This document shows, piece by piece, positions 1-64,000 of a stretch of DNA of 64,000 bases. Location: assembly GCF_018390695.1 (NCBI RefSeq), contig NZ_JAHBGF010000010.1, positions 359,785-423,784 on the forward strand. The letters run 5' to 3'. A program made the translations under genes and the position numbers. Origin of the DNA: Ancylobacter sonchi. Its GTDB lineage: Bacteria; Pseudomonadota; Alphaproteobacteria; Rhizobiales; Xanthobacteraceae. The notes below the pieces were generated by a model that did not search any database, was not told the origin of the DNA, and was given only the letters and a program-made list of their open reading frames with translations. Numbering within the stretch: position 1 is the stretch's first letter; every line of letters begins with the position of its first letter.

Positions 1-466
1 GTTCAGCGCGCGGATCGACGTCTCGCCCTTCGGCGCCGGCGTCACCGCCTTCACCGTCGTCTACGCCGCCTATATCGCCGAGCTGGTGCGCGGCGCCATC
101 GGCAACCTGCCCAAGGGCCAGTTCGAGGGCGCCCGCGCGCTGGCAATCCCGCCTGTCATCATGTGGGGCAAGGTGATCCTGCCACAGGTGATGCGGCTCG
201 CTCTGCCCGGCCTCGTCAATGTGTGGAGCTTCATGCTGAAGGAGACGCCGCTGGTCTCGCTCGCAGGCCTGCAGGATCTGGTCGCCGCCGCCAAGATCTC
301 GGCCGGTGCGACCAAGGAGCCCTTCATCTTCTTCATTGCCACCGCCTTCGTTTTCATCGCCTTCAGCGCGGTGTCGTTCAAGCTGGCGACTTGGCTGGAA
401 ATCCGGCTCGATCGCGGCCACCGCCGCGAGGCGGCCGTCCGCTCCCCCTCCGGGGCTGCGGCATGA
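1..466 (+). CDS. Polar amino acid-type ABC transporter permease (5' end outside window)
   Basis: Inner-membrane permease of the HisM/HisQ class, C-terminal part only; the reading frame is open from base 2. The visible 154 residues carry the EAA-loop signature (around FEGARALAIPP, then a conserved LPQVMRLALPGLVN segment), which docks the ATPase, and a final hydrophobic helix before a basic tail. Its stop overlaps the ATG of the next permease (ATGA at 463-466), so the two are translationally coupled and probably form a heterodimer. The substrate is not readable from sequence; this family imports polar amino acids and related compounds. Confidence 0.9.
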   Translation, partial: FSARIDVSPFGAGVTAFTVVYAAYIAELVRGAIGNLPKGQFEGARALAIPPVIMWGKVILPQVMRLALPGLVNVWSFMLKETPLVSLAGLQDLVAAAKISAGATKEPFIFFIATAFVFIAFSAVSFKLATWLEIRLDRGHRREAAVRSPSGAAA

Positions 467-1239
467 ACGGGCTGCCCATCGATCTCCATTTGGCCTGGGA
501 GAGCCTGCCGGCGCTGTTCGACGGGCTTAAGATGACGGCGATCCTCACCGCGCTGCCGCTGCTGTTCGGTCTCGCGCTGGCTTTCCCGATCGGCTTTGCC
601 CGCATGTCCGATCGCCGCTGGCTGGCCTTTCTGGCAGAGGCCTTCGTCACCTTCTTCCGCGGCGCGCCGCTGCTGATCCTGCTCTATCTGGTCTATTACG
701 GCCTCGGCCAGATCGAGGCTCTACGCAAGGGCCCATTCTGGATCCTGTTCGGCTCGCCCTTCGGCTGCGCCATCGTCGCGCTCAGCTTCAATCACGCGGC
801 CTACATGGTGGAGGTGCTGCGCGGCAGCCTGCTCGCCGTGCCACATGGCATCGTCGAGGCGAGCGAGGCGCTCGGCATCAGCCGACGCAACGTCTTCATC
901 TGGGTGAAGATGCCGCTGGCGATCCGCTACGGGCTGAAGGCCTACCAGAACGAGGTGGTGAGCTTCATCAAGGGCACCGCGATCGTCTCGGTGGTGACGA
1001 TCACCGACCTGACGGCGGTAGCTAATTCCATCTTCGAACAGACCTACGACCCTTTCACGCCGATCCTCTGCGCGGCAGCATTCTACTGGGCATTCGTCAA
1101 CCTCGTGCGCATCGGCTTCGACCTGTGGGGGCGGTGGCTGAACCGCCACAATGCCGAGGACGTCGCGGCCGATGCGGTGGCGCCGGGGAGGGGACCGTCG
1201 CTGCGTCCCGCTTCGGATCTGAAACAGGTGACGCCGTGA
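463..1239 (+). CDS. Polar amino acid-type ABC transporter permease
   Basis: 258-aa inner-membrane permease, HisM/GlnP-like, with about five hydrophobic segments. The EAA loop (VEASEALGISRRN followed by KMPLAIRYGLKAYQNE) is at roughly residues 130-160. I chose the ATG at 463 because it overlaps the upstream stop; the open frame extends further upstream, but that part only shadows the previous gene. It overlaps the ATPase gene by four bases (GTGA at 1236-1239). With the two flanking genes it forms a permease-permease-ATPase unit. The binding protein is not seen here and may lie upstream of the window. Confidence 0.92.
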   Translation: MNGLPIDLHLAWESLPALFDGLKMTAILTALPLLFGLALAFPIGFARMSDRRWLAFLAEAFVTFFRGAPLLILLYLVYYGLGQIEALRKGPFWILFGSPFGCAIVALSFNHAAYMVEVLRGSLLAVPHGIVEASEALGISRRNVFIWVKMPLAIRYGLKAYQNEVVSFIKGTAIVSVVTITDLTAVANSIFEQTYDPFTPILCAAAFYWAFVNLVRIGFDLWGRWLNRHNAEDVAADAVAPGRGPSLRPASDLKQVTP

Positions 1240-2003
1240 TCGTGCAAGCCGCCGATACCGCCGAGACAGGCGGACCCGCCATCGCGATTACCGGGCTGGT
1301 GAAGCACTATGGCAACCACCGCGCGCTCAACGGCATCGATCTCGACATCCGGCGCGGCGAGAAGGTCGTGATCTGCGGCCCTTCCGGCTCGGGCAAGTCG
1401 ACGCTGATCCGCTGCATCAACGCGCTGGAGCGCCACGATGGCGGCTCCATCGTGGTGAACGGCATCAAGCTGACCGCCGACGAGGGCGCGGTGCAGGACA
1501 TCCGCCAGGAAGTCGGCATGGTGTTCCAGCACTTCAACCTGTTTCCGCACCTCACCGCGCTGGAAAACTGCATGCTGGCGCCGCGGCTCAATCGCGGGCT
1601 GGCCAAGGCGCGGGCCGAGAAGCTCGCCATGCACTATCTGGAGCGGGTGCATCTGGCCGATCACGCCCGCAAATATCCCGCCCGCCTGTCCGGCGGCCAG
1701 CAGCAGCGGGTGGCGATCGCGCGCGCGCTTTGCATGGAGCCGCGCATCCTCTTGTTCGACGAGCCGACCTCGGCGCTCGACCCGGAAATGGTCAAGGAGG
1801 TGTTGGGGGTCATGGAGGAACTGGCCGCCAGCGGCGTCACCATGATCTGCGTCACCCACGAGATGGGGTTCGCCCGCCGCGTGGCGGATCGCTGCGTCTT
1901 TATGGACCATGGCGAAATCGTCGAGGACGGCGAGGCGGAGACCTTCTTCCAGGCGCCCGAGAGCGGGCGCCTGCGGGATTTCCTCGCCCGGATCCTGCGC
2001 TGA
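1236..2003 (+). CDS. Polar amino acid ABC transporter ATP-binding protein
   Basis: 255-aa ATPase of the GlnQ/HisP family. The Walker A motif GPSGSGKST is at about residues 46-54, the Q-loop lies in VFQHFNLFPHLT, the signature LSGGQQQR is at about residues 150-157, Walker B is ILLFDEPTSALDP, and the H-loop is THEMGFAR. The start is a GTG at 1236 that overlaps the permease stop. The much longer upstream open frame is out-of-frame permease DNA. It powers the two permeases just upstream. Confidence 0.93.
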   Translation: MIVQAADTAETGGPAIAITGLVKHYGNHRALNGIDLDIRRGEKVVICGPSGSGKSTLIRCINALERHDGGSIVVNGIKLTADEGAVQDIRQEVGMVFQHFNLFPHLTALENCMLAPRLNRGLAKARAEKLAMHYLERVHLADHARKYPARLSGGQQQRVAIARALCMEPRILLFDEPTSALDPEMVKEVLGVMEELAASGVTMICVTHEMGFARRVADRCVFMDHGEIVEDGEAETFFQAPESGRLRDFLARILR

Positions 2004-2044
2004 CGCTGACGAGGCTGGTCGGCGGCCGCGTTTTGTGGCGGCCG

Positions 2045-2581
2045 TCAGGTCAGGTGGTGGAACTTGCGGCCGAAATAGACCAATCCCTCGCTGGCGCCGC
2101 CCTCGTGCAGGCCGAGCACCTCGCAGAACATCACGTCATGAGTACCGACGCTGGCCACCTGCGTCACGCGGCAGTCGAAGGCGACGGTGGCCTCCGACAG
2201 CACCGGTGCACCGGTGACGAGCGTCGTCCAGCCGGCGGCCGCGAAACGCTCGTCCATGGTCTTCGCGCCGCCGGCGAAGCTCATGGAGAGCGCTTCGTGA
2301 TGCGGGCCGGCGAGGGTGTTCACGCACAGCACCCGGCTCGACGTGATCGCCTGATGCGACTGGTTGGTGCGGTTCACGCACACCAGCAGCGTCGGCGGGC
2401 TGTCCGTCACCGAACAGACCGCCGAGGCGGTGAAGCCGTAACGGCCTTCCTCGCCAAGGCTGGTGATGATGTTCACCGCTGCCGGCAGCTTGGCCATGCC
2501 ACTGCGGTAGAGGTCCCGGTTCACCGCCTCCGGCGCATCGGCCGGGGCCGGGGTGGCGGCATGCGACGCGGTCGCGCTCAT
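2045..2581 (-). CDS. Flavin reductase domain protein
   Basis: 178-aa protein of the flavin reductase-like family (HpaC/RutF type). It supplies reduced FMN or FAD to two-component monooxygenases. Family landmarks are the GYGFTASAVCSVT-like stretch near residue 50, PPTLLVCVNR, and a C-terminal region with DVMFCEV and a GLVYFGRKFHHL ending. ATG 2581 is preferred over the ATG at 2599 because GGAG lies about six bases before it. It follows the flavin monooxygenase gene by 32 bases on the same strand, so that enzyme is the obvious partner. The HpaB-type hydroxylase at 20494-21960 could also use it. Confidence 0.88.
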   Translation of the reverse strand: MSATASHAATPAPADAPEAVNRDLYRSGMAKLPAAVNIITSLGEEGRYGFTASAVCSVTDSPPTLLVCVNRTNQSHQAITSSRVLCVNTLAGPHHEALSMSFAGGAKTMDERFAAAGWTTLVTGAPVLSEATVAFDCRVTQVASVGTHDVMFCEVLGLHEGGASEGLVYFGRKFHHLT

Positions 2582-2613
2582 GGGTTCTCCGATCGGCAAG
2601 GAAGAGGCGGGGA

Positions 2614-3924
2614 TCAGAACTCGCGCAGCATCTCGCGCAGCGTGGCCCCCTCGGTGTAGCTCGTGCGCGCTAGTCCTCGGCGCTGCAGCGCCGGCACCAG
2701 GCCCTCACAGATGTCGTTGATATACTGCCGGCTGATGTTGGAGGTGAACGGCCGGGTGATCAGGAAGCCGTCGCCACCGACCTCCGCCATCACCTCGCCC
2801 ATCCGCTCCGCCACCTGGTCCGGCGTGCCGATAAGGCCGTCGAGGCCGCGCCCGAGTTGGTCGGCGCAGAGCTGGCGCAGGGTCTTGCCGGTGCCCCATT
2901 GCTGGAAGGCATCGAGCGAGCCCTGCTCGCCATTGGTGGTGAGGTGCGGCAGCGGCGCGTCGAGATCGAATTTGGAGAAGTCGATGTCGGTGATCGCGGC
3001 AATCAGCGCCAGCGCCTTCTCGCAATAATCGGGTGCCTCGACGATGCGGGCTGCCTTGGCCTTGGCCTCTTCCTCGGTCTCGCCGAGGATGGGGGCGACG
3101 ACGAACAGCACCTTGATCTCGTCCGGGTCGCGTCCGCCGGCCGCCGCCCGGGCGCGCACGTCGTCGCGATAGGCCTTCAGGCCGGCGACGCCCATCGACG
3201 GCGCGATGATGCTGTCGGCCGTCATGGCGGCGAACTGGCGGCCGCGCGGCGAACCGCCGGCCTGCACGAAGGCTGGACGGCCCTGCGGCGAGGGCACGCA
3301 GTTCAGCGGACCGCGGCTCTTGTAGTAGGTGCCCTCGAAGTGGATCGGCTTCACCTTGGTGAAGTCGGCATAGGTGCCGGTGGCGCGGTCGCGCACCACG
3401 GCATCCGGCTCCCAGCTACCCCAGAGCTGCTTGCACAGCTCGACATATTCGTCGGCCATGTCGTAGCGGGCCTGCCGGGGCGGCAGCTTGTCCATGCCGA
3501 AGTTCTCAGCCGCCAGGTCCTCGCCGGTGGTCACGATGTTCCAGCCGAACCGTCCCTTGCAGATATTGTCGAGCGTCGAGCACAGCCGGGCCAGCATGAA
3601 GGGCGGATAGGCCATGGTCGAGAAGGTCGCGACCACGCCCATATGCTTGGTGTTGGCGCCGATCAGCGCGGCCATCGGCGAGGGATCGGCCTTCGGTCCC
3701 ATGATGTTGTGCTTGAGGTAGATCTCATTGGTGCCGCCATAGGCTTCCGAGATCATCAGCGTGTCCTCGAGCATGATGTAGTCGAAGCATGCCCGCTCCA
3801 TGGCCTGGGCCATGTCGATGTAGAACTTGCCGTCCCACGGATCGCCGCCGCCGGTGAACGTCTTCGTCCATTCGTCGACGGCGAAATTGGTGAACCATCC
3901 GAGATGGAATGGCCGTGCACTCAT
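2614..3924 (-). CDS. NtaA/SnaA/DszA-type flavin-dependent monooxygenase
   Basis: 436-aa luciferase-like (TIM-barrel) monooxygenase of the nitrilotriacetate monooxygenase subgroup. It uses reduced flavin and O2 to oxidise small organic N- or S-compounds. Recognisable blocks are ERACFDYIMLEDT near residue 45, GRFGWNIVTTGEDLAAENFG near residue 145, and the RGPLNCVPSPQGRP / QAGGSPRGRQFAA flavin-phosphate region near residues 205-235. GGGG lies about six bases before the ATG. It is transcribed with the downstream flavin reductase and divergently from a LysR gene at 4217. Two equal-length relatives in this window are at 6385 and 11913. Confidence 0.9.
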   Translation of the reverse strand: MSARPFHLGWFTNFAVDEWTKTFTGGGDPWDGKFYIDMAQAMERACFDYIMLEDTLMISEAYGGTNEIYLKHNIMGPKADPSPMAALIGANTKHMGVVATFSTMAYPPFMLARLCSTLDNICKGRFGWNIVTTGEDLAAENFGMDKLPPRQARYDMADEYVELCKQLWGSWEPDAVVRDRATGTYADFTKVKPIHFEGTYYKSRGPLNCVPSPQGRPAFVQAGGSPRGRQFAAMTADSIIAPSMGVAGLKAYRDDVRARAAAGGRDPDEIKVLFVVAPILGETEEEAKAKAARIVEAPDYCEKALALIAAITDIDFSKFDLDAPLPHLTTNGEQGSLDAFQQWGTGKTLRQLCADQLGRGLDGLIGTPDQVAERMGEVMAEVGGDGFLITRPFTSNISRQYINDICEGLVPALQRRGLARTSYTEGATLREMLREF

Positions 3925-4063
3925 GAATTGCCCCGATACGCCTGATCACTCACCGAATGCGCCAGCCTAGAGCGGGGCGTCGACGCGGGACCATCGCCAA
4001 AACCCCAAGCGATGTTCCCGCCGGGGGACGGCACCATATTGGGCATTGCCGACACAACTGATG

Positions 4064-4078
4064 GATTGTTGATCAATC
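4064..4078. promoter_or_regulatory. Possible LysR operator (inverted repeat)
   Basis: The divergent 292-base gap between the monooxygenase (3924) and the LysR gene (4217) contains GATTG-TTGAT-CAATC, with perfect 5-base arms and a T-N11-A arrangement typical of LysR boxes. It lies about 140 bases from both start codons. The position suits a regulator that controls both directions, but binding is inferred only. Confidence 0.35.
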
Positions 4079-4216
4079 GCCTCCGGTGATGAAAATATGC
4101 GCACCATCGATTTCGGTCGCCGACCGGGGAAGGAGCGTGGCTCGGACGGCGCGCAATTTGCAAAGACACCGTTCGTCCGGGCGGGGCGCAGGGGGTGTGT
4201 CAGGAGAGGTGAGGTA

Positions 4217-5320
4217 ATGTCGAACATCAGCCAGATCTACGACGTCGACCTGAAGTTGCTCCGCTGCTTCTGTACCATCGTCGAGCAGAAGAGCTTCACC
4301 GCGGCGCAGGCGGCGCTCAATCTCTCGCAGTCGACCCTGAGCGAAAACCTCAAATCGCTCGAGATCCGGCTCGGCACACGGCTGTGCCGGCGCGGTCCCA
4401 AGGGATTCAAGCTGTTCCGGGAGGGGGAGGCGGTCTATCAGGCGGCCAAGGAGCTGTTCGCCTCCATCGAGACCTTCAAGCAGAAGGCGTCCAATCTCAA
4501 TCAGGGAACCGGCTACGAGCTTGTCGTCGGCATCCAGGACGGCATCGTCGAGAACCCCTCTGCGCGTATCCACGACGCCATCCGGCGCTTCTCGGAATAT
4601 TATCCGAATGTACGCTTCCGCATGGAGGTCATGCTCGGCTTCCAGCTGACCGGCCGCGTCGCCGACGGCATGGTGCATGTCGGCATCGGGCTGGTGAACG
4701 ACCAGTTCCCCCAGCTGACCTATGAGCACCTGTTCGACGAGCAGGGCTACATGTCCTGCAGCGACAAGCATCCGCTCTTCGCGGTGCCCGATGACGAGTT
4801 GACGCTCGACGACATCGAGTCGGCGGCATACTGCAACCGGGGGCATCTCGAATACTACCACCCCGAGCGCACCCGCCACGGCGTCACCTGCGGCGATATC
4901 GGGCTCGGCATCCAGTCGCAGCTCGCCCTCATTCTGTCCGGCCGGAACATCGGCTATGTGCTGGATCACACCGCCGAGCCGCTGATCGCCGCCGGCTCGT
5001 TGCGCGCGCTGCGGCCGGACCTGGTGCGCATCGTCAACCCGGTCACGGCGATGATGGGTCCCGGCGTGGCCGACTTCAAGCTCGCGCGCAGGTTCGTCGA
5101 CTGCCTGGTCGACGTGCATATGGAACTCGGCCAGGGGAGGGTGCTGCCACGGCCGGCCTTCGCCACCAGCTGCGGCACGCTGGTCGAGCGGGACGGCGTC
5201 TGCGTGGTCTTGCCCTCGGCGAAGCCCGCCGAGCGGTTCGCTCCTGACGATGCCCTGTCACGCCGTGGGCAGGCATCTGCCCGCGAGGGGCACGTCGCCG
5301 ATGGCGTTTCCGCGACGTGA
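4217..5320 (+). CDS. LysR-family transcriptional regulator
   Basis: 367-aa regulator with an N-terminal winged helix-turn-helix (about residues 10-65: CFCTIVEQKSFTAAQAALNL, then SQSTLSENLKSLEIRLGTRL) and a LysR substrate-binding domain. ATG 4217 is chosen because a strong AGGAGAGGTGAGG run precedes it; the longer frame from 4097 has no such site. It is divergent from the monooxygenase at 2614-3924, which is the likely target. The protein is longer than the usual ~300 residues because of a roughly 50-residue polar C-terminal tail of no recognised function. Confidence 0.88.
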   Translation: MSNISQIYDVDLKLLRCFCTIVEQKSFTAAQAALNLSQSTLSENLKSLEIRLGTRLCRRGPKGFKLFREGEAVYQAAKELFASIETFKQKASNLNQGTGYELVVGIQDGIVENPSARIHDAIRRFSEYYPNVRFRMEVMLGFQLTGRVADGMVHVGIGLVNDQFPQLTYEHLFDEQGYMSCSDKHPLFAVPDDELTLDDIESAAYCNRGHLEYYHPERTRHGVTCGDIGLGIQSQLALILSGRNIGYVLDHTAEPLIAAGSLRALRPDLVRIVNPVTAMMGPGVADFKLARRFVDCLVDVHMELGQGRVLPRPAFATSCGTLVERDGVCVVLPSAKPAERFAPDDALSRRGQASAREGHVADGVSAT

Positions 5321-5399
5321 TCGCCGGCTGCCCGCTTGAGCGGGAGTGGTGGCCGGCCCCCCGGGACGCGAGGCCCGTCGTCGGCCGCCCCGGTAACGG

Positions 5400-6245
5400 T
5401 TAATTGTGGCGCCGGTGCCGCATGTGCATCAGGAACAGCTCGGCCTGCGACGAGATCGACAGCTTACCGTACAGCCGCTTGCGGTGCACCTTCACCGTGT
5501 GCTCGGAGATGCCGAGCCGCAGCGAGATCGACGGGTTGGTGTAGCCGTTGAGCACATGCGAGGCGACCTCGACCTCGCGCTGTGTCGCGTGGAACTCGCG
5601 CAGCCATGTCAGTTCGCTGGGGGACGCCGGGGCCGGCGGTTCCGCGGGTCGGTCGAGGGGGGCGCCGAACCGCGCCTCGATCATGGTGTGGCGGCGCACC
5701 AGCGAGGCGATCAGCGGCTCCATGCTGTGCAGGTCGGCAATGGTGGCGCCGTCGAACCAGTCCGAACCGATGCAGCGTCCGAGCGATATGTGCACCGTAT
5801 GGCCGCGCTCGATCGGGCACAGCAGGCCGATCTCGTCGACCAGCGGGATGTCCTTGTAGTACGACTTGAAATAGGCGCTGTCGGTGAAGTCCGGACCGGA
5901 CAGCTCGCCGCAGCGGCTCACCCCGATGGGCCGATTCTCCATGGCCGCGCGGTAGAAGGGGTCGAGCCGGTAGGCCTGCTTCACATAGCAGTGACGGAAG
6001 CGGTCGGGATTGATGATCGAGCAGCGCTCAAGCACCGTCGGCTCCTTCTCCTCCTGGAAGGAGAGGATGACGCAGCTGTTGAAGTGGGCGATGGCGTAGA
6101 GCGCCGACCTGAGCGTCGGATGGAAATTCGGCGTGCCCAGCTGGTCGACGAGTTCCCCGAACACTTCGGGAAAGCGCATCAACGCCTCGTCCCGGACGGC
6201 AAATTGCGATGCCGTCCCGCTGCTCTGTATCCGATCCGTGGTCAT
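5400..6245 (-). CDS. LuxR-family transcriptional regulator
   Basis: 281-aa protein. The C-terminal ~65 residues form a LuxR/NarL helix-turn-helix (ATQREVEVASHVLNGYTNPS, then ISLRLGISEHTVKVHRKRLY). The N-terminal ~180 residues resemble an unspecified ligand-sensing domain; I cannot show autoinducer-binding residues and see no response-regulator receiver. The ATG at 6245 has GAGG five bases upstream and is preferred to the ATG at 6308. It is on the same strand as the monooxygenase/ABC cluster at 6385-10216 and lies immediately after it, so it may control that cluster. Confidence 0.82.
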   Translation of the reverse strand: MTTDRIQSSGTASQFAVRDEALMRFPEVFGELVDQLGTPNFHPTLRSALYAIAHFNSCVILSFQEEKEPTVLERCSIINPDRFRHCYVKQAYRLDPFYRAAMENRPIGVSRCGELSGPDFTDSAYFKSYYKDIPLVDEIGLLCPIERGHTVHISLGRCIGSDWFDGATIADLHSMEPLIASLVRRHTMIEARFGAPLDRPAEPPAPASPSELTWLREFHATQREVEVASHVLNGYTNPSISLRLGISEHTVKVHRKRLYGKLSISSQAELFLMHMRHRRHN

Positions 6246-6384
6246 GCGATCCTCACATGCGGCACGGACGGAGCAAGGCAAGAAGCAGACCACCGCCGCA
6301 TGCGTCATGCCGGGGCGGGTCGAGGTGCCGGTTCGCCGGTCCTCGATCCGTCCCGGTGGATCGACTGTCTGGTCAAGAAGACGT

Positions 6385-7695
6385 CTAGAACTCCAGCAGA
6401 TTGTCGCGAAAATGTGCGTGTGTGTAAGCCTTGCGCATCAGGCCGCGCTTCTGCAGCGCCGGTACGAGGCCGTCCTCGATTTCGGCGACGGTGCGGCGGT
6501 GGAGATTGGGCAGAGAGAACAGGAAGCCGTCGCCGCCGACCGCCCGCATCACCTCGCCCATCTGCTCGGCGATATCGTCCGGCGAGCCGAGCAACTCGAC
6601 GCCGTCGCCATCATGGGTGAAGGCGGTGATCGCTTCGCGCAGCGTCTTCTTGCCGGCCTGCCGGATGAAGTCGTCGAGCAACTGCTGGTGACCCTCGGTG
6701 GTCAGGTTGCCCACCGGCTGGTCGAGGTCGAGCTTGGTGAAGTCGATATTGGTGATCTTGCCGAGGAAGGCGAGCTTCAGGTCGCTCTGCTTGACGGCCT
6801 GTGCCCGCCGCTCGGCCTGGATCGCCCGCGCATCGGCCATGCTGGGGGCGATGATCGGCGTGACGAGGAACATGACCTTGCAGGTGTCGGGATCCCGGCC
6901 GGCGGTCACCATGCGCTGGCGCACATCGTCCCGATAGGCACGCATGTCGTCGACGCCGACCACGCTCGTCACCACGGTGTCGGCGTGCTGGGCGGCGAAC
7001 TGCCGTCCGCGCGGCGAGCCGCCCGCCTGCGCGATCACCGGGCGTCCCTGCGGGGCCGGCCCGCAGTTCAGCGGGCCGCGGGAGCTGAAATACTTGCCCT
7101 TGTAGTCGATCTGGCGGACCCGCTCATGGTCGACCAGCACACCGTTGGCCTCGTCGGCGACGATGGCGTCGGCATCCCACGAGCCCCAGAGCTTCTCGAC
7201 GATGTCGATATATTCGTCGGCCATTTCGTAGCGCAGGTCGTGCTTGGTCAGTTCCTCATAGCCGAAATTCTGGAAGGCGAATTTGGAGCTGCCGGTGACC
7301 ATGTTCCAGCCGGCCCGGCCGCCGGAAACCTGATCGAGCGTGGCGATCTGCCGGGCGACGACGAAGGGGTGGTGCACGTAGGTGGCGAGCGTCGGCACGA
7401 TGCCGATATGACGGGTCGCCGCCGTCATGAGAGCAGCCACCACCGCCGGGTCCTGGCGGGGAACCGAGATGCCGTTGCGCAGATAGATCTCGCGCGAACC
7501 GCCGAAGCTCTCGCCGATATAGGGACCGTCCTCCAGCAGGATGTAGTCGAAGCACGCCCGCTCCAGCGCGCGGGCGACATCGATGAACAGGTCCGGCTTC
7601 ATCCACGTTTCGGCGATGCGGCCGGTCCACGGCGTACCCCACGCCTGGATGCTGGAGCCTTGAAGGAACAGGCCGAGGTGAAAGGGCTGCGACAT
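6385..7695 (-). CDS. NtaA/SnaA/DszA-type flavin-dependent monooxygenase
   Basis: 436-aa luciferase-like monooxygenase that begins MSQPFHLGLFLQGSS at 7695. Family blocks are ERACFDYILLEDGPYIGES near residue 45, SGGRAGWNMVTG near residue 140 and RGPLNCGPAPQGRPVIAQAG near residue 210. It is close to the 11913-13223 protein (shared PFHL..FLQGSS start and HAH.RDNLLEF end), a paralogue pair. It needs reduced flavin from a separate reductase. The 5'-ward genes on this strand are an amino acid ABC transporter, so transporter and monooxygenase likely handle one imported substrate. Confidence 0.9.
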   Translation of the reverse strand: MSQPFHLGLFLQGSSIQAWGTPWTGRIAETWMKPDLFIDVARALERACFDYILLEDGPYIGESFGGSREIYLRNGISVPRQDPAVVAALMTAATRHIGIVPTLATYVHHPFVVARQIATLDQVSGGRAGWNMVTGSSKFAFQNFGYEELTKHDLRYEMADEYIDIVEKLWGSWDADAIVADEANGVLVDHERVRQIDYKGKYFSSRGPLNCGPAPQGRPVIAQAGGSPRGRQFAAQHADTVVTSVVGVDDMRAYRDDVRQRMVTAGRDPDTCKVMFLVTPIIAPSMADARAIQAERRAQAVKQSDLKLAFLGKITNIDFTKLDLDQPVGNLTTEGHQQLLDDFIRQAGKKTLREAITAFTHDGDGVELLGSPDDIAEQMGEVMRAVGGDGFLFSLPNLHRRTVAEIEDGLVPALQKRGLMRKAYTHAHFRDNLLEF

Positions 7696-7772
7696 GTCGA
7701 GAATTTCCGAATGCTGGGCCGGGCCGGCGAGGCGCGGCAAACAGAAGGAGGCACGCGCAACGGCGCGCCGCC

Positions 7773-8600
7773 TCAATGCAGGATGGAGCGGATGAAGGTG
7801 GCGAGACGGGGATTGTCCGGATTGTCGAAGATCCGGGCAGGCGGCCCCGACTCTACGATGGTGCCGTCGGCGATGAAGTGCACCACGTCGGCGAGACGCC
7901 GGGCGAAGCCCATTTCGTGGCTGACGATGATGAGCGTCATGCCCTGCTCGGCGAGGGCGCGGATCGTGTCCAGGATGCCGGAGACGAGCTCGGGGTCGAG
8001 TGCCGAGGTCGGCTCGTCGAACAGGATCAGCTTCGGCCGCATCGCGAGCGCCCGGGCGATGGCGACTCGTTGCTTCTGGCCGCCGGACAGCTCGTCGGGA
8101 TAGCGATCGGCCTTGTCGGCGAGGCCGACCTCGGCGAGCAGCTTCTCGGCATGCGCGATGGCCTCGTCGCGGGGCCAGCGCTTCACCATGACCGGGCCTT
8201 CGATCACATTCTCCAGCACGGTGCGGTGGGAGAACAGGTTGAAGTGCTGGAACACCATGGGCATTTCGCTGCGCGCGGCGCGCAGGATGCGCTCCGGCTC
8301 CACCTTGAAGACGTTGCCTTCCTCCCGGCACAGCAGGCGCCCGTCGAACATGATCTCGCCCGCATTGGGCGTCTCCAGGAAGTTGATGCAGCGGATCAGC
8401 GTCGACTTTCCTCCGCCGGACGGACCGATCACGAACGAGACTTCGCCGGGATTGACGGTGAGGTCGACGCCCCTCAGCACGTTGACGGCGCCGAACGACT
8501 TATGCAGGGCTCGCACCTGCAGCAGCGGCTTCGCCGGCACCGTCTCGGCGGTGGGGACGCCGGGAGCCGGCGCTTCCGTGGTGAGGATCCGCGCGCTCAT
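7773..8600 (-). CDS. Polar amino acid ABC transporter ATP-binding protein
   Basis: 275-aa GlnQ/HisP-class ATPase. Walker A is GPSGGGKST, the Q-loop region is MVFQHFNLFSHRT, the signature is LSGGQKQR, Walker B is LILFDEPTSALDP, and SHEMGFARR contains the H-loop histidine. A roughly 20-residue Pro/Ala-rich extension precedes the ATPase core. It overlaps the permease gene stop at 8597-8600 and works with the permease at 8597-9313 and the binding protein at 9359-10216. Confidence 0.93.
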   Translation of the reverse strand: MSARILTTEAPAPGVPTAETVPAKPLLQVRALHKSFGAVNVLRGVDLTVNPGEVSFVIGPSGGGKSTLIRCINFLETPNAGEIMFDGRLLCREEGNVFKVEPERILRAARSEMPMVFQHFNLFSHRTVLENVIEGPVMVKRWPRDEAIAHAEKLLAEVGLADKADRYPDELSGGQKQRVAIARALAMRPKLILFDEPTSALDPELVSGILDTIRALAEQGMTLIIVSHEMGFARRLADVVHFIADGTIVESGPPARIFDNPDNPRLATFIRSILH

Positions 8601-9313
8601 GGCATCACCGCCGGGCGGGCCGTGAGTGCCTTGCCGCTACGTTGCTTCCGCCTGAGATGACGGGGTGTCAGCCGCTGCTCGATATGGCGGACAAGGACCG
8701 AGGCGACGAAGCTCATCACGAAATAGATGATCGCCACCATCATGTAGACTTCCATGTTCCTGAATGTATTTGAAATGACGATCGTGCCGTTCCGCAGCAA
8801 TTCATTTACGGAGATGAACGAAACGAGGGACGAGTCCTTCAGGAGTGCGATAAAATAGCCGCCGACCGTCGGGATTGCGATCCGCAGCGCTAGCGGCAGG
8901 GTGATGCGGTAGAAGATCATCAGCCGCGACATGCCGATCGAGAGGCCGGCGGCGCGCTGGCCCGGATCGATCGAGAGAATGGCGGCGCGGAACACCTCCG
9001 AAAGATAGGCGGCGAGATTGAGCCCGAGGCCGAGCACACCGGCCCAGAAAGCGGGCAGGGTGAGGCCGATGCTCGGCAGGGTGAAATAGATCACCAGCAA
9101 CTGCACGATGAGCGGCACGTCCCGCCAGATCTCGACATAGGCGGCCAGTGGCCATTCGAGCCATTTGCGCCCGCTCAGCCGGCCCAGCGCGACCCCCATC
9201 CCCAGCACCAGCCCGAAGGCCATGCTGAGGAAGGACAGCTCGAGGGTGACGACCGCACCCTCGAGCAGGAAGGGAAAGTAGCGCGGGATCAGCACAAAGA
9301 AGAACTCATACAT
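8597..9313 (-). CDS. Polar amino acid-type ABC transporter permease
   Basis: 238-aa inner-membrane permease of the HisM family with about five membrane segments, starting MYEFFFVLIPRYFPFLLEGA. The EAA loop (QRAAGLSIGMSRLMIFYRITLPLALRIAIP) is around residues 135-165. Only one permease accompanies this ATPase, so it probably works as a homodimer. It overlaps the ATPase start by four bases and lies about 45 bases from the binding-protein gene, all on the minus strand. Confidence 0.92.
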   Translation of the reverse strand: MYEFFFVLIPRYFPFLLEGAVVTLELSFLSMAFGLVLGMGVALGRLSGRKWLEWPLAAYVEIWRDVPLIVQLLVIYFTLPSIGLTLPAFWAGVLGLGLNLAAYLSEVFRAAILSIDPGQRAAGLSIGMSRLMIFYRITLPLALRIAIPTVGGYFIALLKDSSLVSFISVNELLRNGTIVISNTFRNMEVYMMVAIIYFVMSFVASVLVRHIEQRLTPRHLRRKQRSGKALTARPAVMP

Positions 9314-9358
9314 GGATGGTCTTCTCCGCTCGCATGCCGCGTTGCATTGCGTGTCGCA

Positions 9359-10216
9359 TCATTTGGTCGTCTTGGCCTGGTACTCCGCCCACGCGCCGTA
9401 CTTCGAGAGAATGGCCTTGCGCGTGCCGTCGGCATCCATCGCGGTGAGGGCGTCGTTGACCGCCGCCAGCAGCTCCGGGCATTCCTTGCGCACGCCGATC
9501 GAGGTGCCGCCGAGGATGTAGTCCGCCTTCGCCTCGGCCTCGGCCCATTCGGGCTTGGACTGGTAGAAGATCGGCTCGCCGAGCTGGCGCAGGTCGCCCA
9601 TCGTCTCGATCTGGGCCTGCATCGTCGCCTGGTCCATCACCACAGCATCGACCTGGCCGTTGCGCAGCGCGAGGAAGGGGGCGCCGAAATCGTTGAAGTC
9701 CTGTACCTTGGCGGCCTTGCCCTGGGCGACGAGGTTGTGGGCGTTCAGCGAATCCATGGTGCCGAGCGTCGAGGCCAGCGTCTTGCCCTTAAGGTCGTCC
9801 ATCGACTTGATGGGCGAGTCCTTGGGCACGATCACATAGTCGTAAAGCAGGAAGTACGGCTTGGAGAAGGTGATGCCGGCGCCCTGGATTCGCTCCTGGG
9901 TAGCGGCCATGCCGGACAGGATGATGTCCCACCGGCCGACCTTCAGGCCGGGGATCAGCGAAGTCCATTCGGTGATCACATAGTCCTGCTTGGGAACGCC
10001 GAGACGCTTGCCGAGCTCCTGGAACATCTCCCACTCGAAGCCGGCATAGCTGCCGTCCTCGTTCTTCCATACGAACGGCTTGGTGCCGAGCAGGCCGTTG
10101 CCGGCGGTGATGACGCCCGCCTTCTTGATATCGTCAAGGCAGTTGGCCTGCCCGGCGGAGACGGCCGAGACAAGCATGACGGCCGCGAGCACGGCCTTTC
10201 CGATCGATGACTTCAT
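9359..10216 (-). CDS. Periplasmic amino acid-binding protein of ABC transporter
   Basis: 285-aa solute-binding protein (SBP family 3). ATG 10216 gives a typical signal peptide (MKSSIGKAVLAAVMLVSAVS, cleavage near AGQA), whereas the longer frame from 10288 would place 24 polar residues before it. The mature part has the family layout: VITAGNGLLGTKPFVWKNEDG near the start and GFEWEMFQELGKRLG after it. It is the first gene of the leftward unit that also encodes a permease, an ATPase and a flavin monooxygenase. Confidence 0.92.
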   Translation of the reverse strand: MKSSIGKAVLAAVMLVSAVSAGQANCLDDIKKAGVITAGNGLLGTKPFVWKNEDGSYAGFEWEMFQELGKRLGVPKQDYVITEWTSLIPGLKVGRWDIILSGMAATQERIQGAGITFSKPYFLLYDYVIVPKDSPIKSMDDLKGKTLASTLGTMDSLNAHNLVAQGKAAKVQDFNDFGAPFLALRNGQVDAVVMDQATMQAQIETMGDLRQLGEPIFYQSKPEWAEAEAKADYILGGTSIGVRKECPELLAAVNDALTAMDADGTRKAILSKYGAWAEYQAKTTK

Positions 10217-10433
10217 GGCGGGAACCCCTGGCTGGTCTCGTTGGTGCGCAGCGGCGGGTTGAGACGCCGGCTGCGATTGGTGAGGCATTTCACAGGGGTG
10301 GGGCGTGGGGGAACAATAACCCTAGTTAGGTACTGTGCCCGCGTCGCGACATGGCTACCGTGGGCGCCGGGCCGGTCGCCACGGGCGCTTCGGCTGAATG
10401 CCTCATACCCCATGTCCGAACAGCGAGAATGCG

Positions 10434-11795
10434 ATGTCGTCGCGCAAGAAGATGGTTCTCGGAGGCCTATTCGAGGCGAACGGCTATCATTCCTCGGCCT
10501 GGCTGCTGCCGAGCGCGCAGGACCGCGCGCCGACCGACGTGGATTACTTCCGACGGATCGTCCGCATGGCGGAAGACGGCAAGCTGGACTTCTTCTTCCT
10601 GGCCGACACGCCCGCCGCCCGCACCGAGAACCTCGACGCCTGGACGCGCGGCCCGCTCTACATGAACATGATGGAGCCGATCACGCTCCTGTCCGCCATC
10701 GCTGGGGCGACCTCGCATATCGGGCTCGGGGCGACGGCTTCCACCAGCTTCTACGAGCCCTACAACGTCGCGCGCCTGTTCGCGTCACTCGATCACATCA
10801 GTCATGGCCGCGCCGCCTGGAACGTCGTGACCTCGGCGAACGACTACGCCGCCCGCAATTTCGGCCTCGACCGGCTGCCGCCGCATGATCGGCGCTATGC
10901 CAAGGCACGGGAATTCTTCGAGATCGTGCGCGGGCTCTGGGACACCTGGGAGGACGACGCCTTCATCTACGACAAGGCGAATGTACGGATGTTCGACCCC
11001 GAGAAATTCCACGTGCTCGACCATGAGGGCGAGTTCTTCAAGGTGCATGGCGGGCTCAACATGGCGCGCCCGCCGCAGGGCAGCCCGGTGATCTTCCAGG
11101 CCGGCGCCTCCGAGGCCGGCAAGGAACTCGCCGCCGAGACGGCGGAGGTGGTCTTCGGCACCGGGGCTTCCCGCGACGAGGCCATACAGTTCTATCGGGA
11201 CCTGAAGGGGCGCATGCCGAAGTTCGGGCGCCACCCGGACGAACTGAAGATCCTCTCCGGCGTCTCGATCGTGGTCGGCGAGAACGAGCAGCAGGCCCGG
11301 GAGAAATGGGCCTTCTGGCAGGAGAACGTGCATATCGACATCGGCCTCCTCTATCTGAAGACCGATCTCGAGACCGATCTGTCGGACCTGCCGCTCGACG
11401 AGCCGGTGCCGCTCGACCGGATCCCCGCTTCCTCGAACCACCATCAGGTCTATTTCGAGGAGATCGTCGGCCTCATCCGGCAGGGGCTGACCCTGCGCGA
11501 GGTCTGTAAGCGCTACAACCGCAGCAAGGCCATCTTCTTCGGCGACGCCGTCCAGGTGGCCGACCAGATGGAGGCGTGGGTCGAGAGCGGCGCCTCCGAC
11601 GGCTTCATGATGGCGTTCCCGGTACTGCCGGACAGCCTGGCGGAGTTCACCGCCGAGGTGGTGCCCGAACTGCAGCGCCGAGGCCTTTTCCGCACAGACT
11701 ATGAAGGCACGACATTGCGGGAGAATCTCGGTCTGCGCCGGCCGGCCAGTCGCCATGCCACCGCCCGGTCGGCGCAGGTCGCCGCGAAACCCTGA
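10434..11795 (+). CDS. NtaA/DmoA-type flavin-dependent monooxygenase
   Basis: 453-aa luciferase-like monooxygenase, the most divergent of the four in this region. Family features are the KLDFFFLADTPA block near residue 50, the HISHGRAAWNVVTSANDYAARN block near residue 125, and the GGLNMARPPQGSPVIFQAGAS flavin-phosphate region near residue 205. The start is placed at ATG 10434 (MSSRKKMVLGG) because homologues begin close to this point; an ATG at 10398 is also in frame. It is divergent from the binding-protein gene at 10216 and precedes another monooxygenase at 11913. Confidence 0.88.
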   Translation: MSSRKKMVLGGLFEANGYHSSAWLLPSAQDRAPTDVDYFRRIVRMAEDGKLDFFFLADTPAARTENLDAWTRGPLYMNMMEPITLLSAIAGATSHIGLGATASTSFYEPYNVARLFASLDHISHGRAAWNVVTSANDYAARNFGLDRLPPHDRRYAKAREFFEIVRGLWDTWEDDAFIYDKANVRMFDPEKFHVLDHEGEFFKVHGGLNMARPPQGSPVIFQAGASEAGKELAAETAEVVFGTGASRDEAIQFYRDLKGRMPKFGRHPDELKILSGVSIVVGENEQQAREKWAFWQENVHIDIGLLYLKTDLETDLSDLPLDEPVPLDRIPASSNHHQVYFEEIVGLIRQGLTLREVCKRYNRSKAIFFGDAVQVADQMEAWVESGASDGFMMAFPVLPDSLAEFTAEVVPELQRRGLFRTDYEGTTLRENLGLRRPASRHATARSAQVAAKP

Positions 11796-11912
11796 AGTCC
11801 GGCCGTCATCGCCGCCTCGCTCCGCCCGCCATTCCAGACACCCCCATCGACAGTCGCATTCCTCGGACCCCGCCGCTGCGCGTGCGTCCGGCCGACAAGT
11901 GAGGAGAAGGTC

Positions 11913-13223
11913 ATGCCGTCCCCGTTTCATCTGTCCTGGTTTCTTCAGGGATCGAGCGCGCAGGCCTGGGGCGAACCGTGGACGGGAAATATCGGCAGCG
12001 ACTGGATGAGCGCCGAGATCTTCGTCGATCTCGCGCGGGCCATCGAACGGGCCTGTTTCGACTATCTCCTGATCGAGGATTCCATCTTCATCGGCGAGAA
12101 TTGGAACAATTCACGCGACATCTTCCTGAAGAACGGCATCTGCGTGCCGCGCCAGGAGCCTTCAGTCGTCGCCACCCTGCTGGCAGCGTCGACGAAGCGG
12201 CTCGGCATCGTGCCGACGCTGTCCACCTTCGCCTATGCGCCGTATCTCACCGCGCGCATCATCGGTTCGCTCGACCAGATTTCCGGCGGCCGTGCCGGCT
12301 GGAACCTGGTGACCGGCTTCGCCGACCTTGCGGCGCGCAATTTCGGCCTCGACGGCATGGCCGACCATGAAGAGCGCTACCAGATGGCCGACGAGTACGT
12401 CGCCATCGTCAAGCAGCTGTGGGATTCGTGGGAGCCTGGCGCCATTCGCGACGACCGTGAGAATGGCATCCTGATCGATCCCACCAAGGTGCACACCATT
12501 GACTATGCCGGAAAATATTACAGCTCGCGCGGGCCGCTGAATTCCGGCCCGTGCCCGCAGGGGCGACCGGTCATCGCCCAGGCCGGGGGATCCTCGACCG
12601 GGCGAGCCTTCGCCGCCACCCATGCCGACACCATCGTCGCCGCGCCGACCGGCATCGAAAACATGAAGCGCTACCGGCAGGAAGTCCGGGCGCAGATGGC
12701 GGCGATGGGACGCGATCCCGACAGCTGCAAGCTGCTGTTCCTGCTCTCGCCGATCATCGCCGAGACGGAGGAACAGGCGCGCTGGCACGCCGACCAGCGC
12801 GGCATCCAGGCAGCGCAGAGCATCGAGACGCGCCTCGCGCGTCTCGGCTGGGCGGTGAACATCGACTTCTCCGCCTTCGACCTCGACGCGCCGGTCGGCG
12901 AACTCAGCACCAACGGGACGCAATCCACGCTGCAGAACTTCCTCATCCGCGCGGGTAAGAACACGCTGCGCGAGGCGGTGATCGCCAATAGCAGCGTCGG
13001 CTACTGCGTGGATGTGGTCGGCACGCCGGACAGCGCGGCGGACCAGATGCGCGAGATCATGGAGGAGGTCGGCGGCGATGGATTCCTCATCGTGCTGCCG
13101 GATGTGAGCCGCCGCTCCATCGCCACCATCACCGACGGGCTGGTGCCGGCCCTGCAGCGGCGGGGCCTGGCGCGCAAGGCCTATGAGCACGCGCATCTGC
13201 GCGACAATCTGCTGGAGTTCTAG
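11913..13223 (+). CDS. NtaA/SnaA/DszA-type flavin-dependent monooxygenase
   Basis: 436-aa luciferase-like monooxygenase. Landmarks are ERACFDYLLIEDSIFIGEN near residue 45, SGGRAGWNLVTGFADLAARN near residue 130 and RGPLNSGPCPQGRPVIAQAG near residue 210. GAGGAG precedes the ATG by about seven bases. It is a close paralogue of the 6385-7695 protein and of identical length. It lies 117 bases after the 10434 monooxygenase and is probably co-expressed with it. Confidence 0.9.
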   Translation: MPSPFHLSWFLQGSSAQAWGEPWTGNIGSDWMSAEIFVDLARAIERACFDYLLIEDSIFIGENWNNSRDIFLKNGICVPRQEPSVVATLLAASTKRLGIVPTLSTFAYAPYLTARIIGSLDQISGGRAGWNLVTGFADLAARNFGLDGMADHEERYQMADEYVAIVKQLWDSWEPGAIRDDRENGILIDPTKVHTIDYAGKYYSSRGPLNSGPCPQGRPVIAQAGGSSTGRAFAATHADTIVAAPTGIENMKRYRQEVRAQMAAMGRDPDSCKLLFLLSPIIAETEEQARWHADQRGIQAAQSIETRLARLGWAVNIDFSAFDLDAPVGELSTNGTQSTLQNFLIRAGKNTLREAVIANSSVGYCVDVVGTPDSAADQMREIMEEVGGDGFLIVLPDVSRRSIATITDGLVPALQRRGLARKAYEHAHLRDNLLEF

Positions 13224-13303
13224 GCGCGGGGCGAGGTGGACTCAGGCTTTCGGCGGGGAGGGGCTGCGCTTCGGCAGCCTGCCGGCCCCCGGCCGGGCAC
13301 ACT

Positions 13304-13948
13304 TCACCAGCGCAGCAGACGGCGCCCGCACAGATAACCGACCCCCGTCACGATCAGGATACCGAGGAGGTACCAGGTCGCGACAAAGAGCGGGCTGTCG
13401 TCGGGGCAGTGCCACGCATAGAGCGCGCTGCCGAGTGTTCCCGCCGCCAGCCCAGCGACGGCACCCGCGAGCCCGGGATTGGCGGGAGCGCCATCGCGAA
13501 GCGCCGCCATCAGCCCGCCAAGCGGCGCCAGCGACAGCACCGGGATGAAGAAGACACAGAAGGCGGCATGAGCGCCTTCCCACTTCGCCATCCAGGCGTC
13601 CCGCGGCAGCACGGCGAGCTCGACGGCGACCCCGGCCATGAGCACCCCGAGCGGCAGCAGAAGCAGCCAGGCCCGAAGCCGTGCCGACACACCAGGGCGG
13701 CCGATGCGCCATACCAGCGCCGTCGCGATAGCCGCCAGAAGCAGCGTGAAGCCGATCTTGAACAGGACACGCGCCGTCTCGAACACACTGACGAGATTGT
13801 GGCGTAGCCCGACCGTGCCGATCAGCAGGATGAACGAGACCAGCACGCCGATGACGAGCGCCAGCGCCAGCGCGCGGCCAAGCCGCTGGCGGACTGAGGC
13901 GTCCGCGCTGAGGAGGCTGATCAGGTCATCGGTCTTCACGTACATCAC
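13304..13948 (-). CDS. nrsF: NrsF-type (DUF1109) membrane anti-sigma factor
   Basis: 214-aa integral membrane protein with six predicted hydrophobic segments after a short cytoplasmic N-terminus (MMYVKTDDLISLLSAD). This is the DUF1109/NrsF layout, a family of anti-sigma factors that hold an ECF sigma factor at the membrane. A cysteine pair (YAWHC and VGYLCGRR) lies in the last third. The start lies inside the sigma gene (23-base overlap), so the pair is translationally coupled, as usual for this family. Confidence 0.85.
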   Translation of the reverse strand: MMYVKTDDLISLLSADASVRQRLGRALALALVIGVLVSFILLIGTVGLRHNLVSVFETARVLFKIGFTLLLAAIATALVWRIGRPGVSARLRAWLLLLPLGVLMAGVAVELAVLPRDAWMAKWEGAHAAFCVFFIPVLSLAPLGGLMAALRDGAPANPGLAGAVAGLAAGTLGSALYAWHCPDDSPLFVATWYLLGILIVTGVGYLCGRRLLRW

Positions 13949-14492
13949 TCCGATAAAGCGCAGCGAGTGCCTTCAAAGCACGATGGAGCGCGACTCGCAC
14001 GGCCCCCTCGCTCATGTTCAGCTTCTGCGCGGTTTCCCGTACCCCGGCGCCTTCCAGCGAGATGGCGCGCACGATATCGCGCTGCGGTGGCTTGAGCTGG
14101 TCTACCAGTTGCTCGGCGTCGAGCCGGTCGGTCGTGTCTGCCTTCTCCTCGGCAGCCAGGGTTTCCATCACGTCGTCGAGTGGCACGCTCCCTTGCCGTC
14201 CCCGCCGTCGCAGCACGTCGATCAGCTTGTTGCGGACGATGGCCGACAGCCACGGGCCGATGGGGCGCGACACATCCCAGGTGCCGCGCTTCAGATGCAC
14301 CGCGAGCAAGACCTCCTGCACGATGTCCTCCGCGTCGCTGGCCGGCGCGCCGAACTCACGGCATCTGCGGAGCGCCAGAAGGCGAAGCTGCGGCGTCACG
14401 TCGGTCAGGAACCGGTGATAGGCTTGCACATCGCCGTCCATGGCGTTGCGCATCCAGTCGGTCCATTGCTGCTCGCGACGCTGGCGATCCAC
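13926..14492 (-). CDS. ECF-family RNA polymerase sigma factor
   Basis: 188-aa sigma-70 family member. The region 2 core is SDAEDIVQEVLLAVHLKR followed by PWLSAIVRNKLID. Region 4 is LKPPQRDIVRAISLEGAGVR plus a helix-turn-helix (AQKLNMSEGAVRVALHRALK). It is paired with the downstream NrsF-type anti-sigma. The start is GTG 14492, with AGAGGA nine bases upstream. The motif I read as its own promoter ends only about 15 bases before this GTG, so an internal ATG at 14453 may be the true start. It probably drives the divergent bufferin operon and itself. Confidence 0.88.
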   Translation of the reverse strand: MDRQRREQQWTDWMRNAMDGDVQAYHRFLTDVTPQLRLLALRRCREFGAPASDAEDIVQEVLLAVHLKRGTWDVSRPIGPWLSAIVRNKLIDVLRRRGRQGSVPLDDVMETLAAEEKADTTDRLDAEQLVDQLKPPQRDIVRAISLEGAGVRETAQKLNMSEGAVRVALHRALKALAALYRSDVREDR

Positions 14493-14506
14493 CCGACGAA
14501 ATCCTC

Positions 14507-14533
14507 TACGCGGATGCGCACGACCTTGTTACA
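14507..14533 (-). promoter_or_regulatory. Putative ECF-sigma promoter (sigma/anti-sigma operon)
   Basis: Read on the minus strand: TGTAACA, 16 bases, then CGTAGA. The same pattern with the same spacer occurs before bufA (14644-14671). Two divergent copies around one ECF sigma gene suggest autoregulation. Confidence 0.5.
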
Positions 14534-14643
14534 GTGCAGCCTGCAATATCTGCCGCGTCGCCGCAAAATATCTGCGGGTGGCCTTTCTCCGCCGAGCATC
14601 GCCGGCGGGCAAGAGCGGGCGGCGAATTTTCCCTCCCGTGCCC

Positions 14644-14671
14644 TGTAACGTTTGCCGGCGCGTCGCCGTAG
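14644..14671 (+). promoter_or_regulatory. Putative ECF-sigma promoter of the bufferin operon
   Basis: TGTAACG, a 16-base spacer, then CGTAG, 47 bases before the bufA ATG. It matches the -35 AAC / -10 CGT style of ECF promoters and the divergent copy at 14507-14533. Confidence 0.55.
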
Positions 14672-14717
14672 TCGTTGTGTCAGTCACTTCCGGACTGACG
14701 TCAACGGAGACGTCCCA

Positions 14718-14999
14718 ATGAAGAACAGCGTCATCACCCTCGCGCTGGCCGGTTCGCTTGCCTCCGCGCTCGCCACCCTCGCGGTGACTTCCGCTCAGGC
14801 GCAGGAGAAGGAGAAGTGTTACGGCGTTGCCCTCAAGGGCCAGAACGATTGCGCCGCCGGGCCGGGCACCACCTGCGCCGGCACCTCGAAGATCGACTAC
14901 CAGAAGAATGCCTGGAAGCTGGTGCCAGCCGGCTCCTGTATGACGATGAAGACGCCCAAGGGCATGGGCTCGCTGAAGCAGGGGCCGGCGCCGACCTGA
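14718..14999 (+). CDS. bufA1: Bufferin precursor, BufA1-like (DUF2282)
   Basis: 93-aa exported protein with a clear signal peptide ([20 protein letters not shown]..., cleavage after SAQA). The mature part is short with four cysteines: KCYG, NDCAAG, TTCAG and GSCMTMK. This is the DUF2282 pattern of bufferins, copper-induced ribosomally made peptides whose cysteines are modified by the adjacent MNIO enzyme to bind copper in the periplasm. ATG 14718 is preceded by GGAGACG. It is the first gene of bufABC-doxX, behind a putative ECF promoter. Naming follows family knowledge; metal binding is not visible directly. Confidence 0.85.
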
Positions 15000-15080
15000 C
15001 GCCGCGGGCACCTCACCGATGTCTGAGGGCGACGCAGCCTGCTGTGTCGCCCGCCCTCCTGCCTATCCCGGAGATACACC

Positions 15081-15965
15081 ATGAAGGCTTCGCACATCGA
15101 GGTGTTGCGCCTCGAGGCCTCTCGGCTGCCGCGCCGTGCCGGCGTCGGCTTCAAGCCCGAGCACTTCCTTGCCATCGACATCGAGCCCCAGCCCGTCGGC
15201 TTCTTCGAGGTTCACGCCGAGAACTACATGGGTGCTGGCGGGCCACCGCATGCGCAACTCGCGCGCCTGCGCGCGGACTACGCCCTGTCGATCCATGGTG
15301 TCGGACTGTCGATCGGTGCCATGCAGCCGCTCGACCGTACGCATCTGGCGCGCCTCAAGGCGCTTTGCGAGCGCTACCAGCCGGAGAGCTTCTCCGAGCA
15401 CCTCGCCTGGTCCACCCATGACACAGTGTTTCTCAACGACCTGCTGCCGCTGCCCTATACCGAGGAGACGCTCGCCGTTGTCGCGGCGCATGTCGACGAG
15501 GTGCAGACGGCGCTCGGTCGGGAGATGCTGCTGGAGAACCCGGCCACCTATCTTCTGTTTGAGGAGAGCACGATCGAGGAAACGGATTTCCTCGCCGATG
15601 TGGCGCGCCGCACCGGCTGCGGCCTGCTGCTGGACGTCAACAACGTCTTTGTCGCCGCGACCAACCATCACCTCGACCCATGGGCCTATCTCGCCCGCTT
15701 CCCGCTGGACCGGGTACGGGAAATTCACCTGAGCGGCCATTCCGAGACCGTCGACGATCATGGGGCGCCGCTGCTGATCGACAGCCACGACACCCCCGTC
15801 AGGGACCCCGTCTGGTCGCTCTACGAGGAGGTCATCGGGCGCATCGGCCCCGTCGCTACGCTGATCGAATGGGACAATGACATTCCGGAATGGCCGGTGC
15901 TGCGTGCCGAGGCAGAGGCCGCCAATGCCCTACTGCTGGACACCGTCGCGCGCCAGGTGGCGTGA
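15081..15965 (+). CDS. bufB: MNIO (DUF692) multinuclear iron oxidase, BufB
   Basis: 294-aa TIM-barrel protein of the DUF692/MNIO family, which uses two or three iron ions to convert peptide cysteines to oxazolone/thioamide or related groups. Expected iron-ligand regions are visible: [12 protein letters not shown] near residue 45, [11 protein letters not shown] near residue 72, SEHLAWS near residue 110, [15 protein letters not shown] near residue 185, [10 protein letters not shown] near residue 215 and [12 protein letters not shown] near residue 260. It modifies the upstream BufA peptide, with BufC as partner. Confidence 0.9.
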
Positions 15966-15986
15966 GCGGCGGTCAGGAGCGCAGCG

Positions 15987-16745
15987 ATGGCAATCATCAC
16001 CCAAGCCAGCTTCGCCACTGCCCTCCGCGACGAGACCGCGCCGGTGCCGCACGGTCTTGCGGCATGGAACGGGGAGCCGTCGCCTCGTCGGTTCGCCGTC
16101 TACCGCAACAACGTGGCTGCCAGCCTGCGACAGGCGCTCGCCGAGCGTTACCCGGCCACTGAGCGCATCGTCGGCGCCGAGTTCTTCGCCGCGATGGCCG
16201 GAGTCTATGTTGCGAAACATCCGCCGCGCTCGCCGGTACTGCTGTCCTATGGCACGGATTTCGCCGAGTTCTTAGCTGGCTTTGAGCCAGTGCAGGAGCT
16301 TGCCTATCTGCCTGATGTCGCACGTCTGGAGGCGGCGAGGGGCAACGCCTATCACGCCGCCGACGCTGCCCCGCTCGCTGCGGCTCTGTTGGCGGAGATC
16401 GATGCCAGGTATCTCGAAGAGGCGATGCTGCTTCCTCACCCCTCCTTATGCGTGCTGCGTTCGCCGCATCCCGTGGTCACCATCTGGGAGATGAATGCCG
16501 GGAGAGCCGATGCTCAGCCGATTATGGAGTGGCGCGGCGAGGATGTGCTGGTGGTGCGACCGCGTATGACCGTCGAGGTTCATCGGCTCGGTGCCGGAGG
16601 CGCGGCGTTCTTCACCACACTCGTGCAGGGCAGGCCGTTGGGCGATGCCGCATGCGCCGCCACGGCGGAGGCGGATGACTTCGATCTCACCGCTCATCTC
16701 GCGCTGATGCTCGCAAGCGGGGCTTTCACCGCCATTCGTCTTTAG
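15987..16745 (+). CDS. bufC1: BufC-type (DUF2063) partner protein
   Basis: 252-aa soluble protein of the DUF2063 / putative DNA-binding domain family that always accompanies MNIO enzymes in bufferin loci and is thought to present the precursor peptide. N-terminal landmarks are the RRFAVYRNNVAASLRQALAERYP block at about residues 30-55 and PRSPVLLSYGTDFAEFL near residue 80. The C-terminal half (CVLRSPHPVVTIWEM, then DVLVVRPRMTVEVHRL) is the variable domain. It lies 21 bases after bufB in the same operon. Confidence 0.87.
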   Translation: MAIITQASFATALRDETAPVPHGLAAWNGEPSPRRFAVYRNNVAASLRQALAERYPATERIVGAEFFAAMAGVYVAKHPPRSPVLLSYGTDFAEFLAGFEPVQELAYLPDVARLEAARGNAYHAADAAPLAAALLAEIDARYLEEAMLLPHPSLCVLRSPHPVVTIWEMNAGRADAQPIMEWRGEDVLVVRPRMTVEVHRLGAGGAAFFTTLVQGRPLGDAACAATAEADDFDLTAHLALMLASGAFTAIRL

Positions 16746-16755
16746 GGAGGCCATC

Positions 16756-17250
16756 ATGGCTGACAATGCCGTTGTCGCAGCCGGGTACCTGTCGCGCCCG
16801 AGCCGTTTCCGCTCGCTTTTCGGGCTCCTCGATCGCATCCCGCACGACCTGATCGCTCTGATCGCCCGCATCTCCATCGCCGCCGTCTTCTGGCAGTCAG
16901 GCCAGACCAAGGTGGAGGGCTGGCATGTCACCGACGGCGCGATCTACCTCTTCGAGAGCGAGTATCGGTTGCCGCTAATCGACCCATGGTGGGCCGCGCA
17001 CCTGGCCGCCCTTGCCGAGCACCTCTTCCCGGTACTGCTCGTCGTCGGGCTCGGTAGTCGCCTTTCTGCGCTGGCGCTTCTCGGCATGACGCTGGTGATC
17101 GAGGTTTTCGTTTATCCGGATGCCTGGCCGACCCACGGTACCTGGGCCACCTGCCTGCTCATCATCATCGCGCGTGGACCGGGGCGGGGGTCGCTCGATT
17201 ACCTGGCTGCCAAGCGTTTCGTCCGCGGTCCAGGCTCACGACCATCGTGA
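16756..17250 (+). CDS. DoxX-family membrane protein
   Basis: 164-aa inner-membrane protein with four hydrophobic segments. The DoxX signature region is LIARISIAAVFWQSGQTK at about residues 35-55, followed by LPLIDPWWAAHLAALAEHLFPVLLVVGL. DoxX proteins are the usual fourth member of bufferin operons and may couple peptide oxidation or redox balance to the membrane; the exact role is unknown. GGAGG lies seven bases before the ATG, and the gene starts 10 bases after bufC. Confidence 0.87.
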   Translation: MADNAVVAAGYLSRPSRFRSLFGLLDRIPHDLIALIARISIAAVFWQSGQTKVEGWHVTDGAIYLFESEYRLPLIDPWWAAHLAALAEHLFPVLLVVGLGSRLSALALLGMTLVIEVFVYPDAWPTHGTWATCLLIIIARGPGRGSLDYLAAKRFVRGPGSRPS

Positions 17251-17274
17251 ATCAAGGATCCGCAACCATGCGGC

Positions 17275-17306
17275 GTGCCTCGCGAAGGCCTTCCTCCGCG
17301 AGGCAC
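17275..17306. terminator. Hairpin between convergent genes
   Basis: A perfect 10-base inverted repeat (GTGCCTCGCG / CGCGAGGCAC) with a 12-base loop, between the doxX stop at 17250 and the M20 gene stop at 17411. Its place between convergent operons suggests a bidirectional terminator, though no T-run follows. Confidence 0.55.
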
Positions 17307-17410
17307 GTGCCCGCTGTCGCCGGATGATCAACGCCGGGCCTGTCGGGCGGTCGGCCAGCTGGGCGAGGGGCACCCGCCGAAGGTCGGTCCGAGCCACCTC
17401 GTCCACGAGG

Positions 17411-18649
17411 TCAGCGGCAGACATCCAGCGCCGTTACGGTAAGCACCTGCGCGACCTTCTCCATCTCGCTCAGCACCACATAGGCACCATCGGGCCCGCC
17501 GGCGGCGAAGGCGGCGGTCGGACCGTAGTTCACGGCGGGAATGCCGGCCTTGCACAGCCACGAGGTGTCACAGGCGGAATAGGCCGTGGGCAGGATGGCG
17601 CCGATCTGCCGGGGCGGACGACCTTCGAGCTGCTCATAGGCGCGGGCCAGTGCCTGAACGATCGGTGCATCGACCGGCAAGTCTACGGGCTCCATCACCA
17701 GCCGGCGGCGGCCCTCGATGAAGTCGGGAACCGGCATCTCGATGCGGTATTCAAGTTCCGGGTCCTGCGCCTTCAGCCCGTCGAGCACCTTGCGCACGTC
17801 ACGCAGTACGTCGTCGACGGTCTGCGTCGGCACGAAATGTACGTCGACGACGATGGTGCACATGTCGGGAATGTAGGGCGGCTCGGAGCGGTAGGTCTCG
17901 CCGCGCCCGCCGATGATGCTGCCGACATTCAGCCGCGGCAGCGCCGGCAGCGGCGGGTAGGGCACGCAGTCGAAGCGGATGTCGTCGAGTGCCAGCAGCA
18001 CCTTCGCCATCTTGTTGACGGCGTGGACGGTGTTCTCCACCTGGCTCATATGCCCCGAGCGACCGATCACATGGATCGCGAAATGCATGATGCCGCTATG
18101 GATGGTCGCGATGTTGTCGGCGCCGAACGGCTCGGTGATCACCGCCATGTCGGTGCGAAAGCCGCGGTTCATCAGGTGGTTCATGCCTTCCCCACCTTGC
18201 GTCTCGCCGACGACGAAGGCGAGCACGAGGTCGCCCGAGAGCGTGGCGCCCGAGCGCCGCACCGCCTCGGCGGCCACCATGAAGGTGGCAAGCCCGCCCT
18301 TCATGTTCTGCGCGCCGTGGCCATAGACCTTGTCGCCGTCCACCCAGCTGGCAAAGGGATCGCGCTGCCAGCCACGGGTGAGCGAATTGGTGTCGAGATG
18401 GCCATTGAACATCAGGCTCTTGCCGCCACCGCCGCCCTTCAGCGTGGCGACCACCTGCAGCCGGCCGGGCTCCACCTCGTCGAGCTCGACCTCATAGCCG
18501 CGGCTGCCGCACCATTCGGCGACGTGGTGGGCCAGCGGGGTTTCCTCGCCCTTGAAGCTCGGGATGGCGACGAGTTCGCCGGTGAGGCGAACGAGATCGT
18601 CGCGAGTGACGAGCGAGAGGGCGGCGGCTTGGGTGGCGGAGACGGTCAT
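17411..18649 (-). CDS. M20-family metallopeptidase / deacylase
   Basis: 412-aa zinc-dependent amidase of the ArgE/DapE/ACY1 family. Metal-site motifs are NGHLDTNS near residue 82, HGAQNMKGGLATF near residue 112 and the acidic GETQGGEG region near residue 148. The start at 18649 (MTVSATQAAALSL) excludes an arginine-rich 45-residue shadow extension. It directly follows another M20 gene (20 bases), so two deacylases are made from one transcript. Likely job: removal of an acyl or amino acid group from a catabolic intermediate; substrate unknown. Confidence 0.88.
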   Translation of the reverse strand: MTVSATQAAALSLVTRDDLVRLTGELVAIPSFKGEETPLAHHVAEWCGSRGYEVELDEVEPGRLQVVATLKGGGGGKSLMFNGHLDTNSLTRGWQRDPFASWVDGDKVYGHGAQNMKGGLATFMVAAEAVRRSGATLSGDLVLAFVVGETQGGEGMNHLMNRGFRTDMAVITEPFGADNIATIHSGIMHFAIHVIGRSGHMSQVENTVHAVNKMAKVLLALDDIRFDCVPYPPLPALPRLNVGSIIGGRGETYRSEPPYIPDMCTIVVDVHFVPTQTVDDVLRDVRKVLDGLKAQDPELEYRIEMPVPDFIEGRRRLVMEPVDLPVDAPIVQALARAYEQLEGRPPRQIGAILPTAYSACDTSWLCKAGIPAVNYGPTAAFAAGGPDGAYVVLSEMEKVAQVLTVTALDVCR

Positions 18650-18669
18650 CGGCGCGGGTTCCTTGTCGC

Positions 18670-19818
18670 TTACATCGACAGGCTGTCGACCAGCTGGTCG
18701 AGAAAGTCGTCGCAGGCGGCGATCTGGGAGAGGACGAGATATTCTTCCGGCGTGTGGCACTGGGCGACGTCGCCCGGACCGCACACCACGGTCGTGATGC
18801 CGAGCACCTCGCGAAACAGACCCGCTTCGGTGCCGTAAGCGGCCTTGCCGGTGCGGTTCGCGCCGGCAAGCTGCTGCACGAAGGCGACGCCCGGCTCGTC
18901 CGCCGGTGTCGAGAGGCCGGGATAGCGGTTGGTCACAGTCACCTCGACAGCGCTGCCGGGATGGCGGGCGGCGAGGGCCCGGCCTGCCTCGGCAAGCTCG
19001 GCAAGGATGAGATCCGGGTCATCCTCGGGCCGGTTGCGAATCTCGAAGCTGACCGAGCAGTGCTGCGGGATGATGTTCACCTTGGTACCGCCGGCGATCA
19101 CCCCGACATGCAGTGTCGTGTAGGGCACCGACAGCTCCAGGTCCGGCGGCGCCGCCGCCTTGAGCCGCTTCTGAATGCCGCGGGTGATCTGGATCATGTC
19201 GCTGGCAAGCAGGATGGCGTTGACGCCCTTGTCCGGCTCGCTGGAATGGCCGGCGACGCCGGTCACCTCGATCGTGCCCATCACCTTGCCCTTGTGGGCC
19301 GTGAGCACCCGCATGCCGGTATTCTCGCCGACGATGCACAGATCCGGCCTCGGCTCCAGCCCGGCGAGTGCCGGCAGCATGCGGCGAACCCCGACGCAGC
19401 CGATCTCCTCGTCATGCGACAAAGCGAGGATCAGCGGACGCGTCAGCGGACGTCCTGCCGCTTTCGCCATGATGCGCAACGCGCAGGCGACGAAGCCCTT
19501 CATGTCTGCCGCGCCACGGCCGATGGCACGATCCTCGGTCACGCGCAGCCGGAACGGATCGTCGAGCCAGGGCTGACCGGCGACCGGAACCACATCGGTA
19601 TGGCCGGACAGGATCACGCCGGGCCGTTCGGCCGGACCGATGATGGCGAAGAGATTGGCCTTCTCCCCGTCCTCGGTGAGAATGCGCGTCGCCGCGATGC
19701 CGTGGCCGGCGAGGAACGCCTCCACATAGTCGATCAGCGGCAGGTTGCTGTCGGCGCTGATGGTCGGGAAGGCAACGAGGTCGGCGAGCAGGTCGATGCT
19801 GGCGGGGATGGCGTTCAT
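18670..19818 (-). CDS. ArgE-type acetylornithine deacetylase family protein
   Basis: 382-aa M20A amidohydrolase. Visible metal and catalytic motifs are SGHTDVVPVAGQPW near residue 75, GRGAADMKGFVAC near residue 105, and SHDEEIGCVGVRRM near residue 135, whose EE pair includes the general base. It resembles ArgE closely. However, it sits between a DUF1028 gene and a second M20 gene rather than with arginine genes, so it more likely deacylates a catabolic substrate. The downstream M20 gene begins 20 bases beyond its stop. Confidence 0.87.
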   Translation of the reverse strand: MNAIPASIDLLADLVAFPTISADSNLPLIDYVEAFLAGHGIAATRILTEDGEKANLFAIIGPAERPGVILSGHTDVVPVAGQPWLDDPFRLRVTEDRAIGRGAADMKGFVACALRIMAKAAGRPLTRPLILALSHDEEIGCVGVRRMLPALAGLEPRPDLCIVGENTGMRVLTAHKGKVMGTIEVTGVAGHSSEPDKGVNAILLASDMIQITRGIQKRLKAAAPPDLELSVPYTTLHVGVIAGGTKVNIIPQHCSVSFEIRNRPEDDPDLILAELAEAGRALAARHPGSAVEVTVTNRYPGLSTPADEPGVAFVQQLAGANRTGKAAYGTEAGLFREVLGITTVVCGPGDVAQCHTPEEYLVLSQIAACDDFLDQLVDSLSM

Positions 19819-19831
19819 CGGCGGGCGCCCC

Positions 19832-20497
19832 TCACACGTCGTCGGAGGCTGGAGCCTCGGCGGGGCGCAGGGCGCGAGCGTGGTAGAGCGGCATGCGCGG
19901 CTCCCACACCGCCCAGTGCCGGCCGAGCTCGGCGATGGGGTCGTCCTCGTGCCAGTCCACGCGCAGGTCCGCTACCGGCCAGGGCAGGTCGGCGACGACG
20001 ATTACGCCGGCCGAGCGCACCATCTCCACTTCCCCGCCCGCCGCGAGACCGGCGGCGAGACCGGTGATCAGCCGGCCGGCGAGATGGTCGGTCGCTGCCT
20101 CGAAGGCGGCGACCATGGCGGCGGGAACGCGGTTCGAGGACAGGAGATTGCCAACGGCGACGCAGTCGGCGCCGACACACTCGGCGGTCTTGTCGAGGCA
20201 GCTCGCGCCGGTGAAACCAGCCGGAACACCGGCGAGACCGATGGCGGCGAGCTGACGGAACGGCGCGTCGGAGGCGGTGGCCGACACGATGTCGATGGCC
20301 TGCGCCGCGCTGGCGCCTTTCTCCATCAGGTCGAGGCCGCGCCGGCCGAGCGTCGGGTCGGTGAAGTTCTGCGTCGCGAACGCACCGATGCCCGCCCGGG
20401 CATGAATGCAGCGCGAGGCGACCGCCGGCGAGGAGGAGGAGACCGCGATCCCGAGCATGCCGGTGTCACGGCAGCGGGCGACGAGGGTAAAGGTCAC
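19832..20497 (-). CDS. DUF1028-family Ntn-hydrolase-like protein
   Basis: 221-aa protein that starts with GTG at 20497 (MTFTLVARCRDTGMLGIAVSS), overlapping the upstream hydroxylase stop by four bases. The N-terminal block, SRCIHARAGIGAFATQNFTD near residue 30 and GLDLMEKG near residue 55 are hallmarks of DUF1028. These are thought to be Ntn-fold hydrolases and are often found in amino acid or peptide catabolic operons. The downstream M20 genes support an amide-cleaving pathway. The biochemical role is undefined. Confidence 0.85.
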   Translation of the reverse strand: MTFTLVARCRDTGMLGIAVSSSSPAVASRCIHARAGIGAFATQNFTDPTLGRRGLDLMEKGASAAQAIDIVSATASDAPFRQLAAIGLAGVPAGFTGASCLDKTAECVGADCVAVGNLLSSNRVPAAMVAAFEAATDHLAGRLITGLAAGLAAGGEVEMVRSAGVIVVADLPWPVADLRVDWHEDDPIAELGRHWAVWEPRMPLYHARALRPAEAPASDDV

Positions 20498-21960
20498 GCC
20501 GCCACCTCCTTACGTCCGTCGACGGCTTCGGAAAGCCCCGCCGCCCTGGCGACGATGCCGGCCGAACGGTCCCAGTCGAAGTTGCGGTACACCGCACCGG
20601 CTTGGGCATAGGGCGGGCTCTGCGCGAACAAATGGAAGGTCAGCCGGTGACCGGCATAGTCCGAGTTCATCAGGTCGCGGGCATAGGCGAGGAGCTTGCG
20701 GCGATCCTCGGCCTGCCAGTTCTCGTTGACCGAGTAGAACTTGTTCAGCCAGTCCGCGGTTTCCGGGTTGGCGAAGTCGGCGGCGCCGGGGGTGACGCAG
20801 ATCTGCCCGCCGCACAGCTCACGGGCGATGTGGACGGCGTTGTGCATTTCGCCGCAGCCAAGCAGGCGGCCGGTATAGAGCAGCGACTGGTTCGGCATGC
20901 ACAGGCCGCCGGGGCTCTCCTGCGCCGCCTCGACCGCGGCGATGAGATGCGCCTCGATCCCCTCGCGGTAGCGGGCGAGCTGAACGAGCTTCTCCTGCAC
21001 CGCCGGCTGCTTGTCTAGGCCGGTCTGGCGCACGTTCAAAAGTGCGGTGCCGATCAGGAGGTCGGCGAAGCGCAGGATGCGCTGCAGGAACGGGAAGGCC
21101 GCGTAGCGGTGCAGCGTCGAGCGTATGAAGGCCGCTGCCGCCGTGTGGCGGTTGAACAGCACGTTCTCCCACGGCACCAGCACGTCGTCATAAATCACCA
21201 GCGTGTCGATCTCGTCGAAGCGGTTCGACAGCGGGTAGTCCTCCGGCGAGCCCTTGCCGGCGAAGCCGCCGCGGCAGATGAACTTCATGTTCGGCGCCGA
21301 GAAGTTGGAGATGAACCCCACCGCATATTCCGACAGCTTGGCATCGCCCCAGTTGGCGATGGTCGGCTTGACGAAGGCCTGGTTGGCATAGGCGGCGGCG
21401 GTCTCGTATTTGGCGCCGCGCACGATGATGCCGGCATCGGTTTCCCTCACGACGTGCAAGAGCATGTCGGGGTCCTGCTCCTGCGGGCGCTTGGAGCGGT
21501 CGCCCTTCGGATCGGTGTTGGCGGAGACGTGGAACAGATCCTGGTCGAGGATGCGGTCGATATGCGGCTGGATGTTGCCGGCGAAATGGGTGTCGATGGA
21601 GGTCAACACCTTGGCGCCGTCATGCAGCGACCACATCTCGCCGATGGTCTCGTCGCCGAGCCGCGACACCACGCCGCCGAACTCGTCCATCATGGTGTCG
21701 ACCGCCCGCCGCTTGGCGTGCCAGTCGGACTTGGCATAGGGCAAGGCGAGGCCGGTGGCGACGTCGCGCCCCCGCGCATCGCGCGTCACCATGACGTCGC
21801 GGGTCGCGGGGGCATGCTGCATGTCGTAGATGCGCGCGCGGATATCGACGAGCGGACGGAACGCGGGATGCGCGGCGACATCGGTCACGCGCTCGCCATT
21901 GATCCACACGCGACGTCCGTCGCGGATGGAGTCGCGATATTGTGCGCCGGTACGAAGCAT
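20494..21960 (-). CDS. HpaB-type (4-hydroxyphenylacetate 3-monooxygenase family) hydroxylase
   Basis: 488-aa FADH2-dependent hydroxylase of the HpaB/PvcC family. Landmarks are the N-terminal RTGAQYRDSIRDGRRVWINGERV, the flavin-site region around FVKPTIANWGDAKLSEYAVGFISN, and the DTLVIYDDVLVPWENVLFNRH block near residue 255. It hydroxylates a phenolic or other aromatic ring using reduced flavin from a partner reductase; the only reductase in the window is at 2045-2581. It begins the leftward operon that continues into DUF1028 and two M20 deacylases, so an N-acylated aromatic substrate is a reasonable guess. Confidence 0.87.
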   Translation of the reverse strand: MLRTGAQYRDSIRDGRRVWINGERVTDVAAHPAFRPLVDIRARIYDMQHAPATRDVMVTRDARGRDVATGLALPYAKSDWHAKRRAVDTMMDEFGGVVSRLGDETIGEMWSLHDGAKVLTSIDTHFAGNIQPHIDRILDQDLFHVSANTDPKGDRSKRPQEQDPDMLLHVVRETDAGIIVRGAKYETAAAYANQAFVKPTIANWGDAKLSEYAVGFISNFSAPNMKFICRGGFAGKGSPEDYPLSNRFDEIDTLVIYDDVLVPWENVLFNRHTAAAAFIRSTLHRYAAFPFLQRILRFADLLIGTALLNVRQTGLDKQPAVQEKLVQLARYREGIEAHLIAAVEAAQESPGGLCMPNQSLLYTGRLLGCGEMHNAVHIARELCGGQICVTPGAADFANPETADWLNKFYSVNENWQAEDRRKLLAYARDLMNSDYAGHRLTFHLFAQSPPYAQAGAVYRNFDWDRSAGIVARAAGLSEAVDGRKEVAA

Positions 21961-22191
21961 GTCCGATTGTCCAATCTCTGAAGCGGCCGGGCGATGGCCG
22001 GGGCGTCTGCAGGAGGCGCCGGGTCGGGTGATGGGAGGCCGTCGCGGGAGTCGTGGGCGGTGGGAGGGACGGGACGCCCCGTTGCCGGTTCGCCGGTGGG
22101 TTCCCTAGGCTTTTCGGGACTGTGCGGTCCGGACGGGGCGCCGGCAATTTGTTCTTGATGAAGCCGTGCTTAGGAGTTTCCGATGCCCTCC

Positions 22192-22989
22192 TCAGCGGGA
22201 CTGCGACAGCTTCTCGAGGCCGACCATACGGTTGAAGACGACCACCAATGTCAGCGCGAGGGCGGACAGCAGGGTCGACATCACCGCCACGACCGGGTCG
22301 TCAAAATCGCGGATGTGCTGATAGGCGACGATGGGCAGCGTGTTGCTGTCGAGATCGACCAGGAAGACGTTCACCGCAAAATTGTCGATGACTTCCACCA
22401 GCACGAATACCCCACCCGCCAGCAGGCCGGGTTTGAGCTGCGGCAGCGTCACTTTGAGATAGGCCTGTAGCGGGCCGGCGCCGAGATCGCGCGCGGCTTC
22501 CTCGGTGGACCGGTCGACGCCGCCGTAATTGGCGGCGAGCGCCCGCACGGCATAGGGCAGGCACACCACCATCATGGCGATCGCCATCCGCACCAGGCCG
22601 ATATCCTGGTGCAGGATGCGGAACAGGCTAAGGAAGGCGACACCGGTGACGACCCCCGGCACGATGAGCGGCGACAGGATCAGCGCATCGACGAGGCGCC
22701 GGCCGGGGAACTCCCAGCGCGCCACTGCATGGGAGGTGCAGAGTGCTGCCGTGAGGCAGCAGGGCACGACGATGAGCGCCAGCAGCCCGGTCTCGATCGC
22801 CGCCTTCTGGAATTTCGCGGCGCTGAAGAAGGCGACGTACCAGCGCAGTGAATAGGACTGCACGGGGAAGCTGAAATAGCGCGCCTCACTGAACGAATAC
22901 AGCAGGGTGAACAGCGTCGGCGCCAATAGGAACGCCAGCATCGCCGCGCCGAAGAGCGTCCACAAAGTGTGGGAGGCCAGCCGGTTCAT
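22192..22989 (-). CDS. Spermidine/putrescine-type ABC transporter permease (PotC-like)
   Basis: 265-aa inner-membrane permease with six hydrophobic segments. The binding-protein-dependent transport signature (EEAARDLGAGPLQAYLKVTLPQLKPGLLAG) is around residues 160-190. It overlaps the second permease at 22986-22989. It is the last gene of the leftward binding protein-ATPase-permease-permease set (22192-25953). Members of this family carry polyamines, but many carry other small organic ions. Confidence 0.92.
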   Translation of the reverse strand: MNRLASHTLWTLFGAAMLAFLLAPTLFTLLYSFSEARYFSFPVQSYSLRWYVAFFSAAKFQKAAIETGLLALIVVPCCLTAALCTSHAVARWEFPGRRLVDALILSPLIVPGVVTGVAFLSLFRILHQDIGLVRMAIAMMVVCLPYAVRALAANYGGVDRSTEEAARDLGAGPLQAYLKVTLPQLKPGLLAGGVFVLVEVIDNFAVNVFLVDLDSNTLPIVAYQHIRDFDDPVVAVMSTLLSALALTLVVVFNRMVGLEKLSQSR

Positions 22990-23855
22990 GCCGCCCCCCG
23001 CTTGGCGGCGCGTCGCCGCGTGACCGCCCCTTCCAGCCAGAAGAACGCGCAGAGTGTGGCGATGGCGACGACGAGGAAGATGGTCGAGCTGGCGGCGGCG
23101 AAGGGCAGGTTGAAGGCCACGAACAACTGGTCGTAGATGTAGTTGGAGATCAGCCGCACCCGGCCGCCGCCCAGCAGCAGCGGGAAGGCGAAGGCGCTGA
23201 TGGCGAGCGAGAACACCAGCGCCGCGCCACTGATGATCGCCGGCACGGTGATCGGCACGGTAATGCGGAAGAAGGTGGAGAGCGGGCCGGCACCGAGGTC
23301 GCGCGCTGCCTCCTCCACCTGCACCGGCACCGAACGGATACTGCCGAACACCGTCAGGGCGAAATAGGGCAGGGTGAAGTGCAGCAGCGCGATGAACACG
23401 CCGGTCCAGTTGTAGACCAGCGCCACCGGGCGGTCGACGAGACCAAGCGCCAGCAGCGCGTCGTTCACCACCCCGCGTCGCCCGAGCAGGATCAGCCAGC
23501 CATAGGCGCGGTTGATGCTGCCGGACAGAAAGGTGAGCACCAGCGCGCCGAGCAGCAGGCTGCGCACCACCCGATAGGGCGAGCGCGCCATGATGTAGGC
23601 GAGCGGATAGCCGAGAAGGATCGAGGCGAGGGTCACCACGATGGCGAAGACGATGGTCTCGCCGAGAATGGCGAGCGCCGCCGGATCGGTGAGGAAGCGC
23701 AGATAGTTCGAGAGCCCCAACGGGCCCTGGTAGCCCGGCATGCCGGAGGCCGGCTGCAGGAAGCTGACGAAGCCGAACACCGCGAAGGCACCGAAGAACA
23801 GCGCCATCAGCACTGCCATCGGCAGCATCAGCAAGGGCATCGCGCCGCCTCTCAT
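22986..23855 (-). CDS. Spermidine/putrescine-type ABC transporter permease (PotB-like)
   Basis: 289-aa inner-membrane permease. The EAA loop EEAARDLGAGPLSTFFRITVPITVPAI is near residue 200, and LGYPLAYIMARSPYRVVRS near residue 100 is typical of PotB. The start is set at ATG 23855 (MRGGAMPLLMLPM); the open frame to 24068 shadows the ATPase gene. ATG 23840 is an alternative. It pairs with the downstream permease, which overlaps it by four bases. Confidence 0.9.
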   Translation of the reverse strand: MRGGAMPLLMLPMAVLMALFFGAFAVFGFVSFLQPASGMPGYQGPLGLSNYLRFLTDPAALAILGETIVFAIVVTLASILLGYPLAYIMARSPYRVVRSLLLGALVLTFLSGSINRAYGWLILLGRRGVVNDALLALGLVDRPVALVYNWTGVFIALLHFTLPYFALTVFGSIRSVPVQVEEAARDLGAGPLSTFFRITVPITVPAIISGAALVFSLAISAFAFPLLLGGGRVRLISNYIYDQLFVAFNLPFAAASSTIFLVVAIATLCAFFWLEGAVTRRRAAKRGAA

Positions 23856-23866
23856 GATACCGCTCC

Positions 23867-24925
23867 TCACCGCGCGAACAGCTGGAGCTGTTCGGCGGCG
23901 AGCGCCATCCCGACCCGTTCGCCGATAGCGGGGCCGCTGCCGTGGCGCGGCACCAGCGCGGTGACGACCGTCTCGCCCACCTTGATCTCGCAGCTCATGC
24001 GGCTGCCGACCAGCGAGGTGAACGCCACGGTGCCGGTGAGCCGGCAGGCGGCATCGTCGGGCGCACACAGCCGTACGGCCTCCGGCCGCAGCGCCAGCGT
24101 CGCCGGGCCGGCCGGCAGATCGCTGACCACGGGCAGGCGCGCGCCGCCGGGGAAGCGGAACGACACCTCGCCATCCCGCTCGACGATGCCGTCGACGAGA
24201 TTGGAGACGCCCATGAAGCTGGCGACGAAGCGGTTGGTTGGCCGGTCGAAGAGTTCGATCGGCTCGGCGAACTGCTCGATGGCGCCCGCCCGCATCACCG
24301 CGATGTAGTCGGAGAGCACCAGCGCCTCCTCCTGGTCGTGGGTGACCACCACCATGGTGACGCCGAGCTGGCGCTGCAGCTTGCGCATCTCCACCTGCAT
24401 CTCTTCGCGCAGGTGGCGATCGAGCGCGCCGAACGGCTCGTCGAGCAGGAGGATCTCCGGCTCGACGACGAGGCAGCGCGCCAGCGCCACGCGCTGCTGC
24501 TGTCCGCCGGACAGTTCGGAGGGAAAGCGCGCCTCGAAGGCATCCATGCGCACGAGCGCAAGGGCGCGCCGCACCTTGTCGGCGATCTCCACACGCGGCG
24601 TTGCGCGCAGCCGCAGCCCGAAGGCCACGTTGTCGAACACCGTCATGTGGGGAAACAGCGCGTAGCTCTGGAACACCATGGCGGTGGGCCGGCGCTCCGG
24701 CCGCAGCGCCAGCACGCTGCGACCGTTGATCCGGATGTCGCCGCCGCTCGGCTCGACGAAGCCGGCGATCATGCGCAGCAGCGTGCTCTTGCCGCAGCCC
24801 GAAGGGCCGAGCAGGGTCAGCAGCGCGCCGCGCGGCAGTCGCAGGTCGACCTCCCGTACGGCGGCTTGGCCGCCATAGCTCTTGCGCAGGCCGGCGAGTT
24901 CGAGGGCAGTGACGTCGGCAGGCAT
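23867..24925 (-). CDS. Spermidine/putrescine-type ABC transporter ATP-binding protein (PotA-like)
   Basis: 352-aa ATPase. Walker A is GPSGCGKST near residue 40, the Q-loop is VFQSYALFPHMT, the signature is LSGGQQQR near residue 138, Walker B is ILLLDEPFGALD and the switch is VTHDQEEAL. A C-terminal TOBE domain covers the last ~90 residues (FVASFMGVSNLVDGIV onward). Its ATG overlaps the stop of the binding-protein gene (24923-24927), a tight translational link. Confidence 0.93.
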   Translation of the reverse strand: MPADVTALELAGLRKSYGGQAAVREVDLRLPRGALLTLLGPSGCGKSTLLRMIAGFVEPSGGDIRINGRSVLALRPERRPTAMVFQSYALFPHMTVFDNVAFGLRLRATPRVEIADKVRRALALVRMDAFEARFPSELSGGQQQRVALARCLVVEPEILLLDEPFGALDRHLREEMQVEMRKLQRQLGVTMVVVTHDQEEALVLSDYIAVMRAGAIEQFAEPIELFDRPTNRFVASFMGVSNLVDGIVERDGEVSFRFPGGARLPVVSDLPAGPATLALRPEAVRLCAPDDAACRLTGTVAFTSLVGSRMSCEIKVGETVVTALVPRHGSGPAIGERVGMALAAEQLQLFAR

Positions 24926-25953
24926 CAGCGGGCGATCTCAGCCTTGAAGCGCTCGTTCCAGGTGCCGATGTCGGCGTTGACCTTGGCTTCGTCGAAGGAG
25001 ACCTGATCGGCGACGGCGGGCAGCACGGCGGCGAGGGCCGGGGAGGGCTTCACCGACTTGTTCACCGGACCCATGTCGATCTTGGTGGAGATGATCTCCT
25101 GCGCCTTGGGCGACAGCACGTAGTCGATGAACTTCAATGCCATGTCCTGCTTGGGCGTGTTCACCAGCGTCATGACGTCGAACATCACCGGCGCCGGCTT
25201 GGGGCTCAGCACGGCGACATCCACGCCGTCGGTACGCAGCGGCGCGGCCTGCGAGGGCGGGCCGACCAGCACGGTCACCTCGCCCTGGGCGAGCGCCCGG
25301 CGGGAGTCCGAATCCGAACCGTAGAACATCGCGATGTTGGGACGCAGTTCCTTCCACGCCTTGAAGCCCGGCTCCACATTGTCGATGCTGCCGCCGTTCA
25401 GCAGCGCCGCGACCAGCAGCATGCGGCCGGCATAGGTCTCGACATCAGGCGTCGCCAGTGAGTCCTTGAACGCCGGATCCCACAGGTCTTTCCAGCCGGC
25501 GATCGGCTTCTTGACCAGGCTGGGGCGGTAGATGATCGACAGCGGGTAGTAGTAGGCCGCGACATAGGCGTCCATCCTGGCGCCGTCGATCAGGTCCTTG
25601 GCATTGGACAGTTTGTCCGCCGGGATCGGCGCGAACAGCTTGCGGTCGGCCGTGGCGCGGGCGGCGAGCGAGGAGGTGGAGAACCACACGTCGATCTTCG
25701 GCGCGTCGGCCATCGACTGGAGCCGCGCGAGGCCGTCGCTGGAGCCGGACTGCGTCACCGGCACGACATGGATGCCGGTTTCCTTCTCGAAGCCATCAGC
25801 CACTTCCTGGAGGCCCTGCTCCCAGGTGGTGCCCCACGCCTGCACGGTGATTGCCTTGTCGGCGGCGGCGGCAGGCCCGGCGAAGGCCGAGACGAGGCCG
25901 AACGCGGCGACGGCGAGAGCGGAAGCGGACTTCCGCAAAATGGACTGCATCAT
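24925..25953 (-). CDS. Spermidine/putrescine-type ABC substrate-binding protein
   Basis: 342-aa periplasmic protein with a signal peptide (basic start, hydrophobic LAVAAFGLVSAFAG, cleavage near AAA-ADKA). The mature part starts with KAITVQAWGTTWEQGLQEVADGFEKETG, as in PotD/ extracellular solute-binding family 1 proteins. It is first in the leftward transporter unit and divergent from the LysR gene at 26192, which may sense its ligand. The ligand is unknown. Confidence 0.9.
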   Translation of the reverse strand: MMQSILRKSASALAVAAFGLVSAFAGPAAAADKAITVQAWGTTWEQGLQEVADGFEKETGIHVVPVTQSGSSDGLARLQSMADAPKIDVWFSTSSLAARATADRKLFAPIPADKLSNAKDLIDGARMDAYVAAYYYPLSIIYRPSLVKKPIAGWKDLWDPAFKDSLATPDVETYAGRMLLVAALLNGGSIDNVEPGFKAWKELRPNIAMFYGSDSDSRRALAQGEVTVLVGPPSQAAPLRTDGVDVAVLSPKPAPVMFDVMTLVNTPKQDMALKFIDYVLSPKAQEIISTKIDMGPVNKSVKPSPALAAVLPAVADQVSFDEAKVNADIGTWNERFKAEIAR

Positions 25954-26191
25954 ATTGGGGCCCTTCTGGATTTTTGGATGTGCCCGCGCAGCTCAGCGGG
26001 AAGGCGCGAGCGCCGCATGGCCATCTGTTGCGTAAAAATCCTTACAGAACCAAAGGGGGTTGACCAGACGAGGCAAGGCTTTCGGCTCAACGGATTTTCC
26101 GCAGTGCGGCTTAGATTTTTTATGGTTTGCCCCGTGACGCTCCATGGTAAATGATCTGTTTTTAGACCTGCTCTTTTTCTGCGCATAAGCC

Positions 26192-27199
26192 GTGAGGCGT
26201 ATCTTGGCCACCAACTACTCGTTGCGACAGCTTCGCTATTTCGTCGCCGTGGTCGAAGGTGGGGGAGTGGCGCAGGCATCCCGGCACCTCAACATCTCCC
26301 AGCCTTCCGTATCCGTTGCGGTGAAGGAACTGGAGATGAGCTTCGGCATGCAGATGTTCGTGCGGCAGCGCTCCTCCGGCATGACGCTGACGCCGGTAGG
26401 GCAGCGGGTCTATCTGCATGCGTTGCAACTTCTGAAACATGCCCGGGAGTTCGAGCAGCGCGCCCTCGGGGAGAACGACATCGTCGCCGGCGAGATATCG
26501 CTGGCCTGCTTCGAGACGCTGGCGCCGCTCTACGCGCCAGGGCTGATCGCCTCCTTCAGGGAGCGTTACCCGGACGTCACCATCCGGCTCCACATCGGCG
26601 CGCAGGAGAAGATCATCGAGGGGTTGCGTTCCGGCGCCTATGATCTGGCGATCTGTTACGTGCAGGGATTGAGCGCCAGCATCGACCATGTCGCGCTGCT
26701 GCCGGACTTGTACCCGCGCGCGGTGCTGCCGCGGAGCCATCGCTTCGCCTCGCGGACCAGCCTGTCGCTCTCCATGCTGGCCGACGACGACCTGATCCTG
26801 CTCGATATCTGGCCGAGCAACGAATATTTCCTCACTTTGTTCGACGAGGCCGGCGTCGCGCCGCGCGTTGCCTATCGGGTACCGTCGATCGAACTGGTGC
26901 GGGGATTGGTCGGGCAGGGCCTCGGATTTTCCGTGTTGGTCACCGAGCCGCCGCACGGCATGACCTTCGATGGGCGGGAAGTGGTCACCATCCCGCTCAC
27001 CGACCGGATGATCCCATCGCGCACCGTGATGGCGTGGCATGGCTCGACGGCGCTGACGCGGCTGACCCGCACCTTCCTGCACCATTGCCAGAGCCATATC
27101 GAGATCCCCGCGCATATCGCGCCGCCGGAAGGCTATGTCGCCGCCCCCATTCCCCCCGGCTTCACCAGCAAGCCGAGCCAAGCGAAAATTTCGTCATAA
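26192..27199 (+). CDS. LysR-family transcriptional regulator
   Basis: 335-aa regulator. The N-terminal winged helix (YSLRQLRYFVAVVEGGGVAQASRHLNISQPSVS, about residues 8-42) is followed by an effector domain. The start is a GTG at 26192. It is divergent from the ABC transporter (22192-25953) and ends nine bases before the aldolase, so it probably governs both. The upstream 238-base gap is noticeably AT-richer than its surroundings, as expected for a divergent promoter region. Confidence 0.87.
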   Translation: MRRILATNYSLRQLRYFVAVVEGGGVAQASRHLNISQPSVSVAVKELEMSFGMQMFVRQRSSGMTLTPVGQRVYLHALQLLKHAREFEQRALGENDIVAGEISLACFETLAPLYAPGLIASFRERYPDVTIRLHIGAQEKIIEGLRSGAYDLAICYVQGLSASIDHVALLPDLYPRAVLPRSHRFASRTSLSLSMLADDDLILLDIWPSNEYFLTLFDEAGVAPRVAYRVPSIELVRGLVGQGLGFSVLVTEPPHGMTFDGREVVTIPLTDRMIPSRTVMAWHGSTALTRLTRTFLHHCQSHIEIPAHIAPPEGYVAAPIPPGFTSKPSQAKISS

Positions 27200-27208
27200 G
27201 AGGTTTGC

Positions 27209-27967
27209 ATGAATACGCTGACACGGCTCCGCAACATGGATTCCAGTGAACAGACGCTGCGGGCCGACCTCGCCGCGGTGTTTCGCATGGTAGCCCGCCT
27301 CGACTGGCATGAAGGCATCGCCAACCATTTCAGCGTGGCGCTGCCCGGCCCCGGCCGCCGCTTCCTGATGAACCGGAAATGGCGCCATTTCTCGCTGATG
27401 TCGGCATCCGACCTCCTGCTGCTCGACGCCGACGATGCGAGCGTCATGACCGGCACGGAGGCACCAGACCCGACCGCCTGGGCGATCCACGGCACCATGC
27501 ATCGCGTTCTGCCGAACGCCCGCTGCATCCTGCACGTCCACTCGCCCTACGCCACCGCCCTGTCCTGCCTGAAGGACCCGCGCATCCTGCCCATCGACCA
27601 GACGACCGCGCGCTTCTTCAACCGTGTGAGCATCGACACCGGTTATACGGGCATGGCCGACGAGGTGGATGAAGGCATGCGCCTCGCCCATGTGCTGGGC
27701 GGCAACGAGGTGATGATGATGGGCAACCACGGCGTGCTCGTCATCGGCAAGAGCACCGCCGAGGCCTATGACACGCTCTACCATCTGGAGCGTGCCTGCC
27801 GCACGCTGATGCTCGCCTATGCGAGCGGCCGGGAACTCGCCGTCCTGTCCGACGGGGTGGCGGAGCAGACCGCCCGCGACTGGGAGAGCTTCACGGATTC
27901 GTCTTTCACGCACCTCGCCGAGGTGCGCCGGATTCTCGATCGGCACGAGCCGGACTATATCGATTGA
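27209..27967 (+). CDS. Class II aldolase/adducin-family protein
   Basis: 252-aa zinc-dependent aldolase-fold protein (L-fuculose-phosphate aldolase/RhaD/AraD class). The zinc-site HVHSPYATAL is near residue 108 and MMGNHGVLVIGKS near residue 175. N-terminal WHEGIANHFSVALP is also characteristic. Such enzymes cleave or decarboxylate small hydroxy-acids. An AGAGG site lies five bases before the ATG, and the gene follows the LysR gene directly, suggesting co-transcription with its regulator. Confidence 0.87.
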   Translation: MNTLTRLRNMDSSEQTLRADLAAVFRMVARLDWHEGIANHFSVALPGPGRRFLMNRKWRHFSLMSASDLLLLDADDASVMTGTEAPDPTAWAIHGTMHRVLPNARCILHVHSPYATALSCLKDPRILPIDQTTARFFNRVSIDTGYTGMADEVDEGMRLAHVLGGNEVMMMGNHGVLVIGKSTAEAYDTLYHLERACRTLMLAYASGRELAVLSDGVAEQTARDWESFTDSSFTHLAEVRRILDRHEPDYID

Positions 27968-28008
27968 AAAGGTGGTGGGCGGCACCCTGAAGGCGGGATT
28001 GCGCTGGC

Positions 28009-28515
28009 TTGGTCTTGCCTTGCGCGCGCCGTCCGCGTCGTCGTGGGCTACCGAAGGATATCGGCGTGCGGACGGTCCCGTCGGACAATCTGCTCGACCG
28101 CGCTTTCGAGGCCTCGACCCCAAACCAGAGATGGGTGGCGGACTTCACCTGCATCTGGACCGACGAGGGCTGGCTCTACGTTGCCGCTGTCGTCGACCCG
28201 TTCTCACGGCGTGTCGTCGGCTGGGCGATGAAGGCGGGGATGACGGCACCGCTCGTCACTGGCGCCCTCGCCATGGCGATCCGGCGCGGAGGCAAGCCGG
28301 ACAACCTGCTGCACCACTCTGACCAGGGCAGCCAGTACGCCAGCGAACAGTTCCCGCGCCTGATGGCCGACCACGACATCACCTGTTCGATGAGCCGGGC
28401 TGGCGATGTCTGGGGCAATGTGCCGATGGAAAGCTTTTTCTCGTTGCTCAAGGCCGAGTGGACAACCTGCGAGGTCTACAGTGTGAATCGGCGTGGAATA
28501 AGGAACCCGTTCTAG
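28009..28515 (+). pseudogene. IS3-family transposase (orfB) fragment
   Basis: Only the integrase-core part of an IS3 orfB remains. NQRWVADFTCIWTDEGWLYV carries the first DDE aspartate, HHSDQGSQYASE the second, and MESFFSLLKAE the glutamate. The upstream HTH half and orfA are missing. The reading frame runs into unrelated sequence at about 28475, where the terminus of an IS21-like element begins. It is a dead remnant. Confidence 0.88.
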
Positions 28516-28905
28516 GGGGGATCGGCGTCCAAACGGGACCCCTCTGACGGCGGGGCTCACAGATCACCGGCACGACGGTGACGGTCGCCCATGTCCGGCT
28601 CTGGCACTAGCGCCCGCTGTTCGTGCGGGTATCCGCGCGCGACCCAGGAGATGGCGTTCGACGCTCACGACCGGGCGTTCGCCTTCTTGAAGGGCGCCTG
28701 CACGCGCGGCATCGACGACAACATGGAGACCGCGGTGGAGACGATCTTCGTCGGGCGCGAACGAGCCTATAATCGGCGCGTTCTGCAGATGTGCGGCCAC
28801 TACCTCGTCGACCCTGTGGCCCGATGCGCGAGCGCTTCCTCACACCGCGCCTGCGGGTAAAGAGCTATGAGGAGCTGAACGCCTGGCTGGCTTACCCGCC
28901 GTCGA
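28482..28905 (+). pseudogene. IS21-family istA remnant with element terminus
   Basis: An IS21-like terminal sequence (TGTGAATCGGCG, then a GGAATAAGGAACCC-type stretch) abuts the IS3 fragment. From about 28640 to 28818 the frame reads QEMAFDAHDRAFAFLKGACT and DNMETAVETIFVGRERAYNR, an internal IstA segment. After an internal deletion and frame change it continues as [21 protein letters not shown] to about 28900. Most of the N-terminal and C-terminal parts are lost. Confidence 0.78.
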
Positions 28906-28919
28906 GGCGCCTGCCTGGA

Positions 28920-29625
28920 GGCGCTCGACGAGGGGGAATTCCGCAAGGTCGCCTTCGACGAGATCATCGCAACCGCCGAGAGGCGTCGGCATGAGCCTCA
29001 GCGTGTCGTCGGCGACCTCCTCAACGCCGAGATCAGCGAGAAGCAGGCCCGCTCGATCAGGTGCCAGATCACCATCGCCAAGCTGCCGCTCGCCCGCGCC
29101 ATCGACGACTTCGTGTTCGACGACACACCGATCAACGAAACCCTGGTGCGCCACCTCGCCTCCGGCAACTTCCTCACCCATCGGCGCGACGCCGTGCCGA
29201 TCGGCGACACCGGGACCGGCAAGACCCAGCTGGCCATCGCCATCGCCCGCGCTGTATCCAGGCGGTGCTCGTGGCTGCTTCTTCAACGTCGTGGATCTCA
29301 TCAACAAACTCGAAGGGGAAACTCGCGCCGGGCGCCAGGGCCGCATGGCCGACTATCTCGGCCGCATGGACTTCATCGTGCTCTACGAGCTCGGCTGCCT
29401 GCCCTTCGTCCAGTCCGGCGGCCGGCTCCTGTTCCACCTCATCAGCCGGCTCTACGAACAGGCTTCGGTCATCGTCACCATCAACCTAGCCTTCGGCGAA
29501 TGGCCGTCAATGTTCGGCGGGGCCAAGATGACCACGGCTCTCCTCGGCCGGCTCACCCATCACTGCAACATCATCGAGATAGGTAACGAGAACTGGCGCT
29601 TCAAGAACAGTATCCGACCTCGGCC
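28920..29625 (+). pseudogene. IS21-family istB (transposition ATPase) remnant
   Basis: An IstB-like sequence begins with [20 protein letters not shown] and runs through [20 protein letters not shown] and a Walker A-like [16 protein letters not shown] frameshift near 29255 is followed by [39 protein letters not shown] and NENWRFKNS. The Walker B region reads YELGCLP instead of the usual DELGYLP. With the frameshift this marks an inactive copy. Confidence 0.82.
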
Positions 29626-29702
29626 GCTGATCCTTCCCGGCGTCCATGCCGATCAAAGAGCCCGTTCAACGCCGTTCGACACTCTAAGACTTCTTTCGGA
29701 AT

Positions 29703-29954
29703 GTGAGCACTAAGAACGATTTTGAAGCCGTCGACTATACAAGATTTTGGAGGCCGGGCACCAACACTGACTTCAACGACCTCGACTCATTCATTGCCCA
29801 TATGTCGAAACAACGTGAGGACCGCCCGAAGGTTTCACTCGAAAAGCTGCAGGAGCTAGGTGTCTGGCGCGATAAGGAATGGGTGCGGTGTGTGGCCAAG
29901 CTCTCGGAAGAAGACGCCGCGCTACTGGACCCCGCGCCCGTCTGCGTGCCCTGA
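29703..29954 (+). CDS. Hypothetical protein (83 aa)
   Basis: A small open frame from GTG 29703, charged and soluble, with no family I recognise (contains [20 protein letters not shown] and [19 protein letters not shown]). Base composition is less GC-rich than its neighbours, and it lies between IS21 debris and the next operon. It may be cargo of a lost element or a chance frame. No convincing ribosome-binding site is seen. Confidence 0.35.
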
Positions 29955-30099
29955 AAGGTTTTCCTCAATGGTGTGACGTAACACACCGCTTGCTCCGCAA
30001 CAATTGCTCAAAGTTTCACCTCAGCACCTCCGGCCGACGGAGCCTGAACGTCGTCTTTCTGGAGGAATGCCGACGTCAGTCCCTGGCGCAATCATTCCC

Positions 30100-30804
30100 T
30101 TAGGCATGCGCCAATGGTCGAAATGACCCCGTCATATGGTCAAGCGCGCTTTCGAATCCGACGGTGGTAGAATCGAGCATAGGGACGTGGGTTTCATTCA
30201 GCGTTAGCCTTGTAAGCGTGTGCCCTGCGAGATTGGTGCTCCATACGAGAACAGCGTCGAGATCGGGAACCGATGCCAGCCGCATCGCGTGCAAGCGAAT
30301 CTCTTCAGGCGTTATCCCAGCGGCTTCAAAATTATCTCCAATGCCGAGGCAGTGCCCCGCAACGATGTCGATGCCCTCGGCGCCGAATGTCTGCTTCAGC
30401 CGCGGCCCCTCCCAGTCAGCACCCTGAGCCACCAGACCAATGCGCCGGAGATTGCGTCGTCGAAGATAGTCCACCGTCGCAAGCGCCGTGGTCGTGCAGG
30501 GAATGCCGGTCTCCTTCTCCACAAAGGCAGCCAGACGCCGATCAGGCTCGAAACCGATCAGCGCGCCACGCGTCGCGTTCCACAGGATCACATCGGGGCG
30601 CGCCTGGGCCAGCATTTCCGCCGCGCGGTGGAACGCAGGCATATCGTAGCCGTCCGGTGGATGGCCGGTATACGGCACACGAGTGAAACAGGCATCGATG
30701 CCGGGCTGTTCGTCCAGAATCGATCGCGCCACTCGTTCCACCACGCGATTTGATGACGGCAGGATAATCCCGATTGCGCGCGGGAAACGCAGGGGCTGGC
30801 TCAC
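30100..30804 (-). CDS. Maleate isomerase / Asp-Glu racemase superfamily protein
   Basis: 234-aa protein of the maleate cis-trans isomerase / arylmalonate decarboxylase group. Landmarks are GIILPSSNRVVE at about residues 10-20, DVILWNATRGALIGFEPD near residue 75, and DAVLVWSTNLAGHTL near residue 190. The two catalytic cysteines of classical family members seem replaced: WNATRG has no Cys where YACTSG-type motifs have one, and WSTNL lacks the second. The start is GTG 30804, overlapping the ATPase stop (GTGA), so it belongs to the ABC operon 30100-34841 and probably acts on the imported compound. Confidence 0.8.
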   Translation of the reverse strand: MSQPLRFPRAIGIILPSSNRVVERVARSILDEQPGIDACFTRVPYTGHPPDGYDMPAFHRAAEMLAQARPDVILWNATRGALIGFEPDRRLAAFVEKETGIPCTTTALATVDYLRRRNLRRIGLVAQGADWEGPRLKQTFGAEGIDIVAGHCLGIGDNFEAAGITPEEIRLHAMRLASVPDLDAVLVWSTNLAGHTLTRLTLNETHVPMLDSTTVGFESALDHMTGSFRPLAHA

Positions 30805-31919
30805 TGTTCGCGTACCACCAGCGTGCGGGCGGCGGACCAGTGCGCACTCCACGTTTCGCCGGGTTGCGGGCTCATGCGGGCGGCGTCTTCTATCGGGATT
30901 GAGACCTGAAGCTCCGGCTGGAGTTCCGCCTGTCCATTGGGTTTCATCCAAACGGAGAGGACCTGCCCCTTGAACAGGCTGCGTACGATCGTGCCGGTGA
31001 GCATGTTGGCTGCGGCAGGCAGTTCGCCAGGTGTCAGGCGCATGCTTTCGGGGCGGATAGCCACCGCGACCCGCTCCTGTATCGAGAAGTCGTTGGGAAC
31101 GGTGCTTTCGAACACATGGCCGGCGGTCGAGCGCAGTGTCATGCTTCCATCGCGCATGTCGACGATGCTGGCCGGGATGAAGTTCGACGTGCCGATGAAA
31201 TCAGCGACGAAGTGTGAGACGGGCCGCTCATAGATCGCCCGCGCATTGTCGACCTGCTCGATGCGCCCGCCACGCATCACCGCGATCTGATCGGCGAGGA
31301 TCAGAGCCTCCTCCTGATCATGGGTGACGAGGATGGTGGTCAGGCCGAGTTCATTGCAAAGCTGACGCAGTTCGATCTGCATCTCTTCGCGCAACTTCTT
31401 GTCGAGCGCGCCGAACGGCTCGTCGAGCAGGAGGACGCGAGGGCGGTAGGCGATGGCGCGGGCCATGGCGACGCGCTGCTGCTGGCCGCCGGACAGCGCC
31501 GCCGGCATGCGGTCCTCGAAGCCGGAAAGCCGCACGAGGGCCAGCGCCTCCTTGGCGCGTCGCACCGTGTCGCCCTTCGGGACGCTGCGCATGGCGAGAC
31601 CGAAGGCGACGTTTTCCAGCACCGTGAGATGCGGGAACAGCGCGTAGTTCTGGAACAGCATGCCGAGGTTGCGCTTGTGCACCGGTTGGCCGGTCACAGA
31701 GACACCATCGATGAGGATGTCTCCGGCCGATGGCTGGACAAGGCCCGCGACCATGCGCAGCGTCGTGGTCTTGCCGCAACCCGAAGGGCCGAGCAAAGCG
31801 AGGATGCTGCCGCTCGCGGCGGTGAGGTTGACGTTCCGCACGACCTGGGTGTCGCCGTAGGATCGGCTGATGCCGGCGAGGCGGACTTCGCCGCCCCCCG
31901 AAACGCTTGTCGTTGCCAT
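30801..31919 (-). CDS. Spermidine/putrescine-type ABC transporter ATP-binding protein
   Basis: 372-aa PotA-class ATPase. Walker A is GPSGCGKTT, the Q-loop is MLFQNYALFPHLT, the signature is LSGGQQQR, Walker B is VLLLDEPFGALDKK and the switch is VTHDQEEALI. The C-terminal third is a TOBE-type domain (FVADFIGTSNFIPASIV onward). ATG 31919 starts the family core; the open frame to 32051 is a shadow of the binding-protein gene. It is the fourth gene of the leftward unit 30100-34841. Confidence 0.92.
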   Translation of the reverse strand: MATTSVSGGGEVRLAGISRSYGDTQVVRNVNLTAASGSILALLGPSGCGKTTTLRMVAGLVQPSAGDILIDGVSVTGQPVHKRNLGMLFQNYALFPHLTVLENVAFGLAMRSVPKGDTVRRAKEALALVRLSGFEDRMPAALSGGQQQRVAMARAIAYRPRVLLLDEPFGALDKKLREEMQIELRQLCNELGLTTILVTHDQEEALILADQIAVMRGGRIEQVDNARAIYERPVSHFVADFIGTSNFIPASIVDMRDGSMTLRSTAGHVFESTVPNDFSIQERVAVAIRPESMRLTPGELPAAANMLTGTIVRSLFKGQVLSVWMKPNGQAELQPELQVSIPIEDAARMSPQPGETWSAHWSAARTLVVREQ

Positions 31920-31947
31920 GTCGATCTCCCGATGAGGTGCCTGTCGC

Positions 31948-33015
31948 TCAGACGGCGAAGATGCCGTTGAGCTTCTCAGTCCAGCCTGATCGGCGGGCGT
32001 TGATGTATTCCCAGTCCGGCGTGAACAGGCCGCGCTTGTCCATCTCCTCAACCGGATAGGCGATGTATTTCAGCGTCTCGGGCGAGAACTCGATGCCGGA
32101 GACCGGCGGGGCGGTGTAGGCATATTCGGAGAACGCCTTCTGCACGGCGGGCTCCAGCATCCGGTTCATGAAGGCCACGGCGAGGTCGCGGTTAGGCCCG
32201 CCCTTCACCAGCACCTGGCAGTTGTTGCCGGCAAAGGAGCCTTCCTTCGGGAAGCTCATCGTCACCGGCGCGCCCTTGGCGGTGTAGGGATAGATGTACT
32301 TCGACAGTTCCAGCAGGCCGATATCGGCCTGGCCCTGCGCCACCTCATTCGCGGCCTGCGGGCCGTTGTCGAAGAGGTTCATGATGTTGGGCTTGAGCTC
32401 GGCGACCTTATCGAAGCTGTCATCGACGAGGTACTGCGCCTCGGCGAACGGCTTGCCCGACTTCACCGCCGCCGCGACGATGAGGAAGAACACAGAAGGT
32501 GTGTTCTTCGGGCTGACGAGTTTCAGCTTGCCGGCGAATTCCGGCTTCCACAGCTCGGCATAGCTATCCGGCGGCGTGATCGAGGTGTTGTTGAACATGC
32601 TGGCCACCGAGATCGCCAGCGCCGTGCCCCAGCCATTGAAACCGAAGAGGGGATAGAGGTTAGCGAGCGCCGGCATATCGCCCGCCGGCAGTTGCTCGAT
32701 CAGGCCTTCCGCCTTGCAGATCGGGATTGCGACGTCGTCGATGAACATGACGGAGAATTTCGGGTTGGCCCTGGTGGCCCGCATCTTGCCGACATTGGCG
32801 AGGGTGAAGCCCTCCTCCGCCGTGACCTTGGCGCCGAAATCCTTCTCGAAGGCCGGGATGATGTTCTTCTTCACGAACTCGCCCTGCGAGCCGCCCCAGA
32901 TGCCGATCTGGATTTCCTTGCCCTGCGCCCAGCCGTTGCGGACGTATCCCAAGGGCGCCAGCGCACCGGCGCCGAGGACAAGCTTGCCGAACGTACGACG
33001 CGAAATCTGTGTCAT
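31948..33015 (-). CDS. ABC transporter substrate-binding protein, Tat-exported
   Basis: 355-aa periplasmic binding protein of the spermidine/putrescine-type group. The N-terminus MTQISRRTFGKLVLGAGALA has the twin-arginine RRTFGK motif, so export by Tat is expected. The mature domain starts near KEIQIGIWGGSQGEFVKKNI. ATG 33015 is the natural start; the upstream frame is a shadow. It lies between permease and ATPase genes. The substrate is unknown, but the linked maleate-isomerase-like gene points to a small dicarboxylate-like or hydantoin-like compound. Confidence 0.9.
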   Translation of the reverse strand: MTQISRRTFGKLVLGAGALAPLGYVRNGWAQGKEIQIGIWGGSQGEFVKKNIIPAFEKDFGAKVTAEEGFTLANVGKMRATRANPKFSVMFIDDVAIPICKAEGLIEQLPAGDMPALANLYPLFGFNGWGTALAISVASMFNNTSITPPDSYAELWKPEFAGKLKLVSPKNTPSVFFLIVAAAVKSGKPFAEAQYLVDDSFDKVAELKPNIMNLFDNGPQAANEVAQGQADIGLLELSKYIYPYTAKGAPVTMSFPKEGSFAGNNCQVLVKGGPNRDLAVAFMNRMLEPAVQKAFSEYAYTAPPVSGIEFSPETLKYIAYPVEEMDKRGLFTPDWEYINARRSGWTEKLNGIFAV

Positions 33016-33052
33016 GACCTGTTCCCCTATTCTGATTTGATGTGAGCCGGCG

Positions 33053-33847
33053 TCAGCTCGCGAGGCGCGCAAGGCTGAGCCCGAAGACCTTTTCGATGAC
33101 GAGCACGAGGAGGAGCGCAAAGAAGATCATCAGCGAGGCGATGGCCGCGATCGACGGATCGAAAGAGCGCTCAATGACCGTGTAGAGATAAAGCGGCACC
33201 GGGAAGTGGTTGCCGTCGGCGAGCCACATCGAGACCGGGTAGTCGTCGAAGGAGACGATGAAGCAAAAGGTGCCCCCGGCGAGGATGCCCGGCCTCACCT
33301 GAGGCCAGATCACTTTCATCGCCACCACATGGGGCGAGGCGCCGAGCACGGCTGCGGCGTCCTCGAGGTTGCGGTTGACCAGCAGGAGGCTCGCAGACAC
33401 CGAGCGGATCACGTAGGGCAGGCACACCACGGTGTGGCCGATGACGAGCTGCATGAGCGTGGCGCGCCATCCCATCAGCGCGAAGACCTGCAGCAGCGCC
33501 ACACCGGTGACGATGAGCGGCACGATCAGTGGCGAGAGGATGAGACCGAGCACGGCGTCCTGTCCGGGCACCCGGTAGCGTGTCAACCCGGCCGCGCAAG
33601 GCACGCCCAGCAGCAGGGACACTACGGTGACGATGGTCGCGAGTTCCAGCGAGAACAGGAAGCTGCCACGCGCTTCATGATTGGCGAGCACTTCGCCGTA
33701 CCATTTCAGCGTGAAGCCCTGCGGCGGGAACACGATGTAGGGCGTGTCGGAAATCGACATCAGCACCGGCACGAACAGCGGCGCGACGACCAGAGCGAGA
33801 ATGATGCCCACGGTGATCTTGAGCGGCAGGCTGACGGTTTCGTTCAT
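33053..33847 (-). CDS. Spermidine/putrescine-type ABC transporter permease (PotC-like)
   Basis: 264-aa inner-membrane permease with about six hydrophobic segments (MNETVSLPLKITVGIILALV at the start). The ATPase-contact loop LEDAAAVLGASPHVVAMKVIWPQVRPGIL is near residue 160. ATG 33847 is used; the frame to 33982 is non-native. It pairs with the permease gene whose stop lies 13 bases upstream. Confidence 0.91.
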   Translation of the reverse strand: MNETVSLPLKITVGIILALVVAPLFVPVLMSISDTPYIVFPPQGFTLKWYGEVLANHEARGSFLFSLELATIVTVVSLLLGVPCAAGLTRYRVPGQDAVLGLILSPLIVPLIVTGVALLQVFALMGWRATLMQLVIGHTVVCLPYVIRSVSASLLLVNRNLEDAAAVLGASPHVVAMKVIWPQVRPGILAGGTFCFIVSFDDYPVSMWLADGNHFPVPLYLYTVIERSFDPSIAAIASLMIFFALLLVLVIEKVFGLSLARLAS

Positions 33848-33860
33848 CGCGCGGTCTCCG

Positions 33861-34841
33861 TCACCGGGCGCCGGCCGTCCAGCGTGCGAAGCGCCGGCTG
33901 ACGAGCTTGAGGAAAATGAGGTTAGAAGCGAGCACGAGCGCAATGAGCAGGGTCGAGATCGCGGCGCCGAAGGGCCAGTCATTCAAGGTGAGTATCTGCT
34001 GTTCGATGAGGGTGCCGAGCAGCGGCGAGAAATTGCCGCCAAGGATCTGCGGGGTGACATAGGCCGCCGCGCTGAGCGAGAACACGAGCGAGGCACCGAC
34101 AGCGAGACCCGGCAGGCTGAGGGGCAGCATGACCCGCATGAGGACGGCAAGACGCGTCGCCCCCGCAACACGCGCGGCCTCTTCAACCGACCGGTCAATC
34201 CGGCCGATAGCGCCGGCAATTGGCATCACCATGAACGGCAGATAGACGTGCACGCAGGCGATCAGCACCGCCCATTCTGTGTAGAGCAGCACCGGCGGGT
34301 TACTGATGCCAAACATCTTGAGGACCCAGGCAAGGGCGCCGGTCTTGTTGAGGATGGTCTGCCAGCCATAGGAGCGCACCACCACGTTCACCAGCAGCGG
34401 TGCGAGAATGGTAATGGTGACCAGTCGGGCGAGCGTGGGGCCGCCCCGCGCGATGGCGATGGCCAGCGGATAGGCGAACAGCGCCGCGAACAGGCTGGTG
34501 AGCAGCGCAATACGCACCGTACGCAGCAGGATGCGAAAGTAGAGGTCCGAGGAAAACAGCCGGACATAGTTTTCCAGCGTGAAACCCTCGACGCTCACGC
34601 CCTCGACGACGCGGCTGGTCAGGCTGAGATGCACCATCGTCAGCACCGGCCACACGAACCAGACGGCGAGAAAGAGCACGGCCGGCGCCACGAGAAGATA
34701 TCCCGCCATGCGGGTGCCGGTGGCGAGCTCCCAAACCTTCGCCGTGCGCTGCGCGAAGGCTCCCGCCTTTGCGTTTGCTCTCAGCTTCGTAACATGCGGG
34801 GTGACGCGCTCGGGCACGTCGATGCTCTCGGTATGGCTCAT
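33861..34841 (-). CDS. Spermidine/putrescine-type ABC transporter permease (PotB-like)
   Basis: 326-aa inner-membrane permease with a ~45-residue cytoplasmic lead and six membrane segments (AGYLLVAPAVLFLAVWFVWP first). The EAA loop VEEAARVAGATRLAVLMRVMLPLSLPGLA is near residue 240. It is the first gene of the leftward ABC operon, 136 bases from the divergent LysR gene at 34978. The ATG at 34841 is preferred over the 34901 frame start. Confidence 0.9.
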   Translation of the reverse strand: MSHTESIDVPERVTPHVTKLRANAKAGAFAQRTAKVWELATGTRMAGYLLVAPAVLFLAVWFVWPVLTMVHLSLTSRVVEGVSVEGFTLENYVRLFSSDLYFRILLRTVRIALLTSLFAALFAYPLAIAIARGGPTLARLVTITILAPLLVNVVVRSYGWQTILNKTGALAWVLKMFGISNPPVLLYTEWAVLIACVHVYLPFMVMPIAGAIGRIDRSVEEAARVAGATRLAVLMRVMLPLSLPGLAVGASLVFSLSAAAYVTPQILGGNFSPLLGTLIEQQILTLNDWPFGAAISTLLIALVLASNLIFLKLVSRRFARWTAGAR

Positions 34842-34977
34842 CGGCGTTTCCCGTTGCAGGCGGGTGGAGGTCGCGTGGCGGACTGCCGCCCCGTCATGCA
34901 AGTCAGGTTCCGTTAATCGGCCATTGCCGTCCAGCGCAGATTAAGCAACAATCCGTTCGAATAATTAGGATGGTCGA

Positions 34978-35955
34978 ATGGCTCGCGCCTTTCTCGTTCC
35001 CGCATCGCTGCGCTACCTCGATCAGGTGGCGCGCTCGGGGTCGATCCAGAAGGCGGCGAAGGAGCTGAACATTGCGGCCTCGGCGATCGATCGGCAGATC
35101 CTGCTGCTTGAGCAGGAACTCGACGTCGAACTGTTCGAACGGCTACCGCGCGGCATGCGCCTTACGGCTGCCGGGGATGCGCTCGTGACACTCGCCCGGC
35201 GCTGGCGCGGGGACGAACGCCGTGTGGCGGCGGAGATCAAGCAGCTTCAGGGCGTGGATCAGGGCCATATCCGGCTGGTGGCGATGGACAGCCACGCCAA
35301 CGGCTTTCTCCCCCGCTTTGTCGAGCGCCTCGCTGCCGAGCAGCCTCGCATCTCACTGGAGGTGGAGATCGCCAGCCCCGACGATGCCGTAACCGCGCTG
35401 CTCGCCGGAAGTGCCGACATCGCGGCGATCTTCAATCTCACGCCGCGTCGCGACGTGCATGTCCACTGGAGTGCGGAGCTGCCTTTTGGCTGTGTGGTCG
35501 CTCCAAACCATCCGCTGGCAAAAGCCGAGACGGTGAGCCTTCAGGAAGTGGTGGCGCACCCCATCGCGCTACAGAGCAGGGCGCTGATGATCCGACGTTA
35601 TCTCGACGCGCGCTATGGTTGGCTGTTTGCTGACCCGCAGAAGGCGCTGGTCACCAATTCGCTCCAGCTGGTCAAGCAACTCGCGCGCGGCGGACGCTAC
35701 GTCGCCTTCACTTCCGAGCTCGACGCGGCCTCTGAACTGGCGGCAGGCCAACTCAGATTCTTGCCGGTCCGTGACAAGAGCGTCGAACCGCAGAGCGTTT
35801 CCATCGCCATCGATGCGAAGAAGCCGCTTTCACGCATCGGTGGAATCATAATGAACATGCTGACGTCTGAAATACAGTCGTCGCTGCGAAACGCCCGGAC
35901 GGCTGATGCCAGCCGCCTTAGCAATGTGCGGGGCGAGCGAATGTCCGATCTGTGA
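34978..35955 (+). CDS. LysR-family transcriptional regulator
   Basis: 325-aa regulator. The winged-helix N-terminus (LRYLDQVARSGSIQKAAKEL, then NIAASAIDRQILLLEQELDV, about residues 10-50) precedes the effector domain. It is divergent from the ABC/isomerase operon (30100-34841), its presumed target. The gene is followed by about 930 bases without a convincing gene. Confidence 0.87.
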   Translation: MARAFLVPASLRYLDQVARSGSIQKAAKELNIAASAIDRQILLLEQELDVELFERLPRGMRLTAAGDALVTLARRWRGDERRVAAEIKQLQGVDQGHIRLVAMDSHANGFLPRFVERLAAEQPRISLEVEIASPDDAVTALLAGSADIAAIFNLTPRRDVHVHWSAELPFGCVVAPNHPLAKAETVSLQEVVAHPIALQSRALMIRRYLDARYGWLFADPQKALVTNSLQLVKQLARGGRYVAFTSELDAASELAAGQLRFLPVRDKSVEPQSVSIAIDAKKPLSRIGGIIMNMLTSEIQSSLRNARTADASRLSNVRGERMSDL

Positions 35956-36885
35956 GTAGGCCGGTAGCTTTGACCCGGCCAGCGGTGAGCCCGCAGCATG
36001 GATGTTCGCCATTCTGAGCTACCGGCGCTCAATGTGCCGTGCGGCGAGAGCCGCACCTGACTGGTGGACGATTTCGAGCCGATGGCGCTGGAGAGCGAGG
36101 ATCAGTCAGCGCGCTCCGAGGCAATGTGGGCAGCGATCCCGATTTAGCGGTTCGCGTGTAGGTGTGGCGGCGGCGGAACCTGATCGAGATCGACCTGACA
36201 GTCGCGCCCAAGCCGCCAACCGAGACGGTGTGGCAGTGAAGCGAAACCAATATTGCCGGCCTTGCGACAGCTCGACTCCGCCACCCACGCCCAACGCCTT
36301 AGCGACGCGGCAGGGCCGCTTCGCCACGCTGTGGGACCTTCGTCCCGCATGGCGCATGGCGGAGGCTCACCACGATGGCGAACGACTACCTCGCTGTGGC
36401 AAGCGCTTTGCGGTGTGGACCCGAGACATCGTCCGTCCACCGCTCCTGGCGGCGAGAATGATATCCGACAGGAAGTGTCCACTCACTCTGATCCACGCGT
36501 TCCGCGACGACCGCACCGAGTTGGTGACGCTGGAGGCACTGAACGCGCCCGAGGGCAAGTTGCTGCAGGTGTGAACACCGTAGGATCGTGATTGCGGCCC
36601 GGTACCAGCCTTTTCGAGGTGATGCATAGCATCGATCTGACGGAGGGGGGACTGCCGGCCATCATGGCCAATCCATGTGACGCTGGGCCCGCAGGCGGCT
36701 CGCCGACCGGACGGCCAACCGGCCCCGCCCTTGTCAAGGGCAATTCATCAAGGACCGAGGTGGAAGCCTGACCACCGATGGCGTGATGCGCGTGTCCGCT
36801 TATGGGAGCGGTGCCGATATCCGCTTCCGGCGTGCTTTCAGCTTCTGCACTCGCACATTGTGCTTAAGGCGAGGGGCAGAAGCGA
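35956..36885. other. No convincing gene; possibly decayed DNA
   Basis: Open frames here (for example 36002-36574 on the plus strand) have Arg/Pro/Ser-rich translations, no family features and no ribosome-binding sites. Third-position GC bias is weak. I see no promoters, repeats or RNA genes. It separates two LysR-linked units and may be a degraded remnant. Confidence 0.5.
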
Positions 36886-37788
36886 TCACTCCTCGAGCTT
36901 CAAGGCGCCGAACACCTTGGCGAGATGATCGATGAAAGCACGCACGGCGGGCGGCAATCCTCGCCGTGTGGTGAAGACGATGTGCACGAGGCCGTTCTGC
37001 CCACCCCATCCGGGGAAGACACGCGTAAGGCGCCCGCTGGCGAGATCGTCGCGGCAGATGTGGTCGGGGATGAGCGCCACTCCCAGCCCGGCCGCCGCGG
37101 CGTCGCGAAGCGCTGCGAAATCACCGCATGTCAGGCGCGGTTCGTGCCGGTGGCTGACACGCGTGCCCTGCGGCCCTTCGAGATCCCAGGCGATCTCCCC
37201 CGGTTCATCGGAAGAGCCCAGTGTCGGCAGGCCCGCCAATGCGCCAATGCCTTCCTGCATCTGGTTCGCCAGCGCCGGGCTCGCGACGAGGATGCGTCGT
37301 GACCGACCCAGAGTGCGCATAGTGAGCGACGCGTCGGTCGTGATGTCCACCCGGACGCGAAGAGCGACATCGATACGCTCGGCGATCAGATCGACCGGCT
37401 GATCGGTTGCGATCATCTGCAGCCGCACTTTGGGAAAACGGGACAGGAATCTGGGTAGGCCCGGAGACAGCACCGCGACCATGCCATGGGGGCAGCTGAA
37501 GCGAACGCGGCCCTGCGGCTCATTCTGGGCCTGGATGATCAGCGCGTTGGCCTGCTCTGCCTCCTCGAGCATGGCCCGGCAGCGTGCGTAGAAGGTCTCG
37601 CCGATCTCGGTCACGCGGAAGCGCCGGGAGGACCGCTCGATCAGGCGAACGCCAAGTTGGGCTTCGAGCCCGGCGATCCGGCGGCTGAGGCGAGATTTGG
37701 GCACCCGGAGCGCCCGGCCCGCCGCTGCAAAGCCTCCGTGCCGCACCACTTCGGCGAAGAAGGCATAGTCGTTGAGATCGCCCGCCAT
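36886..37788 (-). CDS. LysR-family transcriptional regulator
   Basis: 300-aa regulator. The N-terminal helix-turn-helix reads DYAFFAEVVRHGGFAAAGRA, then LRVPKSRLSRRIAGLEAQLG (about residues 8-47). The LysR effector domain follows. ATG 37788 is preferred to GTG 37794. It is divergent from a short-chain dehydrogenase gene at 37917. The 128-base gap contains a perfect 8-base inverted repeat, a likely operator. Pairs like this usually respond to the substrate or product of the reductase. Confidence 0.87.
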   Translation of the reverse strand: MAGDLNDYAFFAEVVRHGGFAAAGRALRVPKSRLSRRIAGLEAQLGVRLIERSSRRFRVTEIGETFYARCRAMLEEAEQANALIIQAQNEPQGRVRFSCPHGMVAVLSPGLPRFLSRFPKVRLQMIATDQPVDLIAERIDVALRVRVDITTDASLTMRTLGRSRRILVASPALANQMQEGIGALAGLPTLGSSDEPGEIAWDLEGPQGTRVSHRHEPRLTCGDFAALRDAAAAGLGVALIPDHICRDDLASGRLTRVFPGWGGQNGLVHIVFTTRRGLPPAVRAFIDHLAKVFGALKLEE

Positions 37789-37801
37789 ATTCACTCACCA
37801 T

Positions 37802-37819
37802 CGTTCCATTCATGGAACG
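37802..37819. promoter_or_regulatory. Putative LysR operator
   Basis: CGTTCCAT-TC-ATGGAACG is a perfect 8+8 inverted repeat between the divergent LysR and SDR genes. A further half-site CGTTCCA occurs at about 37854, nearer the SDR start. This two-site layout is typical of LysR recognition and activation sites. Confidence 0.6.
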
Positions 37820-37916
37820 CAGTGTGGCGCAAGCGCCGACTATCCGCACCAGCGTTCCAGGTTCATCTCTGTTGCATGTGCGAGACGATCTCGCCAGACA
37901 GTCAAGGAGACGAACA

Positions 37917-38666
37917 ATGGCTCAGTTCAGCAACAAGGTCGTCGTGGTCACCGGCGGCACCAGTGGCATCGGCCTCGCAACCGCGCAGGCCTTCGCGACC
38001 GACGGCGCGTCGGTGTTCATCACCGGCCGCCGGCAGGAGGCGCTCGACGCAGCGGTGAAGGCGATCGGCGGTCGGGTAACCGGCGTGCGCGCGGACATGT
38101 CGAAGCTCTCCGACATTGACCTGCTCTACGATGCGGTCCAGCAGCAGCACGCGCAGATCGACGTCCTGTTCGCAAATGCCGGCGGCGGCAGTTTCGCTCC
38201 GCTCGGTGCCATTGACGAAGCGCATTTCGACGAGATCTTCGCGACCAATGTGAAAGGCGTGCTGTTCACGGTGCAGAAGGCCTTGCCGCTGCTGCGCGAT
38301 GGCGGCGCGATCGTGCTGACCGGCTCGGTCACCGGCTCGACCGGCAATCCGGCGTTCAGCGTCTACAGCGCCACCAAGGCGGCGGTGCGTAACTTCGCAC
38401 GGAACTGGATCCTTGACCTCAAGGAGCGCCACATCCGAGTGAACGTCGTCAGCCCGGGCGTGATCGAGACGGCCGGCCTCAACGAACTGTTCGGCGGGGG
38501 TGCTCAGGCGGACGGCGTGAAGGCCGGCATGGTCGCCAACATTCCTGCCGGTCGGGTCGGCAAGCCGGAGGACGTCGCGCAAGCCGTCCTGTTCCTCGCC
38601 TCTGATGCCGCGAGCTTCATCAACGGTGCCGAACTCTTCGTCGATGGCGGCATGACGCAGATCTGA
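37917..38666 (+). CDS. Short-chain dehydrogenase/reductase (SDR)
   Basis: 249-aa classical SDR oxidoreductase. It has the cofactor motif TGGTSGIG near residue 12, NAG at about residue 84, catalytic Ser in VTGS, and YSATK (catalytic Tyr and Lys) near residue 150. The C-terminal FINGAELFVDGGM is typical. The Arg-rich stretch after beta-2 (ITGRRQEAL) suggests NADP(H) preference. CAAGGAGACG precedes ATG 37917; the ORF extends upstream without a start signal. It is controlled, by position, by the divergent LysR gene. Confidence 0.92.
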   Translation: MAQFSNKVVVVTGGTSGIGLATAQAFATDGASVFITGRRQEALDAAVKAIGGRVTGVRADMSKLSDIDLLYDAVQQQHAQIDVLFANAGGGSFAPLGAIDEAHFDEIFATNVKGVLFTVQKALPLLRDGGAIVLTGSVTGSTGNPAFSVYSATKAAVRNFARNWILDLKERHIRVNVVSPGVIETAGLNELFGGGAQADGVKAGMVANIPAGRVGKPEDVAQAVLFLASDAASFINGAELFVDGGMTQI

Positions 38667-39031
38667 CGACCGGCGGCGACGAGCAAGCGGAGCGGCGGCA
38701 CAGGCCGCCGTTACCGGGGTAGCCCTGCGGCGATGCGCTCAGCAGACCTCCAGACCCTGGCCGCGTCCCCGCAGGCGTTCAACCACGTTCAGCCGGCGCT
38801 CGTCCCAGGTGATCCGACACATGACGGCGAGCCGGCGCGTCCTGTTCTATTCAGCGACGATGCCCGCACGAAGGGCGGATAGGTGCGCTGATGGACCCGC
38901 TCGGCTCCTACGGCGTCGATCTCAGCCGGCTCGCAGTCGGCAGCCGGCCGGTGCTGTTCCCCGGTGGCCGCTGTCGGCACTGGATCTCGTCAAGATCGAC
39001 TGATCTCCTCTACCCGCAGAGGAATGCTTCC
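38667..39031. other. Intergenic, no gene seen
   Basis: About 365 bases between the SDR and SnoaL-like genes. The overlapping open frames are short and lack family features. I found no clear hairpin terminator or promoter that I can defend. Confidence 0.45.
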
Positions 39032-39409
39032 ATGTCCACGACCGAACCCGACTACGATCATCTGCAGCGCTCCGATATCGAGCGCGTCTTCAATGAACGC
39101 GATGCTGCCAAGCGCGCGAAGGCCATCGATGAACTCTTCGTCGCCGATCCGGTGATGTACGAGCCTGCCGCCGTCGTGAACGGACGCGCGGCCATCTCGG
39201 AAGTTGCTGACCGACTCCTCGGGCAGTTCGGCCCGACCTTCCGCTTCACGCCGGTCGGCAAGGCGGTCGGCCATCACGGTCGCGGCGTCCTTCGGTGGGA
39301 GGAGGGTCCCGAAGGTGGCTCCGTCGCGGTTATCGGCTCGGACGCGGCGCGCATCTGTGCAGCGGACGCCACCCCTCTGCGCGGCCTCTCCGGAAGCTCC
39401 ACGTGCTGA
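39032..39409 (+). CDS. SnoaL-like / NTF2-fold protein, C-terminus possibly frameshifted
   Basis: 125-aa protein whose first ~95 residues match small SnoaL-like (NTF2 fold) proteins: DIERVFNERDAAKRAKAIDELF, MYEPAAVVNGRAAISEVADRL and FRFTPVGKAVGHHGRGVLRWEEGP. The last ~25 residues (from GSDAARICAADATPLRG) do not look like the family, and the usual end is missing, so a late frameshift or decay is likely. ATG 39032 is the family start. SnoaL-like proteins often sit beside SDR genes, as here. Function unknown. Confidence 0.65.
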   Translation: MSTTEPDYDHLQRSDIERVFNERDAAKRAKAIDELFVADPVMYEPAAVVNGRAAISEVADRLLGQFGPTFRFTPVGKAVGHHGRGVLRWEEGPEGGSVAVIGSDAARICAADATPLRGLSGSSTC

Positions 39410-39523
39410 TCGCCGTCGGGGCCGATGGCGCCGAGGGGCGGCAGTTTCCCTGGCCGGAATTGCGGCGCATCCGCAGGGATGTCGTGGGCTCGATGCAGTT
39501 GCACCGGCACGAATGAGTCGGCT

Positions 39524-40423
39524 TCACTGCTTGAAGCAATGCTCCCGATGCCAACGCAGGAAGTGCGGATGCGGACGCTCGAACGCCCGTTGCGGGGCAA
39601 TGGCCCGTCCGCTTCGGTTGATGAAAGCACGCACACCATCGGGATCGTTGGCGTGCCGGGAGATCAGCACGTCGAGATCATCCGACAGGCTGATTAGCCC
39701 GCGGTCGAACATCCAGTGCGCCGTACCTGACAGAGCCAGTCCGTTGCTGACGATATCCGGGCCGTTTGACTGAACGGGCTGAATGTGGGCCGCCGCTACC
39801 TCGGCCCGCCCGCCGCCATTGATGAGCTTCAACCCGCTGATGGCGCAGCGCTCGTCATAGGCGCGCAGTACGATGCGTCGGAAGACGCGATCCCGGACGA
39901 TCCGTGACAACAGATAGCTGACACGCTCCCGGATCTCCTCGAACGCAAAAGGGGCCTGTTCTTCGTTGAATCCGTTCGGAGGCAAATCCGCATCCGTGCG
40001 CGGAAGCAGCGGCGCGCGGTCATCGAGGCCACGCGCGACGATGCGGTCGAAATCACCCGGGGAGAGCGGTCGAACCGCGGCTTGGGCACGGCCGGAGATC
40101 CGCCCATCCTCGTTCAGGACGCCGCGCTCGATAACGCCGTCGCCTTCGCTGAATGGCACAGGGCAGGCAAAATCGAGATAGCTGCCGGGCTCGATCAGCG
40201 CGAGGAACATGCCCGGCGCTGTCATATCGGACACGACGCGCTTCACCTTGGCGATAGCGAAATAGCCGCGCGTGTCCGCCACTTTCCGCGGCTCGTAATA
40301 GACGATCCAATCGCCGACGCATGCCTCCACGCGGCTGAGATACTGCCGAGGGAACTGGTACCGCTCTGCCGGACTGTCGTCATAGATCGAATCGGTACGA
40401 TGGATGAAAACGCCGAATCCCAT
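39524..40423 (-). CDS. HNH endonuclease with N-terminal PUA-like region
   Basis: 299-aa protein. The C-terminal half has an HNH nuclease core: RCAISGLKL near residue 195, AAAHIQPVQSNGPDIVSNGL near residue 212, and HWMFDRGLISL, giving the His-Asn-His set. The N-terminal ~130 residues contain VGDWIVYYEPRKVADTRGYFAIAKV, which resembles small PUA/EVE-like nucleic-acid readers in some modification-dependent nucleases; that match is a visual judgement. It is a stand-alone gene with no methylase nearby. It may be a modification-dependent restriction enzyme. Confidence 0.82.
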   Translation of the reverse strand: MGFGVFIHRTDSIYDDSPAERYQFPRQYLSRVEACVGDWIVYYEPRKVADTRGYFAIAKVKRVVSDMTAPGMFLALIEPGSYLDFACPVPFSEGDGVIERGVLNEDGRISGRAQAAVRPLSPGDFDRIVARGLDDRAPLLPRTDADLPPNGFNEEQAPFAFEEIRERVSYLLSRIVRDRVFRRIVLRAYDERCAISGLKLINGGGRAEVAAAHIQPVQSNGPDIVSNGLALSGTAHWMFDRGLISLSDDLDVLISRHANDPDGVRAFINRSGRAIAPQRAFERPHPHFLRWHREHCFKQ

Positions 40424-41026
40424 GGCGCGATCTTACCGCGCTATTCCGCGCGGGCGAGGGCGTAAGGAGCTGGGTCGCCCCAACAGCCGACATTGGCGAC
40501 TTACCGGGAGGCGGACATTGCCGGCCCTTGTGGCGAATGTCGGCTTCTGGTGATCAACGCATGGGGGCGGATCGATAAAACGCAGGACTCACTCTCAGGC
40601 CGTAGGATATCGGAGACTTGGTTCGTGATAGACGCGCGCATGGTCCCACGCCTTAACCTCGTTGAACTCGCTACACGGCAGCAGGAGGTCAAGAAGAGCC
40701 GCTTCATCGCGGTCGCCGGTCCCGTCGCCGCCCGCATATAGGCAGCATATCGATCGGCAACCATTGCCCCTACCGCCTGTGCGTCCGGCTCTGCGAGTGC
40801 AGGTGTCGTGTTGAGCCAGTGGAGGCGTGGCGCCGACGATCCGGCCCGTGTTCCAAGCTTCGTGCTGCAGGCGGGTCTATCGATTGTCGCGCATGGCATC
40901 CTCCTTACGAGGAGCTCCAGAGAGCCTGCTGCCACAAACGCGTACTCCAAAAACTGCCTCGGGATGGCCTGCCAACAAGAGACTCTGACTGCGGCTACCG
41001 CCGCCGGGAGAAAGCCAAGGTCGGCG
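40424..41026. other. Intergenic, no gene seen
   Basis: About 600 bases between the convergently oriented neighbourhood of the HNH gene and the end of the sigma-54 activator gene. The open frames have no family resemblance and poor codon bias. No terminator with a T-run was found. Confidence 0.45.
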
Positions 41027-42886
41027 TCAGTCGCCGATGTGTTTGTAGACGGTGGTACGAGAGATCCCAAGCTGGCGCGCCGTGGCCTGGATGTTGCCGC
41101 CGGTCGCCGTATAGGTCTCCCTGATGCGACGGCATCTGGTGCGGTCCAAAGGGCTGCGTGAACAATGCGCGCACGTCTGCGCGGTGGCAGAAACCGCGTC
41201 GTCGCAAGCGAAATCGCTGATGTTTTCAGCGTCGGCTTCGATCAACGCGCGCCGCAGCCAGGACTGCAACTCGCGTATGTTGCCCGGCCATGGCCGCCGG
41301 CGCAGGCGCTCCAGAACGACATCGTCTATCGAGGCGCCCGGCGCATGCCGGGCCAGGAGATGACGGACGATCGCATCAAAGTCGCTGCGTTCGCGCAGCG
41401 GCGGGATTTCAATGGAGAGTCCGTTCAGTCGATAATAGAGATCGGCGCGAAACTGGTGTGCGGCGACGGCAGCGGCCAGGTCGCGATTGGTGGCGGACAC
41501 GATCTGCACATCGAGCTTCATGGTCTTGGCACCACCGAGCGAGCGCGCCTCCATGGTATCGAGGAAGCGTAGCAGCGCCGTCTGCGCGGCGAGCGGGATG
41601 TCGCCGACCTCGTCGAGAAACAGCGTTCCACGGTCGGCCAGACGGATAAGGCCCGGCGTGCCCTCGTTGCGCGCGTTGGTGAAGGCGCCCCGCTCATGGC
41701 CGAACAGTTCGGCGATGAACAGCGATTCCGGCACGGCGCCGCAATTGATGGCAACGAGCTCCCCGCCTCGGCCACTGAGCGCATGGATATGGCGTGCCAT
41801 CAGCTCCTTGCCGGTGCCGGTCTCTCCATAGATGTGAATGGCGAGGCGATCGCCGGTAGCGGCCGCCAGACCGCGCGTTCGCCGCAGCAGAAGCGGATCC
41901 TCGCAGACGAAATCCAAGGCAGGCGTCGAGGCCTGCGCCGGCAGACGATACGCCGTCGGTGCCGGGCTTGCGAGCGGCGGCGGCGGGGCGAAGCGCCGGC
42001 ACGCGACATAGAGCATGCTGCCAACGCGGTCGCGGATGCGGGCGATGCCATCACGGCGCAACATGTCGACCACGCTGCCGAAACCAGGCTCGAACACCGC
42101 GCCGAAGGCTTGGCCGGGATTGGTATCCAGTCCGGCGAGCAGCGCCCGCGCTCTGCGGTTGACCGAGAGCACCTCGCCCTCCGGCGACAGTGCCACCAGG
42201 CCGGCCGACAGGGTGTCGAGATATTCCGCGCGTGGATGCAGGGCGAGAAGCAGCGCATCGGGCCTGCCGTTGACGATCAGCCCGTTCTCGACCGCCGCCG
42301 CCGCCATGCGCACCAACGCGTGCGTATGTTGCTGGCGCGCTTCGTTGGAACTCGACGCGTCGAGCAGCCCGACCAGCCGGTCTGCCGGATCGAAGATGGG
42401 CGCCGCCACACAACTGAGGTGGCCGTGACATGCGAAGAAGTGTTCACGCCCATAGATCGAGATCGGGGCCTGCTCGGCGAGGGCAAGGCCCAGCGCATTG
42501 GTGCCGCGCCCGCTCTCAAGCCACACGCTGCCCGGCACGATCGAGCGTCCTGCCTCGCTGTCGGCGAAATGCGGATCGCTCAAAGTATCCAGAACCACCC
42601 CACCGGCATCAGCGAAGGCGATCATGAAATTCGAGCCGGCTATCTGTTCGTGAAGAAGCTGCATCTGCACGAGCGCGAGGCGGCGCAGCAGCGACTGCTC
42701 CTCGCGTCGGACGCCGACCTCGGCAAAGGGAATGACCATGTCGTCCGGCCGCCGCGTCGGGTCGAGCCCGCCGGCAATGCACCGCTGCCAGCTGCGGGCG
42801 ATTACCGGCGAGAGCACGTCGCTGGGCACGCGCGCCCCATTGGACTGTGGCGGGCGAGAGAGGGACGGCATAGGCGCATCCTCCAT
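41027..42886 (-). CDS. mimR: AcoR-type sigma-54-dependent activator of the propane monooxygenase locus
   Basis: 619-aa activator. N-terminal ARSWQRCIAGGLDP (about residues 30-43) plus a GAF-like sensor region are followed by an AAA+ domain: Walker A GETGTGKE at residues 354-361, Walker B TLFLDEVGD, and the arginine-finger region FRADLYYRLN. A Fis-type HTH ends the protein (GGNIQATARQLGISRTTVYK). The sigma-54 contact loop reads GAFTNA (residues 400-405) instead of GAFTGA. It is divergent from adh and mimABCD, both of which have sigma-54 promoters. The gap at 42949-42959 has GGACA-G-TGTCC, a possible upstream activator site. The symbol is by analogy to mycobacterial MimR. Confidence 0.88.
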   Translation of the reverse strand: MEDAPMPSLSRPPQSNGARVPSDVLSPVIARSWQRCIAGGLDPTRRPDDMVIPFAEVGVRREEQSLLRRLALVQMQLLHEQIAGSNFMIAFADAGGVVLDTLSDPHFADSEAGRSIVPGSVWLESGRGTNALGLALAEQAPISIYGREHFFACHGHLSCVAAPIFDPADRLVGLLDASSSNEARQQHTHALVRMAAAAVENGLIVNGRPDALLLALHPRAEYLDTLSAGLVALSPEGEVLSVNRRARALLAGLDTNPGQAFGAVFEPGFGSVVDMLRRDGIARIRDRVGSMLYVACRRFAPPPPLASPAPTAYRLPAQASTPALDFVCEDPLLLRRTRGLAAATGDRLAIHIYGETGTGKELMARHIHALSGRGGELVAINCGAVPESLFIAELFGHERGAFTNARNEGTPGLIRLADRGTLFLDEVGDIPLAAQTALLRFLDTMEARSLGGAKTMKLDVQIVSATNRDLAAAVAAHQFRADLYYRLNGLSIEIPPLRERSDFDAIVRHLLARHAPGASIDDVVLERLRRRPWPGNIRELQSWLRRALIEADAENISDFACDDAVSATAQTCAHCSRSPLDRTRCRRIRETYTATGGNIQATARQLGISRTTVYKHIGD

Positions 42887-43039
42887 ATGTTCTTCTCGTT
42901 TTCACGCAGGTTCGGCGCAAAACAGATGGAAGGCAATATCCAGAAACTGGACAGTGTCCGACATGCGCTGTTCAGGCGATGTACGCCGGATAATCTTCGC
43001 AGTTGCAGTAAGATGTTGAGTAAATGAACGAATAGCGCG

Positions 43040-43054
43040 TGGCACGATTGCTGC
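43040..43054 (+). promoter_or_regulatory. Sigma-54 promoter of the alcohol dehydrogenase gene
   Basis: TGGCAC-GATTG-CTGC. The -24 GG (43041-43042) and -12 GC (43053-43054) have the required 10-base gap, and 14 of 15 bases match TGGCAC-N5-TTGC. It lies about 52 bases before the adh ATG, and an AcoR-type activator gene is divergent. Confidence 0.75.
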
Positions 43055-43106
43055 GATTGGCCTTCCGGCGGCGCCGCGATCCGGTGCCGAAAAAAGGGAG
43101 GACGCC

Positions 43107-44159
43107 ATGAAGGCGCAGGTGCTGAAGTCCTATGACACGAGTCTTTCCACCGACCTCTGGGTCGCGGAGGAGAACGTGCCCGATCCGAAGATCGTGAAAT
43201 CCACCGACGTCATCGTCCGCATCGGCGGAGCCGGCGTGTGCCGCACAGACCTCCATATCATCGAGGGGGTGTGGAAGCCGCATATGGATCCGAATGGCAA
43301 CCAGCTTCTGCCTCTCATCATGGGCCATGAGAATGCCGGCTGGATCGAGGAGGTCGGCAAGGAGGTCGAGGGCCTGAAGAAGGGCGATCCGGTGATTGTG
43401 CACCCGAAGATAACCGGCGGCACCTGCCTCGCCTGCCGTCGCGGATTCGACATGCATGGACCCGGCAAGTTTCCCGGTCTCGATTGCGACGGCGGCTATG
43501 CCGAGTTCATCTGCACGTCGGAACGGAACATCGTGCCACTGCCGCGTCTACTGGCGCCGAAGGAGGTGGCTCCCTATGCCGATGCCGGCCTCACAGCCTA
43601 TCGCGCGGTTAAAAAGGCCACCCGGCACCTGCTCCCTGGCGAAAGCTGCGTCGTCATCGGCGCCGGCGGTCTGGGCCATATCGGTATTCAGTGTCTGAAA
43701 GCCATGTGCGCCGCCGACGTGATCGTGGTCGACAAGTCGGACGCTTCGCTGGCGCTGGCGAGCAAGAGCGGCGCCGACCATACGGTGAAAGCCGATGGCA
43801 ACGAGGTCGAGGCCGTGCTGGCACTGACCGGCGGCGTCGGCGCGGAGGCCGTGATCGACTTTGTGGGCGAGAGGGGCACCACCGCCAAGGGGCTTTCCAT
43901 GACCCGCCCCATGGGCAGCTACTACATTGTCGGCTATGGCGAGGACATCCAGATCCCGACGGTCGACCTGATCATCTCCGAGCGCAACATCATCGGCAAT
44001 TTGGTTGGCACCTGGGCCGAGCTCACCGAACTGATGGCGCTGGCCGATCGCGGGCTCGTTGAGCTCGCAACGGCGGAATACAAGCTCGCGGACGCGAACC
44101 GTGCCCTGCATGACCTCAATGCGGGCAAGATTCACGGCCGGGCCGTGCTCGTACCCTGA
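43107..44159 (+). CDS. adh1: Zinc-dependent alcohol dehydrogenase (2-propanol/propanol oxidation)
   Basis: 350-aa medium-chain NAD-dependent dehydrogenase. Catalytic zinc ligands are expected at C45 (GVCRTDLH), H74 (MGHENAG) and D159 (YADAGLTAYRAV). The Rossmann motif GAGGLGHIG is near residue 185. The structural-zinc loop is incomplete: C107 and C110 (TCLAC) are present, but the next two usual cysteines are not; C127 is the only other one. The gene is the type linked to propane monooxygenases, where it oxidises 2-propanol to acetone. It has its own sigma-54 promoter. Confidence 0.9.
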   Translation: MKAQVLKSYDTSLSTDLWVAEENVPDPKIVKSTDVIVRIGGAGVCRTDLHIIEGVWKPHMDPNGNQLLPLIMGHENAGWIEEVGKEVEGLKKGDPVIVHPKITGGTCLACRRGFDMHGPGKFPGLDCDGGYAEFICTSERNIVPLPRLLAPKEVAPYADAGLTAYRAVKKATRHLLPGESCVVIGAGGLGHIGIQCLKAMCAADVIVVDKSDASLALASKSGADHTVKADGNEVEAVLALTGGVGAEAVIDFVGERGTTAKGLSMTRPMGSYYIVGYGEDIQIPTVDLIISERNIIGNLVGTWAELTELMALADRGLVELATAEYKLADANRALHDLNAGKIHGRAVLVP

Positions 44160-44373
44160 TGGGCTCGGGCACGTATCTTGTATTCCAGAGACGAACTTCC
44201 ATGCGTCGCAGCATAAATACCGTCTACGTAAGCAAGAATTACCTATTATTCTGCGCCGCAGCATTTTCGCAAAATGAAACACGTGCCGATACTCGATTCG
44301 CAAAACAACTAAATTCCGCGAATGGAAGCATGTGGCGCCGTTACGAAGTCGTTGAAATACCTATTGCGGCGAA

Positions 44374-44390
44374 TTGGCACGGCGATTGCT
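44374..44390 (+). promoter_or_regulatory. Sigma-54 promoter of mimABCD
   Basis: TTGGCACGGCGATTGCT matches the consensus YTGGCACGRNNNTTGCW at every position. The -24 GG is at 44376-44377 and the -12 GC at 44388-44389. It lies about 320 bases before mimA, implying a long leader, and is in the 551-base gap after adh. The same gap repeats the word CGCAGCAT at about 44207 and 44255. Confidence 0.88.
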
Positions 44391-44710
44391 ACATTAATAT
44401 TAGAACAATGCTGACATGTCCCACGGGGCAGGCCACGACAAGAACGAAGGGAAGAAGTCCGGGGAGGCTGCCGACACGGCGATGAGCCGGTTCGGTGGGG
44501 CACGGGGCGGTCAGATCAGGATCGCCGTCCCGCACCCGTTACGCCAACAGCCACCCCGGTGACTTGCACCTTTGCCCGGGCCTTCGACGCTCGCCGCATG
44601 CGCGACGGGCGAGGGCCTGCTCATGCCCGAAACCCGGCCGGCGGGCAGCGCAAACCGCTATCCGCGCCGAACGGGAGGAAATTGACCGTGGACTTCGCAC
44701 CAAGAGCAGG

Positions 44711-46390
44711 ATGGCAAACATGACAAGTACACTGACCCTGAACAAGATTACCGCGCAGAAGGGCATCTCCGTTGCCGATGCCGCGAAGAAGATAGCCGAC
44801 CTCGGGTGGAACCCCTCCTATGTGCAGGAGGCGATGACCTTCCCGACCGACTACAAGATCACCAAGGCGCCCAAGGACCCGATGAAGCAGGTGCTTCGCT
44901 CCTACTTCCCGATGCAGGAAGAAAAGGATAACCGGGTCTATGGCGCGCTCGACGCGGCGCTGCGCGGCGACATGTTCCGCAATGTCGAGCCGCGCTGGGT
45001 GGAATGGATGAAGCTGTTCCTCGCCATCATCCCGTTCCCGGAAATCTCGGCGGCCCGCTCCATGGCGATGGTCGGCCGCCTCGCGCCCGGCGAGGACCTT
45101 CGCACCGGCTTCACCATGCAGATGGTCGACGAGTTCCGGCACTCGACGATCCAGATGAACCTGAAGAAGTGGTACATGGAGAACTATGTCGACCCGGCAG
45201 GGTTCGATATCACTGAGGAGGCGTTCGGCAAGTGCTACGCCACCACCATCGGCCGCCAGTTCGGTGAAGGTTTCATCACCGGCGACGCCATCACCTCCGC
45301 CAATGTCTATCTGACCGTGGTGGCCGAGACGGCGTTCACCAACACGCTGTTCGTCGCCATGCCTTCGGAAGCGGCGCGGAACGGAGACTATGCCCTGCCG
45401 ACCGTGTTCCTGTCCGTGCAATCGGATGAAAGCCGGCACGTCGGCAACGGCCACTCGATGCTGATGTCGATGCTGAAGGAGCCGGAGAACCACCTCCTGC
45501 TCGAGCGCGACATGCGCTACGCCTTCTGGCAGAACCACGCCATCGTCGACGCCGCCATCGGTACCTTCATCGAATACGGCACCACCAACCGCGACAAGAA
45601 CAAGGAGTCTTACGCGGAGATGTGGCATCGCTGGATCTTCGAGGATTACTACCGCACCTACATGCTGCCGCTGGAAAAATACGGCATCAAGATCCATCAC
45701 GACGATGTGCAGACGGCGTGGAAGCGCATCACCGAGAAGCACTATGTCCACAAGATCGCGCAGTTTTTCTCGGTCGGCTGGCCGCTGAATTTCTGGCGCA
45801 TCGAGGCCCAGACCGACAAGGACTTCGAGTGGTTCGAGCATAAATATCCGGGTTGGTACGCCCAGTTCGGCGAATACTGGAAGTGGTACGCCAAGCTCTC
45901 GCATCGCGGCCAGACCAACGTCACCTTCAATGCCGATACTGGCTACGTTTACCCACATCGGTGCTGGAGTTCGATGGTGCCCTGCGTGATACGCGAGGAT
46001 ATCGTGACCGACACGATCGACGGCAAGCTGCACACCTTCGCCCACGAACTCGACCGCTGGACCGCGGTGGAAGCCTTTGCCGGTGAATACCAGGGCCGCC
46101 CCACCCCGGCGATGGGCCGCTTCAGCGGTCGGCGCGAATGGGAGAGCTGCTACCACGACTGGGATCTGGCGGATGCGATCCAGGATCTCGGCTTCGTGCG
46201 CACCGACGGCAAGACCCTCGTGCCGCAACCGCATCTGCGCTTCGAGGAGAAGGAGATGTGGACCCTCGACGACGTGCGCGGTCACACCATCAAGAGCCCG
46301 CTTATCACCCTGCGCGAGATGAACGAAGCGCAGCGCGAGAAGCATCTCGCCGACTACCGCGCCGGCTTCACCATCAATCCCTGCAACTGA
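44711..46390 (+). CDS. mimA: Propane/acetone-type binuclear iron monooxygenase, hydroxylase large subunit
   Basis: 559-aa alpha subunit of a soluble di-iron monooxygenase (MimA/PrmA group). The six iron ligands are visible: E111 (PFPEIS), E141 and H144 (DEFRH), E206 (VAETAF), E240 and H243 (DESRH). Their spacing equals that of methane monooxygenase. The enzyme hydroxylates propane at C2 (and in relatives acetone or phenol) with MimB, MimC and MimD. The ATG at 44711 is used, but ATG 44720 has a better-spaced AGGA. The open frame upstream to 44495 is not supported. It is expressed from the sigma-54 promoter at 44374. Confidence 0.95.
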   Translation: MANMTSTLTLNKITAQKGISVADAAKKIADLGWNPSYVQEAMTFPTDYKITKAPKDPMKQVLRSYFPMQEEKDNRVYGALDAALRGDMFRNVEPRWVEWMKLFLAIIPFPEISAARSMAMVGRLAPGEDLRTGFTMQMVDEFRHSTIQMNLKKWYMENYVDPAGFDITEEAFGKCYATTIGRQFGEGFITGDAITSANVYLTVVAETAFTNTLFVAMPSEAARNGDYALPTVFLSVQSDESRHVGNGHSMLMSMLKEPENHLLLERDMRYAFWQNHAIVDAAIGTFIEYGTTNRDKNKESYAEMWHRWIFEDYYRTYMLPLEKYGIKIHHDDVQTAWKRITEKHYVHKIAQFFSVGWPLNFWRIEAQTDKDFEWFEHKYPGWYAQFGEYWKWYAKLSHRGQTNVTFNADTGYVYPHRCWSSMVPCVIREDIVTDTIDGKLHTFAHELDRWTAVEAFAGEYQGRPTPAMGRFSGRREWESCYHDWDLADAIQDLGFVRTDGKTLVPQPHLRFEEKEMWTLDDVRGHTIKSPLITLREMNEAQREKHLADYRAGFTINPCN

Positions 46391-46397
46391 GCGTCGC

Positions 46398-46422
46398 GCG
46401 GGACCGGCTTCGCCGGTCCCGC
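46398..46422 (+). promoter_or_regulatory. mimA-mimB intercistronic hairpin
   Basis: GCGGGACCGGC-TTC-GCCGGTCCCGC is a perfect 11-base stem with a three-base loop, starting eight bases after the mimA stop. No T-run follows, so it is not a classical terminator. It could protect or process the mimA mRNA and lower reductase synthesis relative to the hydroxylase. Confidence 0.7.
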
Positions 46423-46463
46423 ATCGACCGAGGTGCTCCAGAACATAACGGGGAGGTCGCACG

Positions 46464-47525
46464 ATGGGCGACGTCTATACCGTCCGCTTGAATCCGGTCG
46501 GCGTCGAATTCGAGGTCGAAGAAGGGGAAACCGTCCTCGACGCCGCCTTCCGACAGGGGATTGCCCTGCCGCATGGCTGCAAGGAGGGGCGGTGCGCGGC
46601 CTGCAAATGCGTGCTGAACGAGGGCGAAGTCGAACTGAAGCCCTATTCCACGTTCGCGCTGAACGAGATGGAGAGGGACCAGAACCACGTCCTGCTATGC
46701 CGGACCCTGGCCTATTCGGACATCGAGGTCGATCTGCTCAACTTCGACGAGGAGATCCTTTCGAAATCGATACCCGTCCGAACCTTGGGCGCGCAGGTGA
46801 CGCGGGTCGTCGAACTGACCCACGACATACGGCGCCTGGAGATCGTGCTCGATCAGCCTCTCAAATTCTGGGCGGGCCAATATGTCGACATCACGCTCCC
46901 GGGGCCAGAGGCGATTACGCGCTCGTTTTCCATGGCAAATACGCCGGTCGAGGGCAAAGAACTCGCCTTCATCATCAAGAAATACCCCAACGGGAAGTTC
47001 TCCTCCCGCCTCGATGGAGAGCTCCGCCCTGGAACCGAGCTCACCGTCCGAGGCCCCTTCGGCACCTGTTTCCGACGGGAAGACAAGGGAGGAGCTCTAA
47101 TTCTAGTAGGCGGCGGCTCCGGCATGTCGCCGTTGTGGTCGATCCTTCACGACCATCTGGAGAGCGGCGAGAACCGGGAGGTCCACTTCTTCTACGGTGC
47201 ACGCACCGCAAAGGACCTGTTCTACCTTGACAGGTTCGCGCTGCTTGCGGCCGAGAATCCACGCTTCCACTTCATCCCCGCGCTTTCGGGCGCCGGCGAC
47301 GAGGACGGCTGGACCGGCGAGCGCGGCTTCATCCACGAGGTACTGAACACCCATCTGCGACGGCTAGATCTCGGCGAGGACGTCGACGTCTATGCCTGCG
47401 GCCCAGAGCCGATGATCGAGGCTCTCGTGCCGGTCCTACAGATGAACGACGTGCCGACCGAACGAATCTACTTCGACAAGTTCACGCCGGCCTCAAGCTC
47501 CACGGGGCAAATGGCCCACGCCTGA
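46464..47525 (+). CDS. mimB: Binuclear iron monooxygenase reductase
   Basis: 353-aa NADH-dependent reductase. The N-terminal [2Fe-2S] ferredoxin domain has C39, C44, C47 and C79 (GCKEGRCAACKC ... VLLC). The FAD-binding RSFSMAN motif lies near residue 155, and the NAD domain begins LILVGGGSGMSPLWS near residue 213. The C-terminal CGPEPMIEA is typical of the family. It passes electrons from NADH to the MimA/MimC hydroxylase. Confidence 0.94.
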   Translation: MGDVYTVRLNPVGVEFEVEEGETVLDAAFRQGIALPHGCKEGRCAACKCVLNEGEVELKPYSTFALNEMERDQNHVLLCRTLAYSDIEVDLLNFDEEILSKSIPVRTLGAQVTRVVELTHDIRRLEIVLDQPLKFWAGQYVDITLPGPEAITRSFSMANTPVEGKELAFIIKKYPNGKFSSRLDGELRPGTELTVRGPFGTCFRREDKGGALILVGGGSGMSPLWSILHDHLESGENREVHFFYGARTAKDLFYLDRFALLAAENPRFHFIPALSGAGDEDGWTGERGFIHEVLNTHLRRLDLGEDVDVYACGPEPMIEALVPVLQMNDVPTERIYFDKFTPASSSTGQMAHA

Positions 47526-47576
47526 TCGCCATCACCACAAGCATTCACCAGACAACGATAATTTGGGAGGACCTCC

Positions 47577-48647
47577 ATGACAGCCACGCAAACGGCGCCG
47601 GTCAAGTCGGGGGCTGCAGGTTCGGCCGTCTTCGCCGATTCCGACAGCCGGAAGTACCGCTACTTCGAGCCGCGCGGCAAGCGCGCGACCCATTACGAAG
47701 ATGTCACCGTCGATGTCCAGCCTGATCCCGAGCGCTACCTGTTGCAGGACTGGATCATCTCGTTTCCGAACGGGCGCGGCGCCTACTCCAAGGACAATAC
47801 GGCTGCACTCAGCTCCAACTGGCACCTGTTCCGTGCCCCGGACCAGGAGTGGGAGCGCACCCACTACCAGCGCCAGTCCAAGATCGAGGCGATGGTGCAG
47901 GCGGTCATCGCCAATGGCCGCAAGTCGGGTGCGCCGCGGCACTTCGACAAGGCATGGGTGAAGGTGCTGCAGAACCATCTCGGTGCGTGGAAGCACGTCG
48001 AGTTCGGCCTCGGCACCTCGCTGATGCAGGCGCAGCGCTACGGCTATACGCAGATGATCAACAACGCGACGCTGACCAACTCGTCATACAAGCTGCGCCT
48101 CGCTCAGGACATCACGCTCTACCTCGCCGAAATCGGCATGGACATCGGCAATTTCGACGACGAGGCAGGCAAGCGCGCCTGGCTTGAGGACGGTACCTGG
48201 CAGGGCACGCGAGAGGCGGTCGAGTCCATCATGGGCTCGCCGGACTATCTCGAGCAGTACTTCGCCATCAATATCGTGTTCGAGCCGCTGGTCGGCGAAC
48301 TGTTCCGCTCCGGCTTCCTCATGCAGGCGGCCTCGCCGAATGGCGACTTCATCACCCCGCCGGTGATCTCGGCGGCAGAAGCCGACTATGAGCGCAACCT
48401 TGCCAACGCCATCGACCTGTTCCACCTGCTGGCGCACGACTCTGAGCACGGCGCCCACAACAAGCGCCTGTTCCAGAGCTGGCTGCACAAGCATGTCGCC
48501 CTCGCCAACAAGGCGTCGGCGGGGCTGCAGCCGATCTGGTCGCAGCCGCATTCCAAGCCTGTCCAGTATTCCGACGCGCGCACGCAGTCGGTCGAGCGCA
48601 TCGGGAAGATCCTGGGTGAGCTCGGCCTCGAACTGCCCAAGGAGTGA
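47577..48647 (+). CDS. mimC: Binuclear iron monooxygenase, hydroxylase small subunit
   Basis: 356-aa beta subunit of the di-iron hydroxylase (PrmC/MimC). Family segments are RKYRYFEPRGKRATHYEDVTV near residue 25, SSNWHLFRAPDQEWERTHYQRQ near residue 80, and DLFHLLAHDSEHGAHNKRLFQ near residue 280. It has no di-iron site of its own and holds the large subunit in the A2B2 hydroxylase. GGGAGG precedes the ATG. The stop lies six bases before mimD. Confidence 0.94.
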   Translation: MTATQTAPVKSGAAGSAVFADSDSRKYRYFEPRGKRATHYEDVTVDVQPDPERYLLQDWIISFPNGRGAYSKDNTAALSSNWHLFRAPDQEWERTHYQRQSKIEAMVQAVIANGRKSGAPRHFDKAWVKVLQNHLGAWKHVEFGLGTSLMQAQRYGYTQMINNATLTNSSYKLRLAQDITLYLAEIGMDIGNFDDEAGKRAWLEDGTWQGTREAVESIMGSPDYLEQYFAINIVFEPLVGELFRSGFLMQAASPNGDFITPPVISAAEADYERNLANAIDLFHLLAHDSEHGAHNKRLFQSWLHKHVALANKASAGLQPIWSQPHSKPVQYSDARTQSVERIGKILGELGLELPKE

Positions 48648-48652
48648 CGCCT

Positions 48653-49024
48653 ATGTCTGTAATGTCCCGGTCGGCCACCAACCAGAACATCTTCCAGAAG
48701 ATGGGCGATCTCGTCTTCGACCAGACGATCTCGCACCAGTGTGGTGTCACCATGAACGACAGCGTCGAGGCACGTGCCATCGCCGAGTTCATGGGGCAGA
48801 AGCCCAAAGTCACCATCACCTACCAGCCGGCGCTGATCCGCATCGACGGCGAGGGCAAGCTCGTCTTCAAGATGGACGAGATCAGCGAGATCCTCGGCAA
48901 GGAAATGACGGCCGAGATCTTCGAGGTCAACACGTCCACGCATTATGGACGCATGATCCGCATCGACGACAACACCGTGACGCTGTTCGGCGACATGGAT
49001 GAGATCCGTCAATACATCGAGTGA
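48653..49024 (+). CDS. mimD: Monooxygenase coupling/effector protein
   Basis: 123-aa cofactor-free regulatory component (MmoB/DmpM family). ATG 48653 is chosen because AAGGAG lies eight bases before it. The first ~25 residues are polar and flexible; the folded domain runs from FDQTISHQCGVTMND to TVTLFGDMDEIRQYIE. It binds the hydroxylase and tunes O2 activation and coupling. It closes the mimABCD core, and a hairpin follows. Confidence 0.93.
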   Translation: MSVMSRSATNQNIFQKMGDLVFDQTISHQCGVTMNDSVEARAIAEFMGQKPKVTITYQPALIRIDGEGKLVFKMDEISEILGKEMTAEIFEVNTSTHYGRMIRIDDNTVTLFGDMDEIRQYIE

Positions 49025-49038
49025 TCGAGGAAGGTCGG

Positions 49039-49066
49039 CCCCGGGGAGGGCCCGCCTTTCCCGGGG
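49039..49066 (+). promoter_or_regulatory. Hairpin after mimD
   Basis: CCCCGGGG-A-GGG ... CCTTTCCCGGGG: 7 perfect GC pairs extended by about five weaker pairs with a 4-base loop. It is not followed by Ts. It may attenuate transcription into the amidohydrolase/chaperonin half or protect the mimABCD message. Confidence 0.6.
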
Positions 49067-49132
49067 CACGGCATGCTCGCACATCAGTCGCGACGCCACG
49101 CGCTCACATCATTCTTTCAGTGGAGGGAGTTC

Positions 49133-50155
49133 ATGTTCAGGACGCCGGACGGTGAGGACATCTTCATCATCGATGGCCACACGCATTTCTGGGACGGTAG
49201 CCCGGAAAACCAGGCCAACATTCATGGCAAGCAGTTCATCGACTGCTTCTATGCCTACCATACCGCCTTGAGTCCCAAGGACAAGCTGTGGACCAAGGAG
49301 CAGTTCGAGAAGTACAGCGCCGACAAGATGTACAACGACCTGTTCGTCGACGGCCCCGACGACATGGCGATCGTTCAGTCGACCTATCTCACCGAATTCT
49401 ACAAGGGTGGGTTCAACACCATCGAGCGCAACCTCGAAATGGCGAAGGCCTATCCGGAACGCTACATCGTCAACGGGGCGTTCGACCCGCGCGACGGCGA
49501 GAAGGCGCTCGAATACATCCACTTCATGAAGGAAAACTACAACATCAAGGGCGTGAAGCTCTACACGGCGGAGTGGAAGGGTGACTCACGGGGCTGGAAA
49601 CTCACCGATCCCAGCGCCTATCGCTGCCTGGAGCTGTGCCAGAAGCTCGGCATCACCAATGTCCATGTCCACAAGGGACCGACCATCATCCCGCTCGATA
49701 AGGATGCGTTCGACGTCCACGACGTCGACCATGCGGCGACCGATTTCCAGGGCCTGAACTTCATCATCGAGCATTGCGGCCTGCCCCGGCTCGACGATTT
49801 CTGCTGGATCGCGGTGCAGGAGACCAATGTCTATGGCGGTCTCGCCGTCGCGCTGCCCTTCATCCATTCCCGCCCGCGCTATTTCGCCGAGGTGATCAGC
49901 GAACTGCTGTTCTGGGTCGGTGAGGACAAGATCCTGTTCGGCAGCGACTACGCGATCTGGACGCCGCGCTGGCTGGTCGAGAAGTTCTGGAACTTCGAGA
50001 TCCCGGAAGACATCAAGCAGGAACATGGCGTCGACCTCACCCGGGAAGCCAAGCGCAAGATCCTCGGCCTCAATGCGGCCCGGCTCTACAATGTCGATGT
50101 CGAGGCGCAGAAAGCGAAGCTGAAGAACGCCTCGCTCGCGGTCGCGGCGGAGTAG
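49133..50155 (+). CDS. Amidohydrolase-2 family protein linked to propane monooxygenase
   Basis: 340-aa metal-dependent hydrolase of the PF04909 type. The N-terminal HxH is DGHTHFWDG (about residues 14-22), later His sites are in VHVHKGP and IIEHCGLPRLD, and the catalytic Asp is in FGSDYAIW near residue 270. A strong GGAGGGAG site lies before ATG 49133. Genes like this are conserved behind prmD/mimD in propane loci, but their substrate has not been established to my knowledge. It could help the monooxygenase mature or act on an intermediate. Confidence 0.88.
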   Translation: MFRTPDGEDIFIIDGHTHFWDGSPENQANIHGKQFIDCFYAYHTALSPKDKLWTKEQFEKYSADKMYNDLFVDGPDDMAIVQSTYLTEFYKGGFNTIERNLEMAKAYPERYIVNGAFDPRDGEKALEYIHFMKENYNIKGVKLYTAEWKGDSRGWKLTDPSAYRCLELCQKLGITNVHVHKGPTIIPLDKDAFDVHDVDHAATDFQGLNFIIEHCGLPRLDDFCWIAVQETNVYGGLAVALPFIHSRPRYFAEVISELLFWVGEDKILFGSDYAIWTPRWLVEKFWNFEIPEDIKQEHGVDLTREAKRKILGLNAARLYNVDVEAQKAKLKNASLAVAAE

Positions 50156-50159
50156 GGCC

Positions 50160-51029
50160 ATGCGCCGCCCCGCTATCCCACAGATCGGCGGCGATGCGCG
50201 CATCGCCGCCATATGGAACCAACTCGTCGGCGTCATGGACCCTGAACTCGACGAGTCGATCGTCGACCTCGGTTTCGTGGAAGACATTGCCATCGGCGCG
50301 GACGGCCGCGTGGATGTCGCCTTCCGCCTGCCGACCTATTGGTGTTCCCCGAACTTCGCTTTCCTGATGGCGGACGATATCGGGCAGGCGGTGCGCAGGC
50401 TGCCCTGGGCGCGGGACGTGCATCCCCGGCTCGAGGACCACATGGTTGCCGACGAGGTCAATCGCGGCACGCGTCTCGGCCTCTCCTTCGCCGATGCGTT
50501 CCGTGACTTCGAGGTCGGCGGCACGCTGGAGGGCCTGCGCGACACCTTCCTGCGCAAGGCGTTCCAGCGACGGCAGGAGGCAGTCATCCTCGGCCTCAGG
50601 CGGGCGGGCTGGTCGGACGAGGCCATCGTGACCATGGATCTCGCGACGCTGGATTGCGCCGTCATCACCGACCCCGAGGGCGCCCGCCAGAAGCCGCGTT
50701 ACCGCGAGGTCCTGCTTGCGCGCGGTCTCGCCACCCGGCCATCCGATCTCGCCGTCGTCAGCCTCGACGGCGAGGCCATCCCGGTCGCCAGCCTGCCGGT
50801 GCATCTGCGTGCGCTGCGCGCGGTGCGCATCAACATGGAAGCCAATGGCGCGCTGTGCCGCGGGCTTCTCGATGCGCGTTACGACGAGGGACCGCGCGAA
50901 GCGACCGTGCCGCCCCGCCACGCCTGCGGCGGTGCTGGAGCGTCCAAGGAATGCTGCGGCGGCTGCGCCCTTCACCCCACCGGTGTCGCACCGGCCGCGA
51001 GAGCCGCCGGCGCGCCGCTCGCCATGTGA
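50160..51029 (+). CDS. MIP18/DUF59-type iron-sulfur assembly-like protein
   Basis: 289-aa protein. Residues 15-90 match the MIP18/PaaD (DUF59) fold: WNQLVGVMDPELDESIVDLGFV and PTYWCSPNFAFLMADDIGQAV, with the usual cysteine. A ~150-residue region follows, with no known domain, and then a Cys-rich tail (HACGGAGASKECCGGCALHP). It starts four bases after the amidohydrolase stop. Given its place, it may deliver iron or assist the hydroxylase or reductase cluster. Confidence 0.82.
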   Translation: MRRPAIPQIGGDARIAAIWNQLVGVMDPELDESIVDLGFVEDIAIGADGRVDVAFRLPTYWCSPNFAFLMADDIGQAVRRLPWARDVHPRLEDHMVADEVNRGTRLGLSFADAFRDFEVGGTLEGLRDTFLRKAFQRRQEAVILGLRRAGWSDEAIVTMDLATLDCAVITDPEGARQKPRYREVLLARGLATRPSDLAVVSLDGEAIPVASLPVHLRALRAVRINMEANGALCRGLLDARYDEGPREATVPPRHACGGAGASKECCGGCALHPTGVAPAARAAGAPLAM

Positions 51030-51095
51030 ACGAGGCGACGACGCCCCGTTCCGAACTCGACCCGAACAAGCAAACAAGATGACGAGGAAACAGCC

Positions 51096-52727
51096 ATGGC
51101 AAAGATGATCCTGCATGATGGCGAGGCGAGACGCGCTCTCGCCCGCGGCGTTGGCAAGCTGGCGGCAGCGGTAGAGGCGACGCTCGGCCCCAAAGGCATG
51201 AACGCCATGGTCGACAGGCCGATCGGCACGCCCATCGTCTCGCGTGACGGCGTGACCATCGCGTCGGAGATCGAACTGCCCGACCGCTTCGAGAACATGG
51301 GCGCGCAAGTGGTGCGCGAGGTCTCGATGCAAACCAACGAGGTCGCCGGCGATGGCACCACCACCGCCATGGTGCTGGCCAACGGTCTCATCCAGAACGG
51401 CGTCGCGGCACTGGAGCGGGGCGCCAAACCCGTCGATCTGTGCCGTGGAATCGACACCGCCGTCGATCTCGTGGTGGAGACGCTGAAGGGCCGCGCACGC
51501 CCGGCCTCCGAGCGTTCCATGCTCGAGGCGGTGGCGACCATCGCGGCCACCAATCCGCACCTGGGCAATCTGGTGGCGGAGGCGCTGCACCGGGTCGGCG
51601 TCGACGGTATCGTGTCCTCCGATTACGGACTGACGATTGAAACCACGCTCGATGTCGTGGAGGGCATGTCCTTCGACCGTGGCTACATCTCCCACCACAT
51701 GGTGACCGACGTCGAGAAGATGGAAGTGGTGCTCGACGAGCCCTACATCCTGCTCACCGATCTCAAGATTCGCACGCCGCAGGAAATCGCCGGCATCCGC
51801 AAAGCGGTGGCGGAAACCGGACGCACGCTCGTCATCATCGCCGAGGAAATCGCGCCGGATGTGGTCGTCACCCTGCTGGGAGACGGCAATCGCGGCAAGG
51901 TGCTGGTGGTCAATCCGCCCGATTACGGCCACTGGCGCAAGGCGATGATGGACGATCTCGCCATCATCACCGGCGGCAAGGTCATCGCGCGCGATCTCGG
52001 CGGCCGGCTGGAGAATGTCACGCTCGACGATCTCGGAACCGCCCGCCAGGTGCGCGCCAGCGGCCGCGAGACCGTCATTGTCCGTGGCGGCGGAAACGCC
52101 GAGGAGGTCGCGGCCCGCCGGGCGCAGGTCGCCCGCCAGCACGAACTCGCTCCGCCAAACATCGAACAGGACAAGCTGAAGGAGCGCCTCGCCAAGCTCT
52201 CCGGCGGGACGGCGGTGATCTATGCCGGCGGCGTGACGCCGGTGGAGCAGAAGCGCACCATCCAGCTCATTGACGACGCACTCAGCGCGACGCGCGCGGC
52301 CGCGGAGGAGGGGATCGTCGCCGGTGGCGGCACGGCGCTGCTGCAATGCGCGCCGATCGTTGCGGCACGGCTCGGTAACCTCAACGGGGATGTCGGCGAA
52401 GGCATACGGCTGGTTCGCGAGACGCTGGCCCGCCCGGCGGCCTTCATCGCCCGCAATGCCGGCTACGACCCCGATACCATCGTTGGCAAGCTGATAGCGG
52501 CGCCGGACGGCATCGGCTTCGATGCCGCCACCGGAGAGATGACGGACATGATCGCCGCCGGCATCGTCGACCCGGTGCGCGTGACCTACACCGCGCTGCG
52601 CAACGCCGCCTCGGTCGCCACGCTGGTCCTTACCACCAACACGCTGGTTGCCGACGTCACCGACTATGTCGACCCGACCGCCGGTCCTGCCCTCGGCGGC
52701 GGCGCCGAAAGGCTCGGCCGCGCATGA
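51096..52727 (+). CDS. mimG: GroEL-like chaperonin dedicated to the monooxygenase
   Basis: 543-aa Hsp60 paralogue with ATLGPKGMNAMVD near residue 30 and the ATP-site GDGTTTAMVLA near residue 85. GGGTALLQC near residue 412 matches the family C-terminal ATPase block. It is divergent from housekeeping GroEL (for example it lacks the Gly-Gly-Met tail). No groES neighbours it. In mycobacteria the MimG chaperonin is required for productive folding of the MimA subunit, so the same job is expected. AGGAAACAGCC precedes the ATG. Confidence 0.92.
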   Translation: MAKMILHDGEARRALARGVGKLAAAVEATLGPKGMNAMVDRPIGTPIVSRDGVTIASEIELPDRFENMGAQVVREVSMQTNEVAGDGTTTAMVLANGLIQNGVAALERGAKPVDLCRGIDTAVDLVVETLKGRARPASERSMLEAVATIAATNPHLGNLVAEALHRVGVDGIVSSDYGLTIETTLDVVEGMSFDRGYISHHMVTDVEKMEVVLDEPYILLTDLKIRTPQEIAGIRKAVAETGRTLVIIAEEIAPDVVVTLLGDGNRGKVLVVNPPDYGHWRKAMMDDLAIITGGKVIARDLGGRLENVTLDDLGTARQVRASGRETVIVRGGGNAEEVAARRAQVARQHELAPPNIEQDKLKERLAKLSGGTAVIYAGGVTPVEQKRTIQLIDDALSATRAAAEEGIVAGGGTALLQCAPIVAARLGNLNGDVGEGIRLVRETLARPAAFIARNAGYDPDTIVGKLIAAPDGIGFDAATGEMTDMIAAGIVDPVRVTYTALRNAASVATLVLTTNTLVADVTDYVDPTAGPALGGGAERLGRA

Positions 52728-52861
52728 TTATGACATCCCGCCGGCGGCGTCCGTTCGTCCGGCGGGCCGTCCTCCCGACGAGACGGGGAACCCCACGCAT
52801 TGACATCGCTCCGGCCTCGTTCTGGCGAAGGCCGGCGGCAGCGACATCAAAGGAAACGACT

Positions 52862-53542
52862 ATGCGGAAGTATATCGCCGAGTTCATCGGCACCTTTACA
52901 CTGGTGTTCTTCGGCTGCGCCACCATCATTTTCATGCGCGACGAGGTGGGCCTGCTCGGCGTTGCCTTTGCGTTCGGCCTGTCGGTGGTGGCCATGGCCT
53001 ATGCGATCGGACCGATCTCCGGCGCCCATCTCAATCCGGCTGTCAGTCTCGGTGCGGTGGTGGCGGGTCGGCTGCCGATGAACGATTTCCTCGGCTATGT
53101 CATCGCCCAGTTCCTTGGAGGCATCGTCGCGGCGACGGTGCTCTATGTCATCGCCTCGGGCCGTATCGGCGGTTTCGATGCGGCGGCCAACGGATTCGCG
53201 CAGAACGGCTGGACGAAGTACGGCATGCTGTCGGCCTTCATCTTCGAGGCCACGGCGACCTTCCTCTTCCTCACGGTAATTCTCGGCGCGACGCAGCAGG
53301 GCGCGTCGGCCATCTATGCGGGGCTCGTCATCGGCCTCACCCTGGTCGCCATCCACCTTGCGGGCATAGCGGTCTCGGGAGCCTCGGTGAACCCGGCGCG
53401 CTCGCTTGGCCCCGCGTTGTTTGCCGGGAATTCGGCGATGTCGCAGGTGTGGCTCTACTTCGTCGCGCCCTGTGTCGGAGCCGTTCTTGCCGGAGCGCTT
53501 TTCCGAATGGGCGTTACACGGCATGCGCCTGTGCCGGCATGA
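52862..53542 (+). CDS. MIP-family aquaporin / glycerol-facilitator-like channel
   Basis: 226-aa inner-membrane channel with six hydrophobic helices and both NPA boxes: SGAHLNPAVSLG near residue 58 and SGASVNPARSLGP near residue 180. The arginine after the second NPA is the selectivity-filter Arg. Length and boxes resemble AqpZ more than GlpF. ATG 52862 is the family start; the upstream frame is a shadow. It is the last gene of the propane operon and may move water or a small neutral product such as 2-propanol or acetol; this is inference. Confidence 0.9.
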   Translation: MRKYIAEFIGTFTLVFFGCATIIFMRDEVGLLGVAFAFGLSVVAMAYAIGPISGAHLNPAVSLGAVVAGRLPMNDFLGYVIAQFLGGIVAATVLYVIASGRIGGFDAAANGFAQNGWTKYGMLSAFIFEATATFLFLTVILGATQQGASAIYAGLVIGLTLVAIHLAGIAVSGASVNPARSLGPALFAGNSAMSQVWLYFVAPCVGAVLAGALFRMGVTRHAPVPA

Positions 53543-53548
53543 CGGACG

Positions 53549-53580
53549 GCCTCCCGATCGGCTCGGGCCCATCGGGAGGC
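53549..53580 (+). terminator. Terminator at the end of the propane operon
   Basis: GCCTCCCGAT and ATCGGGAGGC form a perfect 10-base stem with a 12-base loop, seven bases after the aquaporin stop, followed by TTCGTC. It is a plausible intrinsic terminator with a weak T-run. Confidence 0.65.
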
Positions 53581-53703
53581 TTCGTCGAGTGACGCTTGAT
53601 TGGAAGCGTGATAAAAAACGACATAAACGAAGCGAAACAGACCCCAAACGCCAAGAATTCCGGGATCTGGTACTTGCTTAAAAATAAATGGGAGGGTGAT
53701 TTG

Positions 53704-54201
53704 GTGTATATCTTCACCAAGAGCGACGAGCCTCGAAAGGAGGACGTCGCTGCTAAGAAGATGATCGAGAAAAATTGGGGGACGATTGATCGTCTTGCCA
53801 ATCAGATATCGGGTGGCCGTTGGCAAGACCTCAAGAAGGCCCGAACGTCCAATACACCCATCGCCGAATTCGATCGAAAGAGTTTCATCGGTTACGTCTC
53901 GACGGGGCGGAGTGTGTCGACGCGTCCCTATGTCCGCATCAGCCTGAACAACCGTGTCGTTGTGGTTGATGAGGAAACCAACCGGCAGGTGCTGTTCCTC
54001 GGCGAGATCCGACGCCGCCCGCAGGGCCGGGTGTTCTGCCTCGCCACGCGCGCCAACGGCTTCTTCGATCCAGCGGCGGACGAGGTGCTGGAGGCCCTGG
54101 CTGAGCTCGATGGATGCCTGCTCCGCGAGGACGAGGTGGACGAGCCATTCAAGCAGGAACTTGCAGCTCGCCTCGGTTTCGCCGGGCCCCGCGAGGCCTG
54201 A
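53704..54201 (+). CDS. Hypothetical protein (165 aa)
   Basis: Unrecognised. The GTG at 53704 has a strong GGGAGG site eight bases upstream and is preferred over the ATG at 53596. The protein is mixed charged with a central segment STRPYVRISLNNRVVVVDEE and a C-terminal acidic helix (EVLEALAELDGCLL). The first ~150 bases are clearly less GC-rich than the neighbouring operons, a possible sign of transfer. It lies between the propane operon terminator and the second sigma-54 activator. Confidence 0.6.
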   Translation: MYIFTKSDEPRKEDVAAKKMIEKNWGTIDRLANQISGGRWQDLKKARTSNTPIAEFDRKSFIGYVSTGRSVSTRPYVRISLNNRVVVVDEETNRQVLFLGEIRRRPQGRVFCLATRANGFFDPAADEVLEALAELDGCLLREDEVDEPFKQELAARLGFAGPREA

Positions 54202-54291
54202 GCGGGCGCACCCGACGGAACCTTCGGTCCTCGTGCGCAGATGCCGGTACGAGCGCGGTTACGGGACACTGGGATGCAGACGGAAGCGCAT

Positions 54292-56349
54292 ATGATCAAG
54301 CCGCCCCTTGAGCGCAGTTCGACACCAGTTCCTTCTCGCGCGGAAGAGGACGGGGAGGCGGCGGACCACGCCGTGGAAGCCGCATCCTACGACGCCTCAG
54401 CGACGATGAAGGCGTGGGAGAATTTTCTGGGCCGGGGCCGGTCGGTCGCGCCGGGCGGCCTGGTTCGCAGCGTCATCGAGCGATCGTGGCAGCGCAGCGC
54501 CGTCTCCGGCGTCGACCCGCGCGGTCGCGGCAGTGACCTCATCGTCTCCGCCGACGAGGTGGATGGGTTGCGCCGGCACAATGGCGGCCTGCTGCAGGCG
54601 GCGGGCCAGACCTTCGAACGTCTCGCCGACATCCTCGGCGAGACCGCGACCATGGTCGTCGTCACCGACCAGCGCGGCGTCATCATCGAAACCGCCGGCG
54701 ATCCCCATATCATCGATGCCGCCCACGACATCCGTCTGGAGATCGGTGCCAACTGGGGCGAAACCGTCACCGGCACCAACGGCATCGGCACGGCACTGAC
54801 GACCGGCAAGCCGGTCTATGTGCGCGCCGCCGAGCATTTCTGCGAAGGCGTGAAGTCCTGGACCTGCATCGGCGCGCCGATCCGCAATCCGCTCGACGGC
54901 AGCGTCATCGGCGTTGTGGATTTCTCCGGTCCGCAGGACATCTTCCATCGCCATAACATCGCGCTCGGCATGATGGCGGCGAGCCACATAGAGCTGGCCC
55001 TCGCCGACCAGATGCGGGTCGAGCGCATGCAACTGCTCGAACTGTGCCTGTCCCGGCTGCAGGGCGGCGGACGCGGCGACGGCTTCGTCATCCTCGACCG
55101 CCAGGGACGGGTGATCCATCACAGCGATGCCGCAGTGGCGCGCTGGCGCCATGCCAATCCCGGCAACGAACTGCGGCTCGGCGAGAAACTGGCGGATTTC
55201 AAGGGCGACAACTGGTCGGACAACATCACGGACATTCCCGGAATCGGCAGCCAGCGCATCGAGCCGCTGATGCATGCCGGAGCCTTCTCCGGTGCCGTGC
55301 TGCTGCTCGGGCCGACGGGACACCCATCCCCCGCGGTCCGGGCCGGCACGAGCGTGGCGCTCATGGCGTTGAAGGAGGCCCGAGAGGCCATTATCGGCGA
55401 GAGCGCGGTGCTCATCGAGGCGATCGAGCGGGCCGAGCGCGCCGCGCGGGGCCAGAGCGCCGTCCTGCTGGAGGGAGAGACGGGCGTCGGCAAGGAACTG
55501 TTCGCCAAGCTCATCCACGCGGCCGGACTGACAACGGGCAAGGAGCCCCTGGTTACCTTCAATTGCGGCGCGGTCTCTAAGGAACTGCTGGGCGGGGAAT
55601 TGTTCGGCCACGCCCCCGGTGCCTTCACCGGGGCCACGCGCGAAGGGCGCGCCGGGCGCTTCGAGATCGCCGACAGCGGCGTGCTCAGCCTCGACGAAAT
55701 CGGCGAGATGCCGCTCGAACTCCAGCCCTATCTGTTGCGCATCCTCGAGGAGAACGCCGTCTACCGCATCGGCGAGGCCCGGCCACGGCCGATCAATGTG
55801 CGGCTCGTTGCCTCGACCAACCGCAACCTTAAGATCGAGGCGGCGGAGGGGCGGTTCCGCAAGGACCTCTATTTCCGCATCGGCGCGGTGAAGATCACTG
55901 TTCCCCCGCTGCGCAACCGCCATGGCGACATCGGCCTGCTGATCCACCATTTCAACCGGCAGGTGGCCGAGGCACAGGGCACCGAACCGCTGCATTTCCA
56001 GCCGGCGGTGCTCGATCTGCTCGAACGCTATGATTGGCCAGGGAATGTCCGGGAGTTACGCAACCTGGTCGAGTCGATGTCGCTGATGACGGTCGGTCGT
56101 ACTGTAGACCTTGACGATCTGCCGGAAGATTTTGTCGAGGACGTGCAGCGCCTGCACTATTCGGGCGGCAGTCCGGCCGGGACGGCCGACAGCGGCGAAG
56201 AGATCGCACGCATCGACGATGCCGAGCGCCGGCTGATCGAGCGTACGCTCGTCGCCTCGGGTGGCAACACATCGATCGCCGCCGATCGGCTGGGGATCTC
56301 GCGCAGCACGCTCTATCGCAAGCTCCAGCAATACCGGGCGAGGCACTAG
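54292..56349 (+). CDS. AcoR/AcxR-like sigma-54-dependent activator
   Basis: 685-aa activator. The first ~70 residues are polar; then VIERSWQRSAVSGVDP (as in AcoR), a GAF-type sensor (LETGTNGIGTALTTGKPV-like block near residue 160), an AAA+ domain with Walker A GETGVGKE, canonical GAFTGA at residues 443-448, and a Fis-type HTH (GGNTSIAADRLGISRSTLYR). ATG 54292 with GGAAG is preferred, though 54274 and 54241 are in frame. Similar proteins control acetone carboxylase, so acetone sensing is a guess. The next genes follow within 45 bases. Confidence 0.87.
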   Translation: MIKPPLERSSTPVPSRAEEDGEAADHAVEAASYDASATMKAWENFLGRGRSVAPGGLVRSVIERSWQRSAVSGVDPRGRGSDLIVSADEVDGLRRHNGGLLQAAGQTFERLADILGETATMVVVTDQRGVIIETAGDPHIIDAAHDIRLEIGANWGETVTGTNGIGTALTTGKPVYVRAAEHFCEGVKSWTCIGAPIRNPLDGSVIGVVDFSGPQDIFHRHNIALGMMAASHIELALADQMRVERMQLLELCLSRLQGGGRGDGFVILDRQGRVIHHSDAAVARWRHANPGNELRLGEKLADFKGDNWSDNITDIPGIGSQRIEPLMHAGAFSGAVLLLGPTGHPSPAVRAGTSVALMALKEAREAIIGESAVLIEAIERAERAARGQSAVLLEGETGVGKELFAKLIHAAGLTTGKEPLVTFNCGAVSKELLGGELFGHAPGAFTGATREGRAGRFEIADSGVLSLDEIGEMPLELQPYLLRILEENAVYRIGEARPRPINVRLVASTNRNLKIEAAEGRFRKDLYFRIGAVKITVPPLRNRHGDIGLLIHHFNRQVAEAQGTEPLHFQPAVLDLLERYDWPGNVRELRNLVESMSLMTVGRTVDLDDLPEDFVEDVQRLHYSGGSPAGTADSGEEIARIDDAERRLIERTLVASGGNTSIAADRLGISRSTLYRKLQQYRARH

Positions 56350-56393
56350 CCGTGGCTCAGGATGGCGGATGGAACCGAAGGGGCGCGGATCAG

Positions 56394-56861
56394 ATGACAA
56401 AACGGCGCTATCGCTCCGGCAGTGTTCCCCGCTCGACGGAACTTGCCTCGGCCATTCTCGACAACGCGGAGCGCGACGTGGTCTTCATGCTGCGCATTCG
56501 CGGGCAGAGTCTCGATCTGCTGTCCCGGCACTTCCGGGAGTTCATCGAACGCTCGCTCGAGTCCAATGGCGTCGGCTATGGTGACCATCCGCTGCTGCGG
56601 CTGTTCGTCGAGACGCATGGCCGGGAACTCACTGACTTCGTCGTGAGCGGCATGGCCCTGTCGCACCAGACAGATCTGAAGGTCTTCGAGCAGTTTGGCG
56701 GCGATTCGACCCATCTGTTGCGCGCGGATGTCTGGGACAGCCTGCGCGGCTACATCGAGAGTGCCGAACAACATTTCTTGTCCGGGCTCGGCGGTCTGCA
56801 CGACATCCTGGCGGAAATCGACGCCCATCGGCCTGACGCCGCTGGAGGCGTCGATGACTAG
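56394..56861 (+). CDS. Hypothetical protein, first of a small unknown module (155 aa)
   Basis: Helix-rich soluble protein, starting at ATG 56394 45 bases after the activator. A GTG at 56352 would also be in frame. Blocks: RDVVFMLRIRGQSLDLLSRHFREFIERSLES near residue 30 and HGRELTDFVVSGMALSHQTDLKVFEQFG near residue 75. I recognise no family. Its placement behind a sigma-54 activator and ahead of coiled-coil and WD40-like proteins suggests one functional unit. Confidence 0.65.
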   Translation: MTKRRYRSGSVPRSTELASAILDNAERDVVFMLRIRGQSLDLLSRHFREFIERSLESNGVGYGDHPLLRLFVETHGRELTDFVVSGMALSHQTDLKVFEQFGGDSTHLLRADVWDSLRGYIESAEQHFLSGLGGLHDILAEIDAHRPDAAGGVDD

Positions 56862-56873
56862 GATCGCAAAGGT

Positions 56874-57158
56874 TCAGTGCGGCCGGCGGCCCGGCCTCGT
56901 GGTGTCCGTTGCTCCGAGCAGGCTGGTCGGTTTCTCCCGCAGGGTACTGTGCCCGGCCGGCATCAGCGCCTCGCGCGCCGTCCCCGTGAGCGCGGTGAGC
57001 GCAACCTCCTCGGCGGCGATGTCCTCAGGCGCGCCGCTCGCCGCCGCCTGCCGCAAGGCTCCGGTACAGACATGGCCTCGGCCAAGCTGGCCGTCGGCGC
57101 CGGTGGCCAGAGTCGCAAAGAACAGCCTGCCGATGGTGTCGAACATGACAGCGATCAT
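56874..57158 (-). CDS. Possible small protein on the opposite strand (94 aa)
   Basis: The 375-base gap between the 155-aa and coiled-coil genes has open frames on both strands. The plus-strand frame (56854-57240) overlaps both neighbours but has almost no Asp or Glu in its first hundred residues, typical of a shadow. The minus-strand frame (MIAVMFDTIGRLFFATLATG...) has balanced composition and GC-ending codons. No convincing ribosome-binding site is seen, so either could be non-coding. Confidence 0.3.
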   Translation of the reverse strand: MIAVMFDTIGRLFFATLATGADGQLGRGHVCTGALRQAAASGAPEDIAAEEVALTALTGTAREALMPAGHSTLREKPTSLLGATDTTRPGRRPH

Positions 57159-57236
57159 ACGGAATGACCGGATGGGCATTGTCCCGTTTGGCGTGGCGCC
57201 GTGTCCAGTTGAACTGGATCGACCGGAGGGCGTCGG

Positions 57237-57539
57237 ATGACGGACCCGCAGCAACTGCGCACCCTGCTCGGCGAGCGTCTGGAGATCGTACAGGAGATCG
57301 CCCGCCTGAATGCGCGTCAATTGCAGAACCGGCAGGTTTTCAGCGGCCTCGAGCTTGAGGTGATGCGGTGCGAGCGCGACGTGTCACGGTCCGGGGACAT
57401 GGCAGCGGTGGCGGATCGTCTCGAACAGGCCCGGGCGCAACGCGACAGGGCTGAAGCCCGGCTCGTTGAGGACGATCACGAACTCTTGGAATGGCAGAGG
57501 CGACTCGACGTTGTGGATCGCCGGATCAGTAGAAGTTGA
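57237..57539 (+). CDS. Small coiled-coil protein (100 aa)
   Basis: Almost entirely heptad-patterned and highly charged: GERLEIVQEIARLNARQLQN, RLEQARAQRDRAEARLVEDD, LEWQRRLDVVDRRI. It is a likely soluble coiled coil. No family is recognised. The WD40-like gene follows closely, so an oligomeric scaffold or adaptor for the propeller is one idea. Confidence 0.6.
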   Translation: MTDPQQLRTLLGERLEIVQEIARLNARQLQNRQVFSGLELEVMRCERDVSRSGDMAAVADRLEQARAQRDRAEARLVEDDHELLEWQRRLDVVDRRISRS

Positions 57540-57571
57540 ACCGGGTTGGCGAGTGCATCGGCGGGGGAGAC

Positions 57572-58726
57572 ATGGAAATGAGCATGACGGCAGCCGACGC
57601 ATCGCCGCTTTTCGCACTTATGGCGCGGCAATGGCGCCTGGACGCGGAGGTCCAAGCCTGCGCTTTCGCCCATGATGGCGGCAGCCTTGCTTTCGCCCTG
57701 GCGGATGGCACGCTCGCCAGCGTTTCGATGGACGACCCTGAGGCGGCGGGAACGCGCTGGCGAATGTCGATCGAGGACGGCCGCTCCACGATTTCGCCGC
57801 GCGCCCGTCCTGTGTTGGCGCCCGCCAGGGTGCCGGTAGGCGAGGGAGCGCTGCGTCTCGTGCCGTTCGGTCGGTCCGGATTTTTGGTCGGTGGCGCCAC
57901 CGGCCGGTTGGTACGCATCGAGGCGGATGGTTCGGCGGAGGTGGTGGTCGAGTACGACAGCACGGGGGTCGAGGCCATCGCGGCCACACGCGCTGGCACG
58001 ATGGGCGACGGCGCGGCCTGGGTCGCTGCGAGCGGCTGCGTCACCCGCTACGCCCCTGATGGCGGCACGGCGCGAGCGATGGCGTGCTACGAGGGGATCG
58101 CGCGAGTAGTCGCGCCGACCCCCGACAGCGGAAGGGTAGCTCTCGGCTTCGAAGCGAGCCTGTCCATCGTCGATCTACGGGACGCATCTAGCGACCGCTT
58201 CGAGATTGCTGTCGGGCCGGTCGAGGCCCTGTCCTGGTCGCCGGACGGATGCCGGCTGGCCGCAGGCCTTCTCGATGGCGGTGTCGCCCTGATCGATATG
58301 GCGGACCGGCGTGTGCTCCGGCTGCCCGACTATCCCGCTGCCGTGCGCACGCTTGACTGGAGCCCCGATTCGCGGCGCCTCGTGACCAGCGGCGCCTTCC
58401 GCACCATTGTCTGGACGATCGACGAGGGCCGTGAGCGACCTCGGACCATTGGAACCGGGCGATCTGGTTTCGTGGCCGTCGAGGCGGCTCGTCTCCACCC
58501 CCATTTGTCCCTCGTCGCGGCCGGCTATGAAAACGGCATGATCGTGATCACGGCGATCGGTCATCCCGACGAACTGGTCATTCGCGATCCGGCGCCGGGT
58601 AGCCTGCGCGACCTGAGCTGGTCGGCCGACGGTGAACACCTGGCCTTTCACGCAGCTGAGGGGTGGGTCGGTGTAATCGACCTGCCCGCGCACATGTTCA
58701 AACAGATCGACAGGAGGATAGCATGA
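57572..58726 (+). CDS. WD40-like beta-propeller protein (384 aa)
   Basis: Beta-propeller built of repeated blades: ACAFAHDGGSLAFALADGTL near residue 30, VEALSWSPDGCRLAAGLLDG near residue 220, VRTLDWSPDSRRLVTSG near residue 260, and LRDLSWSADGEHLAFHAAEG near residue 350. No signal peptide is seen, so it should be cytoplasmic. The ATG at 57572 has GGGGGAG; an ATG at 57536 overlaps the previous gene. No enzyme motif is visible; a protein-protein scaffold is likely. Confidence 0.75.
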   Translation: MEMSMTAADASPLFALMARQWRLDAEVQACAFAHDGGSLAFALADGTLASVSMDDPEAAGTRWRMSIEDGRSTISPRARPVLAPARVPVGEGALRLVPFGRSGFLVGGATGRLVRIEADGSAEVVVEYDSTGVEAIAATRAGTMGDGAAWVAASGCVTRYAPDGGTARAMACYEGIARVVAPTPDSGRVALGFEASLSIVDLRDASSDRFEIAVGPVEALSWSPDGCRLAAGLLDGGVALIDMADRRVLRLPDYPAAVRTLDWSPDSRRLVTSGAFRTIVWTIDEGRERPRTIGTGRSGFVAVEAARLHPHLSLVAAGYENGMIVITAIGHPDELVIRDPAPGSLRDLSWSADGEHLAFHAAEGWVGVIDLPAHMFKQIDRRIA

Positions 58727-58905
58727 CCTCGACCGACAAGATCGCCGAGAGTAAGGACAAGTTCTTCGAGGAAATCGCGGCCCTCGCCGAGCGGATGATC
58801 GCCGAGCACGGTCGCGAATTCACGATGGGCGCACTCATTCTTGCTGCTCGCTTTATCGCGGAGAATAAGGGTTTGGGCGACCCCCAGCTCGAGCATGCAA
58901 ACTGA
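58723..58905 (+). CDS. Small protein (60 aa) coupled to the WD40-like gene
   Basis: A 60-residue, amphipathic protein beginning MTSTDKIAESKDKFFEEIAA. The ATG overlaps the WD40-like stop (ATGA), so translation is coupled and the pair is probably made in ratio. A hydrophobic patch (TMGALILAARFIAE) suggests membrane or partner contact. No family is recognised. It is the last gene of the module. Confidence 0.55.
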   Translation: MTSTDKIAESKDKFFEEIAALAERMIAEHGREFTMGALILAARFIAENKGLGDPQLEHAN

Positions 58906-59069
58906 GTTTGGTACGGTGTTTCTACTCAGTTCCGGCGTTTGGTGGATTGGATTGAGGTTGAAACGTTCCGGCTCGCTTGCTCATCCGCCGAAGGTTCAGG
59001 CGCTGCCGGTTCGGGCCACGCGCCATAAGCAGAAGTTCGCTGGTACGACGACGAGTGGCCGGTTTGGGG

Positions 59070-59854
59070 CCAAATCGCGCCATCTAGGTCAAATTCCGCC
59101 CATTCCGCCATGCGCAGTTCGCCGGGTCGGGGGAACAGCAGTGCCATCAGCTTGAGAGCCGTCTGTGTGGTGGGGGCTGCCCGTCGAAGTCGTCAATGGC
59201 GCGTAGCATGGCTCCAATATCGACAGGCTCGACGACTGCCGCGCGATGCTTCACCTTCGGCGTTCGAAGAGCGCCCTTCAGTGCCGCGGTTGGGTCGTTC
59301 TCTGCCCGCGCCGTGGCGATCGCATAGCGGAAGACTGCGCCAATCGTGGATCGCAGGCGCCTCGCCCTCTCATGTGTGCCGCGCCGTTCAACTGCCTGCA
59401 GCACCGCTAGCGCTTCGGCGGAGCTGATATCAGCTATCGGTCGAGAGCCGAGCAGGGGGCGAGCGAAGCTCAGCAGCCACTTCGTCTTCTCGACAGTCGC
59501 TTCCGCCCGATCCTCCGCAATCTGGCGCTCGATGTATTCGTCCGCCACATGGTTGAAGGTGTTGCCGCGGGCGATCTTCCTGGCCAGCCTCTCCAGTTTC
59601 GAGACGACACCAGGATCGTCCCCTGTCGCCAACTTTTCCTTGGCTTGATCCCGCCTTGTGCGGGCTTCCTTCAGCGAGACCTCCGGATAGGCGCCGAAAG
59701 CGAGCTGCTTCTGCTTGCCATCGAATCGATAGGCCATACGCCAGAGCTCGCTGCCGGTAGGTGTCACGAGCAGGTGCAGACCGCCGCTATCTGACAATTT
59801 GATCGGCTTGTCGGCTGCCTTTGCAGTGCGGACGGCGATGTCAGTCAAGGGCAT
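59070..59854 (-). pseudogene. P4-type integrase, truncated and frameshifted
   Basis: The first 235 codons (MPLTDIAVRTAKAADKPIKL...) are a normal P4/phage-type tyrosine recombinase N-terminus with the SAM-like core-binding domain (FNHVADEYIERQIAED...). Near 59150-59175 the frame shifts, and the catalytic domain continues as MALLFPRPGELRMAEWAEFD, including the first catalytic Arg. It ends soon after GAIW; the rest, with the His-x-x-Arg and Tyr, is gone. It lies 177 bases from the 3' end of tRNA-Phe, the usual attachment site. Confidence 0.85.
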
Positions 59855-59868
59855 TTGGCACCTGCGCT

Positions 59869-59937
59869 GTTGGCATCGTGATTTGTTGGCATTCGGCTAT
59901 GCCAACAAAGATGCCAACAAATTCGGTGAATGCCAAC
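59869..59937. repeat. Five GTTGGCAT/ATGCCAAC octamers before the integrase
   Basis: GTTGGCAT occurs at 59869-59876 and 59885-59892, and its reverse complement ATGCCAAC at 59899-59906, 59911-59918 and 59930-59937. Five copies in 69 bases between int and tRNA-Phe resemble integrase arm-type or regulator sites. Confidence 0.7.
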
Positions 59938-60031
59938 GAGCCGCCGCGAGCCTCGGAGGGCGTCAAACTCGGCGCAACTATCGGATTTTCTTGGGATTTT
60001 GAGCTTCAGCGAGCGCTGCTGAGCGGGAGAA

Positions 60032-60107
60032 TGGTGCCCAGGGACGGAGTCGAACCGCCGACACTGCGATTTTCAGTCGCATGCTCTACCAACTGAGCTA
60101 CCTGGGC
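60032..60107 (-). tRNA. tRNA-Phe (GAA)
   Basis: Read on the minus strand it is a 76-base cloverleaf with the D-arm GCTCAGTTGGTAGAGC, anticodon loop CTGAAAA (anticodon GAA), T-arm GGTTCGACTCC and an encoded CCA. The acceptor stem is GCCCAGG / CCTGGGC. Its 3' end faces the integrase remnant. Confidence 0.97.
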
Positions 60108-60617
60108 GTAGCCGGCACGGCATCAACCGTGCGGAGCGGGGCGGTTTATAGTGTCTCCCTCTCGGCATGTCCATAAGCGGCGAAGGAAAAATGAAACTGT
60201 CCCCAGCTGGCTCGGGCAACCATCTAACCTGCTGTCCATGATGAGGTTTTTCCATGTTCCCATGGTGTGCGGCCATTCCGGACCCTCGAAGCTCGCCGTG
60301 CCGTGCCTCCAACGTCGTGCTAGGATATGAACAGTTGGCATGACATGTCCTGCCGCAGCGCGACATTGTCGTGTAAAATCCGATGCCCGCAATTGCGCGA
60401 CGATCGCTGACGAGCGGTGACGCGCCAAAGGCCTGACAAGTTGCTGACTGAAAACATTAATCCGACAAAATCAGCCTCTTGGCGATTCAGCGTGGCGCCC
60501 ATGATGGACTGGACCGACTAGGCCCGTAACAGCGTCATTTGCGGGGTAGGGCGGGGCGATGTTGTACCCTGTGTTGTACTGCCCCGCCGCACTGACGCGC
60601 GACGGGGCGTGGTGGAA
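60108..60617. other. Intergenic, no gene seen
   Basis: About 510 bases upstream of tRNA-Phe. Open frames are short and without coding character. The stretch GTTGTACCCTGTGTTGTACTG at about 60560 is a tiny direct repeat. The tRNA promoter must lie in here, but I cannot place it with confidence. Confidence 0.45.
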
Positions 60618-61067
60618 TCAGGCGCGCCGCTGCAGGCGACGTCGGATAGCGCGCTGTTCTTCTCGGATGGCCATGCCCTGTTGTGCGAGCGCTGCCTCGC
60701 CGACGGCCTCGCATAGAGCATGGTAGATTTTCAGCCAGCATGAGGCGCGCAGCCGGACCTGTCCCTCTAGTTGAGCGCCGATGCGCGCGACTGCTGCATC
60801 CACCACCGGGTACAGAGGCTCCCGTAGCCGTTTCTGCCGGTGGTAGATTAGCCACCATTGCGAATTCAGGCGCGTCCACTCTGCTCGAAGCTCCTCACGG
60901 CTTCTGTCGTCATCCGGCTCGCCCTCGAGCTCCACGGGGGGCTGGTCGGCAGGCGCCATGGGGCGCGACATCCGCGGCGCGGGCGCGCTCCCGGTTTGCG
61001 GACCGGTGAGATCCGCAAGAGCGACTGCCTCGTCGATGATGTGGTCGATGTTGGGGTGAGCGTTCAT
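60618..61067 (-). CDS. Hypothetical protein (149 aa)
   Basis: Unrecognised soluble protein: an acidic, Pro-rich N-terminal third, then a helical Arg/Trp-rich part (RAEWTRLNSQWWLIYHRQKR). Its ATG overlaps the stop of the 80-aa gene (61064-61067), and GGGGAGG lies upstream. The pair forms a small leftward operon of island-type hypothetical genes. Confidence 0.6.
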   Translation of the reverse strand: MNAHPNIDHIIDEAVALADLTGPQTGSAPAPRMSRPMAPADQPPVELEGEPDDDRSREELRAEWTRLNSQWWLIYHRQKRLREPLYPVVDAAVARIGAQLEGQVRLRASCWLKIYHALCEAVGEAALAQQGMAIREEQRAIRRRLQRRA

Positions 61068-61306
61068 CGCGCCACCTCCCCGCTAAGCAGTGTGAACGCA
61101 TCCAGCGCGGCGTAGGCGGCCTTCTCGGCGGTTGTGGCGGCGAATAGCGCTACCTCGCTCGGCACGGCGCCGCTGGCGAACTCGCTGGCCATGCGGGCGG
61201 CCAGCGTGGCGGCCAATGCGGCGTCATTGATCGGCCCGTCGAGGTCGCGAAGGCGTTGCGCGAGTATGGATGGCAGCGGGTCGTTGGCGGGTGGGTGGAT
61301 GGTCAT
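61064..61306 (-). CDS. Hypothetical protein (80 aa)
   Basis: Small Ala-rich helical protein (LRDLDGPINDAALAATLAAR, SEVALFAATTAEKAAYAALD). GGAG precedes the ATG. It heads the two-gene leftward operon and is divergent from an HTH regulator; the gap carries repeats that look like operators. No family is recognised. Confidence 0.55.
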   Translation of the reverse strand: MTIHPPANDPLPSILAQRLRDLDGPINDAALAATLAARMASEFASGAVPSEVALFAATTAEKAAYAALDAFTLLSGEVAR

Positions 61307-61322
61307 TGGGCGGCTCCGTGTG

Positions 61323-61410
61323 AACGAAAAGATTCCACACGGATATTTGGACTCCGCTTGATCATGTAGTCAACGAAAAGATTCCGTCTTGAATGATGCA
61401 TGTCATGCAT
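61323..61410. promoter_or_regulatory. Divergent operator region: 14-base direct repeat plus 15-base palindrome
   Basis: AACGAAAAGATTCC occurs exactly at 61323-61336 and 61372-61385 (49 bases apart). ATGCATG-T-CATGCAT, a perfect palindrome, lies at 61396-61410. All sit between the 80-aa gene and the HTH gene, as expected for regulator binding. Confidence 0.65.
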
Positions 61411-61425
61411 ACTAAAATCGCCGTC

Positions 61426-61689
61426 ATGAGATTCGCTCTGACACCCGCACAGTCACGCGCAGGCCGCGCCCTGTTGGAATGGACGCAGGCGGATCTCGCC
61501 CGTGCGGCGATGGTCGGCTTGTCGACGGTGCGCGGCTTCGAGCTCGGCACGCGAGCGCCAATCCCGAACAACATCAAGGCCATGCGCGAGGCACTCGAGC
61601 AGGCTGGCGTCGAGTTCATCGAGAACGGCGCTGTGCCCGCTACGCCCGGTGGCGTTGGGGCGCGGCTACGGGATGTGCTCCCGGTATAG
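61426..61689 (+). CDS. Small helix-turn-helix (XRE-like) regulator
   Basis: 87-aa DNA-binding protein: TPAQSRAGRALLEWTQADLA, then RAAMVGLSTVRGFELGTRAP, is a Cro/C1-type HTH covering residues 5-45. A short tail follows (EALEQAGVEFIENGAVPATP), as in many small plasmid or island regulators. The start is set at ATG 61426; ATGs at 61393 and 61405 lie inside the palindrome. It likely represses itself and the divergent pair through the repeats upstream. Confidence 0.78.
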   Translation: MRFALTPAQSRAGRALLEWTQADLARAAMVGLSTVRGFELGTRAPIPNNIKAMREALEQAGVEFIENGAVPATPGGVGARLRDVLPV

Positions 61690-61775
61690 TCGCGACGTCG
61701 CTGCGGGCAATGGCGTGGTGTTGAAGGGGTAGCCCACCGACTGAGACTTATTGAAGTGGGGGCGCGTACGGGATA

Positions 61776-62075
61776 ATGAGCGCCATGAAAACTCTTGATA
61801 CTTTTGAAGATCGCCGCCGTACAGCCTCTGCCGCCAAGGCCCGGCTCGTCGCCCAATTGGCTGAGCGGCCGAGCGCAGATGACCCTGCTATGATCGCCCG
61901 CGCCGCCGAGCGCAAGGCCATCGATGAGGCTAGGTCTGCGCGGCATGTCGCCCGTCGCAACGCCGCCGTTGCTGCAGAACGTGCGAATGTCGAGGCTGCC
62001 GCCGCCGAGCAGGCAGAGGCCAAAGCGAAACGCGATGAGCGCTATGCCGCTCGGAAGCGCCGCACCGGCAATTGA
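61776..62075 (+). CDS. DUF6481-like small Ala/Arg-rich protein
   Basis: 99-aa highly charged helical protein: DTFEDRRRTASAAKARLVAQ then a long Ala-Arg-Glu-rich helix ending ERYAARKRRTGN. This layout matches the DUF6481 family of small alphaproteobacterial proteins of unknown function, a match made from memory. The start is ATG 61776 with GGGATA; ATG 61785 is equally possible. Confidence 0.6.
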   Translation: MSAMKTLDTFEDRRRTASAAKARLVAQLAERPSADDPAMIARAAERKAIDEARSARHVARRNAAVAAERANVEAAAAEQAEAKAKRDERYAARKRRTGN

Positions 62076-62726
62076 GCGCAGCGCTAAGCCCTGGAACCTC
62101 TATCAAGCGATCGGCGGCGAGCACCTGCGGGGTGATGGCGATGGGCAGGCGGAGGAGTCTGCGCCATAGGGAGGCCTATGAGGCGCTGCACCCTGATACG
62201 GTGCATGGGGCCATAGGAAACGGACGCGAGAAGAGTCGCCAAAATGGCGACTCTAACGAAGGCCCCGCCGATCGCTTCACGGCGGTGACCAGCGCGCCCC
62301 GCCGCCCCGTACCGTTACGGCTTCTTCATGCTCCGGCAACCTTACGGCACGCTCGACATAGGTAGGTTCGAGCCGCTTGCCGTGAGGCAGGCTGCAGGCC
62401 TCGTGTCTGTGGAGGTGGGGCGCATCGTGGGGAGACGGTGTGCCCCATCTTGCCCGGCCGCCTTAGAGCGCGATGAGCAAGTGGATAGGCGCCGGGCACG
62501 TGCGGACTATGCGGCACTGTCCATGATGCTGCGCAGAACGACAATTAGTGCCGAGTAATCCTGTCGATCTCGAAGATCTCGTCATTCCGTCACTTGATTG
62601 ATGAATAAATTGGTCTAGCTTTGCGGCAGGACAGCTTCCTCTCGCGCCCTGGATACCTGATGGCGGGGGGCATCGAAATGGCGCAGTGCGGAACAGACAT
62701 TAATTAGTGTCATTAGGGGAATTTGA
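62076..62726. other. Intergenic, no gene seen
   Basis: About 650 bases. Short frames at 62072-62365 and 62328-62558 have no family features. Composition shifts towards AT near 62580, where the promoter of the RTX-like gene presumably lies. No repeats or hairpins worth calling. Confidence 0.45.
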
Positions 62727-64000
62727 ATGGCTCTCAATGTCGCTACAAGTGACGACGAAATCGTGAGTGGCACTGATAATAGAGATTCACTATACTCAAA
62801 TGGATTCAACAACGTTACGCTAAATGGGCTTGGGGGCCCTGACGGACTCTACGCCAATGGCGGGACGGGCGGCGAATTCAACGGCGGTGAGGGAAACGAT
62901 TATCTTAGCGCCGGTGATCCTTATTCCGGAGAACGGAACTTTGGCGGAATTTTCAACGGTGGCGATGGCGACGACCACCTCCATGCCGACCGCAGCGCCG
63001 GCGGTACCTTCAATGGAGGAAGCGGCAATGATTGGATTGAAATAGAGCGCGCCACCAGTGGTATCCTGAATGGCGACGATGGCGATGACCAGTTTCTGGG
63101 TAATTGGGGCGAAAATGGTACCTTCGAAATCAATGGTGGGGCCGGAAACGATACGTTATCTTTTTATATAGACATAAATGAATTTAATATAGTAAAATAT
63201 GAAGGTGTCGTTTTACTGTTTGGGATTAATTACAAAGCGACAATTACCGACATTGAATATTTCATCTTCGACAATAATGAGGCGAACCAGACGGATAAAG
63301 TTACGCTGGAGAATCTCGGCACCAATCCCGATCGCGTCACAGCGGCCGCGGCGACGGGCGACGATTATGTCGATGGGTTGATCGACGGCGAGAAGTGGAT
63401 CGGGGAGATCACCTACAGCTTCGGACACGACATATCCGATCAGCAATTCATGGTTGCCAGCGCCCTGCTTCGTGGCTCGATTGATGAAGATGTTGGTCAA
63501 GTTGCTCACGCAACGTACAGCCTTTATGGAAGCGTGACGAGCCTCGTTGCCGCAGGCATAAGCCCCTCGTGGCCTACCGATTCTATTGAAGACTTGGATT
63601 TCTTCGAAAATGACGGCGACATAAAGTTCCAGGGCGGCAGCGGCTTCGAACGGTCATACATCGCTGAACCGCCGAGCGTCGGCAGCATAACGTTCAACTC
63701 GTCGCTGAACGGCACCGATGATGATCTGCGCTATCCCGGCGTCGGCAGCTACGCCTACTTTGTCTACCTGCAGGCGGCCGGCCGCGCGCTGGGCCTGAAA
63801 TCAGCCAGCGAAGCCGGCGGCGTCGCCGATGTCGGGGTGCCGGCGGACAAGGACGGGCTCGAATATACGGTGATGAGCGAGCGGTCATATGTCGGCGGGC
63901 CGACGGGGGACTACACGAACGGCCAGTGGGACTTTCCGCAGACCTTCATGGCGCTCGACATCCAGGCGTTGCAAGCGATGTACGGCGCCGACTACACCAC
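62727..64000 (+). CDS. RTX/serralysin-like protein with substituted zinc site (3' end outside window)
   Basis: 424 residues visible. AGGGG precedes ATG 62727. Residues 45-150 carry five RTX-like calcium nonapeptides (GGEGNDYLS, GGDGDDHLH, GGSGNDWIE, GDDGDDQFL, GGAGNDTLS). From about residue 230 it follows the M10 serralysin peptidase layout, including a Met-turn-like TVMSERSYVGGPTGDY and the MALDIQALQAMYGADY end. The zinc motif HExxHxxGxxH reads QAAGRALGLKS (residues 349-359), so all three His and the catalytic Glu are lost. The protein is probably a secreted non-peptidase. The frame is lower in GC than the neighbourhood. Confidence 0.85.
   Translation, partial: MALNVATSDDEIVSGTDNRDSLYSNGFNNVTLNGLGGPDGLYANGGTGGEFNGGEGNDYLSAGDPYSGERNFGGIFNGGDGDDHLHADRSAGGTFNGGSGNDWIEIERATSGILNGDDGDDQFLGNWGENGTFEINGGAGNDTLSFYIDINEFNIVKYEGVVLLFGINYKATITDIEYFIFDNNEANQTDKVTLENLGTNPDRVTAAAATGDDYVDGLIDGEKWIGEITYSFGHDISDQQFMVASALLRGSIDEDVGQVAHATYSLYGSVTSLVAAGISPSWPTDSIEDLDFFENDGDIKFQGGSGFERSYIAEPPSVGSITFNSSLNGTDDDLRYPGVGSYAYFVYLQAAGRALGLKSASEAGGVADVGVPADKDGLEYTVMSERSYVGGPTGDYTNGQWDFPQTFMALDIQALQAMYGADYT

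What the first reader, a model, noticed from the sequence alone, without database searches (positions are those of the whole stretch)
54292..58905. Undescribed module: sigma-54 activator, 155-aa helical protein, coiled coil, WD40-like propeller and 60-aa protein
A second AcoR/AcxR-like activator heads a tight run of genes that I cannot assign to any family, with very short spacings and an ATGA overlap at the end. A coiled coil, a propeller and small helical proteins look like an assembled structure rather than enzymes. Location next to a propane operon suggests a role in gas or ketone use, stress or compartment-like organisation, but that is speculation. No sigma-54 promoter was found inside the module, so its target may be elsewhere.
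Basis: partly seen in the sequence, partly recalled or inferred. Interest (0 to 1): 0.7.

Follow-up and report, generated by a model that had tools for sequence, protein, structure and literature searches.

The report
Hidden helper set of propane oxygenase
Beside the genes for a propane-oxidising type of enzyme, a bacterium related to Ancylobacter carries a small set of uncharacterised genes, one for a predicted propeller-shaped protein, that recurs with this enzyme's genes in many bacteria and was found almost nowhere else in the genomes sampled, and whose proteins likely help to build or switch on that enzyme.

Summary
The reported gene run is real and belongs to the neighbouring propane monooxygenase (prmABCD) cluster. 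Two genes were missed: u201 (about 53701-54201) and an antisense ORF, M90 (56874-57146), in a 375-nt gap. H155, M90, CC100, S60 and u201 match no Pfam family; the propeller is WD40. In 397 genomes of the order, 22 have PrmA; H155 is in 19, all among those 22; S60 (E<=1e-6) is in 21 of the 22 and in one other genome, there with in-frame stops. In 299 genomes of the phylum, PrmA and S60 mark the same 4. In 18 of 20 divergent loci a sigma-54 site (<=1 mismatch) faces prmA; in 0 of 20 does one face the module. Codon adaptation of the module is modest, against an abundant compartment. Best reading (inferred, 0.42): a low-abundance accessory complex that helps assemble or activate the Prm hydroxylase, S60 being its most conserved part. 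Main rival: a regulator of the sigma-54 activator. Against exclusivity: Methylocella, Azospirillum and Rhodococcus prm clusters lack the module, and 2 of 6 Burkholderiales genomes with a lone H155 show neither PrmA nor S60. My literature searches found no description of it.

The parts
44375..44390 (+). sigma-54 (-24/-12) site TGGCACGGCGATTGCT upstream of prmA
   Evidence: exact match; only site with <=1 mismatch in the 64 kb
44699..46390 (+). prmA, di-iron hydroxylase alpha subunit
   Evidence: PF02332 207 bits; two ExxH motifs
46464..47525 (+). prmB, reductase
   Evidence: Fer2, FAD-binding and NAD-binding domains
47577..48647 (+). prmC, hydroxylase beta subunit
   Evidence: PF02332 243 bits
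48644..49024 (+). prmD, coupling protein
   Evidence: ORF; relatives annotated MmoB/DmpM family at this place in prm clusters
51096..52727 (+). GroEL-like chaperonin
   Evidence: PF00118
53701..54201 (+). u201, unknown protein beside the activator (start inferred from homologue lengths, codon not checked)
   Evidence: 547 homologues at E<=0.001; no Pfam match
54292..56349 (+). S54act, AcoR-type sigma-54 activator
56394..56861 (+). H155, helical protein of unknown family
   Evidence: 348 homologues; no Pfam or confident fold match
56874..57146 (-).
57237..57539 (+). CC100, coiled-coil candidate
57572..58726 (+). WD, WD40 propeller protein
   Evidence: PF00400 and PF12894 over cut-off
58723..58905 (+). 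S60, 60-aa protein, the most consistently PrmA-linked member

Best explanation
The run is part of a conserved accessory gene set tied to the propane monooxygenase cluster, and its proteins (H155, M90, CC100, the WD40 propeller and S60) likely form a low-abundance complex that would help assemble or activate the PrmABCD hydroxylase together with the GroEL-like chaperonin of the same cluster. Shown: the genes, their near-exclusive occurrence with PrmA in the samples searched, the recurrent gene order, and the lack of a good sigma-54 site facing the module in divergent loci. Inferred: low abundance; that the proteins bind one another, with the propeller as platform and the coiled coil and small helical proteins as partners; that they act on the enzyme; that S60 touches the hydroxylase or its chaperonin; and that the neighbouring activator, with u201, drives the prm promoter at 44375.
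For: (1) Co-occurrence: 22 of 397 genomes of the order have PrmA; H155 is in 19, all of them PrmA-positive; S60 at E<=1e-6 is in 21 of the 22 and in one other genome, there with in-frame stops. Fisher p about 1e-29 and 1e-32, not corrected for relatedness. In 299 genomes of the phylum PrmA and S60 mark the same 4. Of 72,556 plasmids 13 have S60, and 11 of these also have PrmA; one of the other two keeps a PrmA fragment beside a deletion and one lies near transposases. (2) S60 is found beside prm in L125 and L141, where no S54act-type gene was seen in the roughly 20-30 kb fetched, and is not seen in L132 and L133, where that activator is present. (3) In L124 CC100 and S60 lie between a sigma-54 site (1 mismatch) and prmA on one strand; in Caballeronia zhejiangensis WD and S60 directly precede prmA; in Skermanella S60 follows groEL with one unassigned gene between. 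(4) Nearest possible starts give a 4-nt overlap of CC-WD in 8 of 33 and of WD-S60 in 8 of 44 loci (this choice favours overlaps). (5) Codon adaptation in the window: module 0.41-0.54, prmA 0.72, groEL 0.66; module GC3 is below that of structural genes in 43 of 50 loci.
Against: No interaction or function was tested. Prm clusters of Methylocella tundrae (L132), Azospirillum oryzae (L133) and two Rhodococcus (L134, L143) show no module, and 10 of 21 PrmA-bearing plasmids have no S60 match, so enzymes of this family exist without it. In most loci scanned the module is not under the prm sigma-54 site, which an assembly factor made with the enzyme might be expected to share. In Ancylobacter and Bradyrhizobium loci it directly follows the sigma-54 activator, and in three Rhodobacterales plasmids it lies near an rpoN gene, which favours regulation. 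Six Burkholderiales MAGs carry H155 away from prm genes; PrmA and/or S60 was found elsewhere in 4 of the 6, neither in 2. Two MAGs with H155 and WD (L055, L057) showed no PrmA and no S60 in their genomes. Low codon adaptation is not specific: prmB scores 0.50 and 17 other window genes average 0.56, sd 0.17. Partial correlations of divergence on 15 loci gave no clear partner. M90 has an in-frame stop in G004.
Confidence: 0.42

Rival explanations
1. Regulatory complex: the module proteins sense substrate or enzyme state and hold back or release the sigma-54 activator (or sigma-54 itself), so that prm is expressed only when needed.
For: The module follows the activator in Ancylobacter and Bradyrhizobium loci; an rpoN gene lies near it in three Rhodobacterales plasmids; no good sigma-54 site faces it in 20 divergent loci; codon adaptation is at or below that of the activators; sMMO is a precedent for an accessory protein (MmoG) needed by the activator (PMC5874634 passages).
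Against: Activator and S60 separate in both directions (L125, L141 against L132, L133, limited stretches); CC100 and S60 lie inside the apparent prm unit in L124; the activator already has its own GAF domain.
Confidence: 0.3
2. Physical scaffold: the propeller and coiled coil gather PrmABCD, reductase and dehydrogenases into a cluster or tether them, without being needed for assembly or transcription.
For: WD40 and coiled-coil proteins are common interaction platforms (general knowledge); strict link to the enzyme cluster.
Against: Modest codon adaptation and position outside the sigma-54 unit in most loci scanned suggest amounts below those of the enzyme; WD and CC100 are missing beside prm in some loci that keep S60, such as L048, L125 and L141.
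Confidence: 0.1
3. S60 (or H155) is a genuine small subunit of the hydroxylase in these bacteria and the other proteins are its helpers.
For: S60 is the most consistently PrmA-linked member and lies next to prmA in several lineages.
Against: S60 is outside the sigma-54 unit in most loci scanned and its codon adaptation is below prmA, prmC and prmD; related enzymes in Methylocella, Azospirillum and Rhodococcus show none. The H155 model matched no solved gamma subunit, which is inconclusive.
Confidence: 0.1

Closest known systems
Group V soluble di-iron monooxygenase clusters prmABCD (Gordonia TY-5, Methylocella; PMC9213486 passages)
   Same: prmABCD with a GroEL-like gene, an amidohydrolase and an iron-sulfur assembly protein; PrmA 63% identical to a Rhodococcus plasmid copy and 77% to Methylocella tundrae
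   Different: the clusters examined here from Methylocella tundrae, Azospirillum oryzae and two Rhodococcus strains show no H155, CC100, WD or S60
sMMO accessory genes mmoG, mmoR, rpoN, mmoD (PMC5874634 passages)
   Same: a GroEL-like protein and a sigma-54 activator beside a di-iron monooxygenase; some prm clusters here also carry rpoN; MmoD is a precedent for a small protein assigned to assembly of the di-iron centre
   Different: no WD40 protein is named in the passages seen; the H155 and S60 profiles had no convincing match among solved-structure sequences; MmoD was not compared directly
GroEL requirement of other SDIMOs (SmoABCD, PMC11057499 passages; MimG recalled)
   Same: accessory folding genes travel with the monooxygenase
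   Different: there smoABCD with two dehydrogenases and GroEL gave growth on pentane and hexane in one host; no propeller or small helical proteins are named in the passages seen
WD40 repeat proteins
   Same: Pfam PF00400 and PF12894 above cut-off; best solved-structure sequence matches are WD40 proteins such as 2ymu and 5yzv
   Different: no specific functional subfamily was identified; here tied to prm loci

Membership tests
Group V SDIMO prmABCD cluster | di-iron hydroxylase alpha subunit (PF02332, ExxH motifs) | tested here: met
   PF02332 207 bits; EFRH and ESRH
Group V SDIMO prmABCD cluster | order alpha, reductase, beta, coupling, with a GroEL-like gene | tested here: met
   that prmABCD is group V from PMC9213486 passages, the meaning of the four letters recalled
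Group V SDIMO prmABCD cluster | oxidises propane | not testable with these tools
   no expression or activity data
AcoR-type sigma-54 activator (S54act) | GAF, sigma-54 AAA+ with GAFTGA, Fis-type HTH | tested here: met
   PF01590, PF00158, PF02954; GAFTGA
WD40 repeat protein (WD) | WD40 repeats above the curated cut-off | tested here: met
   PF00400 40.2 bits against 27; PF12894 43.6 against 22.9
WD40 repeat protein (WD) | closed propeller fold, number of blades | not tested
   no structure was predicted for WD
MmoD-like assembly protein | sequence relationship of H155 or S60 to a known SDIMO assembly protein | tested here: inconclusive
   no convincing hit among solved-structure sequences or Pfam; MmoD itself not compared directly
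SDIMO gamma subunit | fold of H155 like sMMO gamma | tested here: inconclusive
   no confident match for the H155 model; absence from the list is not exclusion
Gas vesicle or compartment shell | shell or gas-vesicle protein domains in the module | tested here: not met
   no such Pfam family among the matches of the module proteins

The most novel reading that the evidence does not exclude
Many proteobacterial propane monooxygenases run with a dedicated WD40-centred assembly and activation machine, undescribed until now, made of a propeller and four unassigned protein families including an overlooked antisense gene; its 60-aa protein S60 acts directly on the hydroxylase and is a missing factor for using these enzymes in other hosts.
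Probability: 0.28. Interest if true: 0.78.

Novelty: new variant of a known kind. Interest (0 to 1): 0.6.

Why it matters
Soluble di-iron monooxygenases oxidise gaseous alkanes and many pollutants, and the need for companion genes limits their use in other hosts. A gene set this tightly tied to one of them names small, testable candidates for missing assembly or control factors, and gives S60 as a simple marker for these clusters in metagenomes. It also shows that a good part of a well-studied kind of gene cluster is still unread.

Tried and rejected
X128: the + strand frame 56854-57240 overlaps both neighbours and looked like a gene. It is interrupted in two of the four genomes aligned (G004, G016), while the opposite strand keeps a conserved protein in three of the four (in G004 with a stop), so I read it as the shadow of M90.

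Mirror-tree on 15 loci: all ten families compared diverge together and partial correlations are weak (H155-S60 0.36, H155-GroEL 0.32, u201-S54act 0.40), so it does not decide between assembly and regulation.

Codon adaptation: the first run used a faulty reference set (shadow ORFs) and was discarded; the second used 19 ORFs of a ribosomal-protein region of the same genome.

The H155 hit in G083 (L012, E 3e-4) was judged spurious: only a short piece matches. The three S60 hits at E 0.002-0.007 were treated as chance. Rfam: nothing at gathering threshold in 41000-60000.

Literature: full-text searches listed no paper that I recognised as describing this module; they cover open-licence papers only. 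Of four papers I saw passages (PMC9213486, PMC5874634, PMC11057499, PMC8784404), of the others only listings. A figure legend in PMC9213486 marks genes of unknown function in its SDIMO clusters; I could not see the figure, so they may include some of these genes.
Full report
What is in the sequence. The five reported genes exist at the stated places. Pfam identifies the activator as AcoR-type (GAF, sigma-54 AAA+, Fis HTH) and the 384-aa protein as WD40; the 155-, 100- and 60-aa proteins match nothing at E<=1. NCBIfam gives no match above a curated cut-off among the hits shown for the eight proteins scanned. Two genes were missed. u201 lies upstream of the activator (about 53701-54201; start inferred from homologue lengths). 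M90 lies on the minus strand (56874-57146) in the 375-nt gap between H155 and CC100. Aligning that gap from four genomes (window, G005, G004, G016) shows a conserved protein on the minus strand, intact in three and with a stop in G004; the plus frame is interrupted in G004 and G016. M90 relatives are annotated as hypothetical genes in Paracoccus and Gemmobacter plasmids and in Shinella; Ponticoccus has a small gene of similar look in a similar place.

What lies around it. Upstream on the same strand are an alcohol dehydrogenase, prmA, prmB, prmC, prmD, an amidohydrolase, a FeS_assembly_P protein, a GroEL-like chaperonin and an aquaporin. PrmA carries the ExxH motifs and its nearest solved relatives are sMMO alpha chains. 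prmABCD clusters of Gordonia TY-5 and Methylocella are placed in group V (PMC9213486, passages).

Conservation. H155 was found in 12 of 151 relatives (the window's own genome included), one of them judged spurious. Wider regions of the 10 others all carry PrmA and the module. A genome scan with the H155 alignment gave 27 named loci: in 19 of 27 prm genes are in the fetched stretch (Ancylobacter, Bradyrhizobium, Methylobacterium, MAGs); six Burkholderiales MAG loci have H155 without any of the query genes, and two small MAG contigs (L055, L057) have H155 and WD without prm genes. PrmA and S60 were not found elsewhere in those two genomes. In a matrix of 54 prm-linked loci, chosen by me from these finds, S60 is present in 48, WD beside prm in 45 and H155 in 41 (WD leaves out one weak distant hit in L124). 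Of the 6 without S60, one has it on another contig (G127), one contig ends before it (G292, none elsewhere), and the rest are Methylocella tundrae, Azospirillum oryzae and two Rhodococcus. M90 was found by BLAST in 10 of the 54, six of which supplied the queries; I saw one more by eye in L126. Profile searches of a protein collection gave 348 H155, 3013 S60 and 547 u201 relatives (the best 120 of each seen).

Co-occurrence in whole genomes. In a sample of 397 genomes of the order, PrmA (E<=1e-150) is in 22, H155 (E<=1e-6) in 19, all within the 22, and S60 in 25 at E<=0.01: 21 of the 22, one degenerate copy with stops in G314, and three weak hits (E 0.002-0.007) that I treat as chance. The PrmA genomes without H155 are G252, G267 and G281; the one without S60 is G292. 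Fisher p is about 1e-29 and 1e-32, not corrected for relatedness. In 299 genomes of the phylum, S60 (E<=1e-4) and PrmA (E<=1e-100) mark the same 4, all already in the order sample. Among 72,556 plasmids PrmA (E<=1e-100) is in 21 records and S60 (E<=0.01) in 13; 11 records have both. The two others are Rhizobium CB3171, where only the last 37 residues of PrmA and part of WD remain beside prmBCD, and Phyllobacterium zundukense, where WD and S60 lie between two ISL3 transposases without prm genes. The 10 PrmA records without an S60 match are 4 Azospirillum, 2 Methylocella, 3 Rhodococcus and 1 Indioceanicola. H155 is in 5 plasmid records, all of them PrmA-positive.

Burkholderiales. Six MAGs carry H155 as a lone gene. 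PrmA was found elsewhere in 3 of 6 and S60 in 3 of 6; 4 of 6 have at least one. In G153 S60 lies at a contig end. In G152 the prm cluster has WD and S60 directly before prmA. So H155 can be unlinked and still co-occur; but 2 of 6 show neither, which counts against an exclusive link or reflects incomplete MAGs.

Promoters. The window's only -24/-12 site with <=1 mismatch is exact and lies at 44375, upstream of prmA. The 7 colinear relatives fetched to that point have such a site in the same place. In 20 loci where prmA and H155 diverge, 18 have a site with <=1 mismatch facing prmA and none has one facing H155. Two of the 20 have a 2-mismatch site facing H155; one (L122) has none at all and one (L139) only a 2-mismatch site facing prmA. 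Single-base shuffles expect about 2 sites in total at <=2 mismatches. In two Caballeronia plasmids and G152 the site lies between S60 and prmA; in G252 it lies upstream of CC100-S60-prmA; L125 and the prmA upstream region of L138 have none with <=1 mismatch. So in most loci scanned the module is not part of the apparent sigma-54 unit; in one lineage CC100 and S60 are. In colinear loci read-through from prm into the module cannot be excluded.

Expression level. With ribosomal-region genes of the same genome as reference, codon adaptation is 0.717 prmA, 0.712 prmC, 0.677 prmD, 0.743 amidohydrolase, 0.656 groEL; 0.541 H155, 0.405 CC100, 0.463 WD, 0.536 S60, 0.484 M90; 0.605 and 0.534 for the two activators; prmB is also low at 0.497; 17 other window genes have mean 0.556, sd 0.169. 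Module GC3 is below that of the structural genes in 43 of 50 loci, and so is the activator's in 41 of 47. This is modest evidence against an abundant structure.

Variation. The activator and the module separate in both directions: Azospirillum and Methylocella have the activator without the module; Skermanella and L125 have S60 without an activator of this type in the fetched stretch. Three Rhodobacterales plasmids place WD and S60 close to an rpoN gene. In Paracoccus, Gemmobacter and Caballeronia zhejiangensis a gene of similar size stands in CC100's place but did not match its profile. The window's own genome has one sigma-54 gene, on another contig.

Structure. AlphaFold gives H155 as mainly helical (mean pLDDT 81.2) and u201 as helices plus a small beta part (80.5); neither has a confident relative among solved structures.

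Interpretation. The tie to Prm is shown for the samples searched; the mechanism is inferred. I favour an accessory complex acting on the hydroxylase, because S60 persists with the enzyme where the activator type and the rest of the module are not seen, and because S60 and CC100 sit next to prmA or groEL in several lineages. Regulation of the activator is a serious rival, given the position next to the activator or rpoN and outside the sigma-54 unit. A compartment or gas-vesicle role is not supported. No paper describing the module was found in the searches made.

Noticed in passing
window 59147-60107 (-): A short integrase ORF (Arm-DNA-bind_3 and Phage_int_M matched, 235 aa, no catalytic-domain match) next to tRNA-Phe (60032-60107) just downstream of S60, as if the prm cluster lay at an island edge.
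   Followed up: partly
window 49127-50155: The amidohydrolase of the cluster has codon adaptation as high as prmA (0.743 against 0.717), suggesting an abundant protein of unknown role.
   Followed up: no
window 52862-53542: An aquaporin gene sits inside the prm cluster; it is found in 7 of 54 loci of the matrix.
   Followed up: no
G005 (L013, L014, L032; Ancylobacter lacus): prmB matches only to residue 115 and no prmC, prmD or amidohydrolase was found before the FeS protein gene, while the module is intact.
   Followed up: no
L135, L138, L139 (Rhodobacterales plasmids): An rpoN gene lies beside the prm module, a parallel to rpoN in the sMMO cluster (title in the reference list of PMC5874634).
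   Followed up: partly
L049, L051-L054, L056 (Burkholderiales MAGs): H155 stands alone; in L049 and L052 it is near an ORF that looks like isocitrate dehydrogenase (recognised from its translation, not by a search).
   Followed up: partly
L173, L174, L175 (plasmids): prm clusters apparently decaying by deletion or IS insertion: Phyllobacterium zundukense, Rhizobium CB3171, Shinella HZN7.
   Followed up: partly
window 41027-42886 (-): A second AcoR-type activator (AcoR1) diverges from the alcohol dehydrogenase gene and recurs in relatives.
   Followed up: no
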